Below are positions 1 to 64,000 of a stretch of 64,000 bases of DNA, one piece after another. The DNA is from Meridianimarinicoccus sp. MJW13. GTDB taxonomy: Bacteria > Pseudomonadota > Alphaproteobacteria > Rhodobacterales > Rhodobacteraceae. Each line of letters begins with the position of its first letter. Position 1 is the stretch's first letter. The translations under genes and the position numbers were made by a program. Below the pieces are notes generated by a model. The model was not told the DNA's origin and did not search any database. It saw nothing but the letters and a program-made list of their open reading frames with translations. The stretch lies in NCBI RefSeq assembly GCF_014901205.1, contig NZ_JACNMU010000004.1:124001-188000 (forward strand), given 5' to 3'.

Positions 1-2
1 GT

Positions 3-28
3 GGCAGGGGCGGTGGCCCGCCCCTGCC
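3..28 (-). terminator. Hairpin just downstream of nirS
   Basis: An 11-bp inverted repeat (GGCAGGGGCGG at 3-13, CCGCCCCTGCC at 18-28, 4-base loop) starts about 20 bases past the nirS stop codon. It is a good terminator stem for nirS, but the tail after it on the minus strand lies outside the window, so a U-tract cannot be checked. Confidence 0.5.
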
Positions 29-45
29 GGGAACGACGTGAATGA

Positions 46-1876
<1,831 letters not shown>

Positions 1877-1910
1877 GGTGAGACAGTTCTTCGCTTCGTA
1901 TCCGGAAACA

Positions 1911-4022
1911 ATGATCCGGCTTCATCACATCCCGTTTCTCTGGACCTGCCTGTTGATGCTTGTGCTGCCCGGCAGCATGGCGATTGCTCAGAGCGGGCTG
2001 GTCCGCGACACCACCACCACGCCTTCGGTGCAGGTGCTGACAACCATGGCCGAGCGCCTGTTCGACCCGCAGGAACCGATCCGGGTGCGTCCCGACGACG
2101 GCGCGGTGCCAGGCTGGTCCGTCACCACCGCCGGCGGCGAAACCCTTGGCTACATCGGGTCGACCTGGGAGATTGCCGGGTCGGTGGGCTATTCCGGCCG
2201 CCCGATCGAGATGCTGGTGGCGGTCAGCCAGGATGGCAAGATCGCCGGGGCCGAGTTGCTGCGCCATTCCGAGCCGATCCTGACGCTGGGACTGTCGGAT
2301 GCCGACATCGCGCGGTTCGTGGCGGGCTTCGGGGGTGTCGATCTGGCGGCCCCGCGCGAATCGGCGGCTGCGGCCGAGGCCAATGCGCCGGACGTGATCT
2401 CGCGCGCCACGGTGTCGACCGGGGTGATTCGTGACGGCATCCTGCGCAGCGCCCGCGCGCTGGCGTTGGATCGCGGGGTGATCGACGCTGGCCGAATCGA
2501 CCGCACCGGGTTTGTACCGCAGGACTGGGCCGCGCTGGTGGCCGATGGGTCCATCGCCTACGCAGGCACCACCAAGACCGATGCCGCCGCGGCTTTTGCC
2601 GAGGCCAAGGTACCGCTCAGCCCCGGCGACGCGCCGTTCCTGGATCTGTACGTTGCCCTGCTGGATCCGCCGGCCATCGGGCAGAACCTGCTGGGCCAGA
2701 CCCTGTACACCCGCGCCGTCGGCGGACTGGGGGCCGGACAGGTGGCGCTGTTCATCGGCTCGCAGGGGGTGCAGTCGCATCGTGGAACCGGGTGGAAACG
2801 CAGCCATGTCTTCGACCGTATCACCGTGGTACAGGGCGAGCGGCACTTCGCTCTGACCGACGAAGGCTATCTGCGCGTCGATCGTCTGGGGCTGGAGGAT
2901 GCGCCGCCGATGAAAGAGCGCAGCGTGTTCCAGCTGGGCGACGGCTTTGATCCCATCGCGCCGTTCCGGGTCGAGGTTGCGGCGACGCGCCCGGCCAGCG
3001 ACGGCACCGAGCTGCGCTTTGTCACGGCGGTCGAGTATGCGCTGCCGTCCCAGTACATTCTGCCGCCGCCGCCCGAGCCCACGCCGCTGTGGGAAAAGAC
3101 GTGGCGTGACAAGCGCTTCGTCGTGATCGGGGTCGGCCTGATGATCGCCACCCTGACGCTGATGCTGTTCGCGCAAGAGGCGCTGGTGGCCCGGCCGAAG
3201 CTGTGGCGCAGCTTCCGCTACGGCTTCCTGACGCTGACGCTGGTCTGGCTGGGCTGGGGCGTCAACGGCCAGTTGTCGGTGGTGCAGGTGGTGGCTTTCC
3301 TGCAATCGCTGCTGACCGGGTTCCACTGGGAAACCTTCCTGATCGAACCGGTGATCTTCATCCTGTGGAGTTTCGTCGCACTGGGACTGCTGTTCTGGGG
3401 CCGGGGCGTCTATTGCGGCTGGTTGTGTCCCTTCGGCGCGCTTCAGGAACTGACCAATGCCATCGCGCAGAAACTGAAGGTGCCGCAGATCGCCGTGCCG
3501 CAAGCCATCCATGAACGGCTGTGGACGGTGAAATACACGCTGTTCCTGGCGATTCTGGCGCTGTCCTTCTATTCCATGTCCGACGCCATCACCCTGGCCG
3601 AGGCGGAACCCTTCAAGACCGCGATCTCGATGCGGATGATCCGGGCCTGGCCGTTCGTGCTGATGGTGCTGGCGATCCTGACCGCCGGATTGTTCATCGA
3701 ACGGTTCTATTGCCGCTACCTGTGCCCGTTGGGCGCGGCGCTGGCGATCCCGGCCAAGCTGAAGATCTTCGACTGGTTGCACCGTCGGTCGCAATGTGGG
3801 CGCGAGTGCCGGCTGTGTGAACAGAAATGCACCGTCGGCGCCATCGATGCCCTTGGCCGGATCAATCCCAATGAATGCGTGCTCTGTCTGCGCTGCCAGG
3901 TCATTTTCAACGACGACACGACCTGCCCGACGCTGCTGAAGCGCGCCCGCAGTGACGCGGCCCGGCAGGCCGCCATCGAAAAGGCGCGCGCGGCCCGCGC
4001 CGAAAAGGAGCACGAAGTATGA
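1911..4022 (+). CDS. nirI: NirI, NosR/NirI family flavin and iron-sulfur membrane protein
   Basis: Membrane protein needed in Paracoccus for nirS expression or activity; a paralogue of NosR. The 703-residue product has a signal peptide, a periplasmic FMN-binding-type domain with SRATVST near residue 163, several membrane segments from about residue 400, two CxxxCP motifs in membrane loops (YCGWLCPFG near 501, YCRYLCPLG near 600), and a C-terminal cytoplasmic di-cluster ferredoxin domain (CGRECRLCEQKC, then CVLCLRC). I took the ATG at 1911; the alternative GTG at 1878 abuts the FNR box. The flavin motif has Arg where NosR here has Gly (SGATVT), so covalent flavin binding is less certain. The stop overlaps the nnrS start by 4 bases. 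Confidence 0.92.
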   Translation: MIRLHHIPFLWTCLLMLVLPGSMAIAQSGLVRDTTTTPSVQVLTTMAERLFDPQEPIRVRPDDGAVPGWSVTTAGGETLGYIGSTWEIAGSVGYSGRPIEMLVAVSQDGKIAGAELLRHSEPILTLGLSDADIARFVAGFGGVDLAAPRESAAAAEANAPDVISRATVSTGVIRDGILRSARALALDRGVIDAGRIDRTGFVPQDWAALVADGSIAYAGTTKTDAAAAFAEAKVPLSPGDAPFLDLYVALLDPPAIGQNLLGQTLYTRAVGGLGAGQVALFIGSQGVQSHRGTGWKRSHVFDRITVVQGERHFALTDEGYLRVDRLGLEDAPPMKERSVFQLGDGFDPIAPFRVEVAATRPASDGTELRFVTAVEYALPSQYILPPPPEPTPLWEKTWRDKRFVVIGVGLMIATLTLMLFAQEALVARPKLWRSFRYGFLTLTLVWLGWGVNGQLSVVQVVAFLQSLLTGFHWETFLIEPVIFILWSFVALGLLFWGRGVYCGWLCPFGALQELTNAIAQKLKVPQIAVPQAIHERLWTVKYTLFLAILALSFYSMSDAITLAEAEPFKTAISMRMIRAWPFVLMVLAILTAGLFIERFYCRYLCPLGAALAIPAKLKIFDWLHRRSQCGRECRLCEQKCTVGAIDALGRINPNECVLCLRCQVIFNDDTTCPTLLKRARSDAARQAAIEKARAARAEKEHEV

Positions 4023-5218
4023 CCTCCAGAATAGCGCTTTTCTTCGGCGAGGGGTTTCGCGTCTTTTTCTTCGCGGCGGGGGCCTTCGGCGTCCTGTCGA
4101 TGCTGGTCTGGGTCATGTGGCTGGGGGTGCACTATCTTGGCCCGGTGGTCAGCGAGATGCCCTTTGGCATGCCGGCGCATCAATGGCATTCCCACGAGAT
4201 GATCTTCGGCTATGCCGGGGCGGCCCTTGGGGGGTTCCTGCTGACGGCGGTTCCGAACTGGACCGGTTCACAGGCGGCGCGGCACCGGTTCATCACTGCC
4301 GCGGCCGGGGTCTGGCTGGCCGGACGGTTGGCGATCTGGTGCTCCGGCACGCTGCCGCTGTGGCTGGTGGCTGGGCTGGATCTGGCCTTTCTGCCGATTC
4401 TCGCCGCGAAGATCGGCAGCCAGCTGTGGCGGCGTCCGAAGCCGCAGAACATGATGTTCCTGCTGTTCATCGCGATGATCTGGGTGTCGAACCTGATGGT
4501 GCACCTGCAATGGCTGGGGCTGACCAAGGCGACGCTGGACGCAGGGATGCGCGGCGGGTTGCTGGGGGTTTGCGCGATGATCGCGGTGCTGGGCGGTCGG
4601 GTGACACCGGGGTTCACGCGCAACGCGATGAAGCGTGCGGGCGTGCCCGAAGAAGGCTGGCCGGTGACCGTACCGCTGGCCGAGAAGGCCGCGCTGGGGC
4701 TGGCCATCGTGCTGCCACTGGCGGTGCTGACCGGACTGCCACAGGCGGCGGTCGGCGGGCTGGCGGTTCTGGCGGGCGCGGTGCAGATCCTGCGGATCGC
4801 ACGCTGGAAATGGCGGTGGACCCTGGACCAGCCGATCCTTCTGGCGCTGCATCTGGGCATGGCCATGCTGGGCGCCGGCCTGATCCTGTGGGGGCTGTCG
4901 CTGCTGGGCACCGGCAGCGAGGTGGCCGCGCTGCACATCCTGGGGATCGGTGCGGTGGGCGGCATGACGCTGGCGGTGATGAGCCGCGCCGTGCTGGGGC
5001 ATACCGGCCGACCGCTGGTGGCCCCAAGCCCGGTGGCGGCGGGCTATCTGATGCTGGCCGTGGCGGCGGTCCTGCGCTGGCTGGCCTCGACCCTGCCCGC
5101 GGATTGGTACTTTCCGCTGGTGCTGGCGTCGGGTGTTCTGTGGGTGGCGGTTTTTGTTCTGTACACCGTGTCAATCTGGCCGGCAGTGACCAACGTCCGG
5201 CTTCCATCGCGGGCCTGA
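4019..5218 (+). CDS. nnrS: NnrS family haem-copper membrane protein
   Basis: Polytopic inner-membrane protein of 399 residues with about twelve hydrophobic segments. A His-rich N-terminal stretch (HQWHSHEMIFGYAG) matches the NnrS family, whose members bind haem and copper and relieve nitrosative stress; exact activity is unsettled. Its ATG overlaps the nirI stop (ATGA), so it is co-translated with nirI and belongs to the NO-linked regulon. No soluble domain is visible. Assignment rests on family pattern and context. Confidence 0.85.
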   Translation: MTSRIALFFGEGFRVFFFAAGAFGVLSMLVWVMWLGVHYLGPVVSEMPFGMPAHQWHSHEMIFGYAGAALGGFLLTAVPNWTGSQAARHRFITAAAGVWLAGRLAIWCSGTLPLWLVAGLDLAFLPILAAKIGSQLWRRPKPQNMMFLLFIAMIWVSNLMVHLQWLGLTKATLDAGMRGGLLGVCAMIAVLGGRVTPGFTRNAMKRAGVPEEGWPVTVPLAEKAALGLAIVLPLAVLTGLPQAAVGGLAVLAGAVQILRIARWKWRWTLDQPILLALHLGMAMLGAGLILWGLSLLGTGSEVAALHILGIGAVGGMTLAVMSRAVLGHTGRPLVAPSPVAAGYLMLAVAAVLRWLASTLPADWYFPLVLASGVLWVAVFVLYTVSIWPAVTNVRLPSRA

Positions 5219-5232
5219 CGCCGGGTGCGGCA

Positions 5233-5263
5233 GGGGCGGCCCATGGGCCCGGCCCTCCGCCCC
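5233..5263 (+). terminator. Possible hairpin after nnrS
   Basis: GGGGCGG (5233-5239) pairs with CCGCCCC (5257-5263), and an inner perfect palindrome GGCCCATGGGCC lies at 5238-5249. It sits 15 bases after nnrS and may end the nirI-nnrS transcript. There is no clear U-tract. Confidence 0.3.
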
Positions 5264-5402
5264 AGTCTGCTGCAAATAGCTGAAACTAATCCCTATTATT
5301 TCCTATTGGTCGCGTTTCGAACCCGGCTCTGACCGTTTGTGCGCGACCCGCGAGACATGGATTAGGCCATCACATTCAAATTTCAAGAGAGTTCACGATC
5401 CC

Positions 5403-5416
5403 TTGACTTTCGTTAA
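5403..5416 (+). promoter_or_regulatory. FNR/NNR box upstream of norC
   Basis: TTGACTTTCGTTAA, centred 69.5 bases before the norC ATG. It differs from the nirS/nirI box only in its central bases and shares its flanks (CC before, GG after). A class II start point would fall near 5451, leaving a leader of about 28 bases. Confidence 0.8.
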
Positions 5417-5478
5417 GGCGAGTCGGCTCTCGGCGACGCAAGTTCTGCATATCATCAAGCGGCGCAAAGGAGCGCGCA

Positions 5479-5931
5479 ATGCGCGAAGTCATGACCAAAA
5501 GCATGGCCCGCAATATCTTCTATGGCGGGTCGCTTTTCTTCATCCTCATCTTTGTGGGCCTTTCGGTCCACTCTCACTATTACATCGTCAACACATCGAC
5601 GGACGCGAGCACGCTGAACGAAAGCGTGGCCGCGGGCAAACACGTGTGGGAACGCCACGCGTGTATCAACTGTCACACGATCCTGGGCGAAGGGGCCTAC
5701 TTTGCCCCCGAGGTCGCGAACGTGATGACTCGCTGGGGCGTCCTTGACGACCCCGAAGCAGCTTTCGAGACCCTCAAAGGCTGGATGGAAGCCATGCCAA
5801 CCGGGATCGAAGGTCGTCGTCAGATGCCCCAATTCAATCTGACCGACGAAGAAATTCGTGACCTCAGCAACTTCCTGATCTGGACCGACAAGATCGACGC
5901 CCAGGGATGGCCGCCGAACGACGCGGGCTAA
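5479..5931 (+). CDS. norC: Nitric oxide reductase cytochrome c subunit NorC
   Basis: Membrane-anchored electron-entry subunit of cytochrome c-dependent nitric oxide reductase, which makes N2O from NO. The 150-residue product has one N-terminal membrane anchor (about residues 13-33), a periplasmic haem c site CINCH at 62-66 and the axial Met in RRQMPQF (Met116). The AAAGGAG ribosome site lies 6 bases before the ATG. First gene of norCBQDEF, under an FNR/NNR box. Length and motifs are typical. Confidence 0.97.
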   Translation: MREVMTKSMARNIFYGGSLFFILIFVGLSVHSHYYIVNTSTDASTLNESVAAGKHVWERHACINCHTILGEGAYFAPEVANVMTRWGVLDDPEAAFETLKGWMEAMPTGIEGRRQMPQFNLTDEEIRDLSNFLIWTDKIDAQGWPPNDAG

Positions 5932-5951
5932 GGGACGAGAGGACAAAGAAA

Positions 5952-7316
5952 ATGAAATACCAAACTCAGAAAATTGCCCTGGCTTACTTTGCCGTGGCCA
6001 TGGCCCTGTTCGCCATCCAGGTACTGGGCGGACTGCTGGCCGGGTGGATCTATGTCTCCCCCAACTTCATGTCCGAGCTTCTGCCGTTCAACATCGTGCG
6101 GATGCTTCACACCAACTCGCTGATCGTCTGGCTGCTGTGCGGCTTCTTCGGCGCGGCCTACTTCCTGATCCCGGAAGAAGCCGAGCGGGAAATGTACTCG
6201 ACCAAGCTGGCCTATCTTCAGCTGCTGATCCTCGTGGTCGGTACGCTGGGCGTGGTGCTGACCTATGTCTTCAACCTGTTCGAAGGCAACTGGCTGCTGG
6301 GCAAGGAAGGCCGCGAGTTCATCGAACAGCCCAAATGGGTCAAGATGGGCATCGTCGTTGCGGCGCTGATCTTCCTGTTCAACGTCACCATGACGGTGCT
6401 GAAGGGCAAGAAGACCGCGATCACCAACATCCTTCTGCTGGGGCTTTGGGGTCTGGCGCTGCTGTTCCTGTTCAGCTTCGTCAATCCTGACAACCTGTCG
6501 CTGGACAAGATGTACTGGTGGTACATCGTGCACCTGTGGGTGGAAGGCGTCTGGGAACTGATCATGGCCTCGATCCTGGCCTACCTGATGCTGAAGCTGA
6601 CCGGGGTGGACCGCGAGGTCGTCGAGAAATGGCTGTATGTCATCGTCGCCGCCGCGCTGTTCTCGGGCATCCTTGGCACCGGCCACCACTATTTCTGGAT
6701 CGGCACGCCGGGCTACTGGCAGTGGATAGGATCGATCTTCTCGGCCCTGGAAGTGGTACCCTTCTTCGCCATGATGGCCTTTGCCTTCGTGATGGTCTGG
6801 AAGGGCCGCCGGGACCATCCCAACAAGGCCGCGCTGTTGTGGTCGCTGGGCTGTGCCACGCTGGCCTTCTTCGGCGCCGGTGTCTGGGGCTTCATGCACA
6901 CGCTGCACGGGGTGAACTTCTATACCCACGGCACGCAGATCACCGCCGCCCACGGTCACCTGGCCTTCTTCGGCGCCTATGTCTCGCTGAACCTCGCGAT
7001 CTTCAGCTATGCCATGCCGATCCTGCGCGGACGTGATCCGTACAACCAGGTGCTCAACATGGCCTCGTTCTGGCTGATGGCCGGGGGCATGACCTTCATG
7101 ACCTTCGTGCTGACCTTCGCAGGGACGCTTCAGACGCACCTGCAACGGGTGGGTGGCGAGTACTTCATGGACGTTCAGGATCAGCTGGCGCTGTTCTACT
7201 GGATGCGCTTCGGCTCGGGCCTGGCGGTTGTGATCGGCGCCCTGCTGTTTATCTACGCCATGTGGGTGCCGCGTCGCGAAGTCATCTCGGATGATGCGTC
7301 GGTACCGGCGGAGTGA
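5952..7316 (+). CDS. norB: Nitric oxide reductase catalytic subunit NorB
   Basis: Catalytic subunit of cNOR, a twelve-helix haem-copper-oxidase-like protein with haem b, haem b3 and non-haem iron FeB. In this 454-residue product the expected ligands are visible: His53 and His336 for haem b, His334 for haem b3, and His194, His245 and His246 for FeB, with the conserved Glu198 and Glu202 on the same helix as His194. The ATG at 5952 is preferred over a reading start at 5907 that overlaps norC, because MKYQTQ begins the first helix at the usual distance. Lies 20 bases after norC. Confidence 0.97.
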   Translation: MKYQTQKIALAYFAVAMALFAIQVLGGLLAGWIYVSPNFMSELLPFNIVRMLHTNSLIVWLLCGFFGAAYFLIPEEAEREMYSTKLAYLQLLILVVGTLGVVLTYVFNLFEGNWLLGKEGREFIEQPKWVKMGIVVAALIFLFNVTMTVLKGKKTAITNILLLGLWGLALLFLFSFVNPDNLSLDKMYWWYIVHLWVEGVWELIMASILAYLMLKLTGVDREVVEKWLYVIVAAALFSGILGTGHHYFWIGTPGYWQWIGSIFSALEVVPFFAMMAFAFVMVWKGRRDHPNKAALLWSLGCATLAFFGAGVWGFMHTLHGVNFYTHGTQITAAHGHLAFFGAYVSLNLAIFSYAMPILRGRDPYNQVLNMASFWLMAGGMTFMTFVLTFAGTLQTHLQRVGGEYFMDVQDQLALFYWMRFGSGLAVVIGALLFIYAMWVPRREVISDDASVPAE

Positions 7317-7321
7317 GAACC

Positions 7322-8131
7322 ATGGACGGTACAATGACAAACCTGCAGGGGGCGGCTGACGCCCCCTTCTACCTGGCCCACGCCGATGAATGCGATGTGT
7401 TCGAGGCGGCCAATGCAAACGGTCTGCCGGTCCTGCTGAAGGGACCCACAGGCTGCGGCAAGACCCGTTTCGTGTCCCATATGGCGGCGCGTCTGGGCAA
7501 GAAACTTTACACCGTCGCCTGTCATGACGACCTGGCGGCGGCGGATCTGATCGGGCGTTATCTGCTGAAGGGCGGCGAGACCGTCTGGGTGGATGGCCCG
7601 CTGACCCGCGCCGTGCGCGAGGGGGCAATCTGCTATCTCGACGAAGTGGTCGAGGCGCGCAAGGATGTGACCGTGGTGCTGCACCCGCTCACCGACGACC
7701 GGCGCATCCTGCCCATCGACCGCACCGGCGAAGAGCTGGAGGCGGCACCGGGCTTCATGCTGGTGGCTTCCTACAACCCCGGCTATCAGAACATTCTGAA
7801 AACCCTGAAACCTTCGACCCGGCAACGGTTCATCTCGGTCGAGTTCGACTTTCCCAAGCCCGAACTGGAAGCCAAGGTTGTCGCCCAGGAAAGCGGGCTG
7901 GATGCGGACCGCGTCAAGGCGCTGGTGCGTCTGGCGGGCAAGCTGCGCGCGCTGAAGGGCCAGGATCTGGAAGAAGGGGTATCGACCCGTCTGGTCGTTT
8001 ATGCCGCGACACTGATCGCACAGGGCATGAGCGTGGAACGGGCCATCCTGGCGGCAATGGTCGAGCCGCTGACGGATGACGAGGACGTCAAACGCGGTCT
8101 CCTCGATCTTGTCACGGCTGTCTTTGGGTGA
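7322..8131 (+). CDS. norQ: NorQ, MoxR-type AAA+ ATPase for NOR activation
   Basis: Cytoplasmic AAA+ ATPase (CbbQ/NirQ/NorQ family) which with NorD inserts the FeB iron into NorB. Product 269 residues; Walker A GPTGCGKT at 41-48 and a Walker B region AICYLDEV followed by the family's Glu-rich segment. I chose the ATG at 7322, where GGAG lies 9 bases upstream. A GTG at 7313 overlapping the norB stop and an ATG at 7334 are alternatives. Adjacent to norD, as in other cNOR operons. Confidence 0.93.
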   Translation: MDGTMTNLQGAADAPFYLAHADECDVFEAANANGLPVLLKGPTGCGKTRFVSHMAARLGKKLYTVACHDDLAAADLIGRYLLKGGETVWVDGPLTRAVREGAICYLDEVVEARKDVTVVLHPLTDDRRILPIDRTGEELEAAPGFMLVASYNPGYQNILKTLKPSTRQRFISVEFDFPKPELEAKVVAQESGLDADRVKALVRLAGKLRALKGQDLEEGVSTRLVVYAATLIAQGMSVERAILAAMVEPLTDDEDVKRGLLDLVTAVFG

Positions 8132-8142
8132 GGCCAGCCGAT

Positions 8143-10080
8143 ATGGGCACGATCGACTTCGAGCCATGGGAACCCGAAGAAACTGTCGGGAAACTGTGGC
8201 ACGCGTTTGCCAGCCGTCTGGATGCGCCTCAGGTGCATCATGGAGCCGCGGTCGACCTCTCTGAGGTTGTGGGGCGGCTGGCAGTTCTTTTTCGGGGGCT
8301 GGGTGGCAGCCATGCGGTCGAAATCCGCTCGGTCTCCGATGAAATTTCTTCTCATCGTTTGAGCTTCCGGCGCCGGCTGGGCACCGAAGTGGAAACCGTG
8401 CCGCGCGCCAGTTTCGACGGCGAAATCCTGCGCCTGCCTTCGCAGTTGGCGGTCTTTCCCACGCGCGAGGCCAATGCGGCCCTGTACCTGTGGCTGACCG
8501 CTGCCGTGGCCCACGCGCCCGCGCGGATGGCCGAAGACGACTTGCTGCTGGCCGATCTGCGCGCCTTGCAGGCGGCACAGGCGATGGTGGCGGCGGCGCT
8601 GGACAATGCGCCGGGGCTGCGGGATCTCTATGCGGCGTTGAGCGAGGGCACCCTGTACCAGCGCCCGCGCGGCAAGCTGCCGGGGGTCGAGGCCGATGTC
8701 GAGGCACTGTTGCGGCACATGCTGGGCGATCCAGCGGATCTGTCGCCACGGGCGCGAGACATGCAATCCGCGCTGGACGCGGATGATCTGTCCACGATCG
8801 CCGCGCCGCGCGGCTATCGCCAGTTCCGCCCGGTGCCGCTGTGGCCTGATCTGCGCGACATGGTGTTTTCCGCCAGTGACGAGGTCGAGAACCCCGAAAC
8901 CGAGGGCACGCCCGAGGAAGCCGGGGAAAAGACCGTGCGTGCCCGACGCCGCGAGGCCGATCTGGCCGAGCGTCAGGACAGCCTGATCCTGCACAAGTTC
9001 GAAGCCATCCTCAGCTGGGCCGAGTTCCTGAACCTGAACCGCCGTGTCGATGACGACGACAATGACGACGCCAAGAAGGCCGCCGACGATCAGGACGAGA
9101 TCGGTCTGGGGCAGGTGTCGAAAGCGCCGGCCACCCGGCTGAAGCTGCACCTGGACCTTGCCCCCGAGGACGTGGACCGCGAGCGCCTGTCGGCGAAACT
9201 GACCTATCCCGAATGGGATGCCCGCACCGGGGCCTATCTGCCCGACCATGTCTGTGTTCTGGCCTCGGTCGCCGAGGCGCGCGCGGAATTCGACGATTTC
9301 ACCAAGGATCCCCGCACCGCACGGCGCATCCGTGCCGTGAAGCGGCAGTTCGAGGCGCTGCGCCCCGGCCGCGTCACCACGCGCGGGCATCTGGAAGGCG
9401 ATGATCTGGACATGGATGCCGCCGTGCGCGCGCAGGTCGAACGTCTCGCCTCGGGCGAGAGCAGCGAGCGGATCTGGTTGCAGACCCGTCCCGAGGCCCG
9501 CGATCTGGCGGTGTCCATCCTGCTGGATGTGTCCCGCTCCACCGAAAGCGCTGTTTCTGGCCGCGCCGTGATCGACGTGGAGCGCGAGGCGCTGGCGGCG
9601 ATGGCCTGGGGGCTGGATGCCTGCGGCGACGACTTCGCCATCAACGCGTTTTCCTCGCTCAAGCGGCACCGGGTCTATATCCAGAACTGCAAGAAATTCG
9701 GCGAGCCGATGTCGCGGACCATCGAGGAACGCATCGGCGGGCTGCGGCCGGGGTTCTACACCCGTCTGGGTGCGGCGGTGCGCCATGCCTCGGCAGACCT
9801 GGCCAAGCAGACGCGGCAGCGCAAGCTGCTGCTGGTCATCACCGATGGCAAGCCCAACGACCTGGACCACTACGAGGGCCGCCACGGCATCGAGGACACC
9901 CGCATGGCGGTGCGCGAGGCCCGGCGGCAAGGCCAGTCGGTGTTCGGCGTCACCATCGACCGCAGTGCCAAAAGCTGGTTCCCCCGGCTGTTCGGACAGG
10001 GCGGTTTCGCGGTCATCCCCGAGCCGGACAAGCTGACCCAGGCGTTGCCGCAGATCTACCGACAGCTCGTGGGGGGCTGA
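8143..10080 (+). CDS. norD: NorD, VWA-domain activator of nitric oxide reductase
   Basis: Partner of NorQ in maturing NorCB. The 645-residue protein ends in a von Willebrand factor A domain with the metal-ion site DVSRS near residue 461, preceded by a long acidic central region around 300-320 (DDDDNDDAKK). A GTG at 8128 overlaps the norQ stop, but the ATG at 8143 has a GAGG ribosome site 9 bases before it and is preferred. Size and domain order match NorD. Confidence 0.93.
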   Translation: MGTIDFEPWEPEETVGKLWHAFASRLDAPQVHHGAAVDLSEVVGRLAVLFRGLGGSHAVEIRSVSDEISSHRLSFRRRLGTEVETVPRASFDGEILRLPSQLAVFPTREANAALYLWLTAAVAHAPARMAEDDLLLADLRALQAAQAMVAAALDNAPGLRDLYAALSEGTLYQRPRGKLPGVEADVEALLRHMLGDPADLSPRARDMQSALDADDLSTIAAPRGYRQFRPVPLWPDLRDMVFSASDEVENPETEGTPEEAGEKTVRARRREADLAERQDSLILHKFEAILSWAEFLNLNRRVDDDDNDDAKKAADDQDEIGLGQVSKAPATRLKLHLDLAPEDVDRERLSAKLTYPEWDARTGAYLPDHVCVLASVAEARAEFDDFTKDPRTARRIRAVKRQFEALRPGRVTTRGHLEGDDLDMDAAVRAQVERLASGESSERIWLQTRPEARDLAVSILLDVSRSTESAVSGRAVIDVEREALAAMAWGLDACGDDFAINAFSSLKRHRVYIQNCKKFGEPMSRTIEERIGGLRPGFYTRLGAAVRHASADLAKQTRQRKLLLVITDGKPNDLDHYEGRHGIEDTRMAVREARRQGQSVFGVTIDRSAKSWFPRLFGQGGFAVIPEPDKLTQALPQIYRQLVGG

Positions 10081-10082
10081 GC

Positions 10083-10649
10083 ATGGCGGATTCGCGGGGC
10101 CAGGCCCCTGCCAGCGTGCTGGACGAACTGCCCGGCGAGCTTCTGATGTGGGTGCTCATCGTCAGCGAGCTGCTGGTGTTCGGGGCCGGGCTGGCCGCCT
10201 TTCTGGCGGTACGGATCACCGACCCGGTCGGGTTCGCCGAAGCCCAAAGCCATCTGCATCGTACAAGTGCGGCCCTGAACACCGTGGTGCTGGTCACCAG
10301 CGGGTTTCTGGCCGCGCGTGCGCTGAACCTGCGCGAAGCCGCGCGCCGCACCGCCGCGCGTTGGCATCTGGTGGCGGCCATCGTTCTTGGCGGGGTGTTC
10401 CTGGCCGTGAAGATCGCGGAATACGCCGACAAGGCAGGGCAGGGGATCGGGATCGAATCCCATGCGTTCTTCACCTTTTACTACCTGCTGACCGGATTTC
10501 ACGCCGCCCATGTGGTGGCGGGCATGGTCATTCTGGCGCTGGTGGCCTGGAAGGACGACCCCAACAACATCGAAGTCGGCGCTGCCTTCTGGCACATGGT
10601 CGATCTGGTCTGGGTGCTGCTGTTCCCGGTGATCTACCTGATCTCATGA
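10083..10649 (+). CDS. norE: NorE, cytochrome c oxidase subunit III-like protein
   Basis: Polytopic membrane protein of 188 residues, related to haem-copper oxidase subunit III. Five or so hydrophobic helices and the family pattern around FTFYYLLTGFHAAHV are visible. In Paracoccus NorE and NorF are not part of the purified NOR complex but improve its activity. The start lies 2 bases after the norD stop, and its own stop overlaps the norF start. Confidence 0.9.
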   Translation: MADSRGQAPASVLDELPGELLMWVLIVSELLVFGAGLAAFLAVRITDPVGFAEAQSHLHRTSAALNTVVLVTSGFLAARALNLREAARRTAARWHLVAAIVLGGVFLAVKIAEYADKAGQGIGIESHAFFTFYYLLTGFHAAHVVAGMVILALVAWKDDPNNIEVGAAFWHMVDLVWVLLFPVIYLIS

Positions 10650-10930
10650 AACGGACCCTGCCCACAAACCCGCTGACTCGTGCCTGGGTGCTGCTGCTGC
10701 TGCTTTGCATGGCCTCGACCCTGATCGCCGCGCTGGATGCGCTGGCGGTGGCGCCGGTGGTGGTCGGCGCGGTGATCCTGCTGCTGTCCTGGATGAAGGC
10801 GCGGGTGATCCTGTCGCGCTATCTGGGCCTGTGGCGCGCGCCCACATGGCGGGCCGGGTTCAACTGGGTGCTAGGGTTATATTGCCTGCTGCTGCTGGGT
10901 CTGTACCTGGTGCCCGGCTTTGCCTCTTAG
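10646..10930 (+). CDS. norF: NorF, small membrane protein of the nor operon
   Basis: A 94-residue, very hydrophobic protein with about three membrane segments (near residues 15-33, 36-50 and 72-90). It starts at an ATGA overlap with norE and is the last gene of norCBQDEF. Position, size and hydrophobicity match NorF; there is no catalytic motif to confirm it. The upstream in-frame extension toward 10148 is a shadow of norE. Confidence 0.8.
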   Translation: MKRTLPTNPLTRAWVLLLLLCMASTLIAALDALAVAPVVVGAVILLLSWMKARVILSRYLGLWRAPTWRAGFNWVLGLYCLLLLGLYLVPGFAS

Positions 10931-11634
10931 GAGCGCTTGTTCCAGAACGCCGCCGGGTCGGATTCGGAAAAATCGCGCAGACGCTGGATGTCATCGATCG
11001 CGGCGTTGTTGCGGGACACCTTCACGCCGAATTCCTTCAGCTTGGAAAACGCCCGCGACAGGCTTTCGGGCTTGATGCCCAGACGTCCGGCGATCACGAC
11101 CTTGTCGTAGGGCAGGGTCACAAGGCAACTGCCCTCGTCCCGTTCGGACAGTTCCAGCAGAAACTCGGCCACCCGCTGGGCGCCGGTCTGCGCCTTGAGC
11201 TGTTCCAGTTGCGCCACCAGCGCGTGCAGATGCGAGAAGGTCGCGGCCAGCATGGTGACGCCGGCCTCGGGGTCGCGCCGCACCATTTCGGTGACCGCGG
11301 CGGCGGGGATCTGCAAAACCTCGGAGTCGGTCACCGCCTCGGCCGAAACCGGGTAGGGGGTGCCGCGCAGGGCGACCGCCTCGCCAAAGCTCTGGCCCTT
11401 GGTGAACACCGACACGATGGCCTCGCCCCCGTTCGGCGTGATTCGGTAGAGCTTGACCCACCCGTCCACGACAACATGGATCGAGCGCGCTTTCTCGTCC
11501 TGCTGAAACAGGGTCTGGTTGCGCTGATAGGTGTGCCAATGGGACATCGAGAGCAGCATGTCGGTCTGCTGCTCGGAAAAGCTTTTCAGCAAAAGGGAGT
11601 TTCGGGCGATGAGCGTGCGCCGGTCTTCCGTCAT
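10927..11634 (-). CDS. nnrR: Crp/Fnr family regulator, NnrR/DNR type
   Basis: Transcription factor of 235 residues: N-terminal cyclic-nucleotide-binding-like fold (about 1-125), dimerisation helix (about 128-150) and C-terminal winged helix-turn-helix. Recognition helix residues Glu190, Ser193 and Arg194 (in KPESLSRAF) match the FNR set that reads TTGAC/TTGAT half-sites. Its only Cys is in the DNA-binding half and the N-terminal iron-sulfur Cys set of FNR is absent, so it is a non-FeS NO-responsive type rather than FnrP. Start ATG at 11634 (MTEDRRTLIA); a reading frame that extends to 12801 is antisense to hemA. It converges on norF with a 4-base overlap and is the likely activator of the four boxes described here. 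Confidence 0.85.
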   Translation of the reverse strand: MTEDRRTLIARNSLLLKSFSEQQTDMLLSMSHWHTYQRNQTLFQQDEKARSIHVVVDGWVKLYRITPNGGEAIVSVFTKGQSFGEAVALRGTPYPVSAEAVTDSEVLQIPAAAVTEMVRRDPEAGVTMLAATFSHLHALVAQLEQLKAQTGAQRVAEFLLELSERDEGSCLVTLPYDKVVIAGRLGIKPESLSRAFSKLKEFGVKVSRNNAAIDDIQRLRDFSESDPAAFWNKRS

Positions 11635-11746
11635 GGGATCATCCCTTCGTCGTCGCCGGCGGTAGGTGCCGGATCGGGTTTCGGGGACCACGTCGCATAT
11701 TTCGCGGGGGAGGGTCCAGTTGAAAGCCACAACCTTCGCGCTTGGC

Positions 11747-11760
11747 TTGACTATTGTCAT
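11747..11760. promoter_or_regulatory. FNR/NNR-like box between nnrR and hemA
   Basis: TTGACTATTGTCAT matches 9 of 10 defined positions of TTGAC-N4-GTCAA. The centre lies 64.5 bases before the hemA ATG, so a class II start point would fall near 11795. It is about 120 bases before nnrR and could also act there. Confidence 0.55.
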
Positions 11761-11817
11761 GTAACCGCCGCCCGGATCACTCCAGACTTTGCCTGAAAAT
11801 CCGAATGTGGGGGTGAC

Positions 11818-13041
11818 ATGGACTATCAGGCATTCTTCGCGGACCGGCTCGATTCGTTGCGGGACGAAGGTAACTACCGCGTGTTCGTCGATCTGGAACG
11901 CCGTTGCGGGAATTTTCCCTCGGCGCAGCGGACCAAGGGGATCCGTCGCGATGACGTGACGATCTGGTGCTCCAACGATTACTTGGGCATGGGTCAGCAT
12001 CCCGATGTGGTCGCCGCGATGCATGACGCCATCGACCGCTGCGGCGCCGGCGCCGGCGGGACGCGCAACATTTCCGGCACCACGCACGACCATGTGCTGC
12101 TGGAGGCCGAACTGGCCGACCTGCATGGCAAGGAATCCGCCCTGCTGTTCACTTCGGGCTATGTGTCGAACTGGGCAGCCCTTGGGACGCTGGCCTCGGA
12201 AATTCCCGGCTGCATCGTCTTTTCCGACGCGCTGAACCACGCCTCGATGATCGAGGGCATCCGCCATTCGCGCGCCGAAAAGGTGATCTGGAAGCACAAC
12301 GATCTGGCCGATCTGGAAGCCAAGCTGGCCGCCGCGGATCCGTCCCGGCCCAAGCTGATCGCCTTCGAGAGCGTCTATTCCATGGATGGCGATATCGCAC
12401 CGATCAAGGAGATTTGCGACCTTGCCGACCGCTATGGCGCCATGACCTATCTGGACGAGGTGCACGCGGTGGGCCTCTACGGTCCGCGTGGCGGCGGCAT
12501 TGCCGAACGCGAAGGGCTGATGGATCGCCTGACGGTGATCGAGGGCACGCTGGGCAAGGCGTTCGGCGTGGTTGGCGGCTATATCGCCGCGTCGGCCGAA
12601 CTGTGCGATTTCGTGCGCAGCTTTGCCAGCGGCTTCATCTTCACCACGGCCCTGCCGCCGGCGGTCGCGGCGGGGGCCGCGGCCTCGATCCGGCATCTGA
12701 AGGCATCTTCGGCCGAACGGGAGTTGCAGCAACGGCGGGTGGCGGATCTGCGCGCGCGCCTGGATGCAATGGAGATCCCGCATCTGGACAACCCCAGCCA
12801 CATCATCCCGGTGATGGTGGGCGATCCGGTGAAGTGCAAGTTCATCTCGGATACGCTTCTGGACGAGTTCGGGATCTATATCCAGCCGATCAATTACCCC
12901 ACGGTACCAAGGGGTACGGAGCGGCTGCGCATCACGCCGTCACCGGTGCACAGCGAAGCCGATCTCGACCATCTGGTCGGTGCGCTGGAAGAATTGTGGC
13001 ATCGCTGCCAGATGGCGCGGATGCCGATGGCGGCGCAATAA
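11818..13041 (+). CDS. hemA: 5-aminolevulinate synthase
   Basis: PLP enzyme of the Shemin pathway condensing glycine and succinyl-CoA to 5-aminolevulinate, first step of haem synthesis in alphaproteobacteria. The 407-residue product is full length, with the PLP Lys247 in EGTLGKAFG, the Asp/His pair in YLDEVHAVG and the substrate region CSNDYLGMG. The ATG at 11818 follows a GGGGG stretch. Its place between nnrR and the nos operon, with an FNR-like box, suggests it supplies haem (including d1 and c haems) during denitrification. It may be an additional isozyme, since rhodobacteria can carry more than one; the window cannot show that. Confidence 0.95.
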
Positions 13042-13070
13042 GGGGCGTGTCGCGAGGGAAAGCCCGGAAA

Positions 13071-13084
13071 CTGACTTAAATCAA
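13071..13084 (+). promoter_or_regulatory. FNR/NNR-like box upstream of the nos operon
   Basis: CTGACTTAAATCAA matches TTGAC-N4-ATCAA at 9 of 10 positions. It is centred 71.5 bases before the GTG start of nosC; a class II start point would be near 13119. Confidence 0.6.
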
Positions 13085-13148
13085 TTACGGTCCTTCCACA
13101 GGCCACTACCCCTTGCCCTGCAACCATCCTTGATCGGAGTTTGGCGCC

Positions 13149-13616
13149 GTGCTGGCCCAGCGAGATTTTCAGTTTTCCACAGGAGCATGGCCCAGCCGTC
13201 GCTGGTTTGCCGTGGCCCTGTGCGTGGCGCTGGTGCTGGTCCAGGCAAGTTTTGCCTGTGCCCGTCCCGCCGGAGAGCTGACGGAAATCTGCAGCGAAAC
13301 CGGCGTCTCCGTCGTGCGCATCGATACAGCCGGAAACATCGTTGAACAGGGTGGCCCGCTTGCGCCGGGCTGCGACTCCTGCCGGTTCTGTGCGACCCTG
13401 GGTTCTGCGGACCTGGCAGTGGCTTTCGCGCCGGAGCGTCCCGAATTTCCAATCACCGCGGGTGCCCGTCCCATGGCGTGTTCCGTTCATTGCACCACAC
13501 CCGATCTGTGGCCCGAAACCCGAGGCCCCCCAAGCGATAGCATGATGACCCCATATTCGTTCCCCGCCCAAACCCCGGCCCCCATCTCCGATAACGGGAG
13601 GCCGTCATGGGCGTGA
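13149..13616 (+). CDS. nosC: NosC-like protein with CxxCxxC motif
   Basis: A 155-residue protein with one N-terminal hydrophobic segment (about 19-37, a signal peptide or anchor) and a CDSCRFC motif at Cys75/78/81, plus a further Cys at 48. It precedes nosR and overlaps its start by 10 bases. In Paracoccus nosC holds this position and encodes a small protein of unknown role with the same CxxCxxC motif; the fold also resembles the DUF2946 family. The motif could bind a metal such as copper, but that is inference. The start is a GTG with GGAG about 10 bases upstream. The C-terminal 50 residues are Pro-rich and low in conservation signals. Confidence 0.65.
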   Translation: MLAQRDFQFSTGAWPSRRWFAVALCVALVLVQASFACARPAGELTEICSETGVSVVRIDTAGNIVEQGGPLAPGCDSCRFCATLGSADLAVAFAPERPEFPITAGARPMACSVHCTTPDLWPETRGPPSDSMMTPYSFPAQTPAPISDNGRPSWA

Positions 13617-15802
13617 CCCGGACCCTTGGCCGCTGGATGTCGGCCCTTGTCCTTGCAGTTGGCCTTGTCCTTGCGGCGCTCGCCCCGGCAAAGGCCGATA
13701 CCCTCGCCACATTTCTGGCTGATCTTGTTCCCGGCGATCTTTACGAAGGCGCCGACGGCTTTGGCGCGATCCGGGACGATGTGCCCGTCGCCCCGGTGCT
13801 GAAGGGCGGCGAGACTGTCGCCTGGGCCTTCCTGACTTCGGATTTCGTAGGCACCACCGGCTATTCCGGCAAGCCCATCCATGTGGTTGCGGCCATTGAC
13901 CCCGACGCGGTGCTGACCGGTGTGCAACTGGTCAAGCACTCTGAACCCATCGTTCTGATCGGCATTCCCGACAGCAAGGTGAAGGCGCTGACCGAATCCT
14001 ATGCCGGGCTGGACCTGAAGGCCGAAGCGGCCTCGGGCGGGTCGTCGCATGACCTGGACATCATTTCGGGCGCGACGGTGACGATCATCGTGATCGACGA
14101 TTCCATCGTGCGCGGCGGCATCAAGGTTGCCCGACTGCTGGGACTGGGCGGGCTGGCCGAGGAAATCACCGGCCCCCGGCGCGCACTGGACCCGGACATC
14201 ACCGGCATCGACTCCTGGACCACCCTGTCGGGCGACGGATCGATCCGGCGCATGACGCTGGACGTGGGCCAGGTCAACGCCGCCTTCGAGGCCAGCGGCG
14301 ACGCCCGCGCCATCAAGCGCCCCGAGAAGGGTGCCCCCGAGGACACCTTCATCGACATGAACATGGCGCTGGTCTCGGTGCCGTCGATCGGGCGGTCGCT
14401 GCTGGGGGACAATGAATACAACAACCTGACCGGCTGGCTGGGCGAAGGCGAGCACGCCATTCTCGTGCTGGGGCGCGGCACCTATTCCTTCAAGGGATCG
14501 GGCTATGTGCGCGGGGGCATCTTCGACCGGATCCAGCTGATCCAGGGCGACAATTCGGTGCGCTTCTTCGACAAGCAGCATCGCCGTCTGGGCGATCTGG
14601 CGACCACGGATGCGCCCAGTTTCACCGAGATGGACATCTTCAAGATCCCCGCCGACGCCGAGTTCGATCCGGCCGAGCCGTTCCGCCTGCAACTGCTGGT
14701 GCAACGGGCCGTGGGGGCGGTGGAAAAGACCTTCCTGACCTTCGATCTGGGCTACAAATTGCCCGAGCGGTTCCTGCTGCCGCAGAAAGCGGCCCCGGTG
14801 CTGGAAGTCGCCGGCGGTGAAGAGGCCGCCGCCAAGGCCGCGCTGTGGAAGCGCATCTGGAGGGACAAGGCTTTCGAGATCGGCGTTCTTGGCGTCATGC
14901 TGGCGGTGCTGACCGCGACGTTCTTCTTCCAGTTTCAGGCGACGATGAACGCGCGCGTGTTCTATTGGTTCCGCATCGGCTATCTGACCATGACGCTGGT
15001 TTTCATCGGCTGGTATGCCAATGCGCAACTGTCGGTGGTCAACCTGATGGCGCTGGCCGGGCAATTGCGCGCCGGGTTCAGCTGGGATGCCTTCCTGATG
15101 GATCCGCTGGTCTTCATCCAGTGGTTCGCCGTCGCCGCCGCCCTGCTGTTCTGGGGCCGGGGCGCCTATTGCGGCTGGCTGTGCCCCTTCGGCGCGCTGC
15201 AGGAACTGAGCAACCAGATCGCCCGCTATTTCAAGGTGCCGCAATGGGAATTGCCCTGGGGCCTGAACGAACGGCTCTGGCCGATCAAATACATGATCTT
15301 CCTGGGGCTGTTCGGCGTCTCCCTGGCGTCGATCCCGATGGCCGAACAACTGGCCGAGGTCGAACCGTTCAAGACCGCGATCATCCTGAAATTCGTGCGT
15401 GACTGGCCGTTCGTGGTCTTCGCCCTGCTGCTGCTGCTGGCCGGCCTGTTCGTCGAGCGGTTCTATTGCCGCTACATCTGCCCGCTGGGCGGCGCCCTGG
15501 CGATCCCGGCGCGGGTCCGCATGTTCAACTGGCTGCGCCGCTACAAGGAATGCGGAAGCCCGTGCCAGACCTGCGCCAACGAATGCCCGGTGCAGGCCAT
15601 TCACCCCACCGGTGAGATCAATCCGAATGAGTGCATCAACTGCCTGCATTGCCAGGTTCTGTACCAGTCGGACAAGAAATGCCCCGTTGTCATCAAGAAG
15701 ATGAAGCGGCGCGCGAATGTTGGCACGCCGCTTGCCATGCCACCGGCCGGCCATCCCAACGCAAAGAAGAACGTACCCAAAGGAGGGAAAGCCCATGTCT
15801 GA
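13607..15802 (+). CDS. nosR: NosR, flavin and iron-sulfur membrane protein for N2O respiration
   Basis: Supports NosZ expression, maturation and probably electron supply. Product 731 residues: signal peptide, periplasmic FMN domain with the covalent-flavin motif SGATVT near residue 153, six or so membrane helices, two CxxxCP motifs (YCGWLCPFG near 521, YCRYICPLG near 619), and a cytoplasmic domain with two [4Fe-4S] motifs ([12 protein letters not shown], then CINCLHC). GGGAG lies before the ATG. NosX in the same operon is the probable flavin transferase for it. Overlaps nosC and nosZ at its two ends. Paralogue of nirI at 1911-4022. Confidence 0.96.
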
Positions 15803-17705
15803 GAAAATGAAGCAACTGGCGATGACACGCCGGGGCATGCTGGGGGCCGCGGCCACCGGTGCCGCGCTGGCCACCACCGGTATCGGCGGCTCGGTCCTGA
15901 CCGCGAAACCCGCCAAGGCCGCCGGCGGTAACGCCCACCTGGCACCCGGCGAGCTGGACGATTACTACGGCTTCTGGTCCTCGGGCCAGACCGGCGAATT
16001 GCGCATCCTGGGCGTGCCGTCGATGCGCGAATTCATGCGCGTGCCGGTGTTCAACCGCTGCTCGGCCACCGGCTGGGGCCAGACCAACGAAAGCCTGAAG
16101 GTGCTGACCGAGGGCCTGACCGAAGATACCAAGAAGTATCTCGCCGCGCAGGGCAAGGTCACCTATGACAACGGCGACCTGCACCACCCGCACATGTCGT
16201 TCACCGATGGCACCTATGACGGCCGCTATCTGTTCATGAACGACAAGGCCAACACCCGCGTGGCGCGCGTGCGCTGCGACGTGATGAAATGCGACAAGAT
16301 CATCGAGATCCCGAACGCGCATGACATCCACGGCATGCGCCCGCAGAAGTACCCGCGCACCGGTTACGTCTTTGCCAACGGCGAGCACGAAGCGCCGCTG
16401 GTCAACGACGGCAAGATCCTCGACCAGCCGGAAGAGTATGTGAACATCTTCACCGCCATCGACGGTGACACGATGGAGATCGCGTGGCAGGTGATCGTGT
16501 CGGGCAACCTCGACAACACCGACTGCGACTACCAGGGCAAATACGCCTATTCAACCTCGTACAACTCGGAAATGGGCATGACCCTGGCCGAGATGACCGC
16601 CAACGAGATGGACCATGTGGTCGTCTTCAACCTGGCCGAGATCGAAGCGGGTGTTGCCGCTGGTGATTATCAGGAGCTGAACGGCGTCAAGGTTCTGGAC
16701 GGCCGCAAGGGACAGAACAAGAAGTACACCCGTTATATCCCGATCCCGAACTCGCCGCACGGCATCAACACCGCGCCGGACGGCAAGCACGTCTGCATCA
16801 ACGGCAAGCTGTCGCCGACCGTGTCGGTGATGGATGTGACCAAGCTGGACGCCTTGTTCGAAAGCGACGTCGACCCGCGGTCGTGCATCGTGGCCGAGCC
16901 GCAGCTGGGTCTCGGGCCGCTTCACACCGCCTATGACGGTCAGGGCAACGCCTTCACCACGCTGTTCCTGGACAGTCAGGTCGTGAAGTGGAACATCGAG
17001 GACGCCATCAAGCTGTATGCGGGCGAGGACGTGGATCCGATCCGCGAAAAGATCGACGTGCACTACCAGCCGGGCCACAACTCGACCTCCATGGGCGAAA
17101 CCAAGGAAGCCGATGGCAAGTGGCTGATCTCGATGAACAAGTTCTCGAAGGACCGGTTCATCAACGTGGGTCCGCTGAAGCCCGAGAACGAACAGCTGAT
17201 CGACATCTCGGATGGCGGCATGACGCTGAAGCACGATGGCCCGACCTTTGCCGAGCCGCATGACAGCATCATCGTGCGCCGCGACATCGTGAACCCGGCC
17301 ACCAACTGGCAGCGCGACGATCCCACCTGGGAAGACGCCCGCAAGCAGGCCGAGGCCGATGGCGTCGATCTGGACTGGGGCCACGAGGAAATCATCCGCG
17401 ACGGCAACAAGGTGCGGGTCTACATGTCCTCGGTGGCGCCGGAATTCTCGATGGAGAAATTCACGGTCAAGCAGGGCGACGAGGTGACCATCTATGTCAC
17501 CAACATGGATGACATCGACGATCTGACCCACGGCTTCTGCCTGGCCAACTTCGGCGTCGCCATGGAGGTGGGTCCGCAGGCCACCGCCTCGGTCACCTTC
17601 GTGGCCGAACGTCCCGGCGTGCACTGGTACTATTGCCAGTGGTTCTGCCACGCACTCCACATGGAGATGCGCGGCCGGATGTTCGTCGAACCGCGGGCGA
17701 GCTGA
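15795..17705 (+). CDS. nosZ: Nitrous oxide reductase NosZ (Tat-exported, clade I)
   Basis: Periplasmic copper enzyme reducing N2O to N2. The 636-residue product starts with a Tat signal ([12 protein letters not shown]), which marks clade I NosZ. A seven-bladed propeller with the His-rich CuZ ligands follows (first at DLHHPHMSF), then a C-terminal cupredoxin domain with CuA ligands Cys614, Cys618, His622 and Met625 in [18 protein letters not shown] is 8 bases before the ATG, which overlaps the nosR stop by 8 bases. A longer reading frame from 15717 lies inside nosR and is rejected. Confidence 0.98.
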
Positions 17706-17708
17706 GCC

Positions 17709-18968
17709 ATGCGCGCGCTCTGGGTTGTTCTGGTCTGTCTTGCCACGCCGCTTTTCGCGGCCGAGTGGGATGTGCCGGTGCACCCGGGCGCGATTGGCGA
17801 AACACTGGACCGGGCCGCGCAGGGCGACACGCTGCGCCTGCGGCCCGGCACCTATACCGAAACCGTGGTTCTTGACCGCCCCATCCGCCTGGAAGGGCTC
17901 GCCGGCACCGTCATCGACGGGCAGGGGCAGGGCAGCGTCATCACCGTGACCGCGCCGGGCGTCTACGTCGGCGGCATCAAGGTGGTGGGTTCTGGCTCCA
18001 GCCACGAAACCATCGACTCTGGCATCAAGCTGACCGAGGGCGCCGTGGGCGCCGAGATCCGCGACAACACGCTGATCGAGAACCTGTACGGCATCGACAT
18101 TCACGGCGCGCGCGACGCCCTTGTCGCCGGCAACCGGATCGTCGGGCGGCAGGATCGCCGCGTCAATGACCGGGGCAACGGCGTCTACGTCTGGAATGCG
18201 CCCGGGGCGGTGGTCGAGGACAATGACATCCAGTTCGGCCGCGACGGCATCTTCGTCAATTCCTCGAAGAAGAACATCTTCCGCAACAACCTGTTCCGCG
18301 ATCTGCGCTTCGCGGTGCACTACATGTACGCGAACAATTCCGAAGTGACCGGCAACACCTCGATCGGCAACGATCTGGGGTATGCTGTGATGTTCTCGAA
18401 ACGCGTCAAGGTGGCCGACAACATCTCAATCGGTGACCGCGAGCATGGCGTGATGATGAACTACGCCAACAACAGCGAGATCACCGGCAACTACGTGCGC
18501 GGCACCAAGGAGAAATGCGCGTTTCTCTACAATTCCAACAAGAACATCTTCACCGGCAACCACTTCGAGGGCTGCGGCATCGGCATCCATTTCACCGCCG
18601 GGTCGGACGGCAACCGCATCGTCGGCAATGCTTTCATCGGCAACCGGACGCAAGTCAAATACGTCTCGACCCGCTGGGTGGAATGGTCCGAGGACGGCAG
18701 CGGCAACTTCTGGAGCGATCTGGCGGCCTATGACCTGAATGGCGACGGGGTTTCGGATGTGCCATTCCGTCCCAATGACAGCATGGATCATGTATTGTGG
18801 ACCCAACCGGCGGCAAAACTGCTGCTGGGGTCACCGGCGGTGCAACTGGTGCGCTGGTCGCAATCGGCCTTCCCGGCGCTGCTGCCCGGCGGCGTGATCG
18901 ACAGTTATCCGTTGATGCAGCCGCCCGAGCTGACCACCAACGGCAAGGAGATTTCCCATGACCCATGA
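17709..18968 (+). CDS. nosD: NosD, periplasmic beta-helix copper-site maturation protein
   Basis: A 419-residue protein with a signal peptide (about 1-18) and right-handed beta-helix repeats through most of its length (recurrent N-N-x-G patterns such as ADNISIGDRE and ITGNYVRG), as in the NosD/CASH family. It works with the NosFY ABC transporter to build the CuZ site of NosZ. It starts 3 bases after nosZ and overlaps nosF by 11 bases. Confidence 0.94.
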   Translation: MRALWVVLVCLATPLFAAEWDVPVHPGAIGETLDRAAQGDTLRLRPGTYTETVVLDRPIRLEGLAGTVIDGQGQGSVITVTAPGVYVGGIKVVGSGSSHETIDSGIKLTEGAVGAEIRDNTLIENLYGIDIHGARDALVAGNRIVGRQDRRVNDRGNGVYVWNAPGAVVEDNDIQFGRDGIFVNSSKKNIFRNNLFRDLRFAVHYMYANNSEVTGNTSIGNDLGYAVMFSKRVKVADNISIGDREHGVMMNYANNSEITGNYVRGTKEKCAFLYNSNKNIFTGNHFEGCGIGIHFTAGSDGNRIVGNAFIGNRTQVKYVSTRWVEWSEDGSGNFWSDLAAYDLNGDGVSDVPFRPNDSMDHVLWTQPAAKLLLGSPAVQLVRWSQSAFPALLPGGVIDSYPLMQPPELTTNGKEISHDP

Positions 18969-19857
18969 GGTCCTGAAAATCGACGGCCTCACCAAGCTGC
19001 GCAGCGGCCGTCCGGTGCTGCGCGACGTGTCGCTGTCGGTCGCCGCTGGCGAGCGCGTGGCGCTGCTGGGCCACAACGGCGCCGGCAAGAGCACAATGAT
19101 CAAGATCGCGCTGGGGCTTCTGTCGCCCGATGGCGGGTCCGTGCGTGTTGCCGGTTCGGTGCCGGGAAGCGGCGCGGCGCGTCTGGCCACCGCCTTTCTG
19201 CCCGAAGCCGTCAGTTTTCACGGTGCCCTGACCGGACGCGAGCAGTTGTCGCTGTTTGCCCGGCTGGCCGGCACCGGCACCGGCCCGGTGGCGGGCCTGC
19301 TGGAACGGGTCGGGCTGGCGGATGCCGCCGACCGCCGCATTCGCACCTATTCCAAGGGGATGCGGCAACGGCTGGGGCTGGCGCAGGTGATGCTGGGCAA
19401 ACCGGCGGTGGCGCTGCTGGACGAACCGACCAGCGGGCTCGACCCGATCTCGCGCCAGGATCTGTACACGATCATCGACGAACTGGCCGCACAGGGCACG
19501 GCGGTGCTGATTGCCAGCCACGCGCTGACCGAGGTTGAGGCCCGCACCGATCGCATCGCCATTCTGCGGCAGGGCGAACTGGTGGCCAATGACACCCTGC
19601 GCAACCTGTCGCGCCGGGCCGGGCTGCCGACGCGGCTGCGGATCGTGGTGCGTGGCGGGCTGGCCGACCAGATGGCCGCCGAAACCGGCGGCACCCGCGT
19701 CAACGGCGCGTCGGTGGACGTGGAATGCGCCCCCGACACCAAGATGGAAGCGTTGCGGCGCTTTGCCAGCATGCCGGACCGGGTCGAGGATATCGAGATG
19801 ACACCGCCGGGACTGGAAGACCTGTACCGGCACTATGCGCAGGAGGGCAAACAATGA
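18958..19857 (+). CDS. nosF: NosF, ABC transporter ATPase for NosZ maturation
   Basis: ABC ATPase of 299 residues with Walker A GHNGAGKST near residue 36, signature YSKGMRQR and Walker B VALLDEPTSGLD. It pairs with the membrane protein NosY and with NosD to supply sulfur or another component for CuZ assembly. AAGGAG precedes the ATG; the stop overlaps nosY (ATGA). Confidence 0.94.
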   Translation: MTHEVLKIDGLTKLRSGRPVLRDVSLSVAAGERVALLGHNGAGKSTMIKIALGLLSPDGGSVRVAGSVPGSGAARLATAFLPEAVSFHGALTGREQLSLFARLAGTGTGPVAGLLERVGLADAADRRIRTYSKGMRQRLGLAQVMLGKPAVALLDEPTSGLDPISRQDLYTIIDELAAQGTAVLIASHALTEVEARTDRIAILRQGELVANDTLRNLSRRAGLPTRLRIVVRGGLADQMAAETGGTRVNGASVDVECAPDTKMEALRRFASMPDRVEDIEMTPPGLEDLYRHYAQEGKQ

Positions 19858-20678
19858 CCGCGCGCGTTCTGGCCGTGGCCCGCAGCGAGATGACCATCCT
19901 GCGCCGCAACCGCTGGCTGTTCCTGGCCACGCTGATCATGGTGCTGTTCGCGCTGGCCCTGACCTTTGCCGGCAGCGCGCCGACGGGGTCGCTGGGCGCC
20001 GACCGTCTGCTGGTTTCGGTGGCCTCGATGACCACCCTGTCGGTCTATCTGGCGCCGCTGCTGGCGCTGATGATGAGCTTTGATGCCATCGCCGGGGATT
20101 CCGAACGCGGCACGCTGGCGCTGCTGTTGAGCTATCCGGCCGGGCGTGGCGAGATCCTGCTGGGCAAATACCTTGCGCAACTGGCCGCCCTGAGTTTCGC
20201 CCTGGCCGTGGGCTTCGGCATCGCCGGGGCAGCGGCCGGTCTGACCGGCGGCACTTCGCCGGAAAGCCTTGCGGCCCTGTTGCGGCTGATCGGCACCTCG
20301 ATCCTGCTGGGCGGCGTGTTCCTGGCCTTCGGGCATTTCCTGTCGGCGCTTGCGGGCAGTCCTGCTGCGGCGGCGGGGGCGGCGGCGGCGCTGTGGCTGG
20401 TATTTGTCGTGCTCTATGATCTGGGTCTGCTGGGCGCCGTGGTGCTGGACAGCGGCGGCGTCTTCACAACCACCTTCTTCCCGTGGGTGATGGTGGCCAA
20501 CCCGGCGGATGCGTTCCGGCTGTGGAATGTCGCGGCCTCGGACGGGGTGGCGCTGACCACCGGGATGACCGGGGTGGCGGGCAGCCTGCCGACCTGGGCC
20601 GCGCCGCTGTCCATCGTGCTGTGGCTGGGGATCACCTTCGGTCTGGCCTGGGCCGCGTTCCGGAGGCTGGAACCATGA
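19854..20678 (+). CDS. nosY: NosY, membrane subunit of the NosFY ABC transporter
   Basis: A 274-residue protein with about six membrane segments of the ABC-2 permease type, including the cytoplasmic segment DAIAGDSERGTLALLLSYP common to NosY. The ATG at 19854 overlaps the nosF stop and follows AGGAGGG; the longer frame from 19725 is inside nosF. Its stop overlaps the nosL start. Confidence 0.93.
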   Translation: MTARVLAVARSEMTILRRNRWLFLATLIMVLFALALTFAGSAPTGSLGADRLLVSVASMTTLSVYLAPLLALMMSFDAIAGDSERGTLALLLSYPAGRGEILLGKYLAQLAALSFALAVGFGIAGAAAGLTGGTSPESLAALLRLIGTSILLGGVFLAFGHFLSALAGSPAAAAGAAAALWLVFVVLYDLGLLGAVVLDSGGVFTTTFFPWVMVANPADAFRLWNVAASDGVALTTGMTGVAGSLPTWAAPLSIVLWLGITFGLAWAAFRRLEP

Positions 20679-21193
20679 GAGCCGCCCCGATCCTTGCCCT
20701 GCTGCTGCTGTTGCCCGCCTGCCGCGAAGAGGTGGCCGAAGCGCCGCCTCCGGTGGCGATGACCGAAGCCGCGCTGAGCCATTTCTGCCAGATGAATGTT
20801 GCCGAACACGGCGGTCCCAAGGGGCAGGTTCACCTGGAAGGAATGCCCGACCCGCTGTTCTTCGCGCAGGTGCGTGATCTGGTCGCCTATCTGAAAAGCC
20901 CCGAACGCGATGCCCCGATCACCGCCGTCTATGTCAGCGACATGGCGCTTGCGGCCAGTTGGGCATTGCCCGGCGAGAACAACTGGACCGACGCGAAGAC
21001 CGCGTTCTTCGTTGTGGATGCCGGGGTCGCGGGCGGCATGGGTGCCCCAGAGATCGTGCCATTTGCCGCGCGCGACGGCGCCGAAGCCTTCGTCGCGCAA
21101 TATGGCGGCGAGATTCATTCCCTCGAAGACATTCCCGACCACGCGGCCATCGGCCCGGTCGATCTTGACTCTGTTCTGGAGCAACCCTCATGA
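20675..21193 (+). CDS. nosL: NosL, outer-envelope copper chaperone lipoprotein
   Basis: Lipoprotein of 172 residues with a lipobox LLLPAC at about residues 11-16. NosL delivers Cu(I) to apo-NosZ. The conserved region includes FCQMNVAEHGG, with the Cys-x-Met metal-binding pair of the family. ATGA overlaps at both ends, with nosY and nosX, indicate tight co-translation. Confidence 0.93.
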   Translation: MRAAPILALLLLLPACREEVAEAPPPVAMTEAALSHFCQMNVAEHGGPKGQVHLEGMPDPLFFAQVRDLVAYLKSPERDAPITAVYVSDMALAASWALPGENNWTDAKTAFFVVDAGVAGGMGAPEIVPFAARDGAEAFVAQYGGEIHSLEDIPDHAAIGPVDLDSVLEQPS

Positions 21194-22125
21194 CCCCCAT
21201 TCTGTCCCGCCGCCGATTTCTGGCCGTTTCCGCCGTGGCCGTGGCCCTGCCCGCCGCTGCCGCAACCCCCGGAGCCCATGCCACATGGCAGGGGATCGCC
21301 CTTGGCGCCCCGGCGTCGATGCGGCTGGAAGGCGTGACGCAAGATCAGGCCCGTGCGATCTTTGCCGAGGTCGAGGCGGAACTGTCGCGGCTTGAGGACA
21401 TCTTCAGCCTGTATCGCCCCGACAGCGCATTGGCGCGGCTGAACCGCGACGGGGTGCTGACCACCCCCCCGGCGGAGCTGCTGGAGGTGCTGAGCCTGAG
21501 CGCCAGCCTGAACCAGGCCACCGATGGTGCCTTCGATCCGACGGTGCAGCCGCTTTGGCAGGCGCTGGCCGAGGCGCAGACCAACGGGCCAGGGCTGGAT
21601 GCCGAAACGCTGGACGCGACCCGCGCCCGCACCGGATGGGCGCATCTGCGCTTTGACCGCGATGCGGTGCGCTTCATGCGTCCGGGCATGGCGCTGACCC
21701 TGAACGGGATCGCGCAGGGCTATATCACCGACCGGATTTCGACGCTGCTGGCGGCGCGCGGATACGCGGATACCGTGATCGACATGGGCGAGGTCCGAGC
21801 CCGCGGCGTCAAGACGGGCGGCACCCCCTGGACCGCCGGGATCGCCACCCCCGATGGCACCATCGTGCGCCGGATAACCCTTGCGGATCGCGCTCTTGCG
21901 ACCTCGGCCCCGCTGGGAACGGTTCTGGACCCGGCGGGCCAAATCGGCCATATCATTGACCCACGTACAGGCGGTTCGGTCGAAGGCCGCACCCTGATAT
22001 CGGTGAGCGCGCGCACAGCCGCGCTGGCCGATGGTCTCTCGACGGCATGCTGCCTTCTGGAGCCCGAACTGATCAAGGTTGTGATCGGAGGTTTTCCCGA
22101 TACCATCCTTGAGACCCTGATCTGA
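21190..22125 (+). CDS. nosX: NosX, ApbE-type FAD:protein FMN transferase
   Basis: Periplasmic flavin transferase of 311 residues that attaches FMN to a Thr of NosR. It has a Tat signal (SRRRFLAVSAV) and the ApbE pattern, with GIAQGYITDR and the metal-binding region ALATSAPLG/HIIDPRTGG. Overlaps nosL by 4 bases. A single ApbE in the window would have to serve NosR and, if it is flavinylated, NirI. Confidence 0.93.
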   Translation: MTPILSRRRFLAVSAVAVALPAAAATPGAHATWQGIALGAPASMRLEGVTQDQARAIFAEVEAELSRLEDIFSLYRPDSALARLNRDGVLTTPPAELLEVLSLSASLNQATDGAFDPTVQPLWQALAEAQTNGPGLDAETLDATRARTGWAHLRFDRDAVRFMRPGMALTLNGIAQGYITDRISTLLAARGYADTVIDMGEVRARGVKTGGTPWTAGIATPDGTIVRRITLADRALATSAPLGTVLDPAGQIGHIIDPRTGGSVEGRTLISVSARTAALADGLSTACCLLEPELIKVVIGGFPDTILETLI

Positions 22126-22141
22126 AGCGAAAGGAATCGAA

Positions 22142-22525
22142 ATGAAATCAGGACTTCTCTCTATGGTCGCCGCACTGGCCACCGCTGTTGCCCTGCCCGT
22201 GATGGCAGACGGCGACCCCGAAGCCGGTGAAAAAGTGTTCAAGAAGTGCAAAGCCTGCCACGCGGTCGGCGAAGGCGCCAAAAACAAGGTCGGACCCGAG
22301 CTGAACGGCATCGTCGGCAGTGCCGCCGGCCAGGTCGAAGGCTTCAAGTATTCGGACAACCTGCTGGAACTGGCAGAAGGTGGCCTGACCTGGGACGAGC
22401 CGACCCTGACGCTTTATCTGACGAAGCCCAAGGACCTGATCCCGAAAACCAAGATGTCCTTCGCCGGTCTGCGCAAGGATGAAGAAATTCAGAACGTCAT
22501 CGCGTACCTGCAGACATTCGAATAA
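22142..22525 (+). CDS. Small class I cytochrome c (c550/c2-like)
   Basis: Periplasmic cytochrome of 127 residues with a signal peptide (about 1-22), haem site CKACH at 36-40 and a probable axial Met in LIPKTKMSFAG (about residue 105). Size and layout match cytochrome c550/c2. It begins 16 bases after nosX with AAAGGAA before the ATG and is followed by a strong terminator, so it is probably read as the last gene of the nos operon and could carry electrons from the bc1 complex to NirS, NorCB and NosZ. Paracoccus uses c550 and pseudoazurin for this; no pseudoazurin gene is seen here. Confidence 0.88.
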   Translation: MKSGLLSMVAALATAVALPVMADGDPEAGEKVFKKCKACHAVGEGAKNKVGPELNGIVGSAAGQVEGFKYSDNLLELAEGGLTWDEPTLTLYLTKPKDLIPKTKMSFAGLRKDEEIQNVIAYLQTFE

Positions 22526-22567
22526 TAATTTCCGAAGTTTCGCGCGAATCGCGGAATGGAAATGCGC

Positions 22568-22597
22568 AAGGTGCCCGGCTGGAAAGCCGGGCACCTT
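22568..22597 (+). terminator. Rho-independent terminator of the nos operon
   Basis: A 12-bp perfect stem (AAGGTGCCCGGC / GCCGGGCACCTT) with a 6-base loop is followed by TCGTTTCGG. It lies 43 bases after the cytochrome c stop. Confidence 0.85.
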
Positions 22598-22696
22598 TCG
22601 TTTCGGCAGCAGTTTGCCGAGCGTCCGGCCGGGTCGGACCTGTTGCGCAGGTCTTGTCTGGCCAGCCCTGCGCGCATTCCCTGGCCAGAACAGCAG

Positions 22697-22724
22697 AAGG
22701 CCCGGCATTGGGGTGCCGGGCCTT
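22697..22724 (-). terminator. Hairpin downstream of the aldehyde dehydrogenase
   Basis: An 11-bp perfect stem (AAGGCCCGGCA / TGCCGGGCCTT, 6-base loop) lies 33 bases past the end of the minus-strand aldehyde dehydrogenase gene. The U-tract is weak on that strand. It could work in both directions. Confidence 0.6.
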
Positions 22725-22756
22725 TGCAATGTGTCGGGGTCAGATCGCGGCGCGGA

Positions 22757-24268
22757 TCAGCGCAGATCCTCGGGCAAAAGCGCTGCCGGCAGGTTCTGGT
22801 AGCAGACCGGACGCAGGAAGCGGCGGATCGACAGGGTGCCGACCGATGTGGCGCCAAAGTTGGTGGACGCCGGATAGGGGCCGCCGTGGACCATGGAGTC
22901 CGCCACTTCGACCCCGGTGGGGAAGCCATTGGCCAGAACCCGCCCGGCCTTGCGCTCCAGCACCGGCATGAAGGTGCTGGCGACGGCGGTGTCACCGTCG
23001 TCCACATGCAGGGTGCAGGTCAGCTGCCCTTGCAGCGCCTCGGCGACGGCGCGCATCTGGTCGGCATCCTCGACGGTGACGACCAGACCCAGCGGGCCAA
23101 AGACCTCCTCGGCCAGCACCTCGTTGGCCAGCCACGTTTTCGCGTCGGTGACGAACAGATAGGGTGCCGCCTCCCGCGCATCGCAGCTGGTGGTCAGGAC
23201 TTCGCGCACCCCGGCGGTGGCCGAGACCCGGCGCTGGCCCGCGCGATAGGCACTGGCGATGCCATCGGTCAGCATGGTCTGCGGTGCGGTGGCATTCAAT
23301 GCTTCGGTCGCGGTGGCAATGAAGGCTTCGGCCTCGGGTCCGGCGCGCAGCACGGCGATGCCGGGGTTGGTGCAGAACTGCCCCGCGCCCATGGTCAGTG
23401 ATCCGGTCCAGCCCTTTGCAATCTCGGTGCCGCGTGCCGAAAGCGCCGCGTCGAAGATGAACATCGGGTTGACCGAGCCCAGTTCGCCGAAGAAGGGGAT
23501 CGGCTCGGGACGGCTGGCGCAAAGGTCGAACAGCGCGCGGCCCCCGCCCAGAGAACCGGTGAAGCCCACGGCCTTGATGATCGGATGCTGCACAAGGGCC
23601 GCGCCCACCTGGCGATTGCCGCCCTGGATCAGGCTGAAGACCCCCGGATGCACATCGCATTTCTGGATGGCGGCGTGAATGGCTTCGGCAATGATCTCGC
23701 CAGTGCCGGGATGGGCGCTGTGACCCTTGACGACCACCGGGCACCCGGCGGCCAGCGCGGCGGCGGTATCGCCGCCCGCGGTCGAGAACGCCAGCGGGAA
23801 GTTCGAGGCGCCGAAGACCGCGACCGGGCCGATGGGACGCTGCATCATGTGCAGTTCGGGGCGGGGCAGCGGCGCGCGATCGGGCAGGGCCTCGTCATGG
23901 CGGCGGTCCAGGTAGTCGCCTTTCAGGATATGCTCGGCAAACAGACGCAACTGGCCGGTGGTGCGCCCGCGCTCGCCCTGAAGGCGCGCTTCGGGCAGGC
24001 CGGTTTCGGCGCTGCCGATGGCGGTGATGTCGTCGGCGCGGGCCTCGATTTCATCCGCGATGGTGTTCAGGAAAGCCGCCCGGCTTTCGCGGCTGGAATA
24101 GCCATAGCTGGCAAAGGCCGCTTCGGCGGCCTGGGCGGCGGCGTCGACGTCGGACACGCGGCCAACGGAATAGTCAAACGACGGTCCCGTGGCGGGCTCG
24201 GACGGGAAGCGATCGTCTCCGGCAACCCAGTTGCCTGCGATCAGGTGATTTCCGTGAGGGTGAAACAT
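22757..24268 (-). CDS. Alpha-ketoglutarate semialdehyde dehydrogenase
   Basis: NAD(P)-dependent aldehyde dehydrogenase of 503 residues, here the last step of hydroxyproline breakdown (2,5-dioxopentanoate to 2-oxoglutarate). Visible are the oxyanion Asn156 in GASNFPLAF, Lys181, the general base Glu262 in FFGELGSVNP and the catalytic Cys299 in GAGQFCTNPG. The sequence matches the KGSADH group found with hydroxyproline and sugar-acid clusters. It lies 108 bases after gntR on the same strand, and a hairpin follows it. Specificity is inferred from the pathway genes next to it. Confidence 0.88.
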   Translation of the reverse strand: MFHPHGNHLIAGNWVAGDDRFPSEPATGPSFDYSVGRVSDVDAAAQAAEAAFASYGYSSRESRAAFLNTIADEIEARADDITAIGSAETGLPEARLQGERGRTTGQLRLFAEHILKGDYLDRRHDEALPDRAPLPRPELHMMQRPIGPVAVFGASNFPLAFSTAGGDTAAALAAGCPVVVKGHSAHPGTGEIIAEAIHAAIQKCDVHPGVFSLIQGGNRQVGAALVQHPIIKAVGFTGSLGGGRALFDLCASRPEPIPFFGELGSVNPMFIFDAALSARGTEIAKGWTGSLTMGAGQFCTNPGIAVLRAGPEAEAFIATATEALNATAPQTMLTDGIASAYRAGQRRVSATAGVREVLTTSCDAREAAPYLFVTDAKTWLANEVLAEEVFGPLGLVVTVEDADQMRAVAEALQGQLTCTLHVDDGDTAVASTFMPVLERKAGRVLANGFPTGVEVADSMVHGGPYPASTNFGATSVGTLSIRRFLRPVCYQNLPAALLPEDLR

Positions 24269-24376
24269 GGTGTGGCCTCTGTCTTGTGTAAGCAGTGGAG
24301 TGCGATGATCTTAGCGTGGATACGAGTGCCCCGGAGGGTCGTGCAACCGGTTTTCCGAAGTCGGTGGGCAGCGGTG

Positions 24377-25069
24377 TCAGGCGGTGGCGTCTTCGGCAGA
24401 GGAGGCGCGGTTTTCCGCCACCAGCGCCAGCAGGGCCTCCTTGGTGCGGGTGATATGCCAGGTCAGCATTGCGCAGGCACCCTCGATGTCGCGGGCCTGG
24501 GCCAGTGCCAGCAGGTCGCGATGCTCTTTCTTGGCGGGCTCGCGCTGCTTCATGACGCTCAGGTGCATCCGGACATAGCGGTCGGAATGCACGCTGACCC
24601 CTTGCAGAACGTCATTGGTCAGCCGCCGGTCGGCGGCGGCGTAGAGGGCCGAATGGTACTGATGGTTCAGCGACCCCCATTTGCCCACGTCATCGGCGTC
24701 ATAGGAGGATTCCATCGCCACCAGAATCTCGTCGCAACGGCTGAAATCCGCGTCGGTCATGGCCGGGATGGCGCGGCGGAACAGATCGACCTCCAGCAAC
24801 ATGCGCAGGTCGAAGATCTCGGCGATCTCGCGCAGGGAATGTTTGGTCACGGTGGCGCCGCGATTGTTGGTGAACTGCACCAGCCCCTCGGCATCCAGCC
24901 GCTTCAGCGCTTCGCGGATCGGCATGCGCGACACGTCGTATTCCACGGCCAGGTTCTCCTGCCGGATGGTCTCGCCTTCAGCCAGCTCACCGCTGAGGAT
25001 TCGTTCGCGCAGATCGTCCGCAATGATGTCCGGAAGGGTGTTTTTCTTGACAGCACGGGTGCTTGCCAT
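24377..25069 (-). CDS. GntR family regulator with FCD domain
   Basis: Transcription factor of 230 residues: N-terminal winged helix (about 12-75, with VEYDVSRMPIREAL as the recognition region) and a C-terminal all-helical FCD ligand domain with metal-ligand-type Asp/His residues (FDLRMLLE, HYQYHSAL-type His, HITRTKEA). Start ATG at 25069 with AAGAGG 9 bases upstream; a frame that continues to 25111 lacks support. Divergent from the reductase gene at 25227. Shared operator-like repeats at 25099-25113, 25191-25207 and 37654-37676 suggest that it controls the whole hydroxyproline locus. Confidence 0.85.
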   Translation of the reverse strand: MASTRAVKKNTLPDIIADDLRERILSGELAEGETIRQENLAVEYDVSRMPIREALKRLDAEGLVQFTNNRGATVTKHSLREIAEIFDLRMLLEVDLFRRAIPAMTDADFSRCDEILVAMESSYDADDVGKWGSLNHQYHSALYAAADRRLTNDVLQGVSVHSDRYVRMHLSVMKQREPAKKEHRDLLALAQARDIEGACAMLTWHITRTKEALLALVAENRASSAEDATA

Positions 25070-25098
25070 TGGCGGCCTCTTGCAGCGTTGTTTTCCGT

Positions 25099-25113
25099 AT
25101 TTTGGATACAATA
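25099..25113. promoter_or_regulatory. Operator-like repeat before gntR
   Basis: ATTTTGGATACAATA is an exact inverted copy of the 15-mer at 37662-37676, 30 bases before the gntR start codon. The GTAT/ATAC core resembles sites of FCD-type GntR regulators. Confidence 0.6.
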
Positions 25114-25190
25114 AGAATTTTACCTAGGATTTTCAAGCGTGAAACGGCACGGGATTTCGGCAAATGGGATGGTATTGGCGGGAGGGATGA

Positions 25191-25207
25191 TGTATCCCGT
25201 ATACAAA
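25191..25207. promoter_or_regulatory. Operator-like palindrome before the pyrroline-2-carboxylate reductase
   Basis: TGTATCCCGTATACAAA holds arms TGTAT and ATACA with 5 bases between. Its core TATCCCGTAT recurs inverted at 37654-37663. It ends 9 bases before the GGAGG ribosome site of the downstream gene. Confidence 0.6.
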
Positions 25208-25226
25208 CAGCAAAGTGGAGGCCCGG

Positions 25227-26243
25227 ATGGAGCCGAAAACCAAACTGACCCTGGACGAGGTGCGCGGCCTTGCGACCGACGTTCTGACCCACAGCGGCTA
25301 TGACGCGGCCCATGCCGGGGCCATTGCCGAGATGCTCTATCGCTGCCAACTGGACGACTGCCAGTCGCATGGTCTGTTCCGGCTGCTCATGTGCGCGGCG
25401 ACCATGCGCGACGGCAAGATCGACGGGGCAGCGGCGCCGCAGATCACCCCGTCGGACAATGCCATCGTGCGGGCCGACGCGCGGGACGGCATGTCGTTGC
25501 TGGCGGTGCAGGCCGGGCTGCCCCTGCTGATCGAGAAGGCACGGGCCCACGGCATGGCGGCGCTGACGGTGAACAACTGCTTCCATTTCTCGGCGCTCTG
25601 GCCCGAGGTCGAGGATCTGGCGGGCGCCGGGCTGGCCGGGCTGTCGATGGTGCCCAGTCATTCCTGGGTGGCTCCGGCCGGCGGGCGGCGCGGCACCCTT
25701 GGCACCAACCCGCTGGCCTTCAGCTGGCCGCGTCAGGGCCAGACGCCGTTCACCTTCGACTTCGCCACCAGCGGCTTCGCGCGCGGCGAGATCGAGCTTT
25801 ACAAGCGCGCCGGAAAGCAACTGCCCGAAGGGGTGGCCATCGACCGGGACGGCAACCCGACGCGCGACCCGCAGGCGGCGCTGGATGGTGCGATGCTGAC
25901 CTTCGGCGGACACAAGGGATCGGCCCTGTCGATCATGATCGAACTGATGGCCGGCCCGCTGATCGACGACCTGACCAGCAAGGAAAGCCAGGCTGCGGCC
26001 GGGGCCGATGGCACAGCGCCCTATCACGGGCAGATCATCCTTGCCTTCGATCCCGATCAGTTCTCGGGCGGGACGGCCGAGGCCAACGATGCCCGCGCCG
26101 AACGCCTGTTTGCCGATATCGTCGATCAGGGTGCGCGTCTGCCATCGCAGCGCCGCTATGCCGCCCGCGCCCGCAATCTTGCGCGGGGCTATGTGGAAAT
26201 ATCCGAAGGACTGCACCGCGACCTGCTGGCCCTGCTGGGCTAG
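25227..26243 (+). CDS. Malate/lactate-dehydrogenase-family Delta1-pyrroline-2-carboxylate reductase
   Basis: A 338-residue NAD(P)H-dependent oxidoreductase of the type II malate/L-lactate dehydrogenase family (DpkA/LhpI group). Next to 3-hydroxyproline dehydratases, its likely reaction is reduction of Delta1-pyrroline-2-carboxylate to L-proline. Family features include the conserved YRCQLDDCQSHGLFR substrate helix, TVNNCFHFSALWPEVE and the cofactor segment GTNPLAFSWP. GGAGG lies 5 bases before the ATG at 25227; an in-frame GTG at 25215 is less likely. It converges on the dehydratase operon. Confidence 0.85.
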   Translation: MEPKTKLTLDEVRGLATDVLTHSGYDAAHAGAIAEMLYRCQLDDCQSHGLFRLLMCAATMRDGKIDGAAAPQITPSDNAIVRADARDGMSLLAVQAGLPLLIEKARAHGMAALTVNNCFHFSALWPEVEDLAGAGLAGLSMVPSHSWVAPAGGRRGTLGTNPLAFSWPRQGQTPFTFDFATSGFARGEIELYKRAGKQLPEGVAIDRDGNPTRDPQAALDGAMLTFGGHKGSALSIMIELMAGPLIDDLTSKESQAAAGADGTAPYHGQIILAFDPDQFSGGTAEANDARAERLFADIVDQGARLPSQRRYAARARNLARGYVEISEGLHRDLLALLG

Positions 26244-26253
26244 GCGCGGGTGT

Positions 26254-26278
26254 CCCGGCGTGCAGGACGCACGCCGGG
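26254..26278. terminator. Hairpin between convergent genes
   Basis: A 10-bp perfect stem (CCCGGCGTGC / GCACGCCGGG) with a 5-base loop fills the 49-base gap between the reductase and the convergent hydroxyproline operon. It is probably a bidirectional terminator, with no clear U-tract. Confidence 0.6.
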
Positions 26279-26292
26279 CGCGGCACGGTGGG

Positions 26293-27318
26293 TCACACCC
26301 CCCAGGTGTCGCTTAACCGATAGCCACCGGGCCAGGGATCGTCGGGATCCAGCATGTGCTGGTGAATGCCGGTGATCCAGCCCCGGCCGCTGATCTCGGG
26401 CACGATGGCCGGACGCCCGCCCACGGTGGTCTGCGCTGCCACCCGCCCGGTGAAGCGCGATCCGATGATCGAGATCGCCTCGAACTCCTGATCCGCCGTC
26501 ATCTCGCCCTTGGCCAGCATCAGCGCCATGCGCGCCGAAACCGCGGTGCCGGTGGGCGAACGGTCGACCTTTCCGGGCTGGATCGTCACCGCCGAACGCC
26601 CGCGCAGGCCGGTGGCGGTCTGTTCCAGCGGCCCGCAGAAGGCGCAGAACGAGATATGCGCCCAATCCGGGTTCTCGGGGTGCACGAATCCAAGCTGGTC
26701 GTTTGCCGCGGCCACGATCCGGTTGCCCAGTTGCGCGATCTTGCGGGCGTTGGCTTCGGTGATCTCCAGCCCCAGATCGGCGGCCTGCACCACCACGAAG
26801 CTGTCGCCGCCATAGGCGGTGTCCACACTCAGACGCTCCAGCCCCGGCACGTCCAGCGCGGCGCCGATCTGGCCGGCGAAACTGGGCACGTTCTGGACGA
26901 AGATCCGTTCGGCCTTGCCATTGCGGCACTCGGCGCGCACCCGCACCAGCCCGCCTGGCGCTTCCAGCGTCAGCCGGGTTTCGGTTTCGGTCATCGGCAG
27001 GATGCCCCCGTCCAGTAGCACCGTCGAGACGCAGATCGAGTTCGAGCCCGACATCGGCGGGGTGTATTCCGGTTCCATGATGATGAAGCCCATGTCGGCC
27101 TCGGGGTGCTTCGGCGGCACCAGCAGGTTGACATGACGGAACACGCCGCCGCGCGGTTCGTTCAGCACGAAGTTGCGCAGGGTTTCGTCACGGGCGATGA
27201 AATCGCGCTGCGCCCAAAGCGTGTCGCCGGGCGGTGGGGCGACGCCGCCGACGATCACGTCGCCGACCTCGCCCTCGGCATGGGCCGAAATCACATGGAT
27301 GGTCTTGTTGCTGCGCAT
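26293..27318 (-). CDS. Proline racemase-family trans-3-hydroxy-L-proline dehydratase (Ser/Thr type)
   Basis: A 341-residue member of the proline racemase superfamily. Where racemases and epimerases have two catalytic Cys, this protein has Ser90 ([10 protein letters not shown]) and Thr256 (DRSPTGTA). A Thr at the second site is known for trans-3-hydroxyproline dehydratases, which release water to give Delta1-pyrroline-2-carboxylate. From memory, a Ser/Thr homologue from Roseibium (Labrenzia) aggregatum beside an enolase-type dehydratase has this activity. The next gene upstream in this operon is just that partner. Start ATG at 27318. Last gene of the operon. Confidence 0.82.
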
Positions 27319-27329
27319 GGGGCCGGGCC

Positions 27330-28433
27330 TCAGGAATAGCTGGCGACAGGATCGCCAAGCGTGTCGAAGATCGGGGTGATGCCCAGACCCGGACGGTCGG
27401 CGGCTGTCATCCGGCCATCGACCCGTTCGGGCGCGCCCGAGGCGATGGCCACGGTGCCGTAGCTGTTGAAATCTGTGGCCGAAAAAGTGAACTCCGCCGG
27501 GGTGGAACGCGCCAGATGGGCGATGGTGGCGGTGGTGATATCGCCGCCCCAGGTGTCCTCGATGGTCATCGGGATGCCATGGGCGACGCAAAGGTCGCGC
27601 ATCAGCCGGGCCTGGCTCAGCCCGCCGACCTTGCTGATCTTCAGGTTGACGACATCCATTGCATCCTCGGCAATGCCGCGCACCAGCGTGTTGGGGGTGT
27701 CGATGACCTCGTCCAACACGAAGGGCAGGGGGGTGCGGCGGCGGATCGAGACGCATTCCTCGTAGGTCAGGCAGGGTTGTTCGACATAGACATCCAGCCC
27801 GGCGATGGCCCCGACGACGCGGGCGGCCTCGTGCCGGGTCCAGCCGGTGTTGGCATCGGCGACCAGCAGATCGGTGGGCTTCAGCACGGCGCGGGTGGCG
27901 TGGATACGCTCGATATCGTCATTGGCGTCACCGCCGACCTTGAGCTGGAACTTGGTATAGCCCTCGGCGGCATAGCCTTCGATCTTGCGGGCCATGGTGT
28001 CTGGGTCTTCCTGGCTGATGGCGCGATACAGCACCACGTCGTCCTGCGCCGCGCCGCCCAACAGCACGTACAGCGGCAGGCCCGTGGCCTTGCCCAGCAG
28101 ATCCCAGCAGGCAATATCCACCGGTGCCTTGGCATAGGGATGGCCGCGCAGGGCGGCATCCATGGTGCGGTTGATCTGCCCGATGTTCAGCGGATCCTGC
28201 CCGATCAGATGCGGTGCCAGCTCTGCCAGCCCGGCGCGGACGCCAAGCGCGAAGGACGGCAGATAGGCCGAGCCCAGCGGACAGCATTCGGCATAGCCCG
28301 ACAAGCCTTCGTCGGTCTGGATTTCCAGCACGGTGCTGTCGAACACTTCGACGAAATTGCCGTTCGACCAGTTGTAGCGGCCTTCCTTCAGGGGCAGGCC
28401 CACCTGATAGACGTTGAGCTTGGTGATCTTCAC
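27330..28433 (-). CDS. Enolase-superfamily cis-3-hydroxy-L-proline dehydratase
   Basis: A 367-residue mandelate racemase/muconate-lactonizing-type enzyme. It closely resembles, from memory, the cis-3-hydroxy-L-proline dehydratase described in Labrenzia aggregata ([26 protein letters not shown]-like segment, DTWGGDI near the C-terminus). Catalytic features: Lys in KFQLKVGGD, metal ligands in [14 protein letters not shown] and VLDEVID, and a second Lys in NLKISKVGG. The product is Delta1-pyrroline-2-carboxylate. The start is a GTG at 28433, with AGGA 8 bases before it and the expected first residues [10 protein letters not shown]. It lies 11 bases before the trans-3 enzyme. Confidence 0.87.
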
Positions 28434-28446
28434 GGAAGCGGTCCTT

Positions 28447-29700
28447 TCAGAAACGGGCGGCGGAATAGGGCTGCGGGGACAGCGGCGGCGGGGCACCGCG
28501 CATCAGGGCGGCCAGAAGCTCGGCGGTGCCGGCGGCCTGTGTCAGCCCAAGGTGGCCGTGACCGAAGGCATAGAACACACCCGGCACACGGGGGGAGGCG
28601 TCGATCACCGGCAGGCTGTCGGGCATCGAGGGGCGGAAGCCCATCCATTGGGTGCCACCTTCGGTGCGCAGCCCCGGCAGAAAGCTGGCGGCCTTGCGCA
28701 GCAGGATCTCGGAGCGGCGATAGTTCGGCGGCAGCTTGAGACCGCCCAGTTCCACGGCACCGCCCACCCGCACGCCGCCGTTGATCCGGGTCACCACGAA
28801 GCCATGCGACGCGAAGGTCAGATGGGTGCGCAGATCGAAGGCCCCCGGCGGCAGGGTGGTGTTGTAGCCGCGCTCGGTCTCCAGCGGGAAACGGTCGCCC
28901 AGGGTCCGCGCCAGGTGATGTGACCAGGCCCCGGCAGCGACGACCACCTGTGCCGCGACGCGGGGGCCGCCATCGGTCTGCACTGTTACGCCGTCGGGAC
29001 CGGGCTGAAGGGCGCGCACCTCGGCCTGGGTGATCGTGCCCCCGCGCTGGCGCAGGGTCGCGGCCAGATGTTCAGCCCAGGTTTTCGGATCGACGGTGTT
29101 GAGCCAGTCCGGGGTAAAGGCCGCATGGGTGAACCGTGGGTCCAGCCCCGGCTGGATCTCGGCAATGGCGCCGGGGCTGTCGAGCAGGTCGAAGGCGATG
29201 CCGTGGCGGCGGCGCAGTTCCCACCCCTCGCGACTGGCCTCGAACTCGCGCGCACCTTCATACAGCTGCAACTGGCCGTCGCGCTGCATCAGGGGCTCGC
29301 CCTGCACATCGGCGACCTGGCGTTCCAGTGCGGCGCGGGAATGGGTCATCAGCCGGGCCTGGGCCGACAGCGCGGCCTCATAGCGGTCGCGCCAGCTGGC
29401 CCGCCAGAACCGCAGCATCCACGGCGCAATGTTCAAGGCATAGGCGGGCGGGATCGACAGCGGCCCTTGCGGGTCGGCCAGCCATTTCGGGGCCTTGCGC
29501 ATGATGCCCGGTGTGGCCAGCGGCACGATGTCGGTGAAGGCGAAGGCCCCGGCGCTGGCCGCCGAAGCCCCTTCCGCGACGCCGGCCCGGTCCAGCACCT
29601 GCACGCGGTGGCCCTGACGGGTCAGTTCCAGCGCGGTCGAGATGCCGATGATGCCGGCACCGATGACGATAACATCCTGGGGGGCGTTGGTGGGGGTCAT
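28447..29700 (-). CDS. FAD-dependent D-amino acid dehydrogenase, probably cis-4-hydroxy-D-proline
   Basis: A 417-residue DadA/DAO-family flavoprotein with the FAD-binding motif [10 protein letters not shown] at the N-terminus and a C-terminal FAD segment [14 protein letters not shown]. In hydroxyproline loci this enzyme oxidises cis-4-hydroxy-D-proline to Delta1-pyrroline-4-hydroxy-2-carboxylate, passing electrons to the respiratory chain. Start ATG at 29700; the long upstream extension to 30369 is antisense-like sequence inside dctM and is rejected. Lies between dctM and the cis-3 dehydratase in the operon. Confidence 0.85.
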
Positions 29701-29708
29701 GTCAAGTC

Positions 29709-31019
29709 TCACAGTCCAACAAGGATCGAAGGCAACCAAGTCGCCAGCCAAGGGAACAGCAGCAGTGCCAGCAGCACCAGCCCCTGCGCCGCCACGAATG
29801 GCAACACGCCGCGATACATGTCCCCGTAGGTCATGTCCTTGGGCGCAATCGACCGCAGATAGAAAATCGACGGTGCCATCGGCGGGGTCAGATACGAGGT
29901 CTGGATCACCACCAGCACCAGCATCGCGAACCAGATCGGATCGATGCCAGCGCTGCGCACCAGCGGCGCGAAAATCGGCACGAAGATCAGCACGATGGAC
30001 ACCCAGTCCAGCACGAAGCCCGCGAAGAACACCACCAGAAGCAGGAAGGCGATCAGCCCGGCGTTGCCATAGCCGATCAGCTCTACCGTATCGCGCACCA
30101 GCCCGCTGCCGCCGGTCACGGCGAAGATGCTGGTGAACATGGTGCCGCCCGCCACGATCAGCATGATCATCGAGGTGATGCGCAGGGTAACCCCCAGGGC
30201 CTCGCGCAGCATGGTCAGGTTCAGTTCCCGGAACATCAGGGTCAGCACCAGTGTTCCGGCCGCGCCCACGGCGGCGGCTTCGGTGGCCGAAGCGGCCCCG
30301 GCCAGCAGCGAGCCCAGAACCATGCCGATCAGCAGCAGCGGCGGCAGCAGGGCCGTCGCGGTGATCCACAGCTTCTGGCCCAAGGGTATGGCGCGATCCT
30401 CACGGGGCAGCGAGGGCGCATCCTGCGGGCGGCGCAGGCTGCGCATCAGCACGTAGCCCACGAAGAAGGCGACCATCAGCGCACCGGGCAGCAGCGAGGC
30501 GGCGAAAAGCTGGCCGATGGAAAGCTGCGCGATGGAGGCATAGACCACCACGATGACCGAGGGTGGAATGATCGTGCCAAGGGATCCCCCGGCGCAGATG
30601 GTGCCCGCGATCAGGTCATTGCGATAGCCGACCCGACGCATCGCCGGGATGGCCATCAGGCCGACGACGATCTCGACCGCGCCAACGACGCCCGAAGCGG
30701 CGGCAAAGATCGCGCACATGGCGATGGTGGCCAGCGCCAGACCGCCGGGCATTCCACCCAGCCACAGTTGCAGCGCATGGAACAGCCGCCGGGCAATGCC
30801 CGAACGTTCCAGCACCGCGCCCATGAAGATGAACAGCGGGATCGCCGCCAGAACGAAGTTCGACGCTGTGTGCAGGAGCGGGCCGTAAAGTTGCAAGAAC
30901 AGCAGGTCGCCAAAGACCGTGTAGCCGAAGATGACCGAGACGATCATCATCGAAAACGCGACCGGGATCCCGGCAAAGACCAGCACGAAAAGCGTGGCAA
31001 ACATCAACAGGGGTGTCAT
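29709..31019 (-). CDS. dctM: TRAP transporter large permease (DctM family)
   Basis: A 436-residue membrane protein with about twelve hydrophobic segments, the channel subunit of a TRAP importer. Family features include IPLFIFMGAVLERSG and the helical hairpin region AGGSLGTIIPPSV. It forms a unit with DctQ (3 bases upstream) and DctP. Substrate is inferred to be hydroxyproline or a derivative from the operon. Confidence 0.93.
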   Translation of the reverse strand: MTPLLMFATLFVLVFAGIPVAFSMMIVSVIFGYTVFGDLLFLQLYGPLLHTASNFVLAAIPLFIFMGAVLERSGIARRLFHALQLWLGGMPGGLALATIAMCAIFAAASGVVGAVEIVVGLMAIPAMRRVGYRNDLIAGTICAGGSLGTIIPPSVIVVVYASIAQLSIGQLFAASLLPGALMVAFFVGYVLMRSLRRPQDAPSLPREDRAIPLGQKLWITATALLPPLLLIGMVLGSLLAGAASATEAAAVGAAGTLVLTLMFRELNLTMLREALGVTLRITSMIMLIVAGGTMFTSIFAVTGGSGLVRDTVELIGYGNAGLIAFLLLVVFFAGFVLDWVSIVLIFVPIFAPLVRSAGIDPIWFAMLVLVVIQTSYLTPPMAPSIFYLRSIAPKDMTYGDMYRGVLPFVAAQGLVLLALLLFPWLATWLPSILVGL

Positions 31020-31022
31020 GGA

Positions 31023-31571
31023 TCAGGACTCCGGTCCGGCGGCGGCGTCCGGTCCCGCATCGGGAAGCGTCTCGCCGGGGCGTTTTTCGCCGTTTGCATA
31101 TTTCAGGGCTTCGGCAAGGAATTGCAGGCAGAAGGCCAGCAGCCCGATGGCGATCACGGTGTAGAAGGGCCACATGAGCGGTGCCCAGGGGCTGACGTTC
31201 TCGACCTCGCCGGTGCGGAAGGCCTTCAGCGCCTTGCCCGCCGCCACCCAGGTCAGCGCCCCGGTGATCGGCACCATGACCAGCGCATAGACCGCCGCGT
31301 TCAGGATCTGTTGGGCGCGCAGGGGCATTTTCTGGGACAGGAAGTCGATGCGCACATGGGCTTCCTTGCGCAGCGAATAGGCCGCGCCCAGAAACACGAT
31401 GGAGCCGTTCAACATGTAGGAAATGTCGAATGCCCAGAGCGTGGGCGCGTTGAACGCATAGCGTGCGACGACCTCGTAGAGCATCGAGGCGATCATGGCG
31501 AGAATGGTCAACTGACCGATGACCCCCAGCCCGTTGGCCAGTCGTTCTACGGCGTTTGTGAATCTTTGCAT
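31023..31571 (-). CDS. dctQ: TRAP transporter small permease (DctQ family)
   Basis: A 182-residue protein with four membrane helices and the DctQ-type segment RKEAHVRIDFL. It lies between the dctP and dctM genes. The last 20 residues are Ala/Pro/Gly-rich and probably cytoplasmic. Confidence 0.92.
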   Translation of the reverse strand: MQRFTNAVERLANGLGVIGQLTILAMIASMLYEVVARYAFNAPTLWAFDISYMLNGSIVFLGAAYSLRKEAHVRIDFLSQKMPLRAQQILNAAVYALVMVPITGALTWVAAGKALKAFRTGEVENVSPWAPLMWPFYTVIAIGLLAFCLQFLAEALKYANGEKRPGETLPDAGPDAAAGPES

Positions 31572-31590
31572 GGCAGCCTCCGGGAGGGAT

Positions 31591-31622
31591 GCGCAGGCCG
31601 GCGGGAGAGGACCGGCCTGCGC
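31591..31622 (-). terminator. Intercistronic stem-loop after dctP
   Basis: An 11-bp perfect stem (GCGCAGGCCGG / CCGGCCTGCGC, 10-base loop) starts 12 bases after the dctP stop codon and precedes dctQ. Such hairpins usually stabilise or attenuate mRNA so that the binding protein is made in excess. Confidence 0.65.
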
Positions 31623-31634
31623 GGGGAGATGGGC

Positions 31635-32699
31635 TTACTGGGCGCTGTCGCGCACCAGGTAGATCGAGTTTTCAGCCCAGTTCGACTGGTAGGCCAGGTA
31701 GCTGTCCAGAACCTCCTGCGTGCGGGGGTTGCCGGCCTCGGCCTGCTCGGCGGCGCGGGCACGGGCCCAGTTGCGACCCGCTTCGCGGATCTTCTCGGAC
31801 TCGGCGCGGTCCATCAGCACCATTTCGACCTTTGTATCACGGTAGTCCGCCATAGCCTTGATGTCGGCATCCCCGAAGTGGGTGAAGCCTTCATAGGTGG
31901 TCAGCTTGGCGGCGGCGGTGATCAGGGTCTGCAGGTCGGCGGGCAGCGCGTCCCAGGTTTCCTGCTTGACGAAGACTTCCCACAGGAACGACGGCTGGTG
32001 CACGCCGGGCAGGATCAGGAAGGGCGCGACCTCGTGGAAGCCTTCCGAGAAGTTGGCGCCGGGGGTGGACCATTCCACAGCATCCACGCCCTTGCGCTGC
32101 AGCAGGGTGTAGATCTCGTTGCCGGGGACCACGGTGGGGATGGCGCCGAAGTCTTCCTGCATGACCGCCGCGAAGGCACCCGAGGTGCGGTACTTGACGC
32201 CTTTCAGGGCCTCGACGGTGTCAATCTTCACGTTGGAATGGGCCATGATTTCCGAGGTGCCGATGCCGACCACAAGGCTGTGCAGCCCCATGTCCTCGCG
32301 CCGAAACGCCTGCAGCAGTTCTTCGCCGCCGCCTTCATAGACCCAGTGCAGGGTCGCCTCGGGGGACATGCCGCCGGGGAAGCTGGCGAAGATCGCGTTG
32401 GTCGGATCCTGGTTGACCAGGTAGGAGGGCGTCGAATGCCCGGCCTCGACGATGCCGTCCTGCACGGATTCATAGGCCTTGAAGGCGGGCACGATGACGC
32501 CAGCGCCGAACGGTTCGATCTCGACCCGGCCCTGGGTCAGGGTTTCGACGTTGCCGGCAAAGCGTTCCATGAAGTTCTGGTAAAGGAACGAGCCTTCGCC
32601 AACGGCGGCGGTCATCTTCCATTCGACCTCGGCCGCGAAGGCGTTGCCGGATAGGGCAAGGGTGATCCCCGCCGCTGCAAATGTGGACATCCTGTTCAT
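31635..32699 (-). CDS. dctP: TRAP transporter solute-binding protein (DctP family)
   Basis: Periplasmic binding protein of 354 residues with a signal peptide ending near NAFAAEVEW. DctP-family regions include VEALKGVKYRTSG and DAVEWSTPGANFSEG, the substrate-binding segment; the family's carboxylate-binding Arg is in KYRTS. The ATG at 32699 has AGAGG 7 bases upstream; one at 32726 is less likely. It lies 46 bases after the epimerase gene in the same operon. Confidence 0.92.
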   Translation of the reverse strand: MNRMSTFAAAGITLALSGNAFAAEVEWKMTAAVGEGSFLYQNFMERFAGNVETLTQGRVEIEPFGAGVIVPAFKAYESVQDGIVEAGHSTPSYLVNQDPTNAIFASFPGGMSPEATLHWVYEGGGEELLQAFRREDMGLHSLVVGIGTSEIMAHSNVKIDTVEALKGVKYRTSGAFAAVMQEDFGAIPTVVPGNEIYTLLQRKGVDAVEWSTPGANFSEGFHEVAPFLILPGVHQPSFLWEVFVKQETWDALPADLQTLITAAAKLTTYEGFTHFGDADIKAMADYRDTKVEMVLMDRAESEKIREAGRNWARARAAEQAEAGNPRTQEVLDSYLAYQSNWAENSIYLVRDSAQ

Positions 32700-32745
32700 G
32701 TTCAGACCTCTTTGAGTTGGAACCATGGTGGAAGTTGGGGTGGTG

Positions 32746-33696
32746 TCAGCCGTTTCCGGCGAACACCGTGGGTATGCCGTCCCGGAAGGGATCTTCCGGA
32801 TCGAAGACCAGCGTGCTTTCAGCCATGATGAAGGCCTGGCCGGTCAAGGTTGGGATCACGCCGCCGGTCGGGCCGGGCTGCCAGGACAGCCAGTAGGACG
32901 AGCCGATGACGCTTTCCTGGGTGATCTCTGTGCCCGGTGCGAGACGACCATCGGCGGCCAGACAGGCCAGCCGCGCCGAACTGCCGGTGCCGCAGGGTGA
33001 GCGGTCATAGGCATCGTCCGGGCAGAGTACGAAGTTGCGGCTGTGGACGTTCGACCCCGGCACCTCGTCCTGAAAGATCACGTGGTCGATGGGCGTGTCC
33101 GGTCCGCCGCCGACGCCCTGCGCATTGGCCGCCGTGCGGATGGCGACCGCCAGGTCGGTCAGCGCGCGGATGTTGTCGGGGCGTACTGGCAGGGGGCTGG
33201 GCTCGACGATGAAGAACCAGTTGCCGCCGTAGGCCACATCGCCGGTCACGGTGCCAAAGTCCGGCACCACGACCTCGGCCGCCTTCTGCACGCGGCGGCT
33301 TTCGATGTTGGTGACCTGCACGGTGTGGGTGTCGATCAGGGTCACCGTGACCACCCCGGCCGGGGTTTCGATCCGGTGGGTGCCGGGGGCGATCCGGCCA
33401 AGGTGAGCCAGCGTTACCGTCAGACCGATGGTGCCGTGGCCGCACATGCCCAGCACCGCACCGGCATCGAAATAGATCACGCCGGTGACGCAATCGGGAT
33501 CGGTGGGCGGCACCAGCAGGGCGCCCACCATGGCCGGCTGGCCGCGCGGTTCTTGCATCACACCGTTGCAGAAAGCGGTATGATCGCGGGCCAGCCGCCG
33601 CGCCTGTTCGGCCAATGGCCCGGTTCCAAGATCCGGGCCACCGTCGAGGATCACGCGCGTCGGCTCACCGCCGGTATGGCTGTCGACTACATGCAT
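32746..33696 (-). CDS. 4-hydroxyproline epimerase
   Basis: A 316-residue proline racemase-family enzyme with both catalytic Cys: Cys85 in GMCGHGTIG and Cys235 in DRSPCGTGSS. This pair, with the neighbouring dehydrogenase, deaminase and semialdehyde dehydrogenase, identifies it as the epimerase turning trans-4-hydroxy-L-proline into cis-4-hydroxy-D-proline. Start ATG at 33696 (MHVVDSHTGGEP, the standard family N-terminus); it overlaps the deaminase stop by 10 bases. A start at 33726 adds ten atypical residues. Confidence 0.92.
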   Translation of the reverse strand: MHVVDSHTGGEPTRVILDGGPDLGTGPLAEQARRLARDHTAFCNGVMQEPRGQPAMVGALLVPPTDPDCVTGVIYFDAGAVLGMCGHGTIGLTVTLAHLGRIAPGTHRIETPAGVVTVTLIDTHTVQVTNIESRRVQKAAEVVVPDFGTVTGDVAYGGNWFFIVEPSPLPVRPDNIRALTDLAVAIRTAANAQGVGGGPDTPIDHVIFQDEVPGSNVHSRNFVLCPDDAYDRSPCGTGSSARLACLAADGRLAPGTEITQESVIGSSYWLSWQPGPTGGVIPTLTGQAFIMAESTLVFDPEDPFRDGIPTVFAGNG

Positions 33697-34646
33697 TCGG
33701 CGATGATCCCGCCCTGCTTGGACCAATCCGCGAACCAGGTGCGGAACAGGTCATACTGCTGTTCGCAGTAGTTGCGCTGTGCATCGGTCAGCGCATCGGT
33801 CTCGTTGAAGTGCAGCCGATACTCTTCCTCGCCGTTCAGAACCAGCAGGTGCTTGTAGTAAAGGATCAGGTCCGGGCCTTCGTCGAAGGTGGACAGCACA
33901 TGGATGGCCTCGGTCAGTTCCAGCGCGCGCTGGCGGGCTTCGGCGTGACCTGCGGCGGCTTTCTTCGACAGGCGGGCCAGCAGCAGCGCTTCTTTCGGCA
34001 GGGCGCAGCCGATCCCGGTGATCGAGCCGGTGGCGCCGCAGTTGACGAAACCGTGGTAGACCTCGGTATCGACGCCGACCATCAGGGTTACCTGATCGTC
34101 CTGGCTGGTGATGTGCTCGGCGGCGTAGCGCAGGTCGGCCTTGCCGCCGAATTCCTTGAAGCCGATCAGGTTCTTGTGCTCGGCGCGCAGCGAGAAGAAC
34201 AGATCGGCGCGGGTGGCGAACCCGTAGACAGGGCTGTTGTAGATCACCGCAGGCACGTCCGGGGCGGCGTCGAGGATGGCCTTGAAGTGGAACCGCTGCG
34301 CGGTGGCCGAGCTGCCGCGCGACAACACGCGGGGGATCACCATCAGGCCGGCGGCGCCGACGCTCTGGGCATGGGCCGCATGGGCGGCGGCGGCCTGGCT
34401 GTTGACCGCACCGGTGCCGACCACCACCGGAAGACCGGCGTCGACCAGACGGGCGACGCCTTCCATGCGCTGTGCATCGGTCAGCAGCGGCCAGTCACCC
34501 ATGGATCCGCAATAGACCACCGCCGACATGCCCGCGTCGATCATCTCGTGGCCCTTTTTCACAAGGGAATCGAAATTGGGGGTGCGGTCGTCGTTGCAGG
34601 GGGTCATCAGGGCCGGCATCGTGCCGGTGAAAACGTTCGAAGACAT
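33687..34646 (-). CDS. DHDPS-family Delta1-pyrroline-4-hydroxy-2-carboxylate deaminase
   Basis: A 319-residue class I aldolase-fold enzyme of the dihydrodipicolinate synthase/N-acetylneuraminate lyase family. The Schiff-base Lys is Lys164 in LIGFKEFGG, the conserved Tyr is in VIYNSPVYG (about 136), and the N-terminal GSMGDWPLLT replaces the usual GTTGE loop. In hydroxyproline pathways it deaminates pyrroline-4-hydroxy-2-carboxylate to 2-oxoglutarate semialdehyde. GGAG precedes the ATG at 34646 by 6 bases. Confidence 0.88.
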   Translation of the reverse strand: MSSNVFTGTMPALMTPCNDDRTPNFDSLVKKGHEMIDAGMSAVVYCGSMGDWPLLTDAQRMEGVARLVDAGLPVVVGTGAVNSQAAAAHAAHAQSVGAAGLMVIPRVLSRGSSATAQRFHFKAILDAAPDVPAVIYNSPVYGFATRADLFFSLRAEHKNLIGFKEFGGKADLRYAAEHITSQDDQVTLMVGVDTEVYHGFVNCGATGSITGIGCALPKEALLLARLSKKAAAGHAEARQRALELTEAIHVLSTFDEGPDLILYYKHLLVLNGEEEYRLHFNETDALTDAQRNYCEQQYDLFRTWFADWSKQGGIIAECM

Positions 34647-34711
34647 TGTAGGCTCCATTCACTAGTAGATCTGTCCGCCGCGACGGGCGGTGCCAGGGTT
34701 GAAAAAAGGCC

Positions 34712-35434
34712 TCACCGCACGTTGGCGAGGAACTTTCGGGTATGTTCGGACAGGGCGTTGCCGAAGATCTGCGAGGGCGGTCCGATTTCCTCCATCACGC
34801 CCTTGTGGAAGTAGGCTACCCGGTCGGACACATCGCGGGCAAAGCCCATCTCGTGCGTCACGCAGATCATCGTCATGCCCTCCTCGGCCAGCAGGCGCAT
34901 GGTGTCCAGCACCTCGCCCACCAGCTCGGGATCCAGCGCCGAGGTGGCCTCGTCGAACAGCATGTAGGTCGGCTCCATCGCCAGCGCGCGGGCAATCGCC
35001 AGCCGCTGCTGCTGGCCGCCCGACAGGGCACTGGGATAGACATCCAGCTTGTCGCCCAGACCAACGTGCCGGAGCTGACGGAAGGCGATCTCGCGGGCCT
35101 GGTCCCGTGGCAGCTTCTTGACGATCTTCAGGGCCAGTTCGACGTTCTGCTGCGCGGTCAGATGCGGAAAGCTGTTCCACTGCTGGAACACCATGCCCAG
35201 CTTCGTGCGCAGCTTGTTGATGTCGGTGCCCTTGGCATGCACGTCGGTGCCGTCGACGGTGACACTGCCGCCCTGGATCGGTTCCAGCCCGTTGATGCAA
35301 TAAAGCAGCGTCGACTTGCCAGAGCCCGAGGCGCCGATGACGGACAGCACCTCGCCCTTTTCCACGTCCAGGTTGATCCCCTTGAGAACGTGCAGAGAGC
35401 CGAAGTACTTGTGAAGGTCGCGGATGGAGATCAT
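34712..35434 (-). CDS. Polar amino acid ABC transporter ATPase
   Basis: A 240-residue GlnQ/HisP-type ATPase with Walker A GASGSGKST, signature LSGGQQQR and Walker [14 protein letters not shown]. Works with the two permeases and the binding protein upstream. Start at an ATGA overlap with the first permease. Substrate inferred to be hydroxyproline or a related imino acid from its operon. Confidence 0.93.
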   Translation of the reverse strand: MISIRDLHKYFGSLHVLKGINLDVEKGEVLSVIGASGSGKSTLLYCINGLEPIQGGSVTVDGTDVHAKGTDINKLRTKLGMVFQQWNSFPHLTAQQNVELALKIVKKLPRDQAREIAFRQLRHVGLGDKLDVYPSALSGGQQQRLAIARALAMEPTYMLFDEATSALDPELVGEVLDTMRLLAEEGMTMICVTHEMGFARDVSDRVAYFHKGVMEEIGPPSQIFGNALSEHTRKFLANVR

Positions 35435-36093
35435 TGGGCCCACCTGTTTTCAAGATGCGAGGCGTAGCGGGACAGCGGGTAGGACAATGCGAAGTAGAAC
35501 GCGCCCGCGACGGTCAGGATCAGGAAAGGCTCCTGGGTGCGGGTGATCAGGATCTGGCTGGCTTTCAGCAGCTCGACATAGCCCAGCACCGACACAAGCG
35601 CGCTGTCCTTCATCACCCCAAGGGCAACCCCCACCCACGAGGGGAAAACGGCACGCCCGCCGATGGGCAGCACAACGTGGCGCAGGTCCTGCCAATAGCT
35701 CATGCCGAGGCTGCGGGCGGCGCGGCGCATGGGCAGGCCCACCGCCTCGATCCCGCCACGGGCGACATTGGCGACCAGCGCGGCCGTGTAAATCGTCAGG
35801 ATCACCAGCCCCGAGGCGAAGGGATCCAGGTTCAGCCCCACGATGGGCGCGAAGTTGTAGAACAGCACCAGCTGAATGATCAGTGGAACCGACCGGAAGA
35901 TGTCGAGCACCGGGGCGATGGTCAACGTGGCGATCCAGCGGCCCTCGTAGAGGATCCAGCCGAAGATCGCCCCAAGTACCGTACCGATCGATATCGACAG
36001 CACCGAGATCCAGAGCGTGCGCAGCGCCGCTTCGCCCAGAAACAGAAGGTCGTAGGGGGTGAAGCCGCTGAAGAAGGATTGCGTGGTTTCCAT
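35431..36093 (-). CDS. Polar amino acid ABC transporter permease 1
   Basis: A 220-residue membrane protein of the His/Glu/Gln/Arg/opine permease family with about five helices and the EAA-type loop AVGLPMRRAARSLGMSYWQ. Pairs with the permease at 36103-36765, from which it is separated by 9 bases. Confidence 0.92.
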   Translation of the reverse strand: METTQSFFSGFTPYDLLFLGEAALRTLWISVLSISIGTVLGAIFGWILYEGRWIATLTIAPVLDIFRSVPLIIQLVLFYNFAPIVGLNLDPFASGLVILTIYTAALVANVARGGIEAVGLPMRRAARSLGMSYWQDLRHVVLPIGGRAVFPSWVGVALGVMKDSALVSVLGYVELLKASQILITRTQEPFLILTVAGAFYFALSYPLSRYASHLENRWAQ

Positions 36094-36102
36094 CCTGTCC
36101 TC

Positions 36103-36765
36103 TCAGTACCGGAACAGCCGGGTGGCCAGCAGGCGTGACGACAACAGGATCACCTTGACGATGGCATAGTAGATCACGGCGGTGACGGCGAAGTATTCGA
36201 AGATGCGGAAGGTGCGGCTGGCGAAGAACTGGGTCTCGCCGCTGAGTTCACGAAAGCCCACCAGCATCCCCAGCGAGGACATCAGCACGGCCCAGACCAT
36301 CTGGTTGGTGATCGGGTGATAGACGATGCGGAAAACCTGCGGGATGATCACCCGCGTATAGGTCTGCCAGGGCGTCATGCCGAGGCTGCGGGCGGCGCGG
36401 ACCTGGGTGTCGGGCACGGCCTGAAAGCCGCCGCGGAAGTTTTCCGCCAGATAGCCCGCGCAGTTGAAGGTCAGCCCGGTCAGCACGATCAGATAGGGCG
36501 ACAGGTGCAGGCCGAAGGCACCCAGCCCGAAGCCGAAGAAGAACAGCTGGAACAAGGCGGGCGTATTGCGCGCCAGTTCGACCCAGGAGGTTGCGAACCA
36601 CCGCGCCGGACCCGTCATGTGCAGCCGGATCAGCGCCAGGCACAGGCCGATGAGGATGCCGAGGATCATCGCCAGAACCGCGACCTGCAGGGTCAGCAAG
36701 GCCGCCTCCAGCAGATCCGGCAGGCTCTTCATCACGGGCCGCCAGTGGAAATTATAGTCGAACAT
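36103..36765 (-). CDS. Polar amino acid ABC transporter permease 2
   Basis: A 220-residue permease of the same family, with the coupling loop VRAARSLGMTPWQTY and the segment ELARNTPALFQLFFFG seen in HisM/GlnP-type proteins. Second membrane subunit of the ABC importer. Confidence 0.92.
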   Translation of the reverse strand: MFDYNFHWRPVMKSLPDLLEAALLTLQVAVLAMILGILIGLCLALIRLHMTGPARWFATSWVELARNTPALFQLFFFGFGLGAFGLHLSPYLIVLTGLTFNCAGYLAENFRGGFQAVPDTQVRAARSLGMTPWQTYTRVIIPQVFRIVYHPITNQMVWAVLMSSLGMLVGFRELSGETQFFASRTFRIFEYFAVTAVIYYAIVKVILLSSRLLATRLFRY

Positions 36766-36824
36766 GGGAGATGTGCTCCGGATCCCTGCCGGACAGCGCC
36801 GACAGGGAGGGTTTCACGGACGGA

Positions 36825-37625
36825 TCAGTACATCACGCCGGGAATGCGCAACTCGGGCGCCTCGCCCCCGACATAGTGGCTCCACAACTCCTGATAGCGA
36901 CCGCTGCGCACCTGATGGGTGATGAACAGGTTGAGATAGTTCAGCCAGGTCACATCCTCGCGCTTGCCCACGACCGAGGTATAGTCGGTGGTCCAGGGCA
37001 TCCGCGGGCCGGGGTCGATGGTGTCGTACTGCTGGGTGATCGGCAGGACGGCGGTGTTGGTGGTGATGCCGATGTCGGCCTTGCCCTGTGCCACGGCAAG
37101 GAACACCTCGTTCTCGGACTGGTAGCCCTGATAGTTGCCTTCTTCGCCCCATTCGGCGGCGATCTTCAGCCACTCCTGCTCGGGCACGGTGCCGATGGCG
37201 GCGGCGACGCGCTTGCCGCGGATGTCCTCGAAGCTCTCGATGCCACTGTCTTTGTGCACCACGCCCTGGGCGTAGTAGATGGCATAGGGAATGGTGAAAC
37301 CGACGGTGCGGGCACGCGCCAGGCTGTCGGAAGTGGCCCCGAACACCACGTCGGCGCGGCCGGTCACGATCACCGGCAGACGTTCGGCCCAGGTCACCGG
37401 CAGGATCTCGGCCTCGACCTCAAGCGCGGCGGCGAGATCGTTGCAATAGTCCACGTCGTAACCTGCGGGCTGGTTCTTGGCATCGCGATAGCCGATCGGC
37501 GGGAAGTCCAGAACGACGCCGCACCGCAGAGTGCCCCGATCAACCACATCATCCAGTGTATCCGCGAGTGTCGGTGTCATCGATACCAGCGAGAGCGCCG
37601 CGGCGACGGCCATTGTTTTTAGCAT
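36825..37625 (-). CDS. Polar amino acid ABC transporter binding protein
   Basis: A 266-residue family 3 extracellular binding protein with a signal peptide (MLKTMAVAAALSLVSM to about residue 22, TLA-D cut). It has GTLRCGVVLDFPPIGYRD at the start and a ligand-pocket segment GRADVVFGATSDSLARAR. First gene of the twelve-gene minus-strand hydroxyproline operon. GGAGG lies 6 bases before the ATG at 37625, and an operator-like repeat lies just upstream. A frame to 37712 is not supported. Confidence 0.92.
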   Translation of the reverse strand: MLKTMAVAAALSLVSMTPTLADTLDDVVDRGTLRCGVVLDFPPIGYRDAKNQPAGYDVDYCNDLAAALEVEAEILPVTWAERLPVIVTGRADVVFGATSDSLARARTVGFTIPYAIYYAQGVVHKDSGIESFEDIRGKRVAAAIGTVPEQEWLKIAAEWGEEGNYQGYQSENEVFLAVAQGKADIGITTNTAVLPITQQYDTIDPGPRMPWTTDYTSVVGKREDVTWLNYLNLFITHQVRSGRYQELWSHYVGGEAPELRIPGVMY

Positions 37626-37653
37626 TTGTGCCTCCGTTGTTGGTAATGATTCG

Positions 37654-37676
37654 ATACGGGATATTGTATCCAAAAT
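37654..37676. promoter_or_regulatory. Operator-like repeats before the hydroxyproline operon
   Basis: ATACGGGATA (37654-37663) is the inverted core of the site at 25191-25207, and TATTGTATCCAAAAT (37662-37676) is the inverted copy of the site before gntR. A possible -10 (TACAAT on the minus strand) lies within it. Both elements fall 29-51 bases before the first start codon of the operon. Confidence 0.6.
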
Positions 37677-37935
37677 CCACATGAATCTCGAAAATCCCGG
37701 CTTAAGCGCCATTTGGCCGTGAAATTCAGCGGTACTGCTTAAATATTAGGCGAATTGGGGCGTGGGTGGGCAAGGGCGCAAAGCCATGTCGCCAGACTCC
37801 GGATGGCCGATGTGCGGTGCTGCCAGTTGGCGCGGACCGTCGAACGGGACCGCCGCAAGGGCCGCCCCCGGCCCTGGGCCCGGCTGTGCCCCTTGCGGGA
37901 TATCCGGATCAGGGGCCGACGCCGTGCCAAAGGGT

Positions 37936-37964
37936 TTGACAGGGCCGGAAAGCCTCCATAACCT
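37936..37964 (+). promoter_or_regulatory. Sigma70-type promoter of the TTT operon
   Basis: TTGACA (37936-37941) and TAACCT (37959-37964) are 17 bases apart. The -10 overlaps the first bases of the palindromic operator, so repressor binding would block the promoter. Confidence 0.55.
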
Positions 37965-37976
37965 ACCACATGGTAG
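37963..37976. promoter_or_regulatory. TetR-type operator, copy 1
   Basis: CTACCACATGGTAG is a perfect 6-2-6 palindrome at the tctC promoter, 18 bases before the start codon. The same pattern CTACYNNNTGGTAG recurs twice near 44150. Confidence 0.7.
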
Positions 37977-37993
37977 ATAGCGGAGGAGATACC

Positions 37994-39016
37994 ATGACAC
38001 ACCTAACCAAGATCGCGGTGCTCGCGGCAGCCGGGGCAGTTCTTGCGGCACCGCTTGCGGCGCAGGATTACAGCTGGAAACCGGATCGCCCGATCAACAT
38101 CATCGTGCCGTGGTCAGCCGGCGGATCGACCGACCAGGTGACCCGCGTGGTCGCGCCCATTCTGGAAGAGGCGTTGGGAACCGAGATCGTGGTGGTCAAC
38201 CAGCCGGGCGCGTCGGGTTCGACCGGAACCAAGGCCGCGCTGGACGCGCCGCGCGACGGCTATACCTGGACCGCCAACGCCATTGCCAACAACGCCACCT
38301 ATTCGGTGACCGGGCTGATCGAGAATACCTCGATCAACGACTACGAGATCTACCTGCATGTGGCCAACGTGCCGCTGGTCAGTGTCAATGCCGATGCCCC
38401 GTACAAGGATTTCCCCGAACTGCTTGACGCCATGGCCAGCGGGTCGGTCACGGTGGGCACGGCCGGGGTGAACTCCTCGGGCGGCATGGCCCTTGCGGCG
38501 ATCAAGGAAAGCGCCGAGGGCGACCTGTCGGGCGCGCGCATGATTGCCTATGACGGTGGCAACCCTGCCGTCATCGCGGCAGCCAGCGGCGAAGTCGTGG
38601 CCACCACCCAGCTTGCGGTGGAGCAGACCGAGATGATCCGCGCCGGTCGCCTGCGCCCCCTGGCGGTTCTGTCCGACACCCCGCTGGTGGTGGAAGGTAT
38701 CGATCCGGTGCCGCCGATCACCCAGTTCATGCCCGATTTCGAAGTGGCCGCGGACTATTTCGGGGTCTTCATCCCGAAGGGTGCCCCGCAAGAGGTCTAT
38801 GACACCGTCAACCAGGTCTGGCAGGACAAGGTGATGACCAGCGAAGCCCTGCAAACCTATGCCACCGATCGCGGTGCGGTCTTTGCCCCCAGCTTCGGCA
38901 AGGAAGCCTTTGACCGGGCCATGCCGGTGGTGATCGCCGAGGCCTGCGCCCGCGTCACCCGTGGCGAGGCCGTTGTCGATCCCTCCGAGATCGGCATCAC
39001 CTGCCCCGCGGAATAA
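37994..39016 (+). CDS. TTT transporter binding protein (TctC/Bug family)
   Basis: Periplasmic binding protein of 340 residues with a signal peptide ending near LAAQDYSW. Bug-family marks include PINIIVPWSAGGSTDQ and NQPGASGSTGTKAAL. It captures a carboxylate-type solute for the TctAB permease. GGAGGAG lies 6 bases before the ATG at 37994. First gene of an operon with tctB, tctA, a TIM-barrel isomerase and an enolase-type enzyme. Confidence 0.92.
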   Translation: MTHLTKIAVLAAAGAVLAAPLAAQDYSWKPDRPINIIVPWSAGGSTDQVTRVVAPILEEALGTEIVVVNQPGASGSTGTKAALDAPRDGYTWTANAIANNATYSVTGLIENTSINDYEIYLHVANVPLVSVNADAPYKDFPELLDAMASGSVTVGTAGVNSSGGMALAAIKESAEGDLSGARMIAYDGGNPAVIAAASGEVVATTQLAVEQTEMIRAGRLRPLAVLSDTPLVVEGIDPVPPITQFMPDFEVAADYFGVFIPKGAPQEVYDTVNQVWQDKVMTSEALQTYATDRGAVFAPSFGKEAFDRAMPVVIAEACARVTRGEAVVDPSEIGITCPAE

Positions 39017-39026
39017 CCCGCTTTCT

Positions 39027-39054
39027 CCGGGCGGGGCCATATGGCGTCGCCCGG
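39027..39054 (+). terminator. Intercistronic stem-loop after the TTT binding protein
   Basis: CCGGGCG (39027-39033) pairs with CGCCCGG (39048-39054), 11 bases past the stop and before tctB. Probably sets binding-protein excess rather than full termination, as no U-tract follows. Confidence 0.45.
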
Positions 39055-39107
39055 ATCTGCAGGCTTTCCGGGGACGCCCTTCCCCTGACAAATAACAGGT
39101 GATTTCG

Positions 39108-39593
39108 ATGCGAATGGCCCAGGCGGACCGCCTTACGGCAGTCATCTTCCTTGTGCTTGGTCTGGCCCTGCTGGCGGGTGGCTACACGATGGACAGACTG
39201 GAAATCCGGAGAATCCACCCGGCCTCGATTCCGGGGCTTGTTCCGATGATCCTTGGCGTCCTGCTGTCGATCTGCGCGATCCTGCTGTACCGCTCCTCCT
39301 ATGCCAAGGCCGAACGCAACGAGGCTATGGTCTTCACGGGCGGGTCCTGGGCGCGACTGGCGACCACAGCCGTGATCTGCACCCTCTATGCGCTGGGGCT
39401 GGTGGGCTGGTTGCCGTATTTCTGGGCCACTTTCATCTTCACCCTGTGCTTTACATTGGCATTCTCCTTCCCCATCGGCGGCGCCCGCCGGGCGCAGGCC
39501 ATTTCGCTTGCGGCGGGGCTGGTGCTGGCGTTTGGTGTGGCGTTGGGATCGTCGCTGCTGTTTGAAAAGCTGTTCCTGGTGCGGTTGCCATGA
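39108..39593 (+). CDS. TTT transporter small permease (TctB family)
   Basis: A 161-residue protein with four hydrophobic segments typical of TctB. The ATG at 39108 is preferred; a GTG at 39099 and an ATG at 39114 are close alternatives. Its stop overlaps the tctA start (ATGA). Confidence 0.88.
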   Translation: MRMAQADRLTAVIFLVLGLALLAGGYTMDRLEIRRIHPASIPGLVPMILGVLLSICAILLYRSSYAKAERNEAMVFTGGSWARLATTAVICTLYALGLVGWLPYFWATFIFTLCFTLAFSFPIGGARRAQAISLAAGLVLAFGVALGSSLLFEKLFLVRLP

Positions 39594-41113
39594 GCGGACT
39601 GGGCGATCTGATGACCGGGTTGGGCACCCTGTTGACCCCCGGCATGCTGTTTCACGCGGCCTGGGCAACGCTTCTGGGCATCGTCGTGGGCTCGCTGCCC
39701 GGTCTGACGGCGACCATGGGCGTGGCCTTGATGACCACGCTGACCTATTCGCTGGACTCCACCTCTGCCATCTTCGTGCTGATCTGCATGTATGTCGGTG
39801 CGATCTACGGCGGCTCGCGCAGCGCCATCCTGCTGAACATTCCCGGCACCCCGGCCAGCGCGGCAACCTCGCTGGACGGCTATCCCTTGGCCAAGGCGGG
39901 CCGGGCGGGCTATGCCATGGGGCTGGCCACCGCGGGCTCGGCCCTTGGCACCGTGGCCGGGGTCGTCATGCTGGTGCTGATCGCGCCGCCTTTGGCCGAA
40001 GCCGCGCTGAACTTCGGCAGTTTCGAGTTTTTCTGGCTGGCGGTCTTCGGCATCCTGATCTCGGGCCAGCTGACCGCCGACACCACCCCGCTGAAAGGCT
40101 ATATTGCCGGGCTTCTGGGGCTGGCGGTAGCGATGATCGGCTCGGAAGGCATCCACGCGCATGTGCGGTTCAACCTGGGCCTGTCCGACCTGAACGCCGG
40201 CATCGCGCTGATCCCGGCCATGGTCGGTGCCTTCGGATTCGCCGAGGTGCTGACAGCCATGTGGAACCGCGCCGGAGAGATCGCCACCAAGAAGGATTCC
40301 AGCGACCGCACGATCCCCGAAATGGGCGATATCTGGCGTCACAAGTTCACCATCGCGCGCTCGGGCGTCATCGGCACAATCGTCGGCATCATCCCCGGTG
40401 TGGGCGAGGATATCGGCGCCTGGGCCAGCTATGCCACAGCCCGCAAGCTGTCGAAGGAAAAAGAGAAATTTGGTCATGGCAGCCACGAAGGGCTGATCGC
40501 GGCGGAAACCGGAAACTCGGCCGTGGTGCCCGGATCGTTGATCCCCGCCATCACGCTGGCGGTGCCGGGGTCCGCCAGTTCGGCGGTTCTGATCGCGGCG
40601 CTGTTCATCCATGGCATCCGGCCCGGACCGCTGATCATGATCGAGCAGCCGCAGTTCGTCGGCCTGATCAGCGCCATGGTTCTGATCGCGACGGTCTTCA
40701 TGGCCTTCTACGGGCTGACCCTGACCAAGGCCTTCGTGCAGGTGCTGCGGGTGCCCTACAGCCGGTTGATGCCGGTGGTCTTCGTGCTGTGCGTGATCGG
40801 CACCTTCGCCCTGAGCCAGCGCATGTTCGACATCTGGATCATGGTCGCCTTCGGCCTGATCGGCTTTGTCCTGCGGCAGATGAAATACCCGATGGCGCCG
40901 CTGGTGCTGGGGATCATCCTGGGCGATCTGCTGGACAAGAGCCTGCGGCGCGGCCTGACGCTCAGCGACGGCGAACTTGCCCCGTTCTTCACGCGGCCGG
41001 TGTCGGCGATCTTCGTGGCGCTGATCGTGGCCTCGATTGCCATGAATATCCCCGCGGTCCGCCGCCTGGCGCTGGCCCCCTTCCGCTGGATCGGAGCGCG
41101 GCTGAATGCTTGA
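39590..41113 (+). CDS. TTT transporter large permease (TctA family)
   Basis: A 507-residue membrane protein with eleven or twelve helices. The TctA repeats are visible as VVGSLPGLTATMGVAL near the N-terminus and GIIPGVGEDIGAWASY in the second half. Completes the tripartite importer with the two upstream genes. Overlaps the next gene by 8 bases. Confidence 0.93.
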   Translation: MSGLGDLMTGLGTLLTPGMLFHAAWATLLGIVVGSLPGLTATMGVALMTTLTYSLDSTSAIFVLICMYVGAIYGGSRSAILLNIPGTPASAATSLDGYPLAKAGRAGYAMGLATAGSALGTVAGVVMLVLIAPPLAEAALNFGSFEFFWLAVFGILISGQLTADTTPLKGYIAGLLGLAVAMIGSEGIHAHVRFNLGLSDLNAGIALIPAMVGAFGFAEVLTAMWNRAGEIATKKDSSDRTIPEMGDIWRHKFTIARSGVIGTIVGIIPGVGEDIGAWASYATARKLSKEKEKFGHGSHEGLIAAETGNSAVVPGSLIPAITLAVPGSASSAVLIAALFIHGIRPGPLIMIEQPQFVGLISAMVLIATVFMAFYGLTLTKAFVQVLRVPYSRLMPVVFVLCVIGTFALSQRMFDIWIMVAFGLIGFVLRQMKYPMAPLVLGIILGDLLDKSLRRGLTLSDGELAPFFTRPVSAIFVALIVASIAMNIPAVRRLALAPFRWIGARLNA

Positions 41114-41936
41114 TTTCACCCTGTGCAACGAACTGCTGGCGGGCGAGGGCAAGTCGCTGGGCGAACAGGCGCATATCGCCGCAAAGCTGGGCTATTGCGG
41201 GCTGGAACTGGACCCGGCGACGCTGGGCGCGGCCCCTCATGCCCTGACAGATGCACGCATTGCGCAGATCCGGGGTGAGATCGCGGCGGAAGGCGTGCGC
41301 GTCACCGGGTTGCACTGGCTGCTCAGCAGCTACGCCGATGTCTCGATTACCGATCCCGCCGGGCAGGCGCGGGCGCGTGACATCCTGATGGGGATGGTCG
41401 ACCTGTGCGCGGGGCTCGGCGGCACGGTGCTGGTCCATGGCTCGCCCAAGCAACGACTTCGGCCCGAGGGGCTGGACGATGCCGCGCTGCTCTCGCAACT
41501 TGCCGAATTCTTCGCCCCCATCGCCGCCGCGGCCGAGCGCCGGGGCGTGACCTATTGCATCGAACCGCTGTCGCGGGCCGAGGATCGGACGCTCAACACC
41601 GTGGGGCAGGGGGTGGACCTTGTCTGCGCCATCGGCAGCCCCGCCTTCCGCACCATGATCGACATCAGCGCCGCCGGCCAGACCGAAGCCCCGGTGGCCG
41701 ATCTGATCCGGCACTGGGTGCCGGGCGGCATGATTGGCCATATCCACGCCAATGACACCAATCGCGGCGCGCCGGGCATGGGCGACGATCCGTTCCCCCA
41801 GATCGTCGCCGCCCTTGTCGAGACCGGCTGGAACAGGCCCATCGGGGTCGAACCCTTCCGCACCCTGATCGACGCCAGCGTGACCGCCGCGACCGGCATC
41901 GCCACCCTGAAAGCCTGTGAAAGGGCCGCCGCATGA
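41106..41936 (+). CDS. TIM-barrel sugar isomerase/epimerase-like protein A
   Basis: A 276-residue member of the xylose-isomerase-like/AP endonuclease 2 family (IolE/IolI/hydroxypyruvate isomerase relatives). Metal-site-type residues appear in YCIEPLSR, TMIDISAAG, IGHIHANDTN and IGVEPFR. Such proteins isomerise or epimerise keto-sugars or sugar acids, or dehydrate them. Translationally coupled to tctA and to the enolase-type gene after it. The substrate is not known. Confidence 0.82.
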   Translation: MLDFTLCNELLAGEGKSLGEQAHIAAKLGYCGLELDPATLGAAPHALTDARIAQIRGEIAAEGVRVTGLHWLLSSYADVSITDPAGQARARDILMGMVDLCAGLGGTVLVHGSPKQRLRPEGLDDAALLSQLAEFFAPIAAAAERRGVTYCIEPLSRAEDRTLNTVGQGVDLVCAIGSPAFRTMIDISAAGQTEAPVADLIRHWVPGGMIGHIHANDTNRGAPGMGDDPFPQIVAALVETGWNRPIGVEPFRTLIDASVTAATGIATLKACERAAA

Positions 41937-43252
41937 CCCAACTTGCGATCCTCTCGGCCTCGTGGTCCGAACGCCCGGTGGCGATGCGCCTGCCGTTCCA
42001 GTTCGGCAGCACCGAAGTGCGCGAAACCGCCGAAGCCTATTGTCGGGTCGAGATCGAGGTGAACGGCACCCGCGCGACCGGGCGGTCGGCGCAACTGATG
42101 GTGCCGCGCTGGTTCAACAAGCGCGCGGACCTCAGCAACGCCGACACCATCGATGAATTGCGCAGGGTCGTGGCGGCGGCGGTGGCGGCAGCCCCGGGGC
42201 AGGGCGGGACGGCCCTGACGGTGACGCGCAGCCTGCGGGCCGAGGTCGCCCGCGCCCTGCCGGACACGCCGCCCCTTGCCCTTGGCTTTGGCCCGTCGCT
42301 GGTCGAGATGGCGGTGATCGACGCGCTGTGCCGGGCGCTGGGTCTGCCGTTCTGGCAGGCGGCGCGCGACGATGCCTTCGGCCTGGCCCAGGGCTGCCCC
42401 CCGGATCTGACCGTCGATCAACTCCGCCGGTCACTGTCCGCGATCACCGCCCCAACGACCCTTGTTCTGCGCCACACCATCGGCTTTGATGCCCCGCTGC
42501 GGCAGTCAGAAAAGGCACAGGATGCGCCCGAGGATGGCCTGCCGGTGTCGCTGGACGAGGTGATTTCCCAGACCGGCATCGCGGCCTTCAAGATCAAGCT
42601 GAAAGGCGATCCCGAGGCGGACCAGCGCCGGTTGCGCGACATCGCGGCGCTTCTGGATCAGGGCGGCGACTATGCCGTGACGCTGGACGCCAACGAGCAA
42701 TACACGCCCGACAACTTCAGCCGCCTGCTGGGCAGCATGGCCCGCGATGCGGCGCTGGAGCGGTTCCTTGGCACCGTGCGGTTCGTCGAACAGCCCTTCG
42801 CGCGCGAGATTGCCCTGAGCGAACCGGTTGCTGCGCCGCTGCCCCTGATCATCGATGAAAGCGACGATAGTGAGGATGCCTTTGCCCGCGCGCTGGAACT
42901 GGGCTGGTCCGGCACGTCGATCAAAAGCTGCAAGGGGATGTTGCGCGCCCTGTTGAACAAGGCCCGCGCCGAGGCGGCAGGGGCGGTTCTGTCGGGCGAG
43001 GATCTGACCTGTCAGCCGGGCATCTGCTGGTTGCAGGATGCGGCGATGATGTCGGCTTGCGGGGTTGTGGACGTCGAACGCAACGGCCACCACTTTGCCG
43101 GCGGCTTGCAGGGTGCGCCAGACGCGGAACGCGCAATGCTGCTGCACCGCCACGACGATATTCTGACCGACACCTCCGGCGGCGTCGCCCTGCGTATCGT
43201 GGGGGGTAAAGTGGCGATCGGGTCACTGGGTCAGCCCGGTTTCGGCTGGTAG
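41933..43252 (+). CDS. Enolase-superfamily (MR/MLE-like) enzyme, substrate unknown
   Basis: A 439-residue protein, longer than the usual 360-380. The core has KxK in FKIKLKGD, metal ligands in TLDANEQY, RFVEQPF and IIDESDD, and a second Lys in SIKSCKG, the layout of the muconate-lactonizing subgroup. The extra length is mostly N-terminal and in an insertion around residues 175-200. Likely a dehydratase, racemase or cycloisomerase of a carboxylate sugar. ATGA overlap with the isomerase gene. I do not recognise a characterised homologue. Confidence 0.75.
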   Translation: MTQLAILSASWSERPVAMRLPFQFGSTEVRETAEAYCRVEIEVNGTRATGRSAQLMVPRWFNKRADLSNADTIDELRRVVAAAVAAAPGQGGTALTVTRSLRAEVARALPDTPPLALGFGPSLVEMAVIDALCRALGLPFWQAARDDAFGLAQGCPPDLTVDQLRRSLSAITAPTTLVLRHTIGFDAPLRQSEKAQDAPEDGLPVSLDEVISQTGIAAFKIKLKGDPEADQRRLRDIAALLDQGGDYAVTLDANEQYTPDNFSRLLGSMARDAALERFLGTVRFVEQPFAREIALSEPVAAPLPLIIDESDDSEDAFARALELGWSGTSIKSCKGMLRALLNKARAEAAGAVLSGEDLTCQPGICWLQDAAMMSACGVVDVERNGHHFAGGLQGAPDAERAMLLHRHDDILTDTSGGVALRIVGGKVAIGSLGQPGFGW

Positions 43253-43315
43253 GGTGCACAAGTCAGCGCGCCGGGGTACAGAGAGGATTGTCCTGACAGA
43301 CGACGGCGAGGGTAT

Positions 43316-43978
43316 ATGGCCAAGCGAGTTTCTCCGATCCGCAAGGATCGCAAGCGCAACCCCGAATTGACCCGGGCCGCCATCCTGCATGCCGCGCTGG
43401 AGGAATTCAGCGAGGTCGGCCATTCCGGCGCGCGCGTCGATCGGATCGCCGAACGCGCCGGGGTCAGCAAGCCGATGATCTACGACTATTTCGGCGACAA
43501 GAACGCGGTCTATGCCGCCGCCTTGCGTGAAGCCTATATCCAGATCCGGCAAGGCGAGATGACGCTGGAGCTGGACACGCTCGACCCCGAAGAGGCGATC
43601 CGCGCGCTGGTGCATTTCACCATGAACCACTTCTGGAACAACCCGTGGTTCATCCGGATGCTGAACACCGAGAACCTGATGGGCGGCGAGACCATTCGCG
43701 GTCTGGATGACCTGGCCGAGATTCAGTCGGTCCTGTTGCGCCGCGTCGAGGAGATACTGAAACGCGGGCAGGAGAACGGCATGTTCCACCGCGCCATTCC
43801 GCCGGTCGATCTGTATATTTTCATCGCCTCGGTCTGCTGGTTTCCAATTTCGAACATGCACACGCTGACGGTGGTGTTCCGCGCGCCCATCGGCGAGGCC
43901 TGGCTGAAACGCCATGCGGATCAAGCCGCCGACATGATCCTGGGCTATCTGAAAACCGCCGTGCCCCCTGCGGTTTAA
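43316..43978 (+). CDS. TetR family regulator
   Basis: A 220-residue regulator with an N-terminal helix-turn-helix (about 22-68, SKPMIYDYFGDKNAVYAAAL as recognition region) and a helical ligand domain with a TetR_C-type helix (FTMNHFWNNPWFIRML). It lies between two operons that share a palindromic operator, and is its most likely reader. No copy of the operator is seen in its own 63-base upstream gap, so it may not autoregulate, or may be read from the enolase-type gene. Confidence 0.88.
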   Translation: MAKRVSPIRKDRKRNPELTRAAILHAALEEFSEVGHSGARVDRIAERAGVSKPMIYDYFGDKNAVYAAALREAYIQIRQGEMTLELDTLDPEEAIRALVHFTMNHFWNNPWFIRMLNTENLMGGETIRGLDDLAEIQSVLLRRVEEILKRGQENGMFHRAIPPVDLYIFIASVCWFPISNMHTLTVVFRAPIGEAWLKRHADQAADMILGYLKTAVPPAV

Positions 43979-44143
43979 CGCAGGCCGTGCACTTTCTGCC
44001 CAATCGTCAACCCCGCGTGTTGTTCGCGCGCGGGGCAGAGCTGCGTGTGTGTACACGGACCGATTTGCGCCATCGTCACAGCCCCCTGAACCCCTTGAAA
44101 CAACGCAGCCGAAGTCATTCTGACTTGACTTGGATTCATTAAC

Positions 44144-44157
44144 CTACTAGTTGGTAG
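44144..44157. promoter_or_regulatory. TetR-type operator, copy 2
   Basis: CTACTAGTTGGTAG, one arm base off a perfect palindrome. It starts 14 bases after a TTGACT -35-like element, so it covers the -10 region of the probable promoter. Confidence 0.7.
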
Positions 44158-44165
44158 TTTAAGGG

Positions 44166-44179
44166 CTACCGAGTGGTAG
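44166..44179. promoter_or_regulatory. TetR-type operator, copy 3
   Basis: CTACCGAGTGGTAG, exactly 22 bases downstream of copy 2, about two helical turns, so both dimers would sit on the same DNA face. Confidence 0.7.
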
Positions 44180-44194
44180 ATTGGAGGAGATTGC

Positions 44195-44281
44195 ATGACG
44201 GACATCGCATTTTCGGGCGGGGGCCTCCCCACCCTGACCTCTGGTCCTGCCGAAGCCCACAGGCCGCTTGCGCGCCGATAG
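44195..44281 (+). CDS. Possible 28-residue leader peptide
   Basis: ATG at 44195 follows GGAGGAGA by 4 bases and opens a frame (MTDIAFSGGG...) that ends at TAG. It starts just after the operators and ends 75 bases before the oxidoreductase ATG. It has no recognisable motif. It could be a translated leader, a degraded gene start, or chance. Confidence 0.3.
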   Translation: MTDIAFSGGGLPTLTSGPAEAHRPLARR

Positions 44282-44356
44282 GACAGCACCACAATCCGCA
44301 CCAGGCTGGCAAGCCGGTGCCGAGACACGAATTCCAAAGCGAAGGATGGAAACGAC

Positions 44357-45508
44357 ATGACCACACAACGTATCGGCATCATCATGCATGGCGTCACCGG
44401 CCGGATGGGGATGAACCAGCACCTGATCCGCTCGGTTCTGGCGATCCGCGATCAAGGTGGCGTGCGCCTGAAGAACGGGGATCTGCTGGTTCCGGACGTG
44501 ATCATTGTCGGCCGCAACGAGAAGAAGATTGCCGAGCTTGCGAAAAAGCACGGGGTCACGCGGTATACCACCGATATCGACGCGGCGCTGGCCAATCCCG
44601 ATGACACCATCTTTTTCGATGCCGCCAGCACCCAGATGCGCCCCGGACTGCTGCGCAAGGCCATCGACGCCGGCAAACATGTCTATTCCGAAAAGCCGGT
44701 CTCGGAAGGTCTGGACGAAGCCATTGCCATCGCCAAGCACGCCAAGGCCAAAGGCGTCAAGAACGGCATCGTGCATGACAAGCTGGACCTGCCCGGCCTC
44801 GCCAAGCTCAAGCGCCTACGCGACAGCGGGTTTTTCGGCAAGATCCTCAGCGTGCGCGGCGAATTCGGCTACTGGGTCTTCGAAGGCGACTGGATGGAAG
44901 CACAGCGTCCGTCGTGGAACTATCGCAAGCAGGACGGCGGCGGCATGGTGTCCGACATGCTGTGCCACTGGCGCTATGTGCTCGACAACGTTGTCGCGCC
45001 GGTCAAGGCCGTGTCCTGCAATGCCGTCACCCATATCCCCGAACGTTGGGACGAAAACGGCGAACGCTATGACGCCACCGCAGATGACGCCGCCTATGCC
45101 ACGTTCGAGCTGGAAGGCGACATCATCGCCCATATCAACAGCTCGTGGTGCACCCGTGTCCGTCGCGACGATCTGGTGACCTTCCACATCGACGGCACCC
45201 ACGGCAGTGCGGTGGCCGGTCTGCACACCTGCTATTCGCAGGCGCGGGTCAACACGCCCAAGCCGGTCTGGAACCCCGACCAGAAGCAGACCATGAACTT
45301 TTTTGAAGACTGGGTCGAAGTGCCCGACAACAAGGTGTTCGACAACGGCTTCAAGGTGCAATGGGAACAGTTCCTGCTGCACGTGGTCGAAGACGCGCCG
45401 TGGTCCTATACTCTGGTCGAAGGCGCCAAGGGCGTGCAACTGGCCGAGCTGGGTTACAAGAGCTCGCAGGAACGCCGCTGGCTGGACGTGCCGGCTCTGG
45501 ATATCTGA
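44357..45508 (+). CDS. Gfo/Idh/MocA family oxidoreductase
   Basis: A 383-residue NAD(P)-dependent dehydrogenase with the family EKP motif (YSEKPVSEG) and the catalytic Asp/His in GGGMVSDMLCHWRYV. The N-terminal Rossmann segment is IGIIMHGVTGRMG. Members oxidise or reduce hydroxyls of sugars, cyclitols and sugar acids. First gene of an operon with DUF993 and a TIM-barrel isomerase, behind two TetR operators. The substrate is unknown. Confidence 0.88.
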   Translation: MTTQRIGIIMHGVTGRMGMNQHLIRSVLAIRDQGGVRLKNGDLLVPDVIIVGRNEKKIAELAKKHGVTRYTTDIDAALANPDDTIFFDAASTQMRPGLLRKAIDAGKHVYSEKPVSEGLDEAIAIAKHAKAKGVKNGIVHDKLDLPGLAKLKRLRDSGFFGKILSVRGEFGYWVFEGDWMEAQRPSWNYRKQDGGGMVSDMLCHWRYVLDNVVAPVKAVSCNAVTHIPERWDENGERYDATADDAAYATFELEGDIIAHINSSWCTRVRRDDLVTFHIDGTHGSAVAGLHTCYSQARVNTPKPVWNPDQKQTMNFFEDWVEVPDNKVFDNGFKVQWEQFLLHVVEDAPWSYTLVEGAKGVQLAELGYKSSQERRWLDVPALDI

Positions 45509-45521
45509 GGGGGGCTGACAC

Positions 45522-46676
45522 ATGGCAAACCTGATCCTTCCCACGGCAGGCGGCGGCACCGATACGGTGACACTTTCTGCCGGACCGGTGCCCGCGCCGG
45601 GCGGCAACTGGACCCGTACTGCCTATGCCGCCGCGCATGTGGTGGCCGATCCGTTGGCCGATCTGGACCCGGGCGAGGGCGTCTCGGTCGACTGGGACCG
45701 CACCCTGGCCTTCCGCCATCACCTGTGGTCGCTGGGCCTGGGCGTGGCCGAGGCAATGGACACCGCGCAGCGCGGCATGGGGCTTGACTGGCCGACCTCG
45801 CTGGACCTGATCCGCCGCAGCATGGAGGTCGCGCCCGATGGCGCGCTGATTGCCAGTGGCGCCGGCACCGATCATCTGGTCCCCGGCCCGGATGTGACCA
45901 TCGACGATGTGATCGCGGCCTATGAAATGCAGTGCGAAGCGGTCGAAGCCACCGGCAGCCGCGTCATCCTGATGGCCAGCCGCGCGCTGGTGAAAGCCGC
46001 GAAATCGCCCGACGATTATGCCCGCGTCTATGGCCGTGTCCTGTCGGGGCTGAAGCAACCGGCGATCCTGCACTGGCTGGGCGAGATGTTCGACCCGGCC
46101 CTGGCCGGATACTGGGGCGATGCCGATCACATGGCGGCGATGGACACCTGCCTGTCGGTGATCGCCGACAACGCCGACAAGGTGGATGGCATCAAGATCT
46201 CGCTGCTGTCGGCGGAAAAGGAAATCGCCATGCGCCGCCGCCTGCCCGAAGGCGTGGTCATGTATACCGGCGACGACTTCAACTATCCCGATCTGATCGA
46301 GGGCGACGACCAGGGCTTTTCCCATGCCCTGCTGGGCATCTTCGATCCCATCGCCGGGGCGGCCTGCCGGGCGCTGACCTCGCTGGCCGAGGGCGACCGC
46401 GCCGCCTATCGCGCCGCCTTCGATCCGACGGTGCCGCTCAGCCGCCATATTTTCAAGGCGCCGACGCGGTTCTACAAGACCGGTGTGGTATTTCTGGCCT
46501 ATCTGATGGGCCATCAGGACCACTTCACCATGGTCGCCGGGCAGGAAAGCGCCCGCTCGACCCTGCATCTGGCAGAAGCCATCCGGCTGGCCAATGCCGC
46601 GCAGCTATTCACCGATCCTGAAGAGGTTGCGCGACGCGCCAAGCCGGTGTTCCAGGCGCGGGGGGTGTCGGTATGA
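45522..46676 (+). CDS. DUF993 family, DHDPS-like aldolase-fold protein
   Basis: A 384-residue protein of the DUF993 group, which is distantly related to dihydrodipicolinate synthase. A possible Schiff-base Lys lies in VDGIKISLLS, near the position used by class I aldolases, with a TGDDFNYPDL segment after it. In other genomes the family travels with Gfo/Idh oxidoreductases and sugar isomerases, as here, suggesting a retro-aldol or dehydration step. Starts 13 bases after the oxidoreductase and overlaps the next gene by 4. Confidence 0.8.
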   Translation: MANLILPTAGGGTDTVTLSAGPVPAPGGNWTRTAYAAAHVVADPLADLDPGEGVSVDWDRTLAFRHHLWSLGLGVAEAMDTAQRGMGLDWPTSLDLIRRSMEVAPDGALIASGAGTDHLVPGPDVTIDDVIAAYEMQCEAVEATGSRVILMASRALVKAAKSPDDYARVYGRVLSGLKQPAILHWLGEMFDPALAGYWGDADHMAAMDTCLSVIADNADKVDGIKISLLSAEKEIAMRRRLPEGVVMYTGDDFNYPDLIEGDDQGFSHALLGIFDPIAGAACRALTSLAEGDRAAYRAAFDPTVPLSRHIFKAPTRFYKTGVVFLAYLMGHQDHFTMVAGQESARSTLHLAEAIRLANAAQLFTDPEEVARRAKPVFQARGVSV

Positions 46677-47497
46677 GAACGCTCACCGCGCGGGACTTGT
46701 CGCTCAACACCGCCACGGTGTCGAAACAATGGGATCTGGCCGAATGCGTCGACGGCTGCGCCCGGCATGGCATCGGCGGCATCTCTCCGTGGCGCGACAG
46801 GCTGCAGGAATGCGGTGTCGATCACGCCGCAAAGTTGATCCGCGACGCCGGGCTGGGCGTCTCGGGCCTGTGCCGGGGTGGTTGGTACACCGCCGAGGGG
46901 GCGCTGACCCAGGCCGTCATCGACGACAACAAGCGCGCCGTGGACGAGGCCGCCGCCATCGGCGCGGACTGCCTTGTCATGGTGGTGGGTGGGCTGCCCG
47001 AAGGCTCGAAAGACATCGTCGGAGCGCGCGAGATCGTCACCGAAGGTCTGGGCAAGACGCTGGAGTATGCCCGCACCGCCGGGGTGAAGGTCGGGATCGA
47101 GCCGCTGCACCCGATGTATGCCGCCGACCGGGCCTGCGTGAACACCACCAAGCAGGCGCTGGACATCTGCGACCAGCTTGGCGACGGCATCGGCGTGGCG
47201 CTGGATGTCTATCACATCTGGTGGGATCCAGACGTGGCAGACCAGATCGCCCGCGCCGGCAAGGACCGCCTGCTGGCCTTCCACGTCTGCGACTGGATGA
47301 ACCCGACGCAGGACATGCTGACCGATCGCGGCATGATGGGCGAAGGTGTGATCGACATTCCCGCCCTCCGCCAGATGGTCGAGGCGCAGGGCTTTGATGG
47401 TCTTGTCGAGGTCGAGATCTTCTCGGCCAACAACTGGTGGACCAAGCCCGCCGATGAGGTTCTGCGGGCCATGATCGCGGCCTTGCCGGTGATCTAG
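46673..47497 (+). CDS. TIM-barrel sugar isomerase/epimerase-like protein B
   Basis: A 274-residue xylose-isomerase-like protein. Metal-type residues appear in VGIEPLHPMYA, VALDVYHIWWD, LLAFHVCDWM and LVEVEIFS. Last gene of the Gfo-DUF993-isomerase operon (ATGA overlap). Probably acts on the keto-sugar made by the oxidoreductase; this is inference from order. Distinct from isomerase A, with only general family likeness. Confidence 0.83.
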   Translation: MRTLTARDLSLNTATVSKQWDLAECVDGCARHGIGGISPWRDRLQECGVDHAAKLIRDAGLGVSGLCRGGWYTAEGALTQAVIDDNKRAVDEAAAIGADCLVMVVGGLPEGSKDIVGAREIVTEGLGKTLEYARTAGVKVGIEPLHPMYAADRACVNTTKQALDICDQLGDGIGVALDVYHIWWDPDVADQIARAGKDRLLAFHVCDWMNPTQDMLTDRGMMGEGVIDIPALRQMVEAQGFDGLVEVEIFSANNWWTKPADEVLRAMIAALPVI

Positions 47498-47543
47498 ACC
47501 GACCTTCGGGGCCACGGCGCTCCCTCAAAATCGCGCAAGAATG

Positions 47544-47558
47544 TGCAAAAAACTTGCG
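47544..47558. promoter_or_regulatory. LacI-type operator candidate before lacI-like gene
   Basis: TGCAAAAAACTTGCG, the pattern YGCAA-N5-TTGCR, matching the site at 48707-48721. It lies 80 bases before the lacI-like start. Confidence 0.5.
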
Positions 47559-47560
47559 TT

Positions 47561-47592
47561 GCCCTCCCCCCCGGTCGAAAAGGGGGGAGGGC
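47561..47592 (+). terminator. Strong hairpin in the gap before the lacI-like gene
   Basis: An 11-bp perfect stem (GCCCTCCCCCC / GGGGGGAGGGC) with a 10-base loop is followed by AATTGCGTTTTTG. It may terminate the isomerase operon, or sit in the leader of the lacI-like gene if that promoter is upstream. Confidence 0.7.
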
Positions 47593-47637
47593 AATTGCGT
47601 TTTTGCCCGCTTCGTCACCATCGGCGGGAGAGGCATC

Positions 47638-48666
47638 TTGAGACAACACAAGGTCAGGCAGGAAGACATCGCGCGCGTCGTGGGGGTTTCGATATCCACC
47701 GTGTCGCGGGTGCTGTCGGGGGCACCGGGGATCAGCCCGACTACAACGAAGAAGGTTCTGCAGGCCGCAGCGGACCTTGGCACCCCGCTGCCGCACGTGC
47801 ACCATACGCAGCCACCGGCGCAAGGCCACGGCCTGAAGCGCGCCTTGCTGTTTCTCAACCAGGTGGACATCAACAGCGGATCCGGATCGATCTATCATTT
47901 CGTGATGACCGGCATCCAGAAGGCCGCACAACGGATCGGGCTGCCGGTTGAACTGGCGCTGCAAAGTGAAGACGGCGAAATCCCCGATCAATTCCTCGAT
48001 CGGGCGGATACGGGCATTCTTTTCGCCGGGGTGGATCCATCCGCAAGCCTGTCAAAGAAGCTTAAAAACAAGGGGCTTGCGACGGTGTTCGTCAATGGTC
48101 TGGATCCAGACATGATCCACGATCAGGTCGCCCCCAACAATTTCTACGGCGGTCGGTTGGCCGCGCGGCACCTTGTGGGCATGGGTCATCGGCGCATTCT
48201 TCATTTTGGCACAAAGCGTCGCGGAACCCTGCGCGCCCGCACCGAGGGGTTTCGTAACGGGATCGAAAATGCAGGTGTTGGCGGCATTGAATACGACTAT
48301 GTCGAACTGGGAAACGTCACCGAAATCGACGCAGGCACCGCGCTTAGGGAACTGCTGAAAGACGGGCAGTTTCCCTTTTCCGCGGTGTTCTGTTCGGCCG
48401 ACAATGTGGCGCTGACCGCCCTGCAGGCGCTGCGCCTGCGCGGGATTGATGTGCCGCGCGATGTCTCGCTGCTGGGATTCAACGGGCTGCCCGTGGCCGA
48501 ACTGTCGTCACCGCTGCTCAGCACCCTTGCCGTGGACTGGGAGTTTCTTGGCACGGAAGCGATTCGTCTGTTGGCCTTGCGCAGCCTTGAACCGGACCGT
48601 CCGGCGCAACAAACCCTCACGCAAGTTATCCTGAAGCAGCGGGACACCGTTCTGGATGTGAATTAA
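47638..48666 (+). CDS. LacI family regulator
   Basis: A 342-residue regulator with an N-terminal LacI helix-turn-helix (QEDIARVVGVSISTVSRVL, about residues 7-25) and a periplasmic-binding-type effector domain. No ATG fits: the start is a TTG at 47638 with GGGAGAGG 5 bases upstream, placing the helix-turn-helix at the usual distance from the N-terminus; starts in the hairpin further up are not credible. It probably controls the operon starting at 48801, whose upstream region has three inverted repeats. An effector cannot be named. Confidence 0.88.
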   Translation: MRQHKVRQEDIARVVGVSISTVSRVLSGAPGISPTTTKKVLQAAADLGTPLPHVHHTQPPAQGHGLKRALLFLNQVDINSGSGSIYHFVMTGIQKAAQRIGLPVELALQSEDGEIPDQFLDRADTGILFAGVDPSASLSKKLKNKGLATVFVNGLDPDMIHDQVAPNNFYGGRLAARHLVGMGHRRILHFGTKRRGTLRARTEGFRNGIENAGVGGIEYDYVELGNVTEIDAGTALRELLKDGQFPFSAVFCSADNVALTALQALRLRGIDVPRDVSLLGFNGLPVAELSSPLLSTLAVDWEFLGTEAIRLLALRSLEPDRPAQQTLTQVILKQRDTVLDVN

Positions 48667-48706
48667 GCAATTTAAAACAGTGATATAAACGCCAGTCCAC
48701 AAGTTA

Positions 48707-48772
48707 CGCAAGTAATTTGCATGATCACGGAAAAACTTGCGATATAACGCAATCTGTGCAAGGTTCTTTGCA
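48707..48772. promoter_or_regulatory. Three LacI-type inverted repeats before the dehydrogenase operon
   Basis: CGCAAGTAATTTGCA (48707-48721), TTGCGATATAACGCAA (48737-48752) and TGCAAGGTTCTTTGCA (48757-48772). All are built from YGCAA/TTGCR half-sites with 5- or 6-base centres. They end 29 bases before the start codon at 48801. Confidence 0.55.
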
Positions 48773-48800
48773 GTCGCACTGACGCTGCAAGGAGACCTGA

Positions 48801-49823
48801 ATGCGCCTTTCCTCTCTGATCCAACTGGCAAGGCCGCAGTTCGACATCCATTTCCCGGCCAGTTGCCGTACCCGCAACACCGACCGGCTTGCGTCCCTGA
48901 CCAACCTTTTGCACCCCGAACCTGTGGCCGATCTGCGCTGCAACGCGGTTGCCGGGCTGCTGCCGCAGGTGGAAATCCTGGTGACCGGCTGGCGTTCCCA
49001 GACTGTCGATGCCGACCTGCGCCGCAGGATGCCGAACCTGAAGATGATCGCCCATCTGGCGGGAACGGTGAAAGGGGTACTGACGCAACAGGTGGCCGGC
49101 ACGGGACTGGTGGTGCTCAGCGCCGCCGACGCCAACGCCCGCCCCGTTGCCGAATTCACCCTTGCCCACATCCTGCTGCACCTGAAGCGCGTTTCCGAAT
49201 GGCGCAGGGTCTATCAGGCAGAGCGGTCGCATATCGCCACGCGGGACATCCAGCTTGCCGGTCCGGTGGGCAATTCCGGCCGTACGGTCGGCATCGTCGG
49301 AGCCTCGCGCATCGGCCGTCGTGTGACTGCGGAACTGCGCCGTCACCGCGTGTCGGTCCTGCTGCACGATCCGTTTGTCAGCGCCGAAGCCGCTGCCGCC
49401 ATGGGGGCCGAAAAGGTCTCGATGACCGATCTGCTGATGCGCAGCGACGTGGTCAGCCTGCACCAGCCGCTGCTGCCCACGACCGAAGGCAGTTTCGGCG
49501 CCCGCGAATTTGCACTGATGCGGGATGGCGCGCTTCTGATCAACACGGCGCGCGGCAAGATCATCGATACCGCCGCGCTTGAGACGGCCATGGCCGACGG
49601 TCGCCTGTTCGCCGTACTGGACGTGACCGAACCCGAACCGCTGAACGACGACTCTCCCCTGTGGGACATGCGGAATGTCACGATCACACCCCATATTGCG
49701 GGCTCTTTCGGCTGCGAGGTCTGCGACATGACCGAACAGGTGCTGGACGATATCGAGCGCTTCTCAAACGGCCAGCCCATGCAAAACGAAGTCGCGATCT
49801 CGGATTGGGAGCGCGTGGCATGA
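48801..49823 (+). CDS. D-2-hydroxyacid dehydrogenase family protein
   Basis: A 340-residue NAD-dependent dehydrogenase of the D-isomer-specific hydroxyacid family. The nucleotide motif is GIVGASRIGRR (Ser in place of one usual Gly-adjacent residue). The catalytic set is Arg in NTARGKIID, Glu in DVTEPEP and His in TPHIAGS. AAGGAGA precedes the ATG. First gene of the LacI-linked operon; a role in oxidising a sugar acid or reducing a keto acid is inferred. Confidence 0.88.
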   Translation: MRLSSLIQLARPQFDIHFPASCRTRNTDRLASLTNLLHPEPVADLRCNAVAGLLPQVEILVTGWRSQTVDADLRRRMPNLKMIAHLAGTVKGVLTQQVAGTGLVVLSAADANARPVAEFTLAHILLHLKRVSEWRRVYQAERSHIATRDIQLAGPVGNSGRTVGIVGASRIGRRVTAELRRHRVSVLLHDPFVSAEAAAAMGAEKVSMTDLLMRSDVVSLHQPLLPTTEGSFGAREFALMRDGALLINTARGKIIDTAALETAMADGRLFAVLDVTEPEPLNDDSPLWDMRNVTITPHIAGSFGCEVCDMTEQVLDDIERFSNGQPMQNEVAISDWERVA

Positions 49824-50605
49824 TCCACCCCGGCCTGTGCTCTGTCACATTTCGGGCGCTCGACGTCCCGGCGCTGATCGATCTGGCCGCCACCACCGGC
49901 GTGCAAGTCATCGAATGGGGCGGCGACAAGCATGTCCCGCCGGGGGATCCGGACTTTGCCGCGCAGGTGCAAACGCTGTGTGACACCAAGGGCATCCTGC
50001 CGGCCTCCTATGGGTCTTATGTCCGGGCCGGGATGCCGGGTGCCCGCGCGGAGTTTGCCAAAGTGCTGGCGTCCGCCCGCGCACTTTGCGCCAGAAATAT
50101 CCGGGTGTGGGCCGGTGACGCAAAGCGTGCCGATGCCGGAGCACAGGCCTTCGACACCGCCGCTGCCGACCTTGCGCATTTCGCCCGCAGCGCGGCCCAG
50201 GACAACATCACCGTCAGCGTCGAATACCACCGCCGCACCCTGACCGAAGAGGCCGAGGATGCCCTGGCGCTGCTGAACGCCGCCGCCGAGGACAATCTTT
50301 ACAGCTACTGGCAGCCGGTTCCGGGGCGCGGTCTGGCGCGCTGGCTGGAAGAACTCGACATGCTCTCGCCGCATCTGGGCGATCTGCACGTGTTCCACTG
50401 GATCATGACCGATGGTGGACAGAAGCGGCGTCCGCTGGCCGAAGGCCTGCCGGACTGGCGCGTCCTGTTCGATGCCTGGACACCCGCGCCGCGCTGGCCG
50501 CATCCGCGCACGGCCTTTCTTGAATTCGTCCGCGACGACGAGATCGGCCAGTACCTCGACGACATGCACAACCTGAAAACGCTGTGCGGTCTGTCCACGG
50601 ACTGA
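49820..50605 (+). CDS. TIM-barrel sugar isomerase/epimerase-like protein C
   Basis: A 261-residue AP endonuclease 2/xylose-isomerase-like protein. It starts at an ATGA overlap with the dehydrogenase. Conserved acidic and His residues appear in VIEWGGDKHV, VSVEYHRRTL and GDLHVFHW. The frame that opens at 49661 is inside the dehydrogenase gene. Substrate unknown; third protein of this fold within 10 kb. Confidence 0.8.
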   Translation: MIHPGLCSVTFRALDVPALIDLAATTGVQVIEWGGDKHVPPGDPDFAAQVQTLCDTKGILPASYGSYVRAGMPGARAEFAKVLASARALCARNIRVWAGDAKRADAGAQAFDTAAADLAHFARSAAQDNITVSVEYHRRTLTEEAEDALALLNAAAEDNLYSYWQPVPGRGLARWLEELDMLSPHLGDLHVFHWIMTDGGQKRRPLAEGLPDWRVLFDAWTPAPRWPHPRTAFLEFVRDDEIGQYLDDMHNLKTLCGLSTD

Positions 50606-50634
50606 CCGCGAACCAATCAAGGGAGGAAACCATA

Positions 50635-52524
50635 ATGTTCAAACGCAACCCAATGGCCGTATCGCTGGCAGCCTTGCTGGCCCTGGCCGGTCCGGCGCTG
50701 GCGCAGGACTACACCCAGGCGCCCGATCTGAAGGCCGCCGTCGATGCCGGCGATCTGGCCCCAGTGGCCGCGCGTCTGCCGGCCAACCCCTATGTTGTCA
50801 CCCCGCTGGACTCGGTGGGCACCTACGGCGGTGTCTGGCGGTCGGCCTTGAAGGGCACCTATGACACCGGCTGGATCCGCCGCACGATAGGCTATCAGCC
50901 GCTGGTGGCCTATGATTTCGAATGGACCAAGGTCGTCCCGAACGTGGCCGAGAACTTCGAGGTCAACGAGGACGCCACCGAATTCACCTTCCACCTGCGC
51001 GAAGGCCACAAATGGTCGGACGGAGAACCCTTCACCGCCGAAGATCTTCTGTTTGCCCTGAACGTGATGAAAAGCCCGGCCTACGGCGGCCGCAAGGCAA
51101 ATGGCTTCGAATGGGACAAGATCACCGGCGAAGTCATCGATCCGCAAACCTTCAAGATCACCCTATCGGACCCCAACGGCCTGCTTCTGGAACGTCTGGC
51201 CTCGGTCGAAGGGCAGTTCATCGTCAATGCCGCCAAGCATTATTGCGGCAAGTATTTCCCGGATGTGACCGCCGATGCGAACGACATCGCCAAGGCCGCG
51301 GGATTTGAAAGCTGGTCGCAAGCGATGGAGCAAAGCTGCTTTTTCAACTTCGTTGACGAAGACCGCCCGCTGCTGTTCGCCTGGCGGCAGGTCACGCCCT
51401 ATGACGGGCTGAACCAGCTGATCGAATGGGAACGCAACCCCTATTTCTTCAAGGTCGACACCGACGGCCAGCAGCTGCCCTATATCGACAAGGTGCAGAT
51501 GGTGCAGACCGAGAACGTCGAGGACATCGTTCTGAAGGTCGTCAACGGCGAGATCGATTTCTCGAACCGGCATTTCGCCACCGTCACCAACAAGCCGGTG
51601 ATCTACGATGGTCAGGAACAGGGCGGCTATACGCTCAAGCCCACAACCGACGCCCGGATGAACCACGCGATCTTCCAGCTCAACCTGACCCATGAAGATC
51701 CCGAGAAGCGCAAGCTCTACAACGAAAAGGACTTCCGCGCGGCGCTGTCGATGGCGATGGATCGCGAAGAGATCATCGACGTGGTCTTTGCAGGTCAAGG
51801 CGAGCCATACCAGGCCGCGCCGCGCCCCTCGTCGCAGTTCTACAACGAAACCCTGGCCAAGCAGTTCACCGAGTATGATCCGGACACCGCCAACGACCTG
51901 CTCGACGGGCTTGGCCTGACCGAGCGCAACGGCGACGGCATCCGTCTGGGCTTTGACGGCGAACCGATCCGCATCCAGCTGTTCTCGCCCTCGGACCAGA
52001 CCGAGTTCAACGACATCGCGCAGCTTGTGGTCGAGCAGTGGAAAGAGATCGGCATCGATCTGGATGCCCGCAACGCCGAACGCAGCCTGGTCTATGAACG
52101 GATCCAGAACAACAGCCACGACATGCACATCTGGTGGGGCGACGGCGGCATGAGCGACGCGCTGCTCGACCCGCGGTTCTACTTCCCGTTCAACCTGGAG
52201 TCCGCCTATGCCGAGAAATGGGCGCAGTACTTCATGAAGAACGGCAGCACCCTTGCCGAGGCCCCGCCGGCTGATGTTCAGAAACAGATGGATCTTTACA
52301 TCGAGCTGATCGCTTCGCCGGACAAGGAAGAGCAGAAGAGGATCTTCGGCGAAATCCTCGATATCGCGGCTGACCAGTTCTACGTGATGGGCACGGTCCT
52401 TCCGGCGGATGGCTACATCGTGGCCAACAACAAGCTGGGCAACGTGCCGGAGCGTCAGGTCTATACTTGGGTCTACCCGCAGCCCGGCCCGATGGAAACG
52501 TCGCAGCTCTACTACAAGAAGTAA
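50635..52524 (+). CDS. Family 5 ABC transporter solute-binding protein
   Basis: Periplasmic binding protein of 629 residues with a signal peptide (cut near GPALAQDYT). The SBP_bac_5 segment FTFHLREGHKWSDGEPFTAED is clear. Its length exceeds dipeptide proteins (about 530) and resembles long family 5 proteins used for oligosaccharides in rhizobia, so a glycoside substrate is plausible. GGGAGG lies 8 bases before the ATG at 50635. Confidence 0.93.
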   Translation: MFKRNPMAVSLAALLALAGPALAQDYTQAPDLKAAVDAGDLAPVAARLPANPYVVTPLDSVGTYGGVWRSALKGTYDTGWIRRTIGYQPLVAYDFEWTKVVPNVAENFEVNEDATEFTFHLREGHKWSDGEPFTAEDLLFALNVMKSPAYGGRKANGFEWDKITGEVIDPQTFKITLSDPNGLLLERLASVEGQFIVNAAKHYCGKYFPDVTADANDIAKAAGFESWSQAMEQSCFFNFVDEDRPLLFAWRQVTPYDGLNQLIEWERNPYFFKVDTDGQQLPYIDKVQMVQTENVEDIVLKVVNGEIDFSNRHFATVTNKPVIYDGQEQGGYTLKPTTDARMNHAIFQLNLTHEDPEKRKLYNEKDFRAALSMAMDREEIIDVVFAGQGEPYQAAPRPSSQFYNETLAKQFTEYDPDTANDLLDGLGLTERNGDGIRLGFDGEPIRIQLFSPSDQTEFNDIAQLVVEQWKEIGIDLDARNAERSLVYERIQNNSHDMHIWWGDGGMSDALLDPRFYFPFNLESAYAEKWAQYFMKNGSTLAEAPPADVQKQMDLYIELIASPDKEEQKRIFGEILDIAADQFYVMGTVLPADGYIVANNKLGNVPERQVYTWVYPQPGPMETSQLYYKK

Positions 52525-52530
52525 GTCTCT

Positions 52531-52559
52531 TCCGGGCGCGGCCGCTGGCGGTGCCCGGA
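52531..52559 (+). terminator. Intercistronic stem-loop after the family 5 binding protein
   Basis: TCCGGGC (52531-52537) pairs with GCCCGGA (52553-52559), a few bases past the stop codon and before the first permease. No U-tract; probably an mRNA stability element. Confidence 0.45.
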
Positions 52560-52590
52560 CCACCCACATGCAATACTCGGGGGAAAGAGC

Positions 52591-53589
52591 ATGTTGAATT
52601 ATCTGGCCCGCAGACTGGTGACCATGATCCTGACGCTTCTGGCATTGTCCGTGGTCGTCTTCGTCGTGATCCAATTGCCACCGGGAGACTTCGTCACCTC
52701 CTACATCGCGAGCCTTTCGGCAGCCGGCGAAAGCGTCGATCAGGAAACGATCATTGCGCTGCGCGACCGCTACAAGCTGGATTCCCCGGTCCTGGTTCAA
52801 TACGCGGCCTGGCTGTCGGACATCCTGCGCGGCGATTTCGGCTACAGCTTCGAAATGCAGCGCCCGGTGTCCGAGATCTTCTCGCAGCGGATCGGCATCT
52901 CGCTGGCCGTGGAACTGACCGCCGTCATCGTCATGTGGGCCGTGTCGATCCCGATCGGCATCTATTCCGCCGTGAACCAGTATTCGGTGGGCGACTACAT
53001 CGCCACGATCCTCGGCTTCCTTGGACTGGCGATCCCCAACTTCCTGTTCGCGCTGGTCCTGATGTATGTCTGCTACAACTGGTTCGGCGTGACCATCACC
53101 GGCCTGTTCTCGGCCGAATACATGAACGCCCGCTGGTCCGTGGACCGTTTCCTTGATTTCGCCAGCCACGTCTGGGCGCCGATCCTGGTAATTTCCACTG
53201 CCGGGGCCGCACAGTTGGTCCGGGTGCTGCGCGCCAACCTGCTGGATGAGCTGAACAAACCCTATGTCCTGACCGCCCGCGCCAAGGGGCTGACCAAGCG
53301 TCGTCTGATCTGGCGCTATCCGGTGCGCGTGGCGATGAACCCGCTGGTGTCGACGATCGGCTGGGTGCTGCCCACGGTGATCTCGTCGTCTTTCGTGACC
53401 GCCATCGTGCTGAACCTGCCGACCCTGTCGCCCATCCTTCTGCGCGCCCTGCTCAGCCAGGACATGTACCTTGCCGGGGCGCTCATCATGTTCATGGGGC
53501 TGCTGACACTGGTCGGCACCCTGATATCCGATCTTCTGCTGGCCTGGATCGATCCGCGCATCCGGCTTGGCATGGTGGGAGCCACCTGA
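52591..53589 (+). CDS. ABC transporter permease, DppB type
   Basis: A 332-residue membrane protein of the dipeptide/oligopeptide/nickel permease family. It has the N-terminal helix LARRLVTMILTLLAL, the conserved PPGDFVTSY periplasmic start, and the EAA loop YVLTARAKGLTKRRLIWRYP. Stop overlaps the next start by one base. Confidence 0.93.
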   Translation: MLNYLARRLVTMILTLLALSVVVFVVIQLPPGDFVTSYIASLSAAGESVDQETIIALRDRYKLDSPVLVQYAAWLSDILRGDFGYSFEMQRPVSEIFSQRIGISLAVELTAVIVMWAVSIPIGIYSAVNQYSVGDYIATILGFLGLAIPNFLFALVLMYVCYNWFGVTITGLFSAEYMNARWSVDRFLDFASHVWAPILVISTAGAAQLVRVLRANLLDELNKPYVLTARAKGLTKRRLIWRYPVRVAMNPLVSTIGWVLPTVISSSFVTAIVLNLPTLSPILLRALLSQDMYLAGALIMFMGLLTLVGTLISDLLLAWIDPRIRLGMVGAT

Positions 53590-54779
53590 TGACCCTCACA
53601 ACCCCCGCAAACTCTCCTGACGCCCGCATCGGCCAGGTCCGGGACACCCCCGAGCTTGCCGTGGGCGAAATCGATCCCCGCATCGACCTTACCCACGGCA
53701 CCGAAAGCCAATGGCAGCTGATCCGCCGTCGTTTTTCCAAGCATCGGCTGGCGGTCGTCAGCCTCTGGATCCTGTCCCTTTTTGTGTTCGTCGCGATCTT
53801 CGCGGGCTTCGTGGCCCCCAACGATCCCGGCAACGTCAAGGCGCGTTACACCTATGCGCCGCCGCAGGCGCTGCATTTCATCGACAAGACAGACGAGGGC
53901 TGGGCCTTCCGCCCCCATGTCTATGGCTACACCGTCGAGATCGAGCCCGAGGCCCTGCGCCGCACCTTCGTCATCGACGAAGACAAGAAAATCTACCTGA
54001 CGTTCTTCAAGCGCAGCTGGGAGTACAAGCTGTTCGGCCTGATCCCGACCGACATCCACCTGATCGGACCCGAACGGTCGCGCGATCCCTTCTATCTGTT
54101 CGGTGCCGACCGTCTGGGCCGGGACATGTTCTCGCGGCTGGTCTATGGCACCCAAATCTCGCTGTCGGTCGGCCTGGTCGGGGTGATCATGAGCCTTGTT
54201 CTGGGCGTCATCATCGGCGGGGCGGCCGGGTATTTCGGCGGCTGGTTCGACGCCGTGACACAGCGCGCCATCGAATTCCTGCGCTCTTTGCCCACCATCC
54301 CGCTGTGGATGGGCCTGGCCGCCGCGATGCCGTCGGACTGGTCACCGCTGCAGACGTATTTCGCCATCACCCTGATCCTGTCGTTCCTTGGCTGGACCGA
54401 ACTGGCGCGGGTGGTGCGGGGCCGGTTTCTGGCGCTGAACGGCGAAGACTACGTGGCCGCGGCCCGCTATGACGGCTGCTCGCACCTGCGGGTCATCGTC
54501 CGCCACATGGTGCCGGCCTTCACCAGCCACATCATCACCGCAGCATCCTTGGCGGTGCCCGCCATGATCCTTGCGGAAACGGCGCTGTCCTTCCTTGGGC
54601 TGGGGTTGCAAGCACCGGTGATTTCCTGGGGCGTGCTGCTGCAAGAGGCGCAGAACATCCGGACGCTGGCCACCGCCCCCTGGCTGCTGCTGCCGGGCGC
54701 GGCCATCGTGATCGCCGTGCTGGCGATGAACTTCATCGGCGACGGGCTTCGCGACGCCGCAGATCCCTATGCCAAGTGA
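53589..54779 (+). CDS. ABC transporter permease, DppC type
   Basis: A 396-residue DppC/OppC-family permease, longer than usual (about 300) because of an N-terminal cytoplasmic extension of about 50 residues and a periplasmic insert between the first two helices. The segment GADRLGRDMFSRLVYGTQISL and the EAA loop GEDYVAAARYDGCSHL are conserved. Second membrane subunit. Confidence 0.93.
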   Translation: MTLTTPANSPDARIGQVRDTPELAVGEIDPRIDLTHGTESQWQLIRRRFSKHRLAVVSLWILSLFVFVAIFAGFVAPNDPGNVKARYTYAPPQALHFIDKTDEGWAFRPHVYGYTVEIEPEALRRTFVIDEDKKIYLTFFKRSWEYKLFGLIPTDIHLIGPERSRDPFYLFGADRLGRDMFSRLVYGTQISLSVGLVGVIMSLVLGVIIGGAAGYFGGWFDAVTQRAIEFLRSLPTIPLWMGLAAAMPSDWSPLQTYFAITLILSFLGWTELARVVRGRFLALNGEDYVAAARYDGCSHLRVIVRHMVPAFTSHIITAASLAVPAMILAETALSFLGLGLQAPVISWGVLLQEAQNIRTLATAPWLLLPGAAIVIAVLAMNFIGDGLRDAADPYAK

Positions 54780-54789
54780 GGACACAGCC

Positions 54790-56472
54790 ATGACTGCACA
54801 GACCGGCAAGACGGTTCTGGAAGTGCGCGGCCTCAGCGTCGCCTTCCCCGGCCGAAAGGGCGAAACCACGGCCATCTCGAACGTCAGCTTCGACCTGAAT
54901 CTGGGCCAGACCACCTGTTTCGTGGGTGAATCCGGATCGGGCAAATCGGTGACGGCACGGGCGGTTTTAAACATCGTCGAACCCGCCGTCATCAAAGCGG
55001 GCGCGATCAACCTTGTGGATGTCGAGGCCGGCCAGCGGATCGAACTGTCGGGCCTGAACCCGGACGGGGCCGAGATCCGCGCCGTGCGCGGTGCCCGGAT
55101 CGCCATGATCTTCCAGGAGCCGATGTCCTCGCTCAGCCCGGTGCACACCATCGGCGAGCAGATCATCGAGGGGATCATGCTGCATCAGGACGTGGACACC
55201 GCCACCGCCCGAGATCGCGCGATCAAGGCGCTGCGGGCCGTGCAGATCAAGAACCCCGAAGACGCCATCGACCGCTATCCGTTCGAGTATTCCGGCGGCA
55301 TGCGGCAGCGGGCGATGATCGCCATGGCGCTTGGCTGTGAACCGGACATCCTGATCGCCGACGAGCCGACCACGGCACTGGACGTGACGACCCAGGCCGA
55401 GATCCTGAAGCTGCTGAAAGGCTTGCAGGAAAGCCACGGCATGGCGGTGATGTTCATCACACACGATATGGGTGTGGTGGCCGAGATTGCCGATCAGGTC
55501 GTGGTCATGCTGCACGGCTCGGTGGTGGAAACCGGCGCGGTGGATCAGGTGTTTCATGCCCCCGTGCACGCCTACACCAAGAAGCTGCTGAAGGCCTCGA
55601 TGGGATTGGACGAAGCCGCGCACGGTCGCGGCGCGGCCTCCTCTGACGAGATCCTGATCGAAACCCACAATCTGTCGCTGGCATTTCCGTCGAAGAAAAA
55701 ACTGCTCAGGAAGCCCGGCAGCGGCGTGCAGGCCCTGGACGAGGTGTCGGTCGAACTGCGGCGCGGGGAAATCCTTGGCATCGTCGGCGAATCCGGGTCG
55801 GGCAAGACAACGCTGGCGCGGGTGCTGATGGGCCGCTTCCAGCCGCAGTTCGGCGAGGCGATCTATCATACGCGCGACGGCGTGGCCAAGGATCTGAACG
55901 ATCCCGCCACGTTCCGCGACGGGCAGGTCTACCGCGAGATGCGGATGATCTTCCAGGATCCCTATGGCTCGCTCAACCCGCGCATGACCGTGCAACAGAT
56001 CATCGGCGAGCCGCTGCTGGTCAACGGTCTGCTGAAGGGCGCCGCCCTGCGTGACCGGGTGGGCGAACTGCTGGAGCGCGTCGGCCTTCCCGCCAGCGCG
56101 ATGGAGCGCTATCCGCACGCCTTTTCCGGCGGTCAGCGGCAGCGGATCGGCATTGCCCGGGCTATCGCGCTGGACCCGCGCGTCATCATCGCCGACGAGG
56201 CGACAAGCGCGCTGGACGGATCGATCCGGGCGCAGATCCTTGATCTGCTGCTGGATCTGCGCAGCGAACTGGATCTGTCGATCCTGTTCATCGCCCATGA
56301 CATCGGCGTCGTGCGCTATTTCTGTGACCGGGTTGCCGTGATGCACAAGGGCCGGGTGGTCGAAACCGGCACCGCCGTCCAGATCTGCGACGCCCCGCAA
56401 GACCCCTATACACAGCGCCTGATTTCCGCCGTGCCGATCCCTGATCCGCGCAAACGGCATCTGGTGGCCTGA
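54790..56472 (+). CDS. ABC transporter fused dual ATPase, DppD-DppF type
   Basis: A 560-residue protein with two ABC ATPase domains. Domain 1 (about 1-285) has Walker [10 protein letters not shown], signature YSGGMRQR and Walker [13 protein letters not shown]. Domain 2 (about 295-555) has [17 protein letters not shown] and [12 protein letters not shown]. It energises the permeases just upstream. Start ATG at 54790 with GAGG 9 bases upstream. Its stop overlaps the DUF2264 start (TGATG). Confidence 0.93.
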
Positions 56473-58370
56473 TGAAAGGCCTCAATCCCATGTCCAACGT
56501 GCTTCTGACCGAAACCCCGATCACCGGGAATCCCTTTGCGACCCGCGCCGATGCGCAGCGGGCGGTGGTGGATCTGATCGCACCATTGAAGGTCGGGTTT
56601 TCGCCCGGTCGTGCGCGGGTGAAACTGGGCGATACCTCGGCCCATTTCCACGATGCCGCCGCCCATCTGGAGGGGCTGGTGCGCCCGTTCTGGGGGTTGG
56701 CGCCGCTGCTGGCCGGGGGCGGAACCTTTGACGGCATCGAGATGTTCGTCGAAGGCCTGCAATACGGCGCGGACCCCGAGCATCCGGAATACTGGGGGCC
56801 GGTGACCGACTTCGATCAACGCATGGTGGAAAGTGCTGCCATCGGCTATGCGCTGGCGCTGGCGCCCGAGGTATTCTGGGATGGCATGACGCAGCGTGGG
56901 CGCGATTGCCTCGGCGACTGGCTGTTGAATTCTCTGCAACACAGGCCAGCGGCCAACAACTGGCACTTCTTTCACGTGCTGGTCTCGTTGGGCCTGACCC
57001 GCGTCGGGGTCGCGCATGACCTGTCGATCATCGAGGCCGATCTCGATCGGCTGGAAAGCTGGGACATGGGCAACGGCTGGTACCGTGACGGCGGCAAACG
57101 GCAGGCGGATCACTACATTCCCTTTGCCATGCATTTCTACGGCCTGATCTACGCGCAATACGGCCCCGAAGCCGACGCCGCGCGCCGTGACCGATTCCGC
57201 GACCGCGCCCGCACTTTCGCGCCGCAGGTTGCCCATTGGTTCGCCGCCGATGGCGCGGCGCTGCCCTATGGCCGATCGCTGACCTACCGCTTCGCCCATG
57301 CCGGATTCTGGGGCACGCTGGCGATGGCCGGGGAAGAGGCTCTGCCCTGGGGCGAGATCCGCGGGTACTGGGCGCGCAATCTGCGCTGGTGGTCGGACAA
57401 GCCGTTCACCGACACGCGCGGGGTGATGACCATCGGGTACGGCTATCCGCAGTTGCACATGGCCGAACGCTACAATTCGCCCGGCTCGCCCTATTGGGCG
57501 ATGAAGGCCTTCGCGCCGCTGGCACTGCCGGAAACCCATCCGTTCTGGGCCGCCGAAGAAGCCGCCCCCTTAGCGCGTGATCAGGTTGTCACCCTGCCGG
57601 AACCGGGGATGGTCAAATTCGAACATCTGGGCGATGTGACGGTTCTGTGCGGCGGCCAGCACCCGCCGGCCCTTGGCCGCTCGGCCGAGAAGTACAACAA
57701 GTTCGCCTATTCCACCCGCTATGGCTTCAGCGTGGACTTCGAAGCGCGCGGCTTTGCCAATGCGCCTTCCGACAACATGCTGACATTTTCCGAAACCGGC
57801 GAATATTCAGCGCCGCGCAGCGGGGAAACCATGGCGCGGATCGGGAACGGCTGGCTTTACTCGGCATGGTCGCCCATGCCCGAGGTGGAGGTCGAAACCT
57901 GGCTGCTGGCCCATGCGCCCTGGCATCTGCGCCTGCACAGCATTCGCACCAAGCGCGGGGTACAGACGGTCGAGGGCGGTTTTGCGATACGCAAAAGCGA
58001 TGCAATCCCCGGACCGGACCTGCAACCGGACGTTCGCGCCGAAGGCCCCGGTGCCTATGCCCGAATGACCAATGCCACAGATACGACCACCATCGTCGAT
58101 GTGGCGGCACCGATCGACACCCCCGTTGCACGGGCGGGTCGGGTCATTGCGCCGGACGCCAATACCAACCTGATCGCCCCGCGCACCTGGGTGCCGCAAC
58201 TGACCTGCGATCTGGCCCCCGGCACCTGGTCGCTCGGGGCCTGGGTCTATGCCGGCCGCACGGTGGGTGCGGTGCCAGCCTTGCCCGATGCCGACAGCCT
58301 TCCCACAAGCGCCGATCTGGACCAGATGCGCACGGGCGGAGAGATCATCCGGGTCTGGGACCTGCCATGA
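56472..58370 (+). CDS. DUF2264 domain protein
   Basis: A 632-residue protein without a signal peptide, so probably cytoplasmic. The N-terminal two-thirds is helical with aromatic-rich repeats (ANNWHFFHVLVSLGL, DGGKRQADHYIPFAMH) as in DUF2264, a family with an alpha/alpha-toroid related to polysaccharide lyases and unsaturated glycoside hydrolases; the last third is beta-rich. It is translationally coupled to the ABC importer, so it may act on the imported oligosaccharide. Catalytic residues are not established for this family. Confidence 0.82.
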   Translation: MKGLNPMSNVLLTETPITGNPFATRADAQRAVVDLIAPLKVGFSPGRARVKLGDTSAHFHDAAAHLEGLVRPFWGLAPLLAGGGTFDGIEMFVEGLQYGADPEHPEYWGPVTDFDQRMVESAAIGYALALAPEVFWDGMTQRGRDCLGDWLLNSLQHRPAANNWHFFHVLVSLGLTRVGVAHDLSIIEADLDRLESWDMGNGWYRDGGKRQADHYIPFAMHFYGLIYAQYGPEADAARRDRFRDRARTFAPQVAHWFAADGAALPYGRSLTYRFAHAGFWGTLAMAGEEALPWGEIRGYWARNLRWWSDKPFTDTRGVMTIGYGYPQLHMAERYNSPGSPYWAMKAFAPLALPETHPFWAAEEAAPLARDQVVTLPEPGMVKFEHLGDVTVLCGGQHPPALGRSAEKYNKFAYSTRYGFSVDFEARGFANAPSDNMLTFSETGEYSAPRSGETMARIGNGWLYSAWSPMPEVEVETWLLAHAPWHLRLHSIRTKRGVQTVEGGFAIRKSDAIPGPDLQPDVRAEGPGAYARMTNATDTTTIVDVAAPIDTPVARAGRVIAPDANTNLIAPRTWVPQLTCDLAPGTWSLGAWVYAGRTVGAVPALPDADSLPTSADLDQMRTGGEIIRVWDLP

Positions 58371-58580
58371 ACCCTGCCCGGTGTTCCTGACATCGGCCGG
58401 GGCAGGGCGTACCACATGCGCCCCAGCGCAGGCCGGAATGCACGGTGGGCCGCGCGGCCCCCACATACGGCCATACAACTTGAAATTGATCCGTTTTCCA
58501 GAGACCTTGAGGACATTGCAAACCCACGCGAGGCTCGGGCGCATTCTGCCCATCGGTCTGGCATAGCGGAGAGAGATGTC

Positions 58581-60227
58581 ATGTCGTCTGCCCGGACCAT
58601 TCCAGACTTTGCACGTAAGACGCGCCTGCGCCTTGGCACCCTGTCCGCCTGTCTGTGCGCCGCGCTGTTTCTGTCGCTTCCCGGCACCGCTCAGGCCGAT
58701 GCAGACCTGCCCCGGATCGCCCTGCCAGACCCGATGCCCGCCCCGCCGTTGACCATGCTTCTGCCCGTGCCTGAAACGCGGATCGACGCGGCGATTTCCG
58801 CGCTGGATGAGCTTGGCCAGTCGATCCTTGATCGCTCTGGCGTGCCCGGTCTGGCCGTCGCGGTGGTCCACGGTGGGCAAACCGTCTATGCGCGCGGTTT
58901 CGGCCTGCGGGCGGTGGGCGATCCGGCGCTGGTTGATGCGGACACCGTGTTCCTGCTGGCGTCAGTGTCGAAACCTGTCGGTGCCACGGTGGTGGCCACC
59001 CAAGTTGCGGCGGGCCGGGTGTCATGGGACGATCCGGTGCGCAGCTATCTGCCGTGGTTCGATCTGGGCGATCCGTGGATCAGCGAACATGTCACCATCG
59101 GCGATCTCTATGCGCACCGTTCCGGTCTGCCGGATCATGCGGGCGACGATCTGGAGGATCTGGGCTTTGACCGCCGCGCGGTGCTGGACCGCCTTGCCCT
59201 TCTGCCCAAGGGGCGTTTCCGCCTGGACTATGCCTATACCAATTTCGGCCTCACCGCCGCTGCCGAGGCCGTGGCCAGCGCGGCGGGAACGGATTGGGCC
59301 AGCCTGTCCGAACAGACGATCTATCAGCCGCTGGGCATGACCGCGACCAGTTCGCGCCACGTCGATTTCATGGCGCGCGACAATCGCGCGTCCAGCCATG
59401 TTCCGAACGGCGACACTTATGTGATCGCGGACCGCCGCCAGCCTGACGCGCAAAGCCCGGCGGGCGGGGTCAGTTCCAGCGTGCACGACATGGCCCGTTG
59501 GATGGCGATGGTGCTGGGCAATGGCACATTGGACGGCACCCCGGTGATCGCGCCCGAGGCCTTGCGCCCGGCGTTGTCACCGCAAATGATCCCAGGCCTG
59601 CCGATGCAGGTTTCGGCCCGCAGCGGCGCCTATGGCTACGGGTTCAACGTCGGTGTCCGGCCGTCGGGCCGGGTCGAGCTGAGCCATTCCGGCGCTTTCG
59701 CCCTGGGAGCGTCGACCAGCATCTCGATGCTGCCCGATCTGGGGCTGGGCATTGTCGTTCTGACCAACGCCCCGCCGACGGGAGCGCCCGAGGCCCTTGC
59801 GGCGGCCTTTCTGGACCGGGTGGAGCTTGGCCTTGAAACCCGCGACTGGCTGGCAGGCTACAGCCGCCTGATGGCGCCGCTGTCCGCACCGGTGGGGCAG
59901 CTTGTTGGGGCGACCCCCCCGACCGACCCGGCCCCCGCCCAGCCTGACCCGGCCTATCTGGGCACCTACCACAGCGCCTATTTCGGACCTGCCGAAGTGT
60001 CGGCCGGGCCAGACGGGCTGGAACTGGCGCTTGGCCCGGACAAGCAGACGCTGGCCTTGCAGCACTGGGATGGTGACAGCTTCGTGGTCACCCCCGATAC
60101 CGAGAACCAGCCGACGGGATCAATCTCGCAGGTGACGTTCCAGATCGATGCAACGGGCGCGGCTGCAAACATGTGGGTCGAGCATCTGGACGGCGACGGG
60201 CTGGGCGCGTTTCTGCGGCAAGACTAG
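58581..60227 (+). CDS. Exported beta-lactamase-fold serine hydrolase
   Basis: A 548-residue protein with a signal peptide (cut near GTAQADAD) and a class C beta-lactamase/esterase domain. The nucleophile motif is SVSK (Ser128, Lys131), the Tyr motif is YTN in AYTNFGL, and HSG in LSHSGAF takes the place of KTG. A C-terminal beta domain of about 100 residues follows a Pro-rich linker. Likely a periplasmic esterase or peptidase rather than an antibiotic resistance enzyme. The ATG at 58581 is preferred; the frame opening at 58416 covers non-coding sequence. It lies 210 bases after the DUF2264 gene and may have its own promoter. Confidence 0.85.
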   Translation: MSSARTIPDFARKTRLRLGTLSACLCAALFLSLPGTAQADADLPRIALPDPMPAPPLTMLLPVPETRIDAAISALDELGQSILDRSGVPGLAVAVVHGGQTVYARGFGLRAVGDPALVDADTVFLLASVSKPVGATVVATQVAAGRVSWDDPVRSYLPWFDLGDPWISEHVTIGDLYAHRSGLPDHAGDDLEDLGFDRRAVLDRLALLPKGRFRLDYAYTNFGLTAAAEAVASAAGTDWASLSEQTIYQPLGMTATSSRHVDFMARDNRASSHVPNGDTYVIADRRQPDAQSPAGGVSSSVHDMARWMAMVLGNGTLDGTPVIAPEALRPALSPQMIPGLPMQVSARSGAYGYGFNVGVRPSGRVELSHSGAFALGASTSISMLPDLGLGIVVLTNAPPTGAPEALAAAFLDRVELGLETRDWLAGYSRLMAPLSAPVGQLVGATPPTDPAPAQPDPAYLGTYHSAYFGPAEVSAGPDGLELALGPDKQTLALQHWDGDSFVVTPDTENQPTGSISQVTFQIDATGAAANMWVEHLDGDGLGAFLRQD

Positions 60228-60252
60228 GGTCGCAGGCCGCCCGCCGGAGATC

Positions 60253-61401
60253 TCAGCCCCGTGCCGCCTGGGCCAGAATGTCGGTGATGTCCTGCGCCGA
60301 AAGCGGCACCGGGTTGCCCTTGGTGGAGGAGGCGGTCAGCGCCTGTTCGGCAACCGCATAGAAATCCGCCTCGGGCACGTGAAGCTGCGCCAGGGTCGGC
60401 ACCCGTTGCGCAGTCACGAAGGCTTGCAACGCCACGATGCCTTGACCGGGGTTCGCGCCAAGCGCCTCTGCAAGCCAGCGTTCAACCGCCTCGAACCGCT
60501 GCATCGACATGTCCAGCTGCCGCGCTTTTTGCGCGTTCACGGTCAGGGCTGCGGCCAGCAAGCGCCCGCAGATGGCACCATGCGCCCCGCCCCGGCCACC
60601 GATGACCGAGGCCAGACCATGCACCACGCCCAGCCCCGAGTTGGCCAGCGCAAGACCGCTGAGATGACTGGCCCGCGCCATGGTGTCCCGCGCGGCGGGA
60701 TCTTCCGCCTTGGCCAGTCGGCACAGGGCCCGCATCGCGTCGGGAATGGTGGCGCTGCACAGGGCATCGGTCACCGGATTGGCGCGGATGCACAGGTAGC
60801 TTTCGATCAACTGGGTAATCGCATCCAGTCCGGTGGCCATGGTCAGCGCCGAGGGCGCACCATCGGTCAGGGCCGGGTCGACGATGGCCAGATCCGGTAA
60901 CAGGCGCGGATCGCGCAGGCTGATCTTCATCTGCCGGTCCGGCACGCCGATGACCGCGTTGCGCGTGGCCTCCGCCCCGGTGCCGGCGGTGGTGGGCAGC
61001 GCGACGAAGGGCAATGGATCGGACAGGTGGCGCGGCCTGGCATTGCCAAGTTCCAGGAAGTCGGCCGGATCCCCGTCACTGGGACACAGGCCCGATATGG
61101 CCTTGCCCAGGTCGATGACCGCGCCGCCGCCAACGGCCAGGATGCAATCGGCCCCGAAGTTGCGCGCCGTCTCGACCCCCTGCCGAACTTCGGGCAGGCT
61201 CGGCTCACCCTGTGACAGCAAGCTTTCGACCGCGATCCCGGCGGTGGCGAGGGCGGTTTCCAACTCGCTCACCCAGGCCACGGATCGACCGCGCACCACA
61301 AGCACGCGGGCCCCCAGCGCGCCCACTTCGGCAACCGTCTGGTCCCGGCATCCGCGGCCAAAGATTGTGCGGTCCGGGGCGGTCAGCGCGAAATCCGCCA
61401 T
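60253..61401 (-). CDS. Iron-containing alcohol dehydrogenase
   Basis: A 382-residue group III (iron-type) alcohol dehydrogenase. It has the nucleotide motif GGGAVIDLGKA and PTTAGTGAEAT, with metal ligands in the region GLDAITQLIE (Asp-x3 to the His sites) and His in GVVHGLASV and GAHGAIC. It lies 3 bases after glpK, so it probably oxidises a small polyol or aldehyde in glycerol metabolism. Maleylacetate reductase-like proteins share these motifs, so the substrate is open. Confidence 0.88.
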   Translation of the reverse strand: MADFALTAPDRTIFGRGCRDQTVAEVGALGARVLVVRGRSVAWVSELETALATAGIAVESLLSQGEPSLPEVRQGVETARNFGADCILAVGGGAVIDLGKAISGLCPSDGDPADFLELGNARPRHLSDPLPFVALPTTAGTGAEATRNAVIGVPDRQMKISLRDPRLLPDLAIVDPALTDGAPSALTMATGLDAITQLIESYLCIRANPVTDALCSATIPDAMRALCRLAKAEDPAARDTMARASHLSGLALANSGLGVVHGLASVIGGRGGAHGAICGRLLAAALTVNAQKARQLDMSMQRFEAVERWLAEALGANPGQGIVALQAFVTAQRVPTLAQLHVPEADFYAVAEQALTASSTKGNPVPLSAQDITDILAQAARG

Positions 61402-61404
61402 GTT

Positions 61405-62889
<1,485 letters not shown>

Positions 62890-62953
62890 GACCGCCTCTC
62901 CTCAAAGCGAATTCGGGGCGCTCAGGCGGCGCCTCTGGATCTTGCATGCAGAT

Positions 62954-62979
62954 GGTCGGGGCCCCGAGGAGCCCCGACC
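62954..62979 (-). terminator. Stem-loop between the binding-protein gene and glpK
   Basis: A 9-bp perfect stem (GGTCGGGGC / GCCCCGACC, 8-base loop) lies just past the binding-protein stop codon. No U-tract; probably partial termination or mRNA protection. Confidence 0.55.
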
Positions 62980-62988
62980 GGGGGGAGG

Positions 62989-64000
62989 TTACTGCCAGGA
63001 ATTGATCAGCTCGTCATAGCTGACGGTCTGGGGCTCTTCGTCCTCGTTTTCCAGCTTGGCGTAAGGCGCGCCGGGCTGGGAGAACCAGTATTCCGCGTCA
63101 CGCTCTTCGTTCAGCTTCGGACCGATATCGCCCTGGATGCCGGCGCGTTCAAGCCGCTCCAGCACGCGTTCCTGGTCGGCGCACAGCGCATCCAGCGCTT
63201 CCTGCGGGGTCTTGGCCCCCGACATGGCGTCGCCGATGTTCTGCCACCACAGTTGTGCCAGCTTCGGATAGTCCGGGATGTTGGTGCCGGTCGGCGACCA
63301 GGCCACGCGGGCGGGCGAGCGGTAGAACTCGACCAGACCGCCCAGCTTGTCCGCACGTTCGGTGAAGCTGTCATGCTGCACGGTGGATTCGCGGATGAAA
63401 GTCAGACCGACGTGGGATTTCTTCACGTCCACGGTCTTCGAGGTCACGAACTGGGCATAAAGCCAGGCCGCCTGCGCCCGATCGACCGGGGTCGATTTCA
63501 TCAGCGTCCAGGAACCCACGTCCTGATAGCCGACCTTCTGGCCATCCTTCCAATAGACCCCATGCGGCGAAGGGGCCAGGCGCCACTTCGGCGTGCCGTC
63601 TTCGTTCATGACCGTCTCGGAGGCCACCAGCGGCGGCACGAAGGTGGTGTACATGAACATCTGCTGGGCAATCTGGCCCTGCGCGGGGATCGGACCCGCC
63701 TCGGAGAAGGTCATCCCCATGGATGCGGGCGGCGAGTACTTCTGCAACCATTCAATGGCTTTGGTCACCGCATAGACCGCCGCCGGCGCATTGGTTGCCC
63801 CGCCGCGCGCCACGCAGGACCCGGTGGGCTGCGAGTTCTCGTTCACGCGAACACCCCATTCGTCCACGGGCAGGCCGTTCGGCTCGCCCACGTCGCCCAT
63901 ACCGGCCATCGACATCCACGCGTCGGTATAGCGCCAGCCCAGCGAGGGATCTTTCTTGCCATAGTCCATGTTGCCATAGACGTCGCCTTCGATACCCATG
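62989..64000 (-). CDS. Glycerol-type ABC transporter binding protein, 5' end missing
   Basis: C-terminal 336 or more residues of a family 1 carbohydrate-type binding protein; the gene runs off the right edge, so the signal peptide is not seen. Context (glpK directly downstream) and sequence features such as DVGSWTLMKSTPVDRAQAAW suggest the glycerol-binding protein GlpV. Any first Met in the window is internal. Confidence 0.75.
   Translation of the reverse strand, partial: MGIEGDVYGNMDYGKKDPSLGWRYTDAWMSMAGMGDVGEPNGLPVDEWGVRVNENSQPTGSCVARGGATNAPAAVYAVTKAIEWLQKYSPPASMGMTFSEAGPIPAQGQIAQQMFMYTTFVPPLVASETVMNEDGTPKWRLAPSPHGVYWKDGQKVGYQDVGSWTLMKSTPVDRAQAAWLYAQFVTSKTVDVKKSHVGLTFIRESTVQHDSFTERADKLGGLVEFYRSPARVAWSPTGTNIPDYPKLAQLWWQNIGDAMSGAKTPQEALDALCADQERVLERLERAGIQGDIGPKLNEERDAEYWFSQPGAPYAKLENEDEEPQTVSYDELINSWQ

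Follow-up and report, generated by a model that had tools for sequence, protein, structure and literature searches.

Do two neighbouring operons of Meridianimarinicoccus sp. MJW13, one starting with the genes of a TTT importer and the other with a Gfo/Idh/MocA oxidoreductase gene, constitute one catabolic system, and for what kind of compound? The initial annotation of the window (the whole stretch of DNA analysed here, 64,000 nucleotides) proposed that they do, being joined by a palindromic operator, and that they encode a full route for an acidic sugar or cyclitol-like compound.

Gene content of the locus

Pfam profiles match the gene list first proposed for both operons, and all genes lie on the forward strand (Table 1). 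The start of tctC was placed at 37994, an upstream ATG inside operator 1 being discounted by eye. TctA, TctB and TctC are all present and score above their Pfam cut-offs; TTT importers are known for carboxylates. An acidic sugar-like compound is probably taken up by the products of the left gene set and probably broken down by those of the right.

Table 1. Features of the locus and the evidence for their assignment
Feature	Position	Strand	Evidence
Operator 1, CTACCACATGGTAG	37963-37976		just 5' of tctC ribosome-binding site
TctC, TTT substrate-binding protein	37994-39016	+	PF03401 58.2 bits, cut-off 27
TctB, TTT small membrane subunit	39099-39593	+	PF07331 45.8 bits, cut-off 29.1
TctA, TTT large membrane subunit	39590-41113	+	PF01970 453.6 bits, above cut-off
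TIM-barrel A, ketose 3-epimerase-like	41106-41936	+	PF01261; psicose 3-epimerase relatives
Enolase-superfamily protein, KxK type, 439 aa	41933-43252	+	PF13378 41.3 bits, cut-off 29.4; fold
TetR-family regulator, probable last gene of left operon	43316-43978	+	PF00440, PF17938; gene order in relatives
Operator 2, CTACTAGTTGGTAG	44144-44157		5' of gfo
Operator 3, CTACCGAGTGGTAG	44166-44179		5' of gfo, 22 bp behind operator 2
Gfo/Idh/MocA oxidoreductase	44357-45508	+	PF22725, PF02894, PF01408 above cut-off; 3oqb, E 2e-181
DUF993, DHDPS-like fold	45522-46676	+	PF06187 581.5 bits; 4dnh
TIM-barrel B	46673-47497	+	PF01261; 3ju2, 3qc0, 7vpf
Probable associated module: LacI, 2-hydroxyacid dehydrogenase, TIM barrel, SBP_bac_5 ABC importer, DUF2264	47554-58370	+
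DUF2264 protein, 626 aa	56490-58370	+	PF10022 412.9 bits, cut-off 25

A predicted palindromic operator at both promoters

The palindrome CTACYNNNTGGTAG, described earlier as present in both promoters, is indeed found once before tctC and twice before gfo. These are its only three exact places in the whole genome (4,018,212 bases), in which the reversed control pattern occurs zero times forward and once in reverse. With up to one mismatch, the window holds six strand-wise matches (three places), a number reached by none of 100 shuffles. By eye, a TTGACA hexamer (37936-37941) lies on one side of operator 1 and the tctC ribosome-binding site on the other, and a TTGACT (44125-44130) lies near operator 2; a consensus promoter/terminator scan identified no promoters at the operators, its sites being no more numerous than in shuffles.

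The comparison with related loci used the best 80 of at least 590 confirmed matches, which are the nearest relatives and include many closely related Rhizobium and Devosia. Genes were called in them with a simple script, and gene content was tabulated by score thresholds, TctA being counted at ≥ 45% identity. A looser form of the palindrome, YWACYNNNNRGTWR, has 144 sites in these best 80 of at least 590 loci, and 112 of these are found upstream of tctC, gfo or tetR at a distance of at most 250 bp. All 16 loci whose TetR is at least 50% identical have it within 150 bp of tctC (shuffle mean 0.14), and 44 of the 61 other loci have it within 150 bp of gfo (shuffle mean 0.20); in more distant loci only 2 of 14 tctC promoters match the operator (the operator–promoter count dropped tctC relatives of ≤ 45% identity and promoters shorter than 100 bases). 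The two operons are ∼ 40 kb apart in genome G094 and an operator is found at each, while Rhizobium loci carry it before gfo and also before a swapped ABC importer/tetR. Chance origin of the palindrome was rejected on the shuffle control, the genome-wide scan and this recurrence at promoters. An 18-base operator pattern allowing two mismatches performed at noise level, the control matching as often or more often in most of the eight genomes scanned; we therefore used only its exact matches in G094 and a single two-mismatch match, which falls at the promoter of a DUF2264 module.

The tetR gene begins 63 bp after the enolase gene in the same orientation, with no operator match in between, and it directly follows tctA on the same strand in 21 of 31 loci with TctA (among the best 80 of at least 590). 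For these reasons TetR is probably a member of the left operon, not a free-standing gene between the two as originally drawn. The TetR_N domain and the conserved predicted operator at the target promoters are the marks of a TetR repressor, which most likely controls its own gene as well.

One regulon or two modules

The Gfo/Idh enzyme is present in seven of the eight genomes that hold the enolase, versus 11 of 295 overall, and thus the two operons do co-occur; in the family sample, seven of nine enolase places are within 7 kb of this gfo. Together with the operator on both operons, even where they are unlinked (G094), this supports the original proposal of one co-regulated system. Since the control site is common to both and recurs in many related bacteria, we regard tctCBA–TIM-barrel A–enolase–tetR and gfo–DUF993–TIM-barrel B as one switched system, a predicted TetR regulon that is strongly inferred from sequence.

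Gfo/Idh–DUF993–TIM-barrel B form the core that recurs; importer, enolase and TIM-barrel A are variable. In the best 80 of at least 590 loci, DUF993 stands directly behind gfo in 75, as the suggested gene neighbourhood had it, and 49 have the gfo without a close TctA. The enolase (27 of these 80 loci) and TIM-barrel A (13 of 80) are optional, and enolase and TctA are uncorrelated (13 of the 27 enolase loci have TctA; Fisher p 0.24). Two loci, L170 and L171, hold left operons that lack Gfo, DUF993 and TIM-barrel B and are followed by an NAD-epimerase-like gene, with a PF00701 protein as well in L171. These two, and the many gfo loci without a close TctA, would fit separate modules that share TetR and a neighbourhood, the left one handling an acid by itself and the right one serving other substrates. 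We consider this unlikely in view of the proximity of enolase and gfo, the same operator on both operons, including the unlinked case, and the other importers that fill the same regulated position in rhizobia.

Active-site features of the enzymes

Three Pfam domains, Rossmann and C-terminal, place Gfo in the Gfo/Idh/MocA family, and at least 97% of 81 sequences share E112, K113, P114, D200 and H204; we take the lysine of the EKP motif and the D200/H204 pair to be catalytic. TIM-barrel A retains E153, D186, H212 and E249 (14 sequences) and TIM-barrel B E143, D178, H204 and E248 (76 sequences), in both cases the E-D-H-E metal site of xylose-isomerase-like TIM barrels (IolI / ketose 3-epimerase type).

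The enolase-superfamily protein has K220, K222, D252, E286, D308 and K331 invariant in 26 sequences (25 of the 27 enolase loci plus the window; L103 and the truncated L106 were left out). Its nearest folds are muconate-lactonising enzymes and dipeptide epimerases, with which it shares this KxK/D/E/D/K set but from which it differs in its length of 439 aa; a search against PDB sequences returned no match at E 0.001. Because the residue set is of the muconate-lactonising/dipeptide-epimerase type, dehydration is only one option for this enzyme.

For DUF993, Foldseek ranks DHDPS next after 4dnh. K225, a candidate Schiff-base lysine, is invariant in 39 sequences (30 of 75 DUF993 loci, eight first-scan loci and the window) and is aligned with the invariant DHDPS lysine of strand 6 in a weak match (E 0.0026, probability 11.5%) to a seven-sequence DHDPS profile; the DUF993 profile gave no match to one DHDPS-like protein. 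H184 occupies the position of the DHDPS active-site tyrosine. DUF993 thus resembles the DHDPS/NAL class-I lyases in its TIM-barrel fold and lysine position but lies outside PF00701 and has His184 for Tyr. An ordinary DHDPS was rejected, since five DUF993 proteins do not match PF00701 even at E 10.

Proposed pathway

We favour, with somewhat more confidence than doubt, a single TetR regulon through which an acidic polyhydroxy compound would be imported and then catabolised by a predicted lyase route to glycerate. The substrate is probably a sugar-acid or uronic-acid derivative; nothing specific to a cyclitol was found. The substrate or an intermediate would release TetR and the TTT system would import the acid. 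TIM-barrel A, as a 3-epimerase-like enzyme, and the enolase may then convert variant forms of the acid to the substrate of the core, the enolase by metal-assisted abstraction of an α-proton, with epimerisation, cycloisomerisation or elimination as the outcome. With NAD(P)+ as cofactor, Gfo/Idh would oxidize a secondary alcohol to the ketone, DUF993 would form a Schiff base through K225 and cleave a C–C bond as in a retro-aldol reaction, and TIM-barrel B would isomerize the C3-type product. Carbon would leave as glycerate, which a glycerate kinase with its gene elsewhere in the genome would phosphorylate.

Oxidation, C–C cleavage and isomerisation to glycerate is the best reading because two unrelated glycerate kinase families are found beside the core: PF02595 kinases in pAO1 and Glaciihabitans, and MOFRL-type kinases in Paracoccus pPAN1 and G094. 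Two Marinobacterium loci have a PF02595-like match, and MJW13 itself encodes one MOFRL-type kinase, on the contig that carries the locus. A kinase next to the core is a minority arrangement (2 of the best 80 of at least 590 loci by tblastn; 6 of 12 annotated plasmid regions). The "full route" claimed at the outset is supported only in part: enolase and TIM-barrel A are dispensable elsewhere, L170 and L171 do without the right operon, and a dehydration step is not assured. We tentatively suggest, with less confidence than in the regulon, that DUF993 represents a new class of Schiff-base C–C lyase, with His for the DHDPS Tyr, in a hitherto unrecognised plug-in lower pathway to glycerate.

The LacI/ABC/DUF2264 module downstream may feed the core pathway. 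Residues 47–355 of its DUF2264 protein match 9o4u (E 7e-24), a similarity to the GH154/DUF2264 glucuronate dehydratases, from which the window protein differs by its greater length (626 aa) and its LacI/ABC setting. No operator match was found within 47554-58370, nor were GH88 or GH105 genes identified among the module genes searched.

Relation to known systems

Levoglucosan is degraded by a Gfo-type dehydrogenase and B1/B2 enzymes through oxidation, elimination and hydration, according to the abstract of PMC7676230. A similar scheme here would have Gfo produce a 3-keto sugar, one TIM barrel eliminate and another hydrate, and DUF993 act on the unsaturated sugar as hydratase or lyase instead of being an aldolase. 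It is in keeping with the best NCBIfam match of Gfo, an LgdA-like family, with the sugar isomerase-like partners of the dehydrogenase in LgdA-LgdB1-LgdB2-LgdC, and with DUF2264 neighbours that make unsaturated uronates in a relative. However, Gfo scores 67.1 bits against the LgdA equivalog cut-off of 650, and the four-enzyme set, as described in that abstract, has no counterpart of the DHDPS-like DUF993, the enolase or the TTT importer and no glycerate step, so that DUF993 and glycerate kinase would go unexplained. We judge such chemistry improbable.

In the pAO1 cluster of Paenarthrobacter nicotinovorans, Gfo (56% identity) and DUF993 (50%) are side by side, as in the core discussed here, and a glycerate kinase comes next; the cluster differs in its ABC importer, GMC oxidoreductase and aldehyde dehydrogenase, and no TIM-barrel B adjoins DUF993. 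A 2013 study of the plasmid reportedly concerns, by its title, an oxidative xylose pathway and may bear on a relative. The aldehyde dehydrogenase alongside is annotated 'D-xylose catabolic process', and this gene order might be taken for an established route of pentose or inositol oxidation in which DUF993 would be an ordinary aldolase. That reading we hold to be very improbable, given the missing TIM-barrel B, an importer type known for carboxylates and an IolG score of 58.8 bits against the TIGR04380 cut-off of 355. With both equivalog cut-offs missed by far, assignment of the core to the levoglucosan or inositol pathway itself was rejected.

The core has structural relatives (E 2e-154 for DUF993 and 4dnh, 1e-107 for TIM-barrel B), and the PDB names of 3oqb, 4dnh, 3ju2, 3qc0 and 7vpf are generic only. 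The S. meliloti SMc04130-SMc04139 region has relatives by sequence of Gfo, DUF993 and TIM-barrel B, with two further Gfo/Idh genes and an ABC importer of CUT1 type in place of TTT; on pSymB of strain Ak57, TetR, Gfo, DUF993, a mandelate racemase and a TIM barrel are encoded in a row. The S. meliloti locus tags are listed in publications, but in the open-access literature we found no functional paper on them, on DUF993 or on DUF2264, and none naming DUF993. That no described pathway has this gene set stands for the open-access literature searched.

In the suggested plug-in arrangement, DUF993 would act with TIM-barrel B, its near-constant partner, and with an exchangeable dehydrogenase (Gfo or SDR). 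The import and upper modules would be TTT/enolase, CUT1 or a DUF2264 uronate dehydratase, often under one TetR operator.

Of 295 Rhodobacteraceae genomes sampled, 60 have DUF993, and a relative, 4dnh, has been solved since 2012. The predicted regulon links DUF993 with importers, with a repressor whose predicted operator is defined, and with two more enzymes whose relatives are structure-only. The identity of the substrate would bring functions for a widespread enzyme set.

A shared putative operator at two operons

The nine genes (left operon: tctC, tctB and tctA, encoding a TTT importer, TIM-barrel A, an enolase-superfamily gene and tetR; core operon: gfo, DUF993 and TIM-barrel B) and three putative TetR palindromes lie where the initial annotation had placed them. 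Exact copies of CTACYNNNTGGTAG were found by pattern search only at operators 1, 2 and 3 (see table) in the entire 4.02 Mb genome, and in 100 shuffled versions of the window the palindrome count always stayed below the observed one. A consensus promoter scan detected neither of the operator-bearing promoters (tctC, gfo). The genes of the left flank look like hydroxyproline catabolism.

Features discussed in the text, with positions in the window unless a locus is named
Feature	Position	Description	Basis
Left flank	22757-37712	two proline-racemase-family proteins, DAO-type FAD oxidase, DHDPS-family protein, aldehyde dehydrogenase, Ldh_2 protein, another enolase-superfamily protein, DctP-type TRAP binding protein, polar amino-acid ABC importer	
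Operator 1	37963	flanked by a TTGACA hexamer and the tctC ribosome-binding site	by eye
Operators 2 and 3	44144, 44166	spacing 22 bp, upstream of gfo	
Module directly downstream of the core	47554-58370	LacI, 2-hydroxyacid dehydrogenase, TIM barrel, SBP_bac_5 ABC importer, DUF2264	
Pyridine nucleotide transhydrogenase genes	L160, 10487-14788; L046, 16452-19426	directly 3' of TIM-barrel B in two distant lineages	

Contigs of GTDB genomes were scanned with the Gfo protein, and the best 80 of 590 loci were compared. Among these 80, a looser palindrome, YWACYNNNNRGTWR, precedes tctC by at most 150 bp in 16/16 loci with a TetR of 50% identity or more, and in only 2/14 tctC promoters of the remaining loci. 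Upstream of gfo it was found in 9/19 of the same TetR group versus 44/61 of the rest (shuffle means for these promoter counts, 0.06 to 0.20); gfo is frequently internal to one long operon in that group. Of the 144 sites in the 80 loci, 112 precede tctC, gfo or tetR by no more than 250 bp; the other 32 are located elsewhere. Rhizobium loci (e.g. L091) carry one site between tetR and a divergent ABC-importer operon and a second before gfo, so the layout is kept even where the importer is another one. In the relative G094, a TctC-TctB-TctA-TetR operon lies ∼ 40 kb from Gfo-DUF993-TIM-barrel B on one contig, and each of the two unlinked operons carries the 18-base operator without mismatch. Judged from these sequences, the two operons very likely form one TetR regulon.

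Co-occurrence of the two operons

DUF993 lies immediately 3' of gfo in 75 of the best 80 of 590 loci; TIM-barrel B is present in 75 (in 73 together with DUF993 behind gfo), TetR within 6.5 kb in 73, TctA in 31 and the enolase in 27; TIM-barrel A occurs in 13, each of them with TctA. A separate sample of 295 family genomes gave 13 with a Gfo match (threshold E 1e-60), of which 11 are at least 68% identical and have DUF993 adjacent; the other two, at 48% and 42% identity, gave no DUF993 match. Seven of the eight enolase genomes in this sample are among the 11 with close Gfo (Fisher 7e-11, n = 295), so that the two operons do co-occur in other genomes. The initial proposal of a single full route is favoured only in part: at two of nine enolase places (L170, L171) the left operon stands without Gfo, DUF993 and TIM-barrel B, which argues against one indivisible pathway. 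Both carry a NAD-epimerase-like gene 3' of the enolase (51–52% identical to a PF01370 protein of L107), and L171 additionally encodes a PF00701 (DHDPS-like) protein; these are possible non-orthologous replacements of Gfo and DUF993. Four Rhizobium-type loci (L075, L076, L090, L100) keep Gfo and lack DUF993; in L075 and L076, TIM-barrel B is missing as well, while the enolase is kept.

Enzymes

The nearest PDB sequences, 3oqb for Gfo, 4dnh for DUF993 and 3ju2/3qc0/7vpf for TIM-barrel B, have generic names ('oxidoreductase', 'uncharacterized protein', 'sugar isomerase', 'xylose isomerase'). The predicted structure of DUF993 (pLDDT 91.3) matches 4dnh first and enzymes of DHDPS, a class-I lyase family, next. 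In a weak profile alignment (E 0.0026, probability 11.5%), its invariant K225 lies opposite the invariant DHDPS lysine and H184 at the position of the DHDPS tyrosine. Both TIM barrels retain an E-D-H-E metal site. The initial annotation had included a dehydration step; dehydration is not the default reading for the enolase-like protein, because K220-x-K222, D252, E286, D308 and K331 are retained in 26/26 sequences and the fold resembles dipeptide epimerases and muconate-lactonising enzymes. The neighbouring transhydrogenase genes of L160 and L046 may be a clue to which cofactor Gfo uses.

Glycerate kinases

In Glaciihabitans and on pAO1 the core has a PF02595 glycerate kinase next to it, and in Paracoccus pPAN1 and G094 a MOFRL-type one. 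By tblastn, only two of the best 80 of 590 loci, both Marinobacterium, have a PF02595-like match (36–43% identity), which lies behind tetR. Fourteen plasmid regions were compared; of the 12 that are annotated, six list a glycerate kinase, namely three of the six with Gfo and three of the six with an SDR-type dehydrogenase instead. Because two unrelated kinase families recur in one setting, these genes point to glycerate as the pathway product. The source genome has one MOFRL-type kinase, and no PF02595 kinase was found in it.

TIM-barrel B accompanies DUF993 in 13/14 plasmid regions (the exception is pAO1) and Gfo of the window type is present in 7/14; this suggests DUF993 and TIM-barrel B as the fixed partners, with an interchangeable dehydrogenase. 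In L112, L145, L146, L149 and L150, DUF993 occurs in a second setting, together with an SDR; most of these five have acyl-CoA dehydrogenase, CoA-transferase, enoyl-CoA hydratase or electron transfer flavoproteins, and three have a glycerate kinase.

The downstream module and the substrate

The LacI/ABC/DUF2264 module is a probable extension of the regulon. Relatives of DUF2264 and the 2-hydroxyacid dehydrogenase occur together in 17 of the best 80 of 590 loci, all Rhizobium, Agrobacterium or other Rhizobiales; L037 (Cognatishimia) has DUF2264 without the dehydrogenase, and Glaciihabitans a distant copy. DUF2264 exceeded the cut-off in 2/295 family genomes, both with close Gfo. G094 retains the gene order (L159) on a contig other than that of the two operons. 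The 19.5 kb there contain a single operator-like site, CTACCATTCGGTAA, before the 2-hydroxyacid dehydrogenase gene; it differs, however, from the 18-base pattern at two positions, and across the genome, sites with that many mismatches are no more frequent than those of the control. No operator-like site was found in the module of the window.

The pAO1 cluster holding relatives of Gfo and DUF993 is said to be the subject of Mihasan et al. 2013, with which the aldh annotation on pAO1 agrees. No mention of DUF993 or DUF2264 was found in the open-access library that was searched. For the relatives in S. meliloti, passages of PMC12542648 and PMC11387232 give the locus tags just as entries of an expression table and of a predicted network. 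PDB relatives of DUF2264 are named beta-D-glucuronic acid dehydratase, glucuronate dehydratase and beta-galactosidase; according to PMC12269599, BcGDH and BT_3677 show dehydratase activity, which is proposed for the entire GH154 family. On this basis, a uronic-acid derivative is a reasonable, if unproven, guess for the substrate. With moderate confidence, the best reading is one pathway with a lyase step by DUF993 that ends in glycerate.
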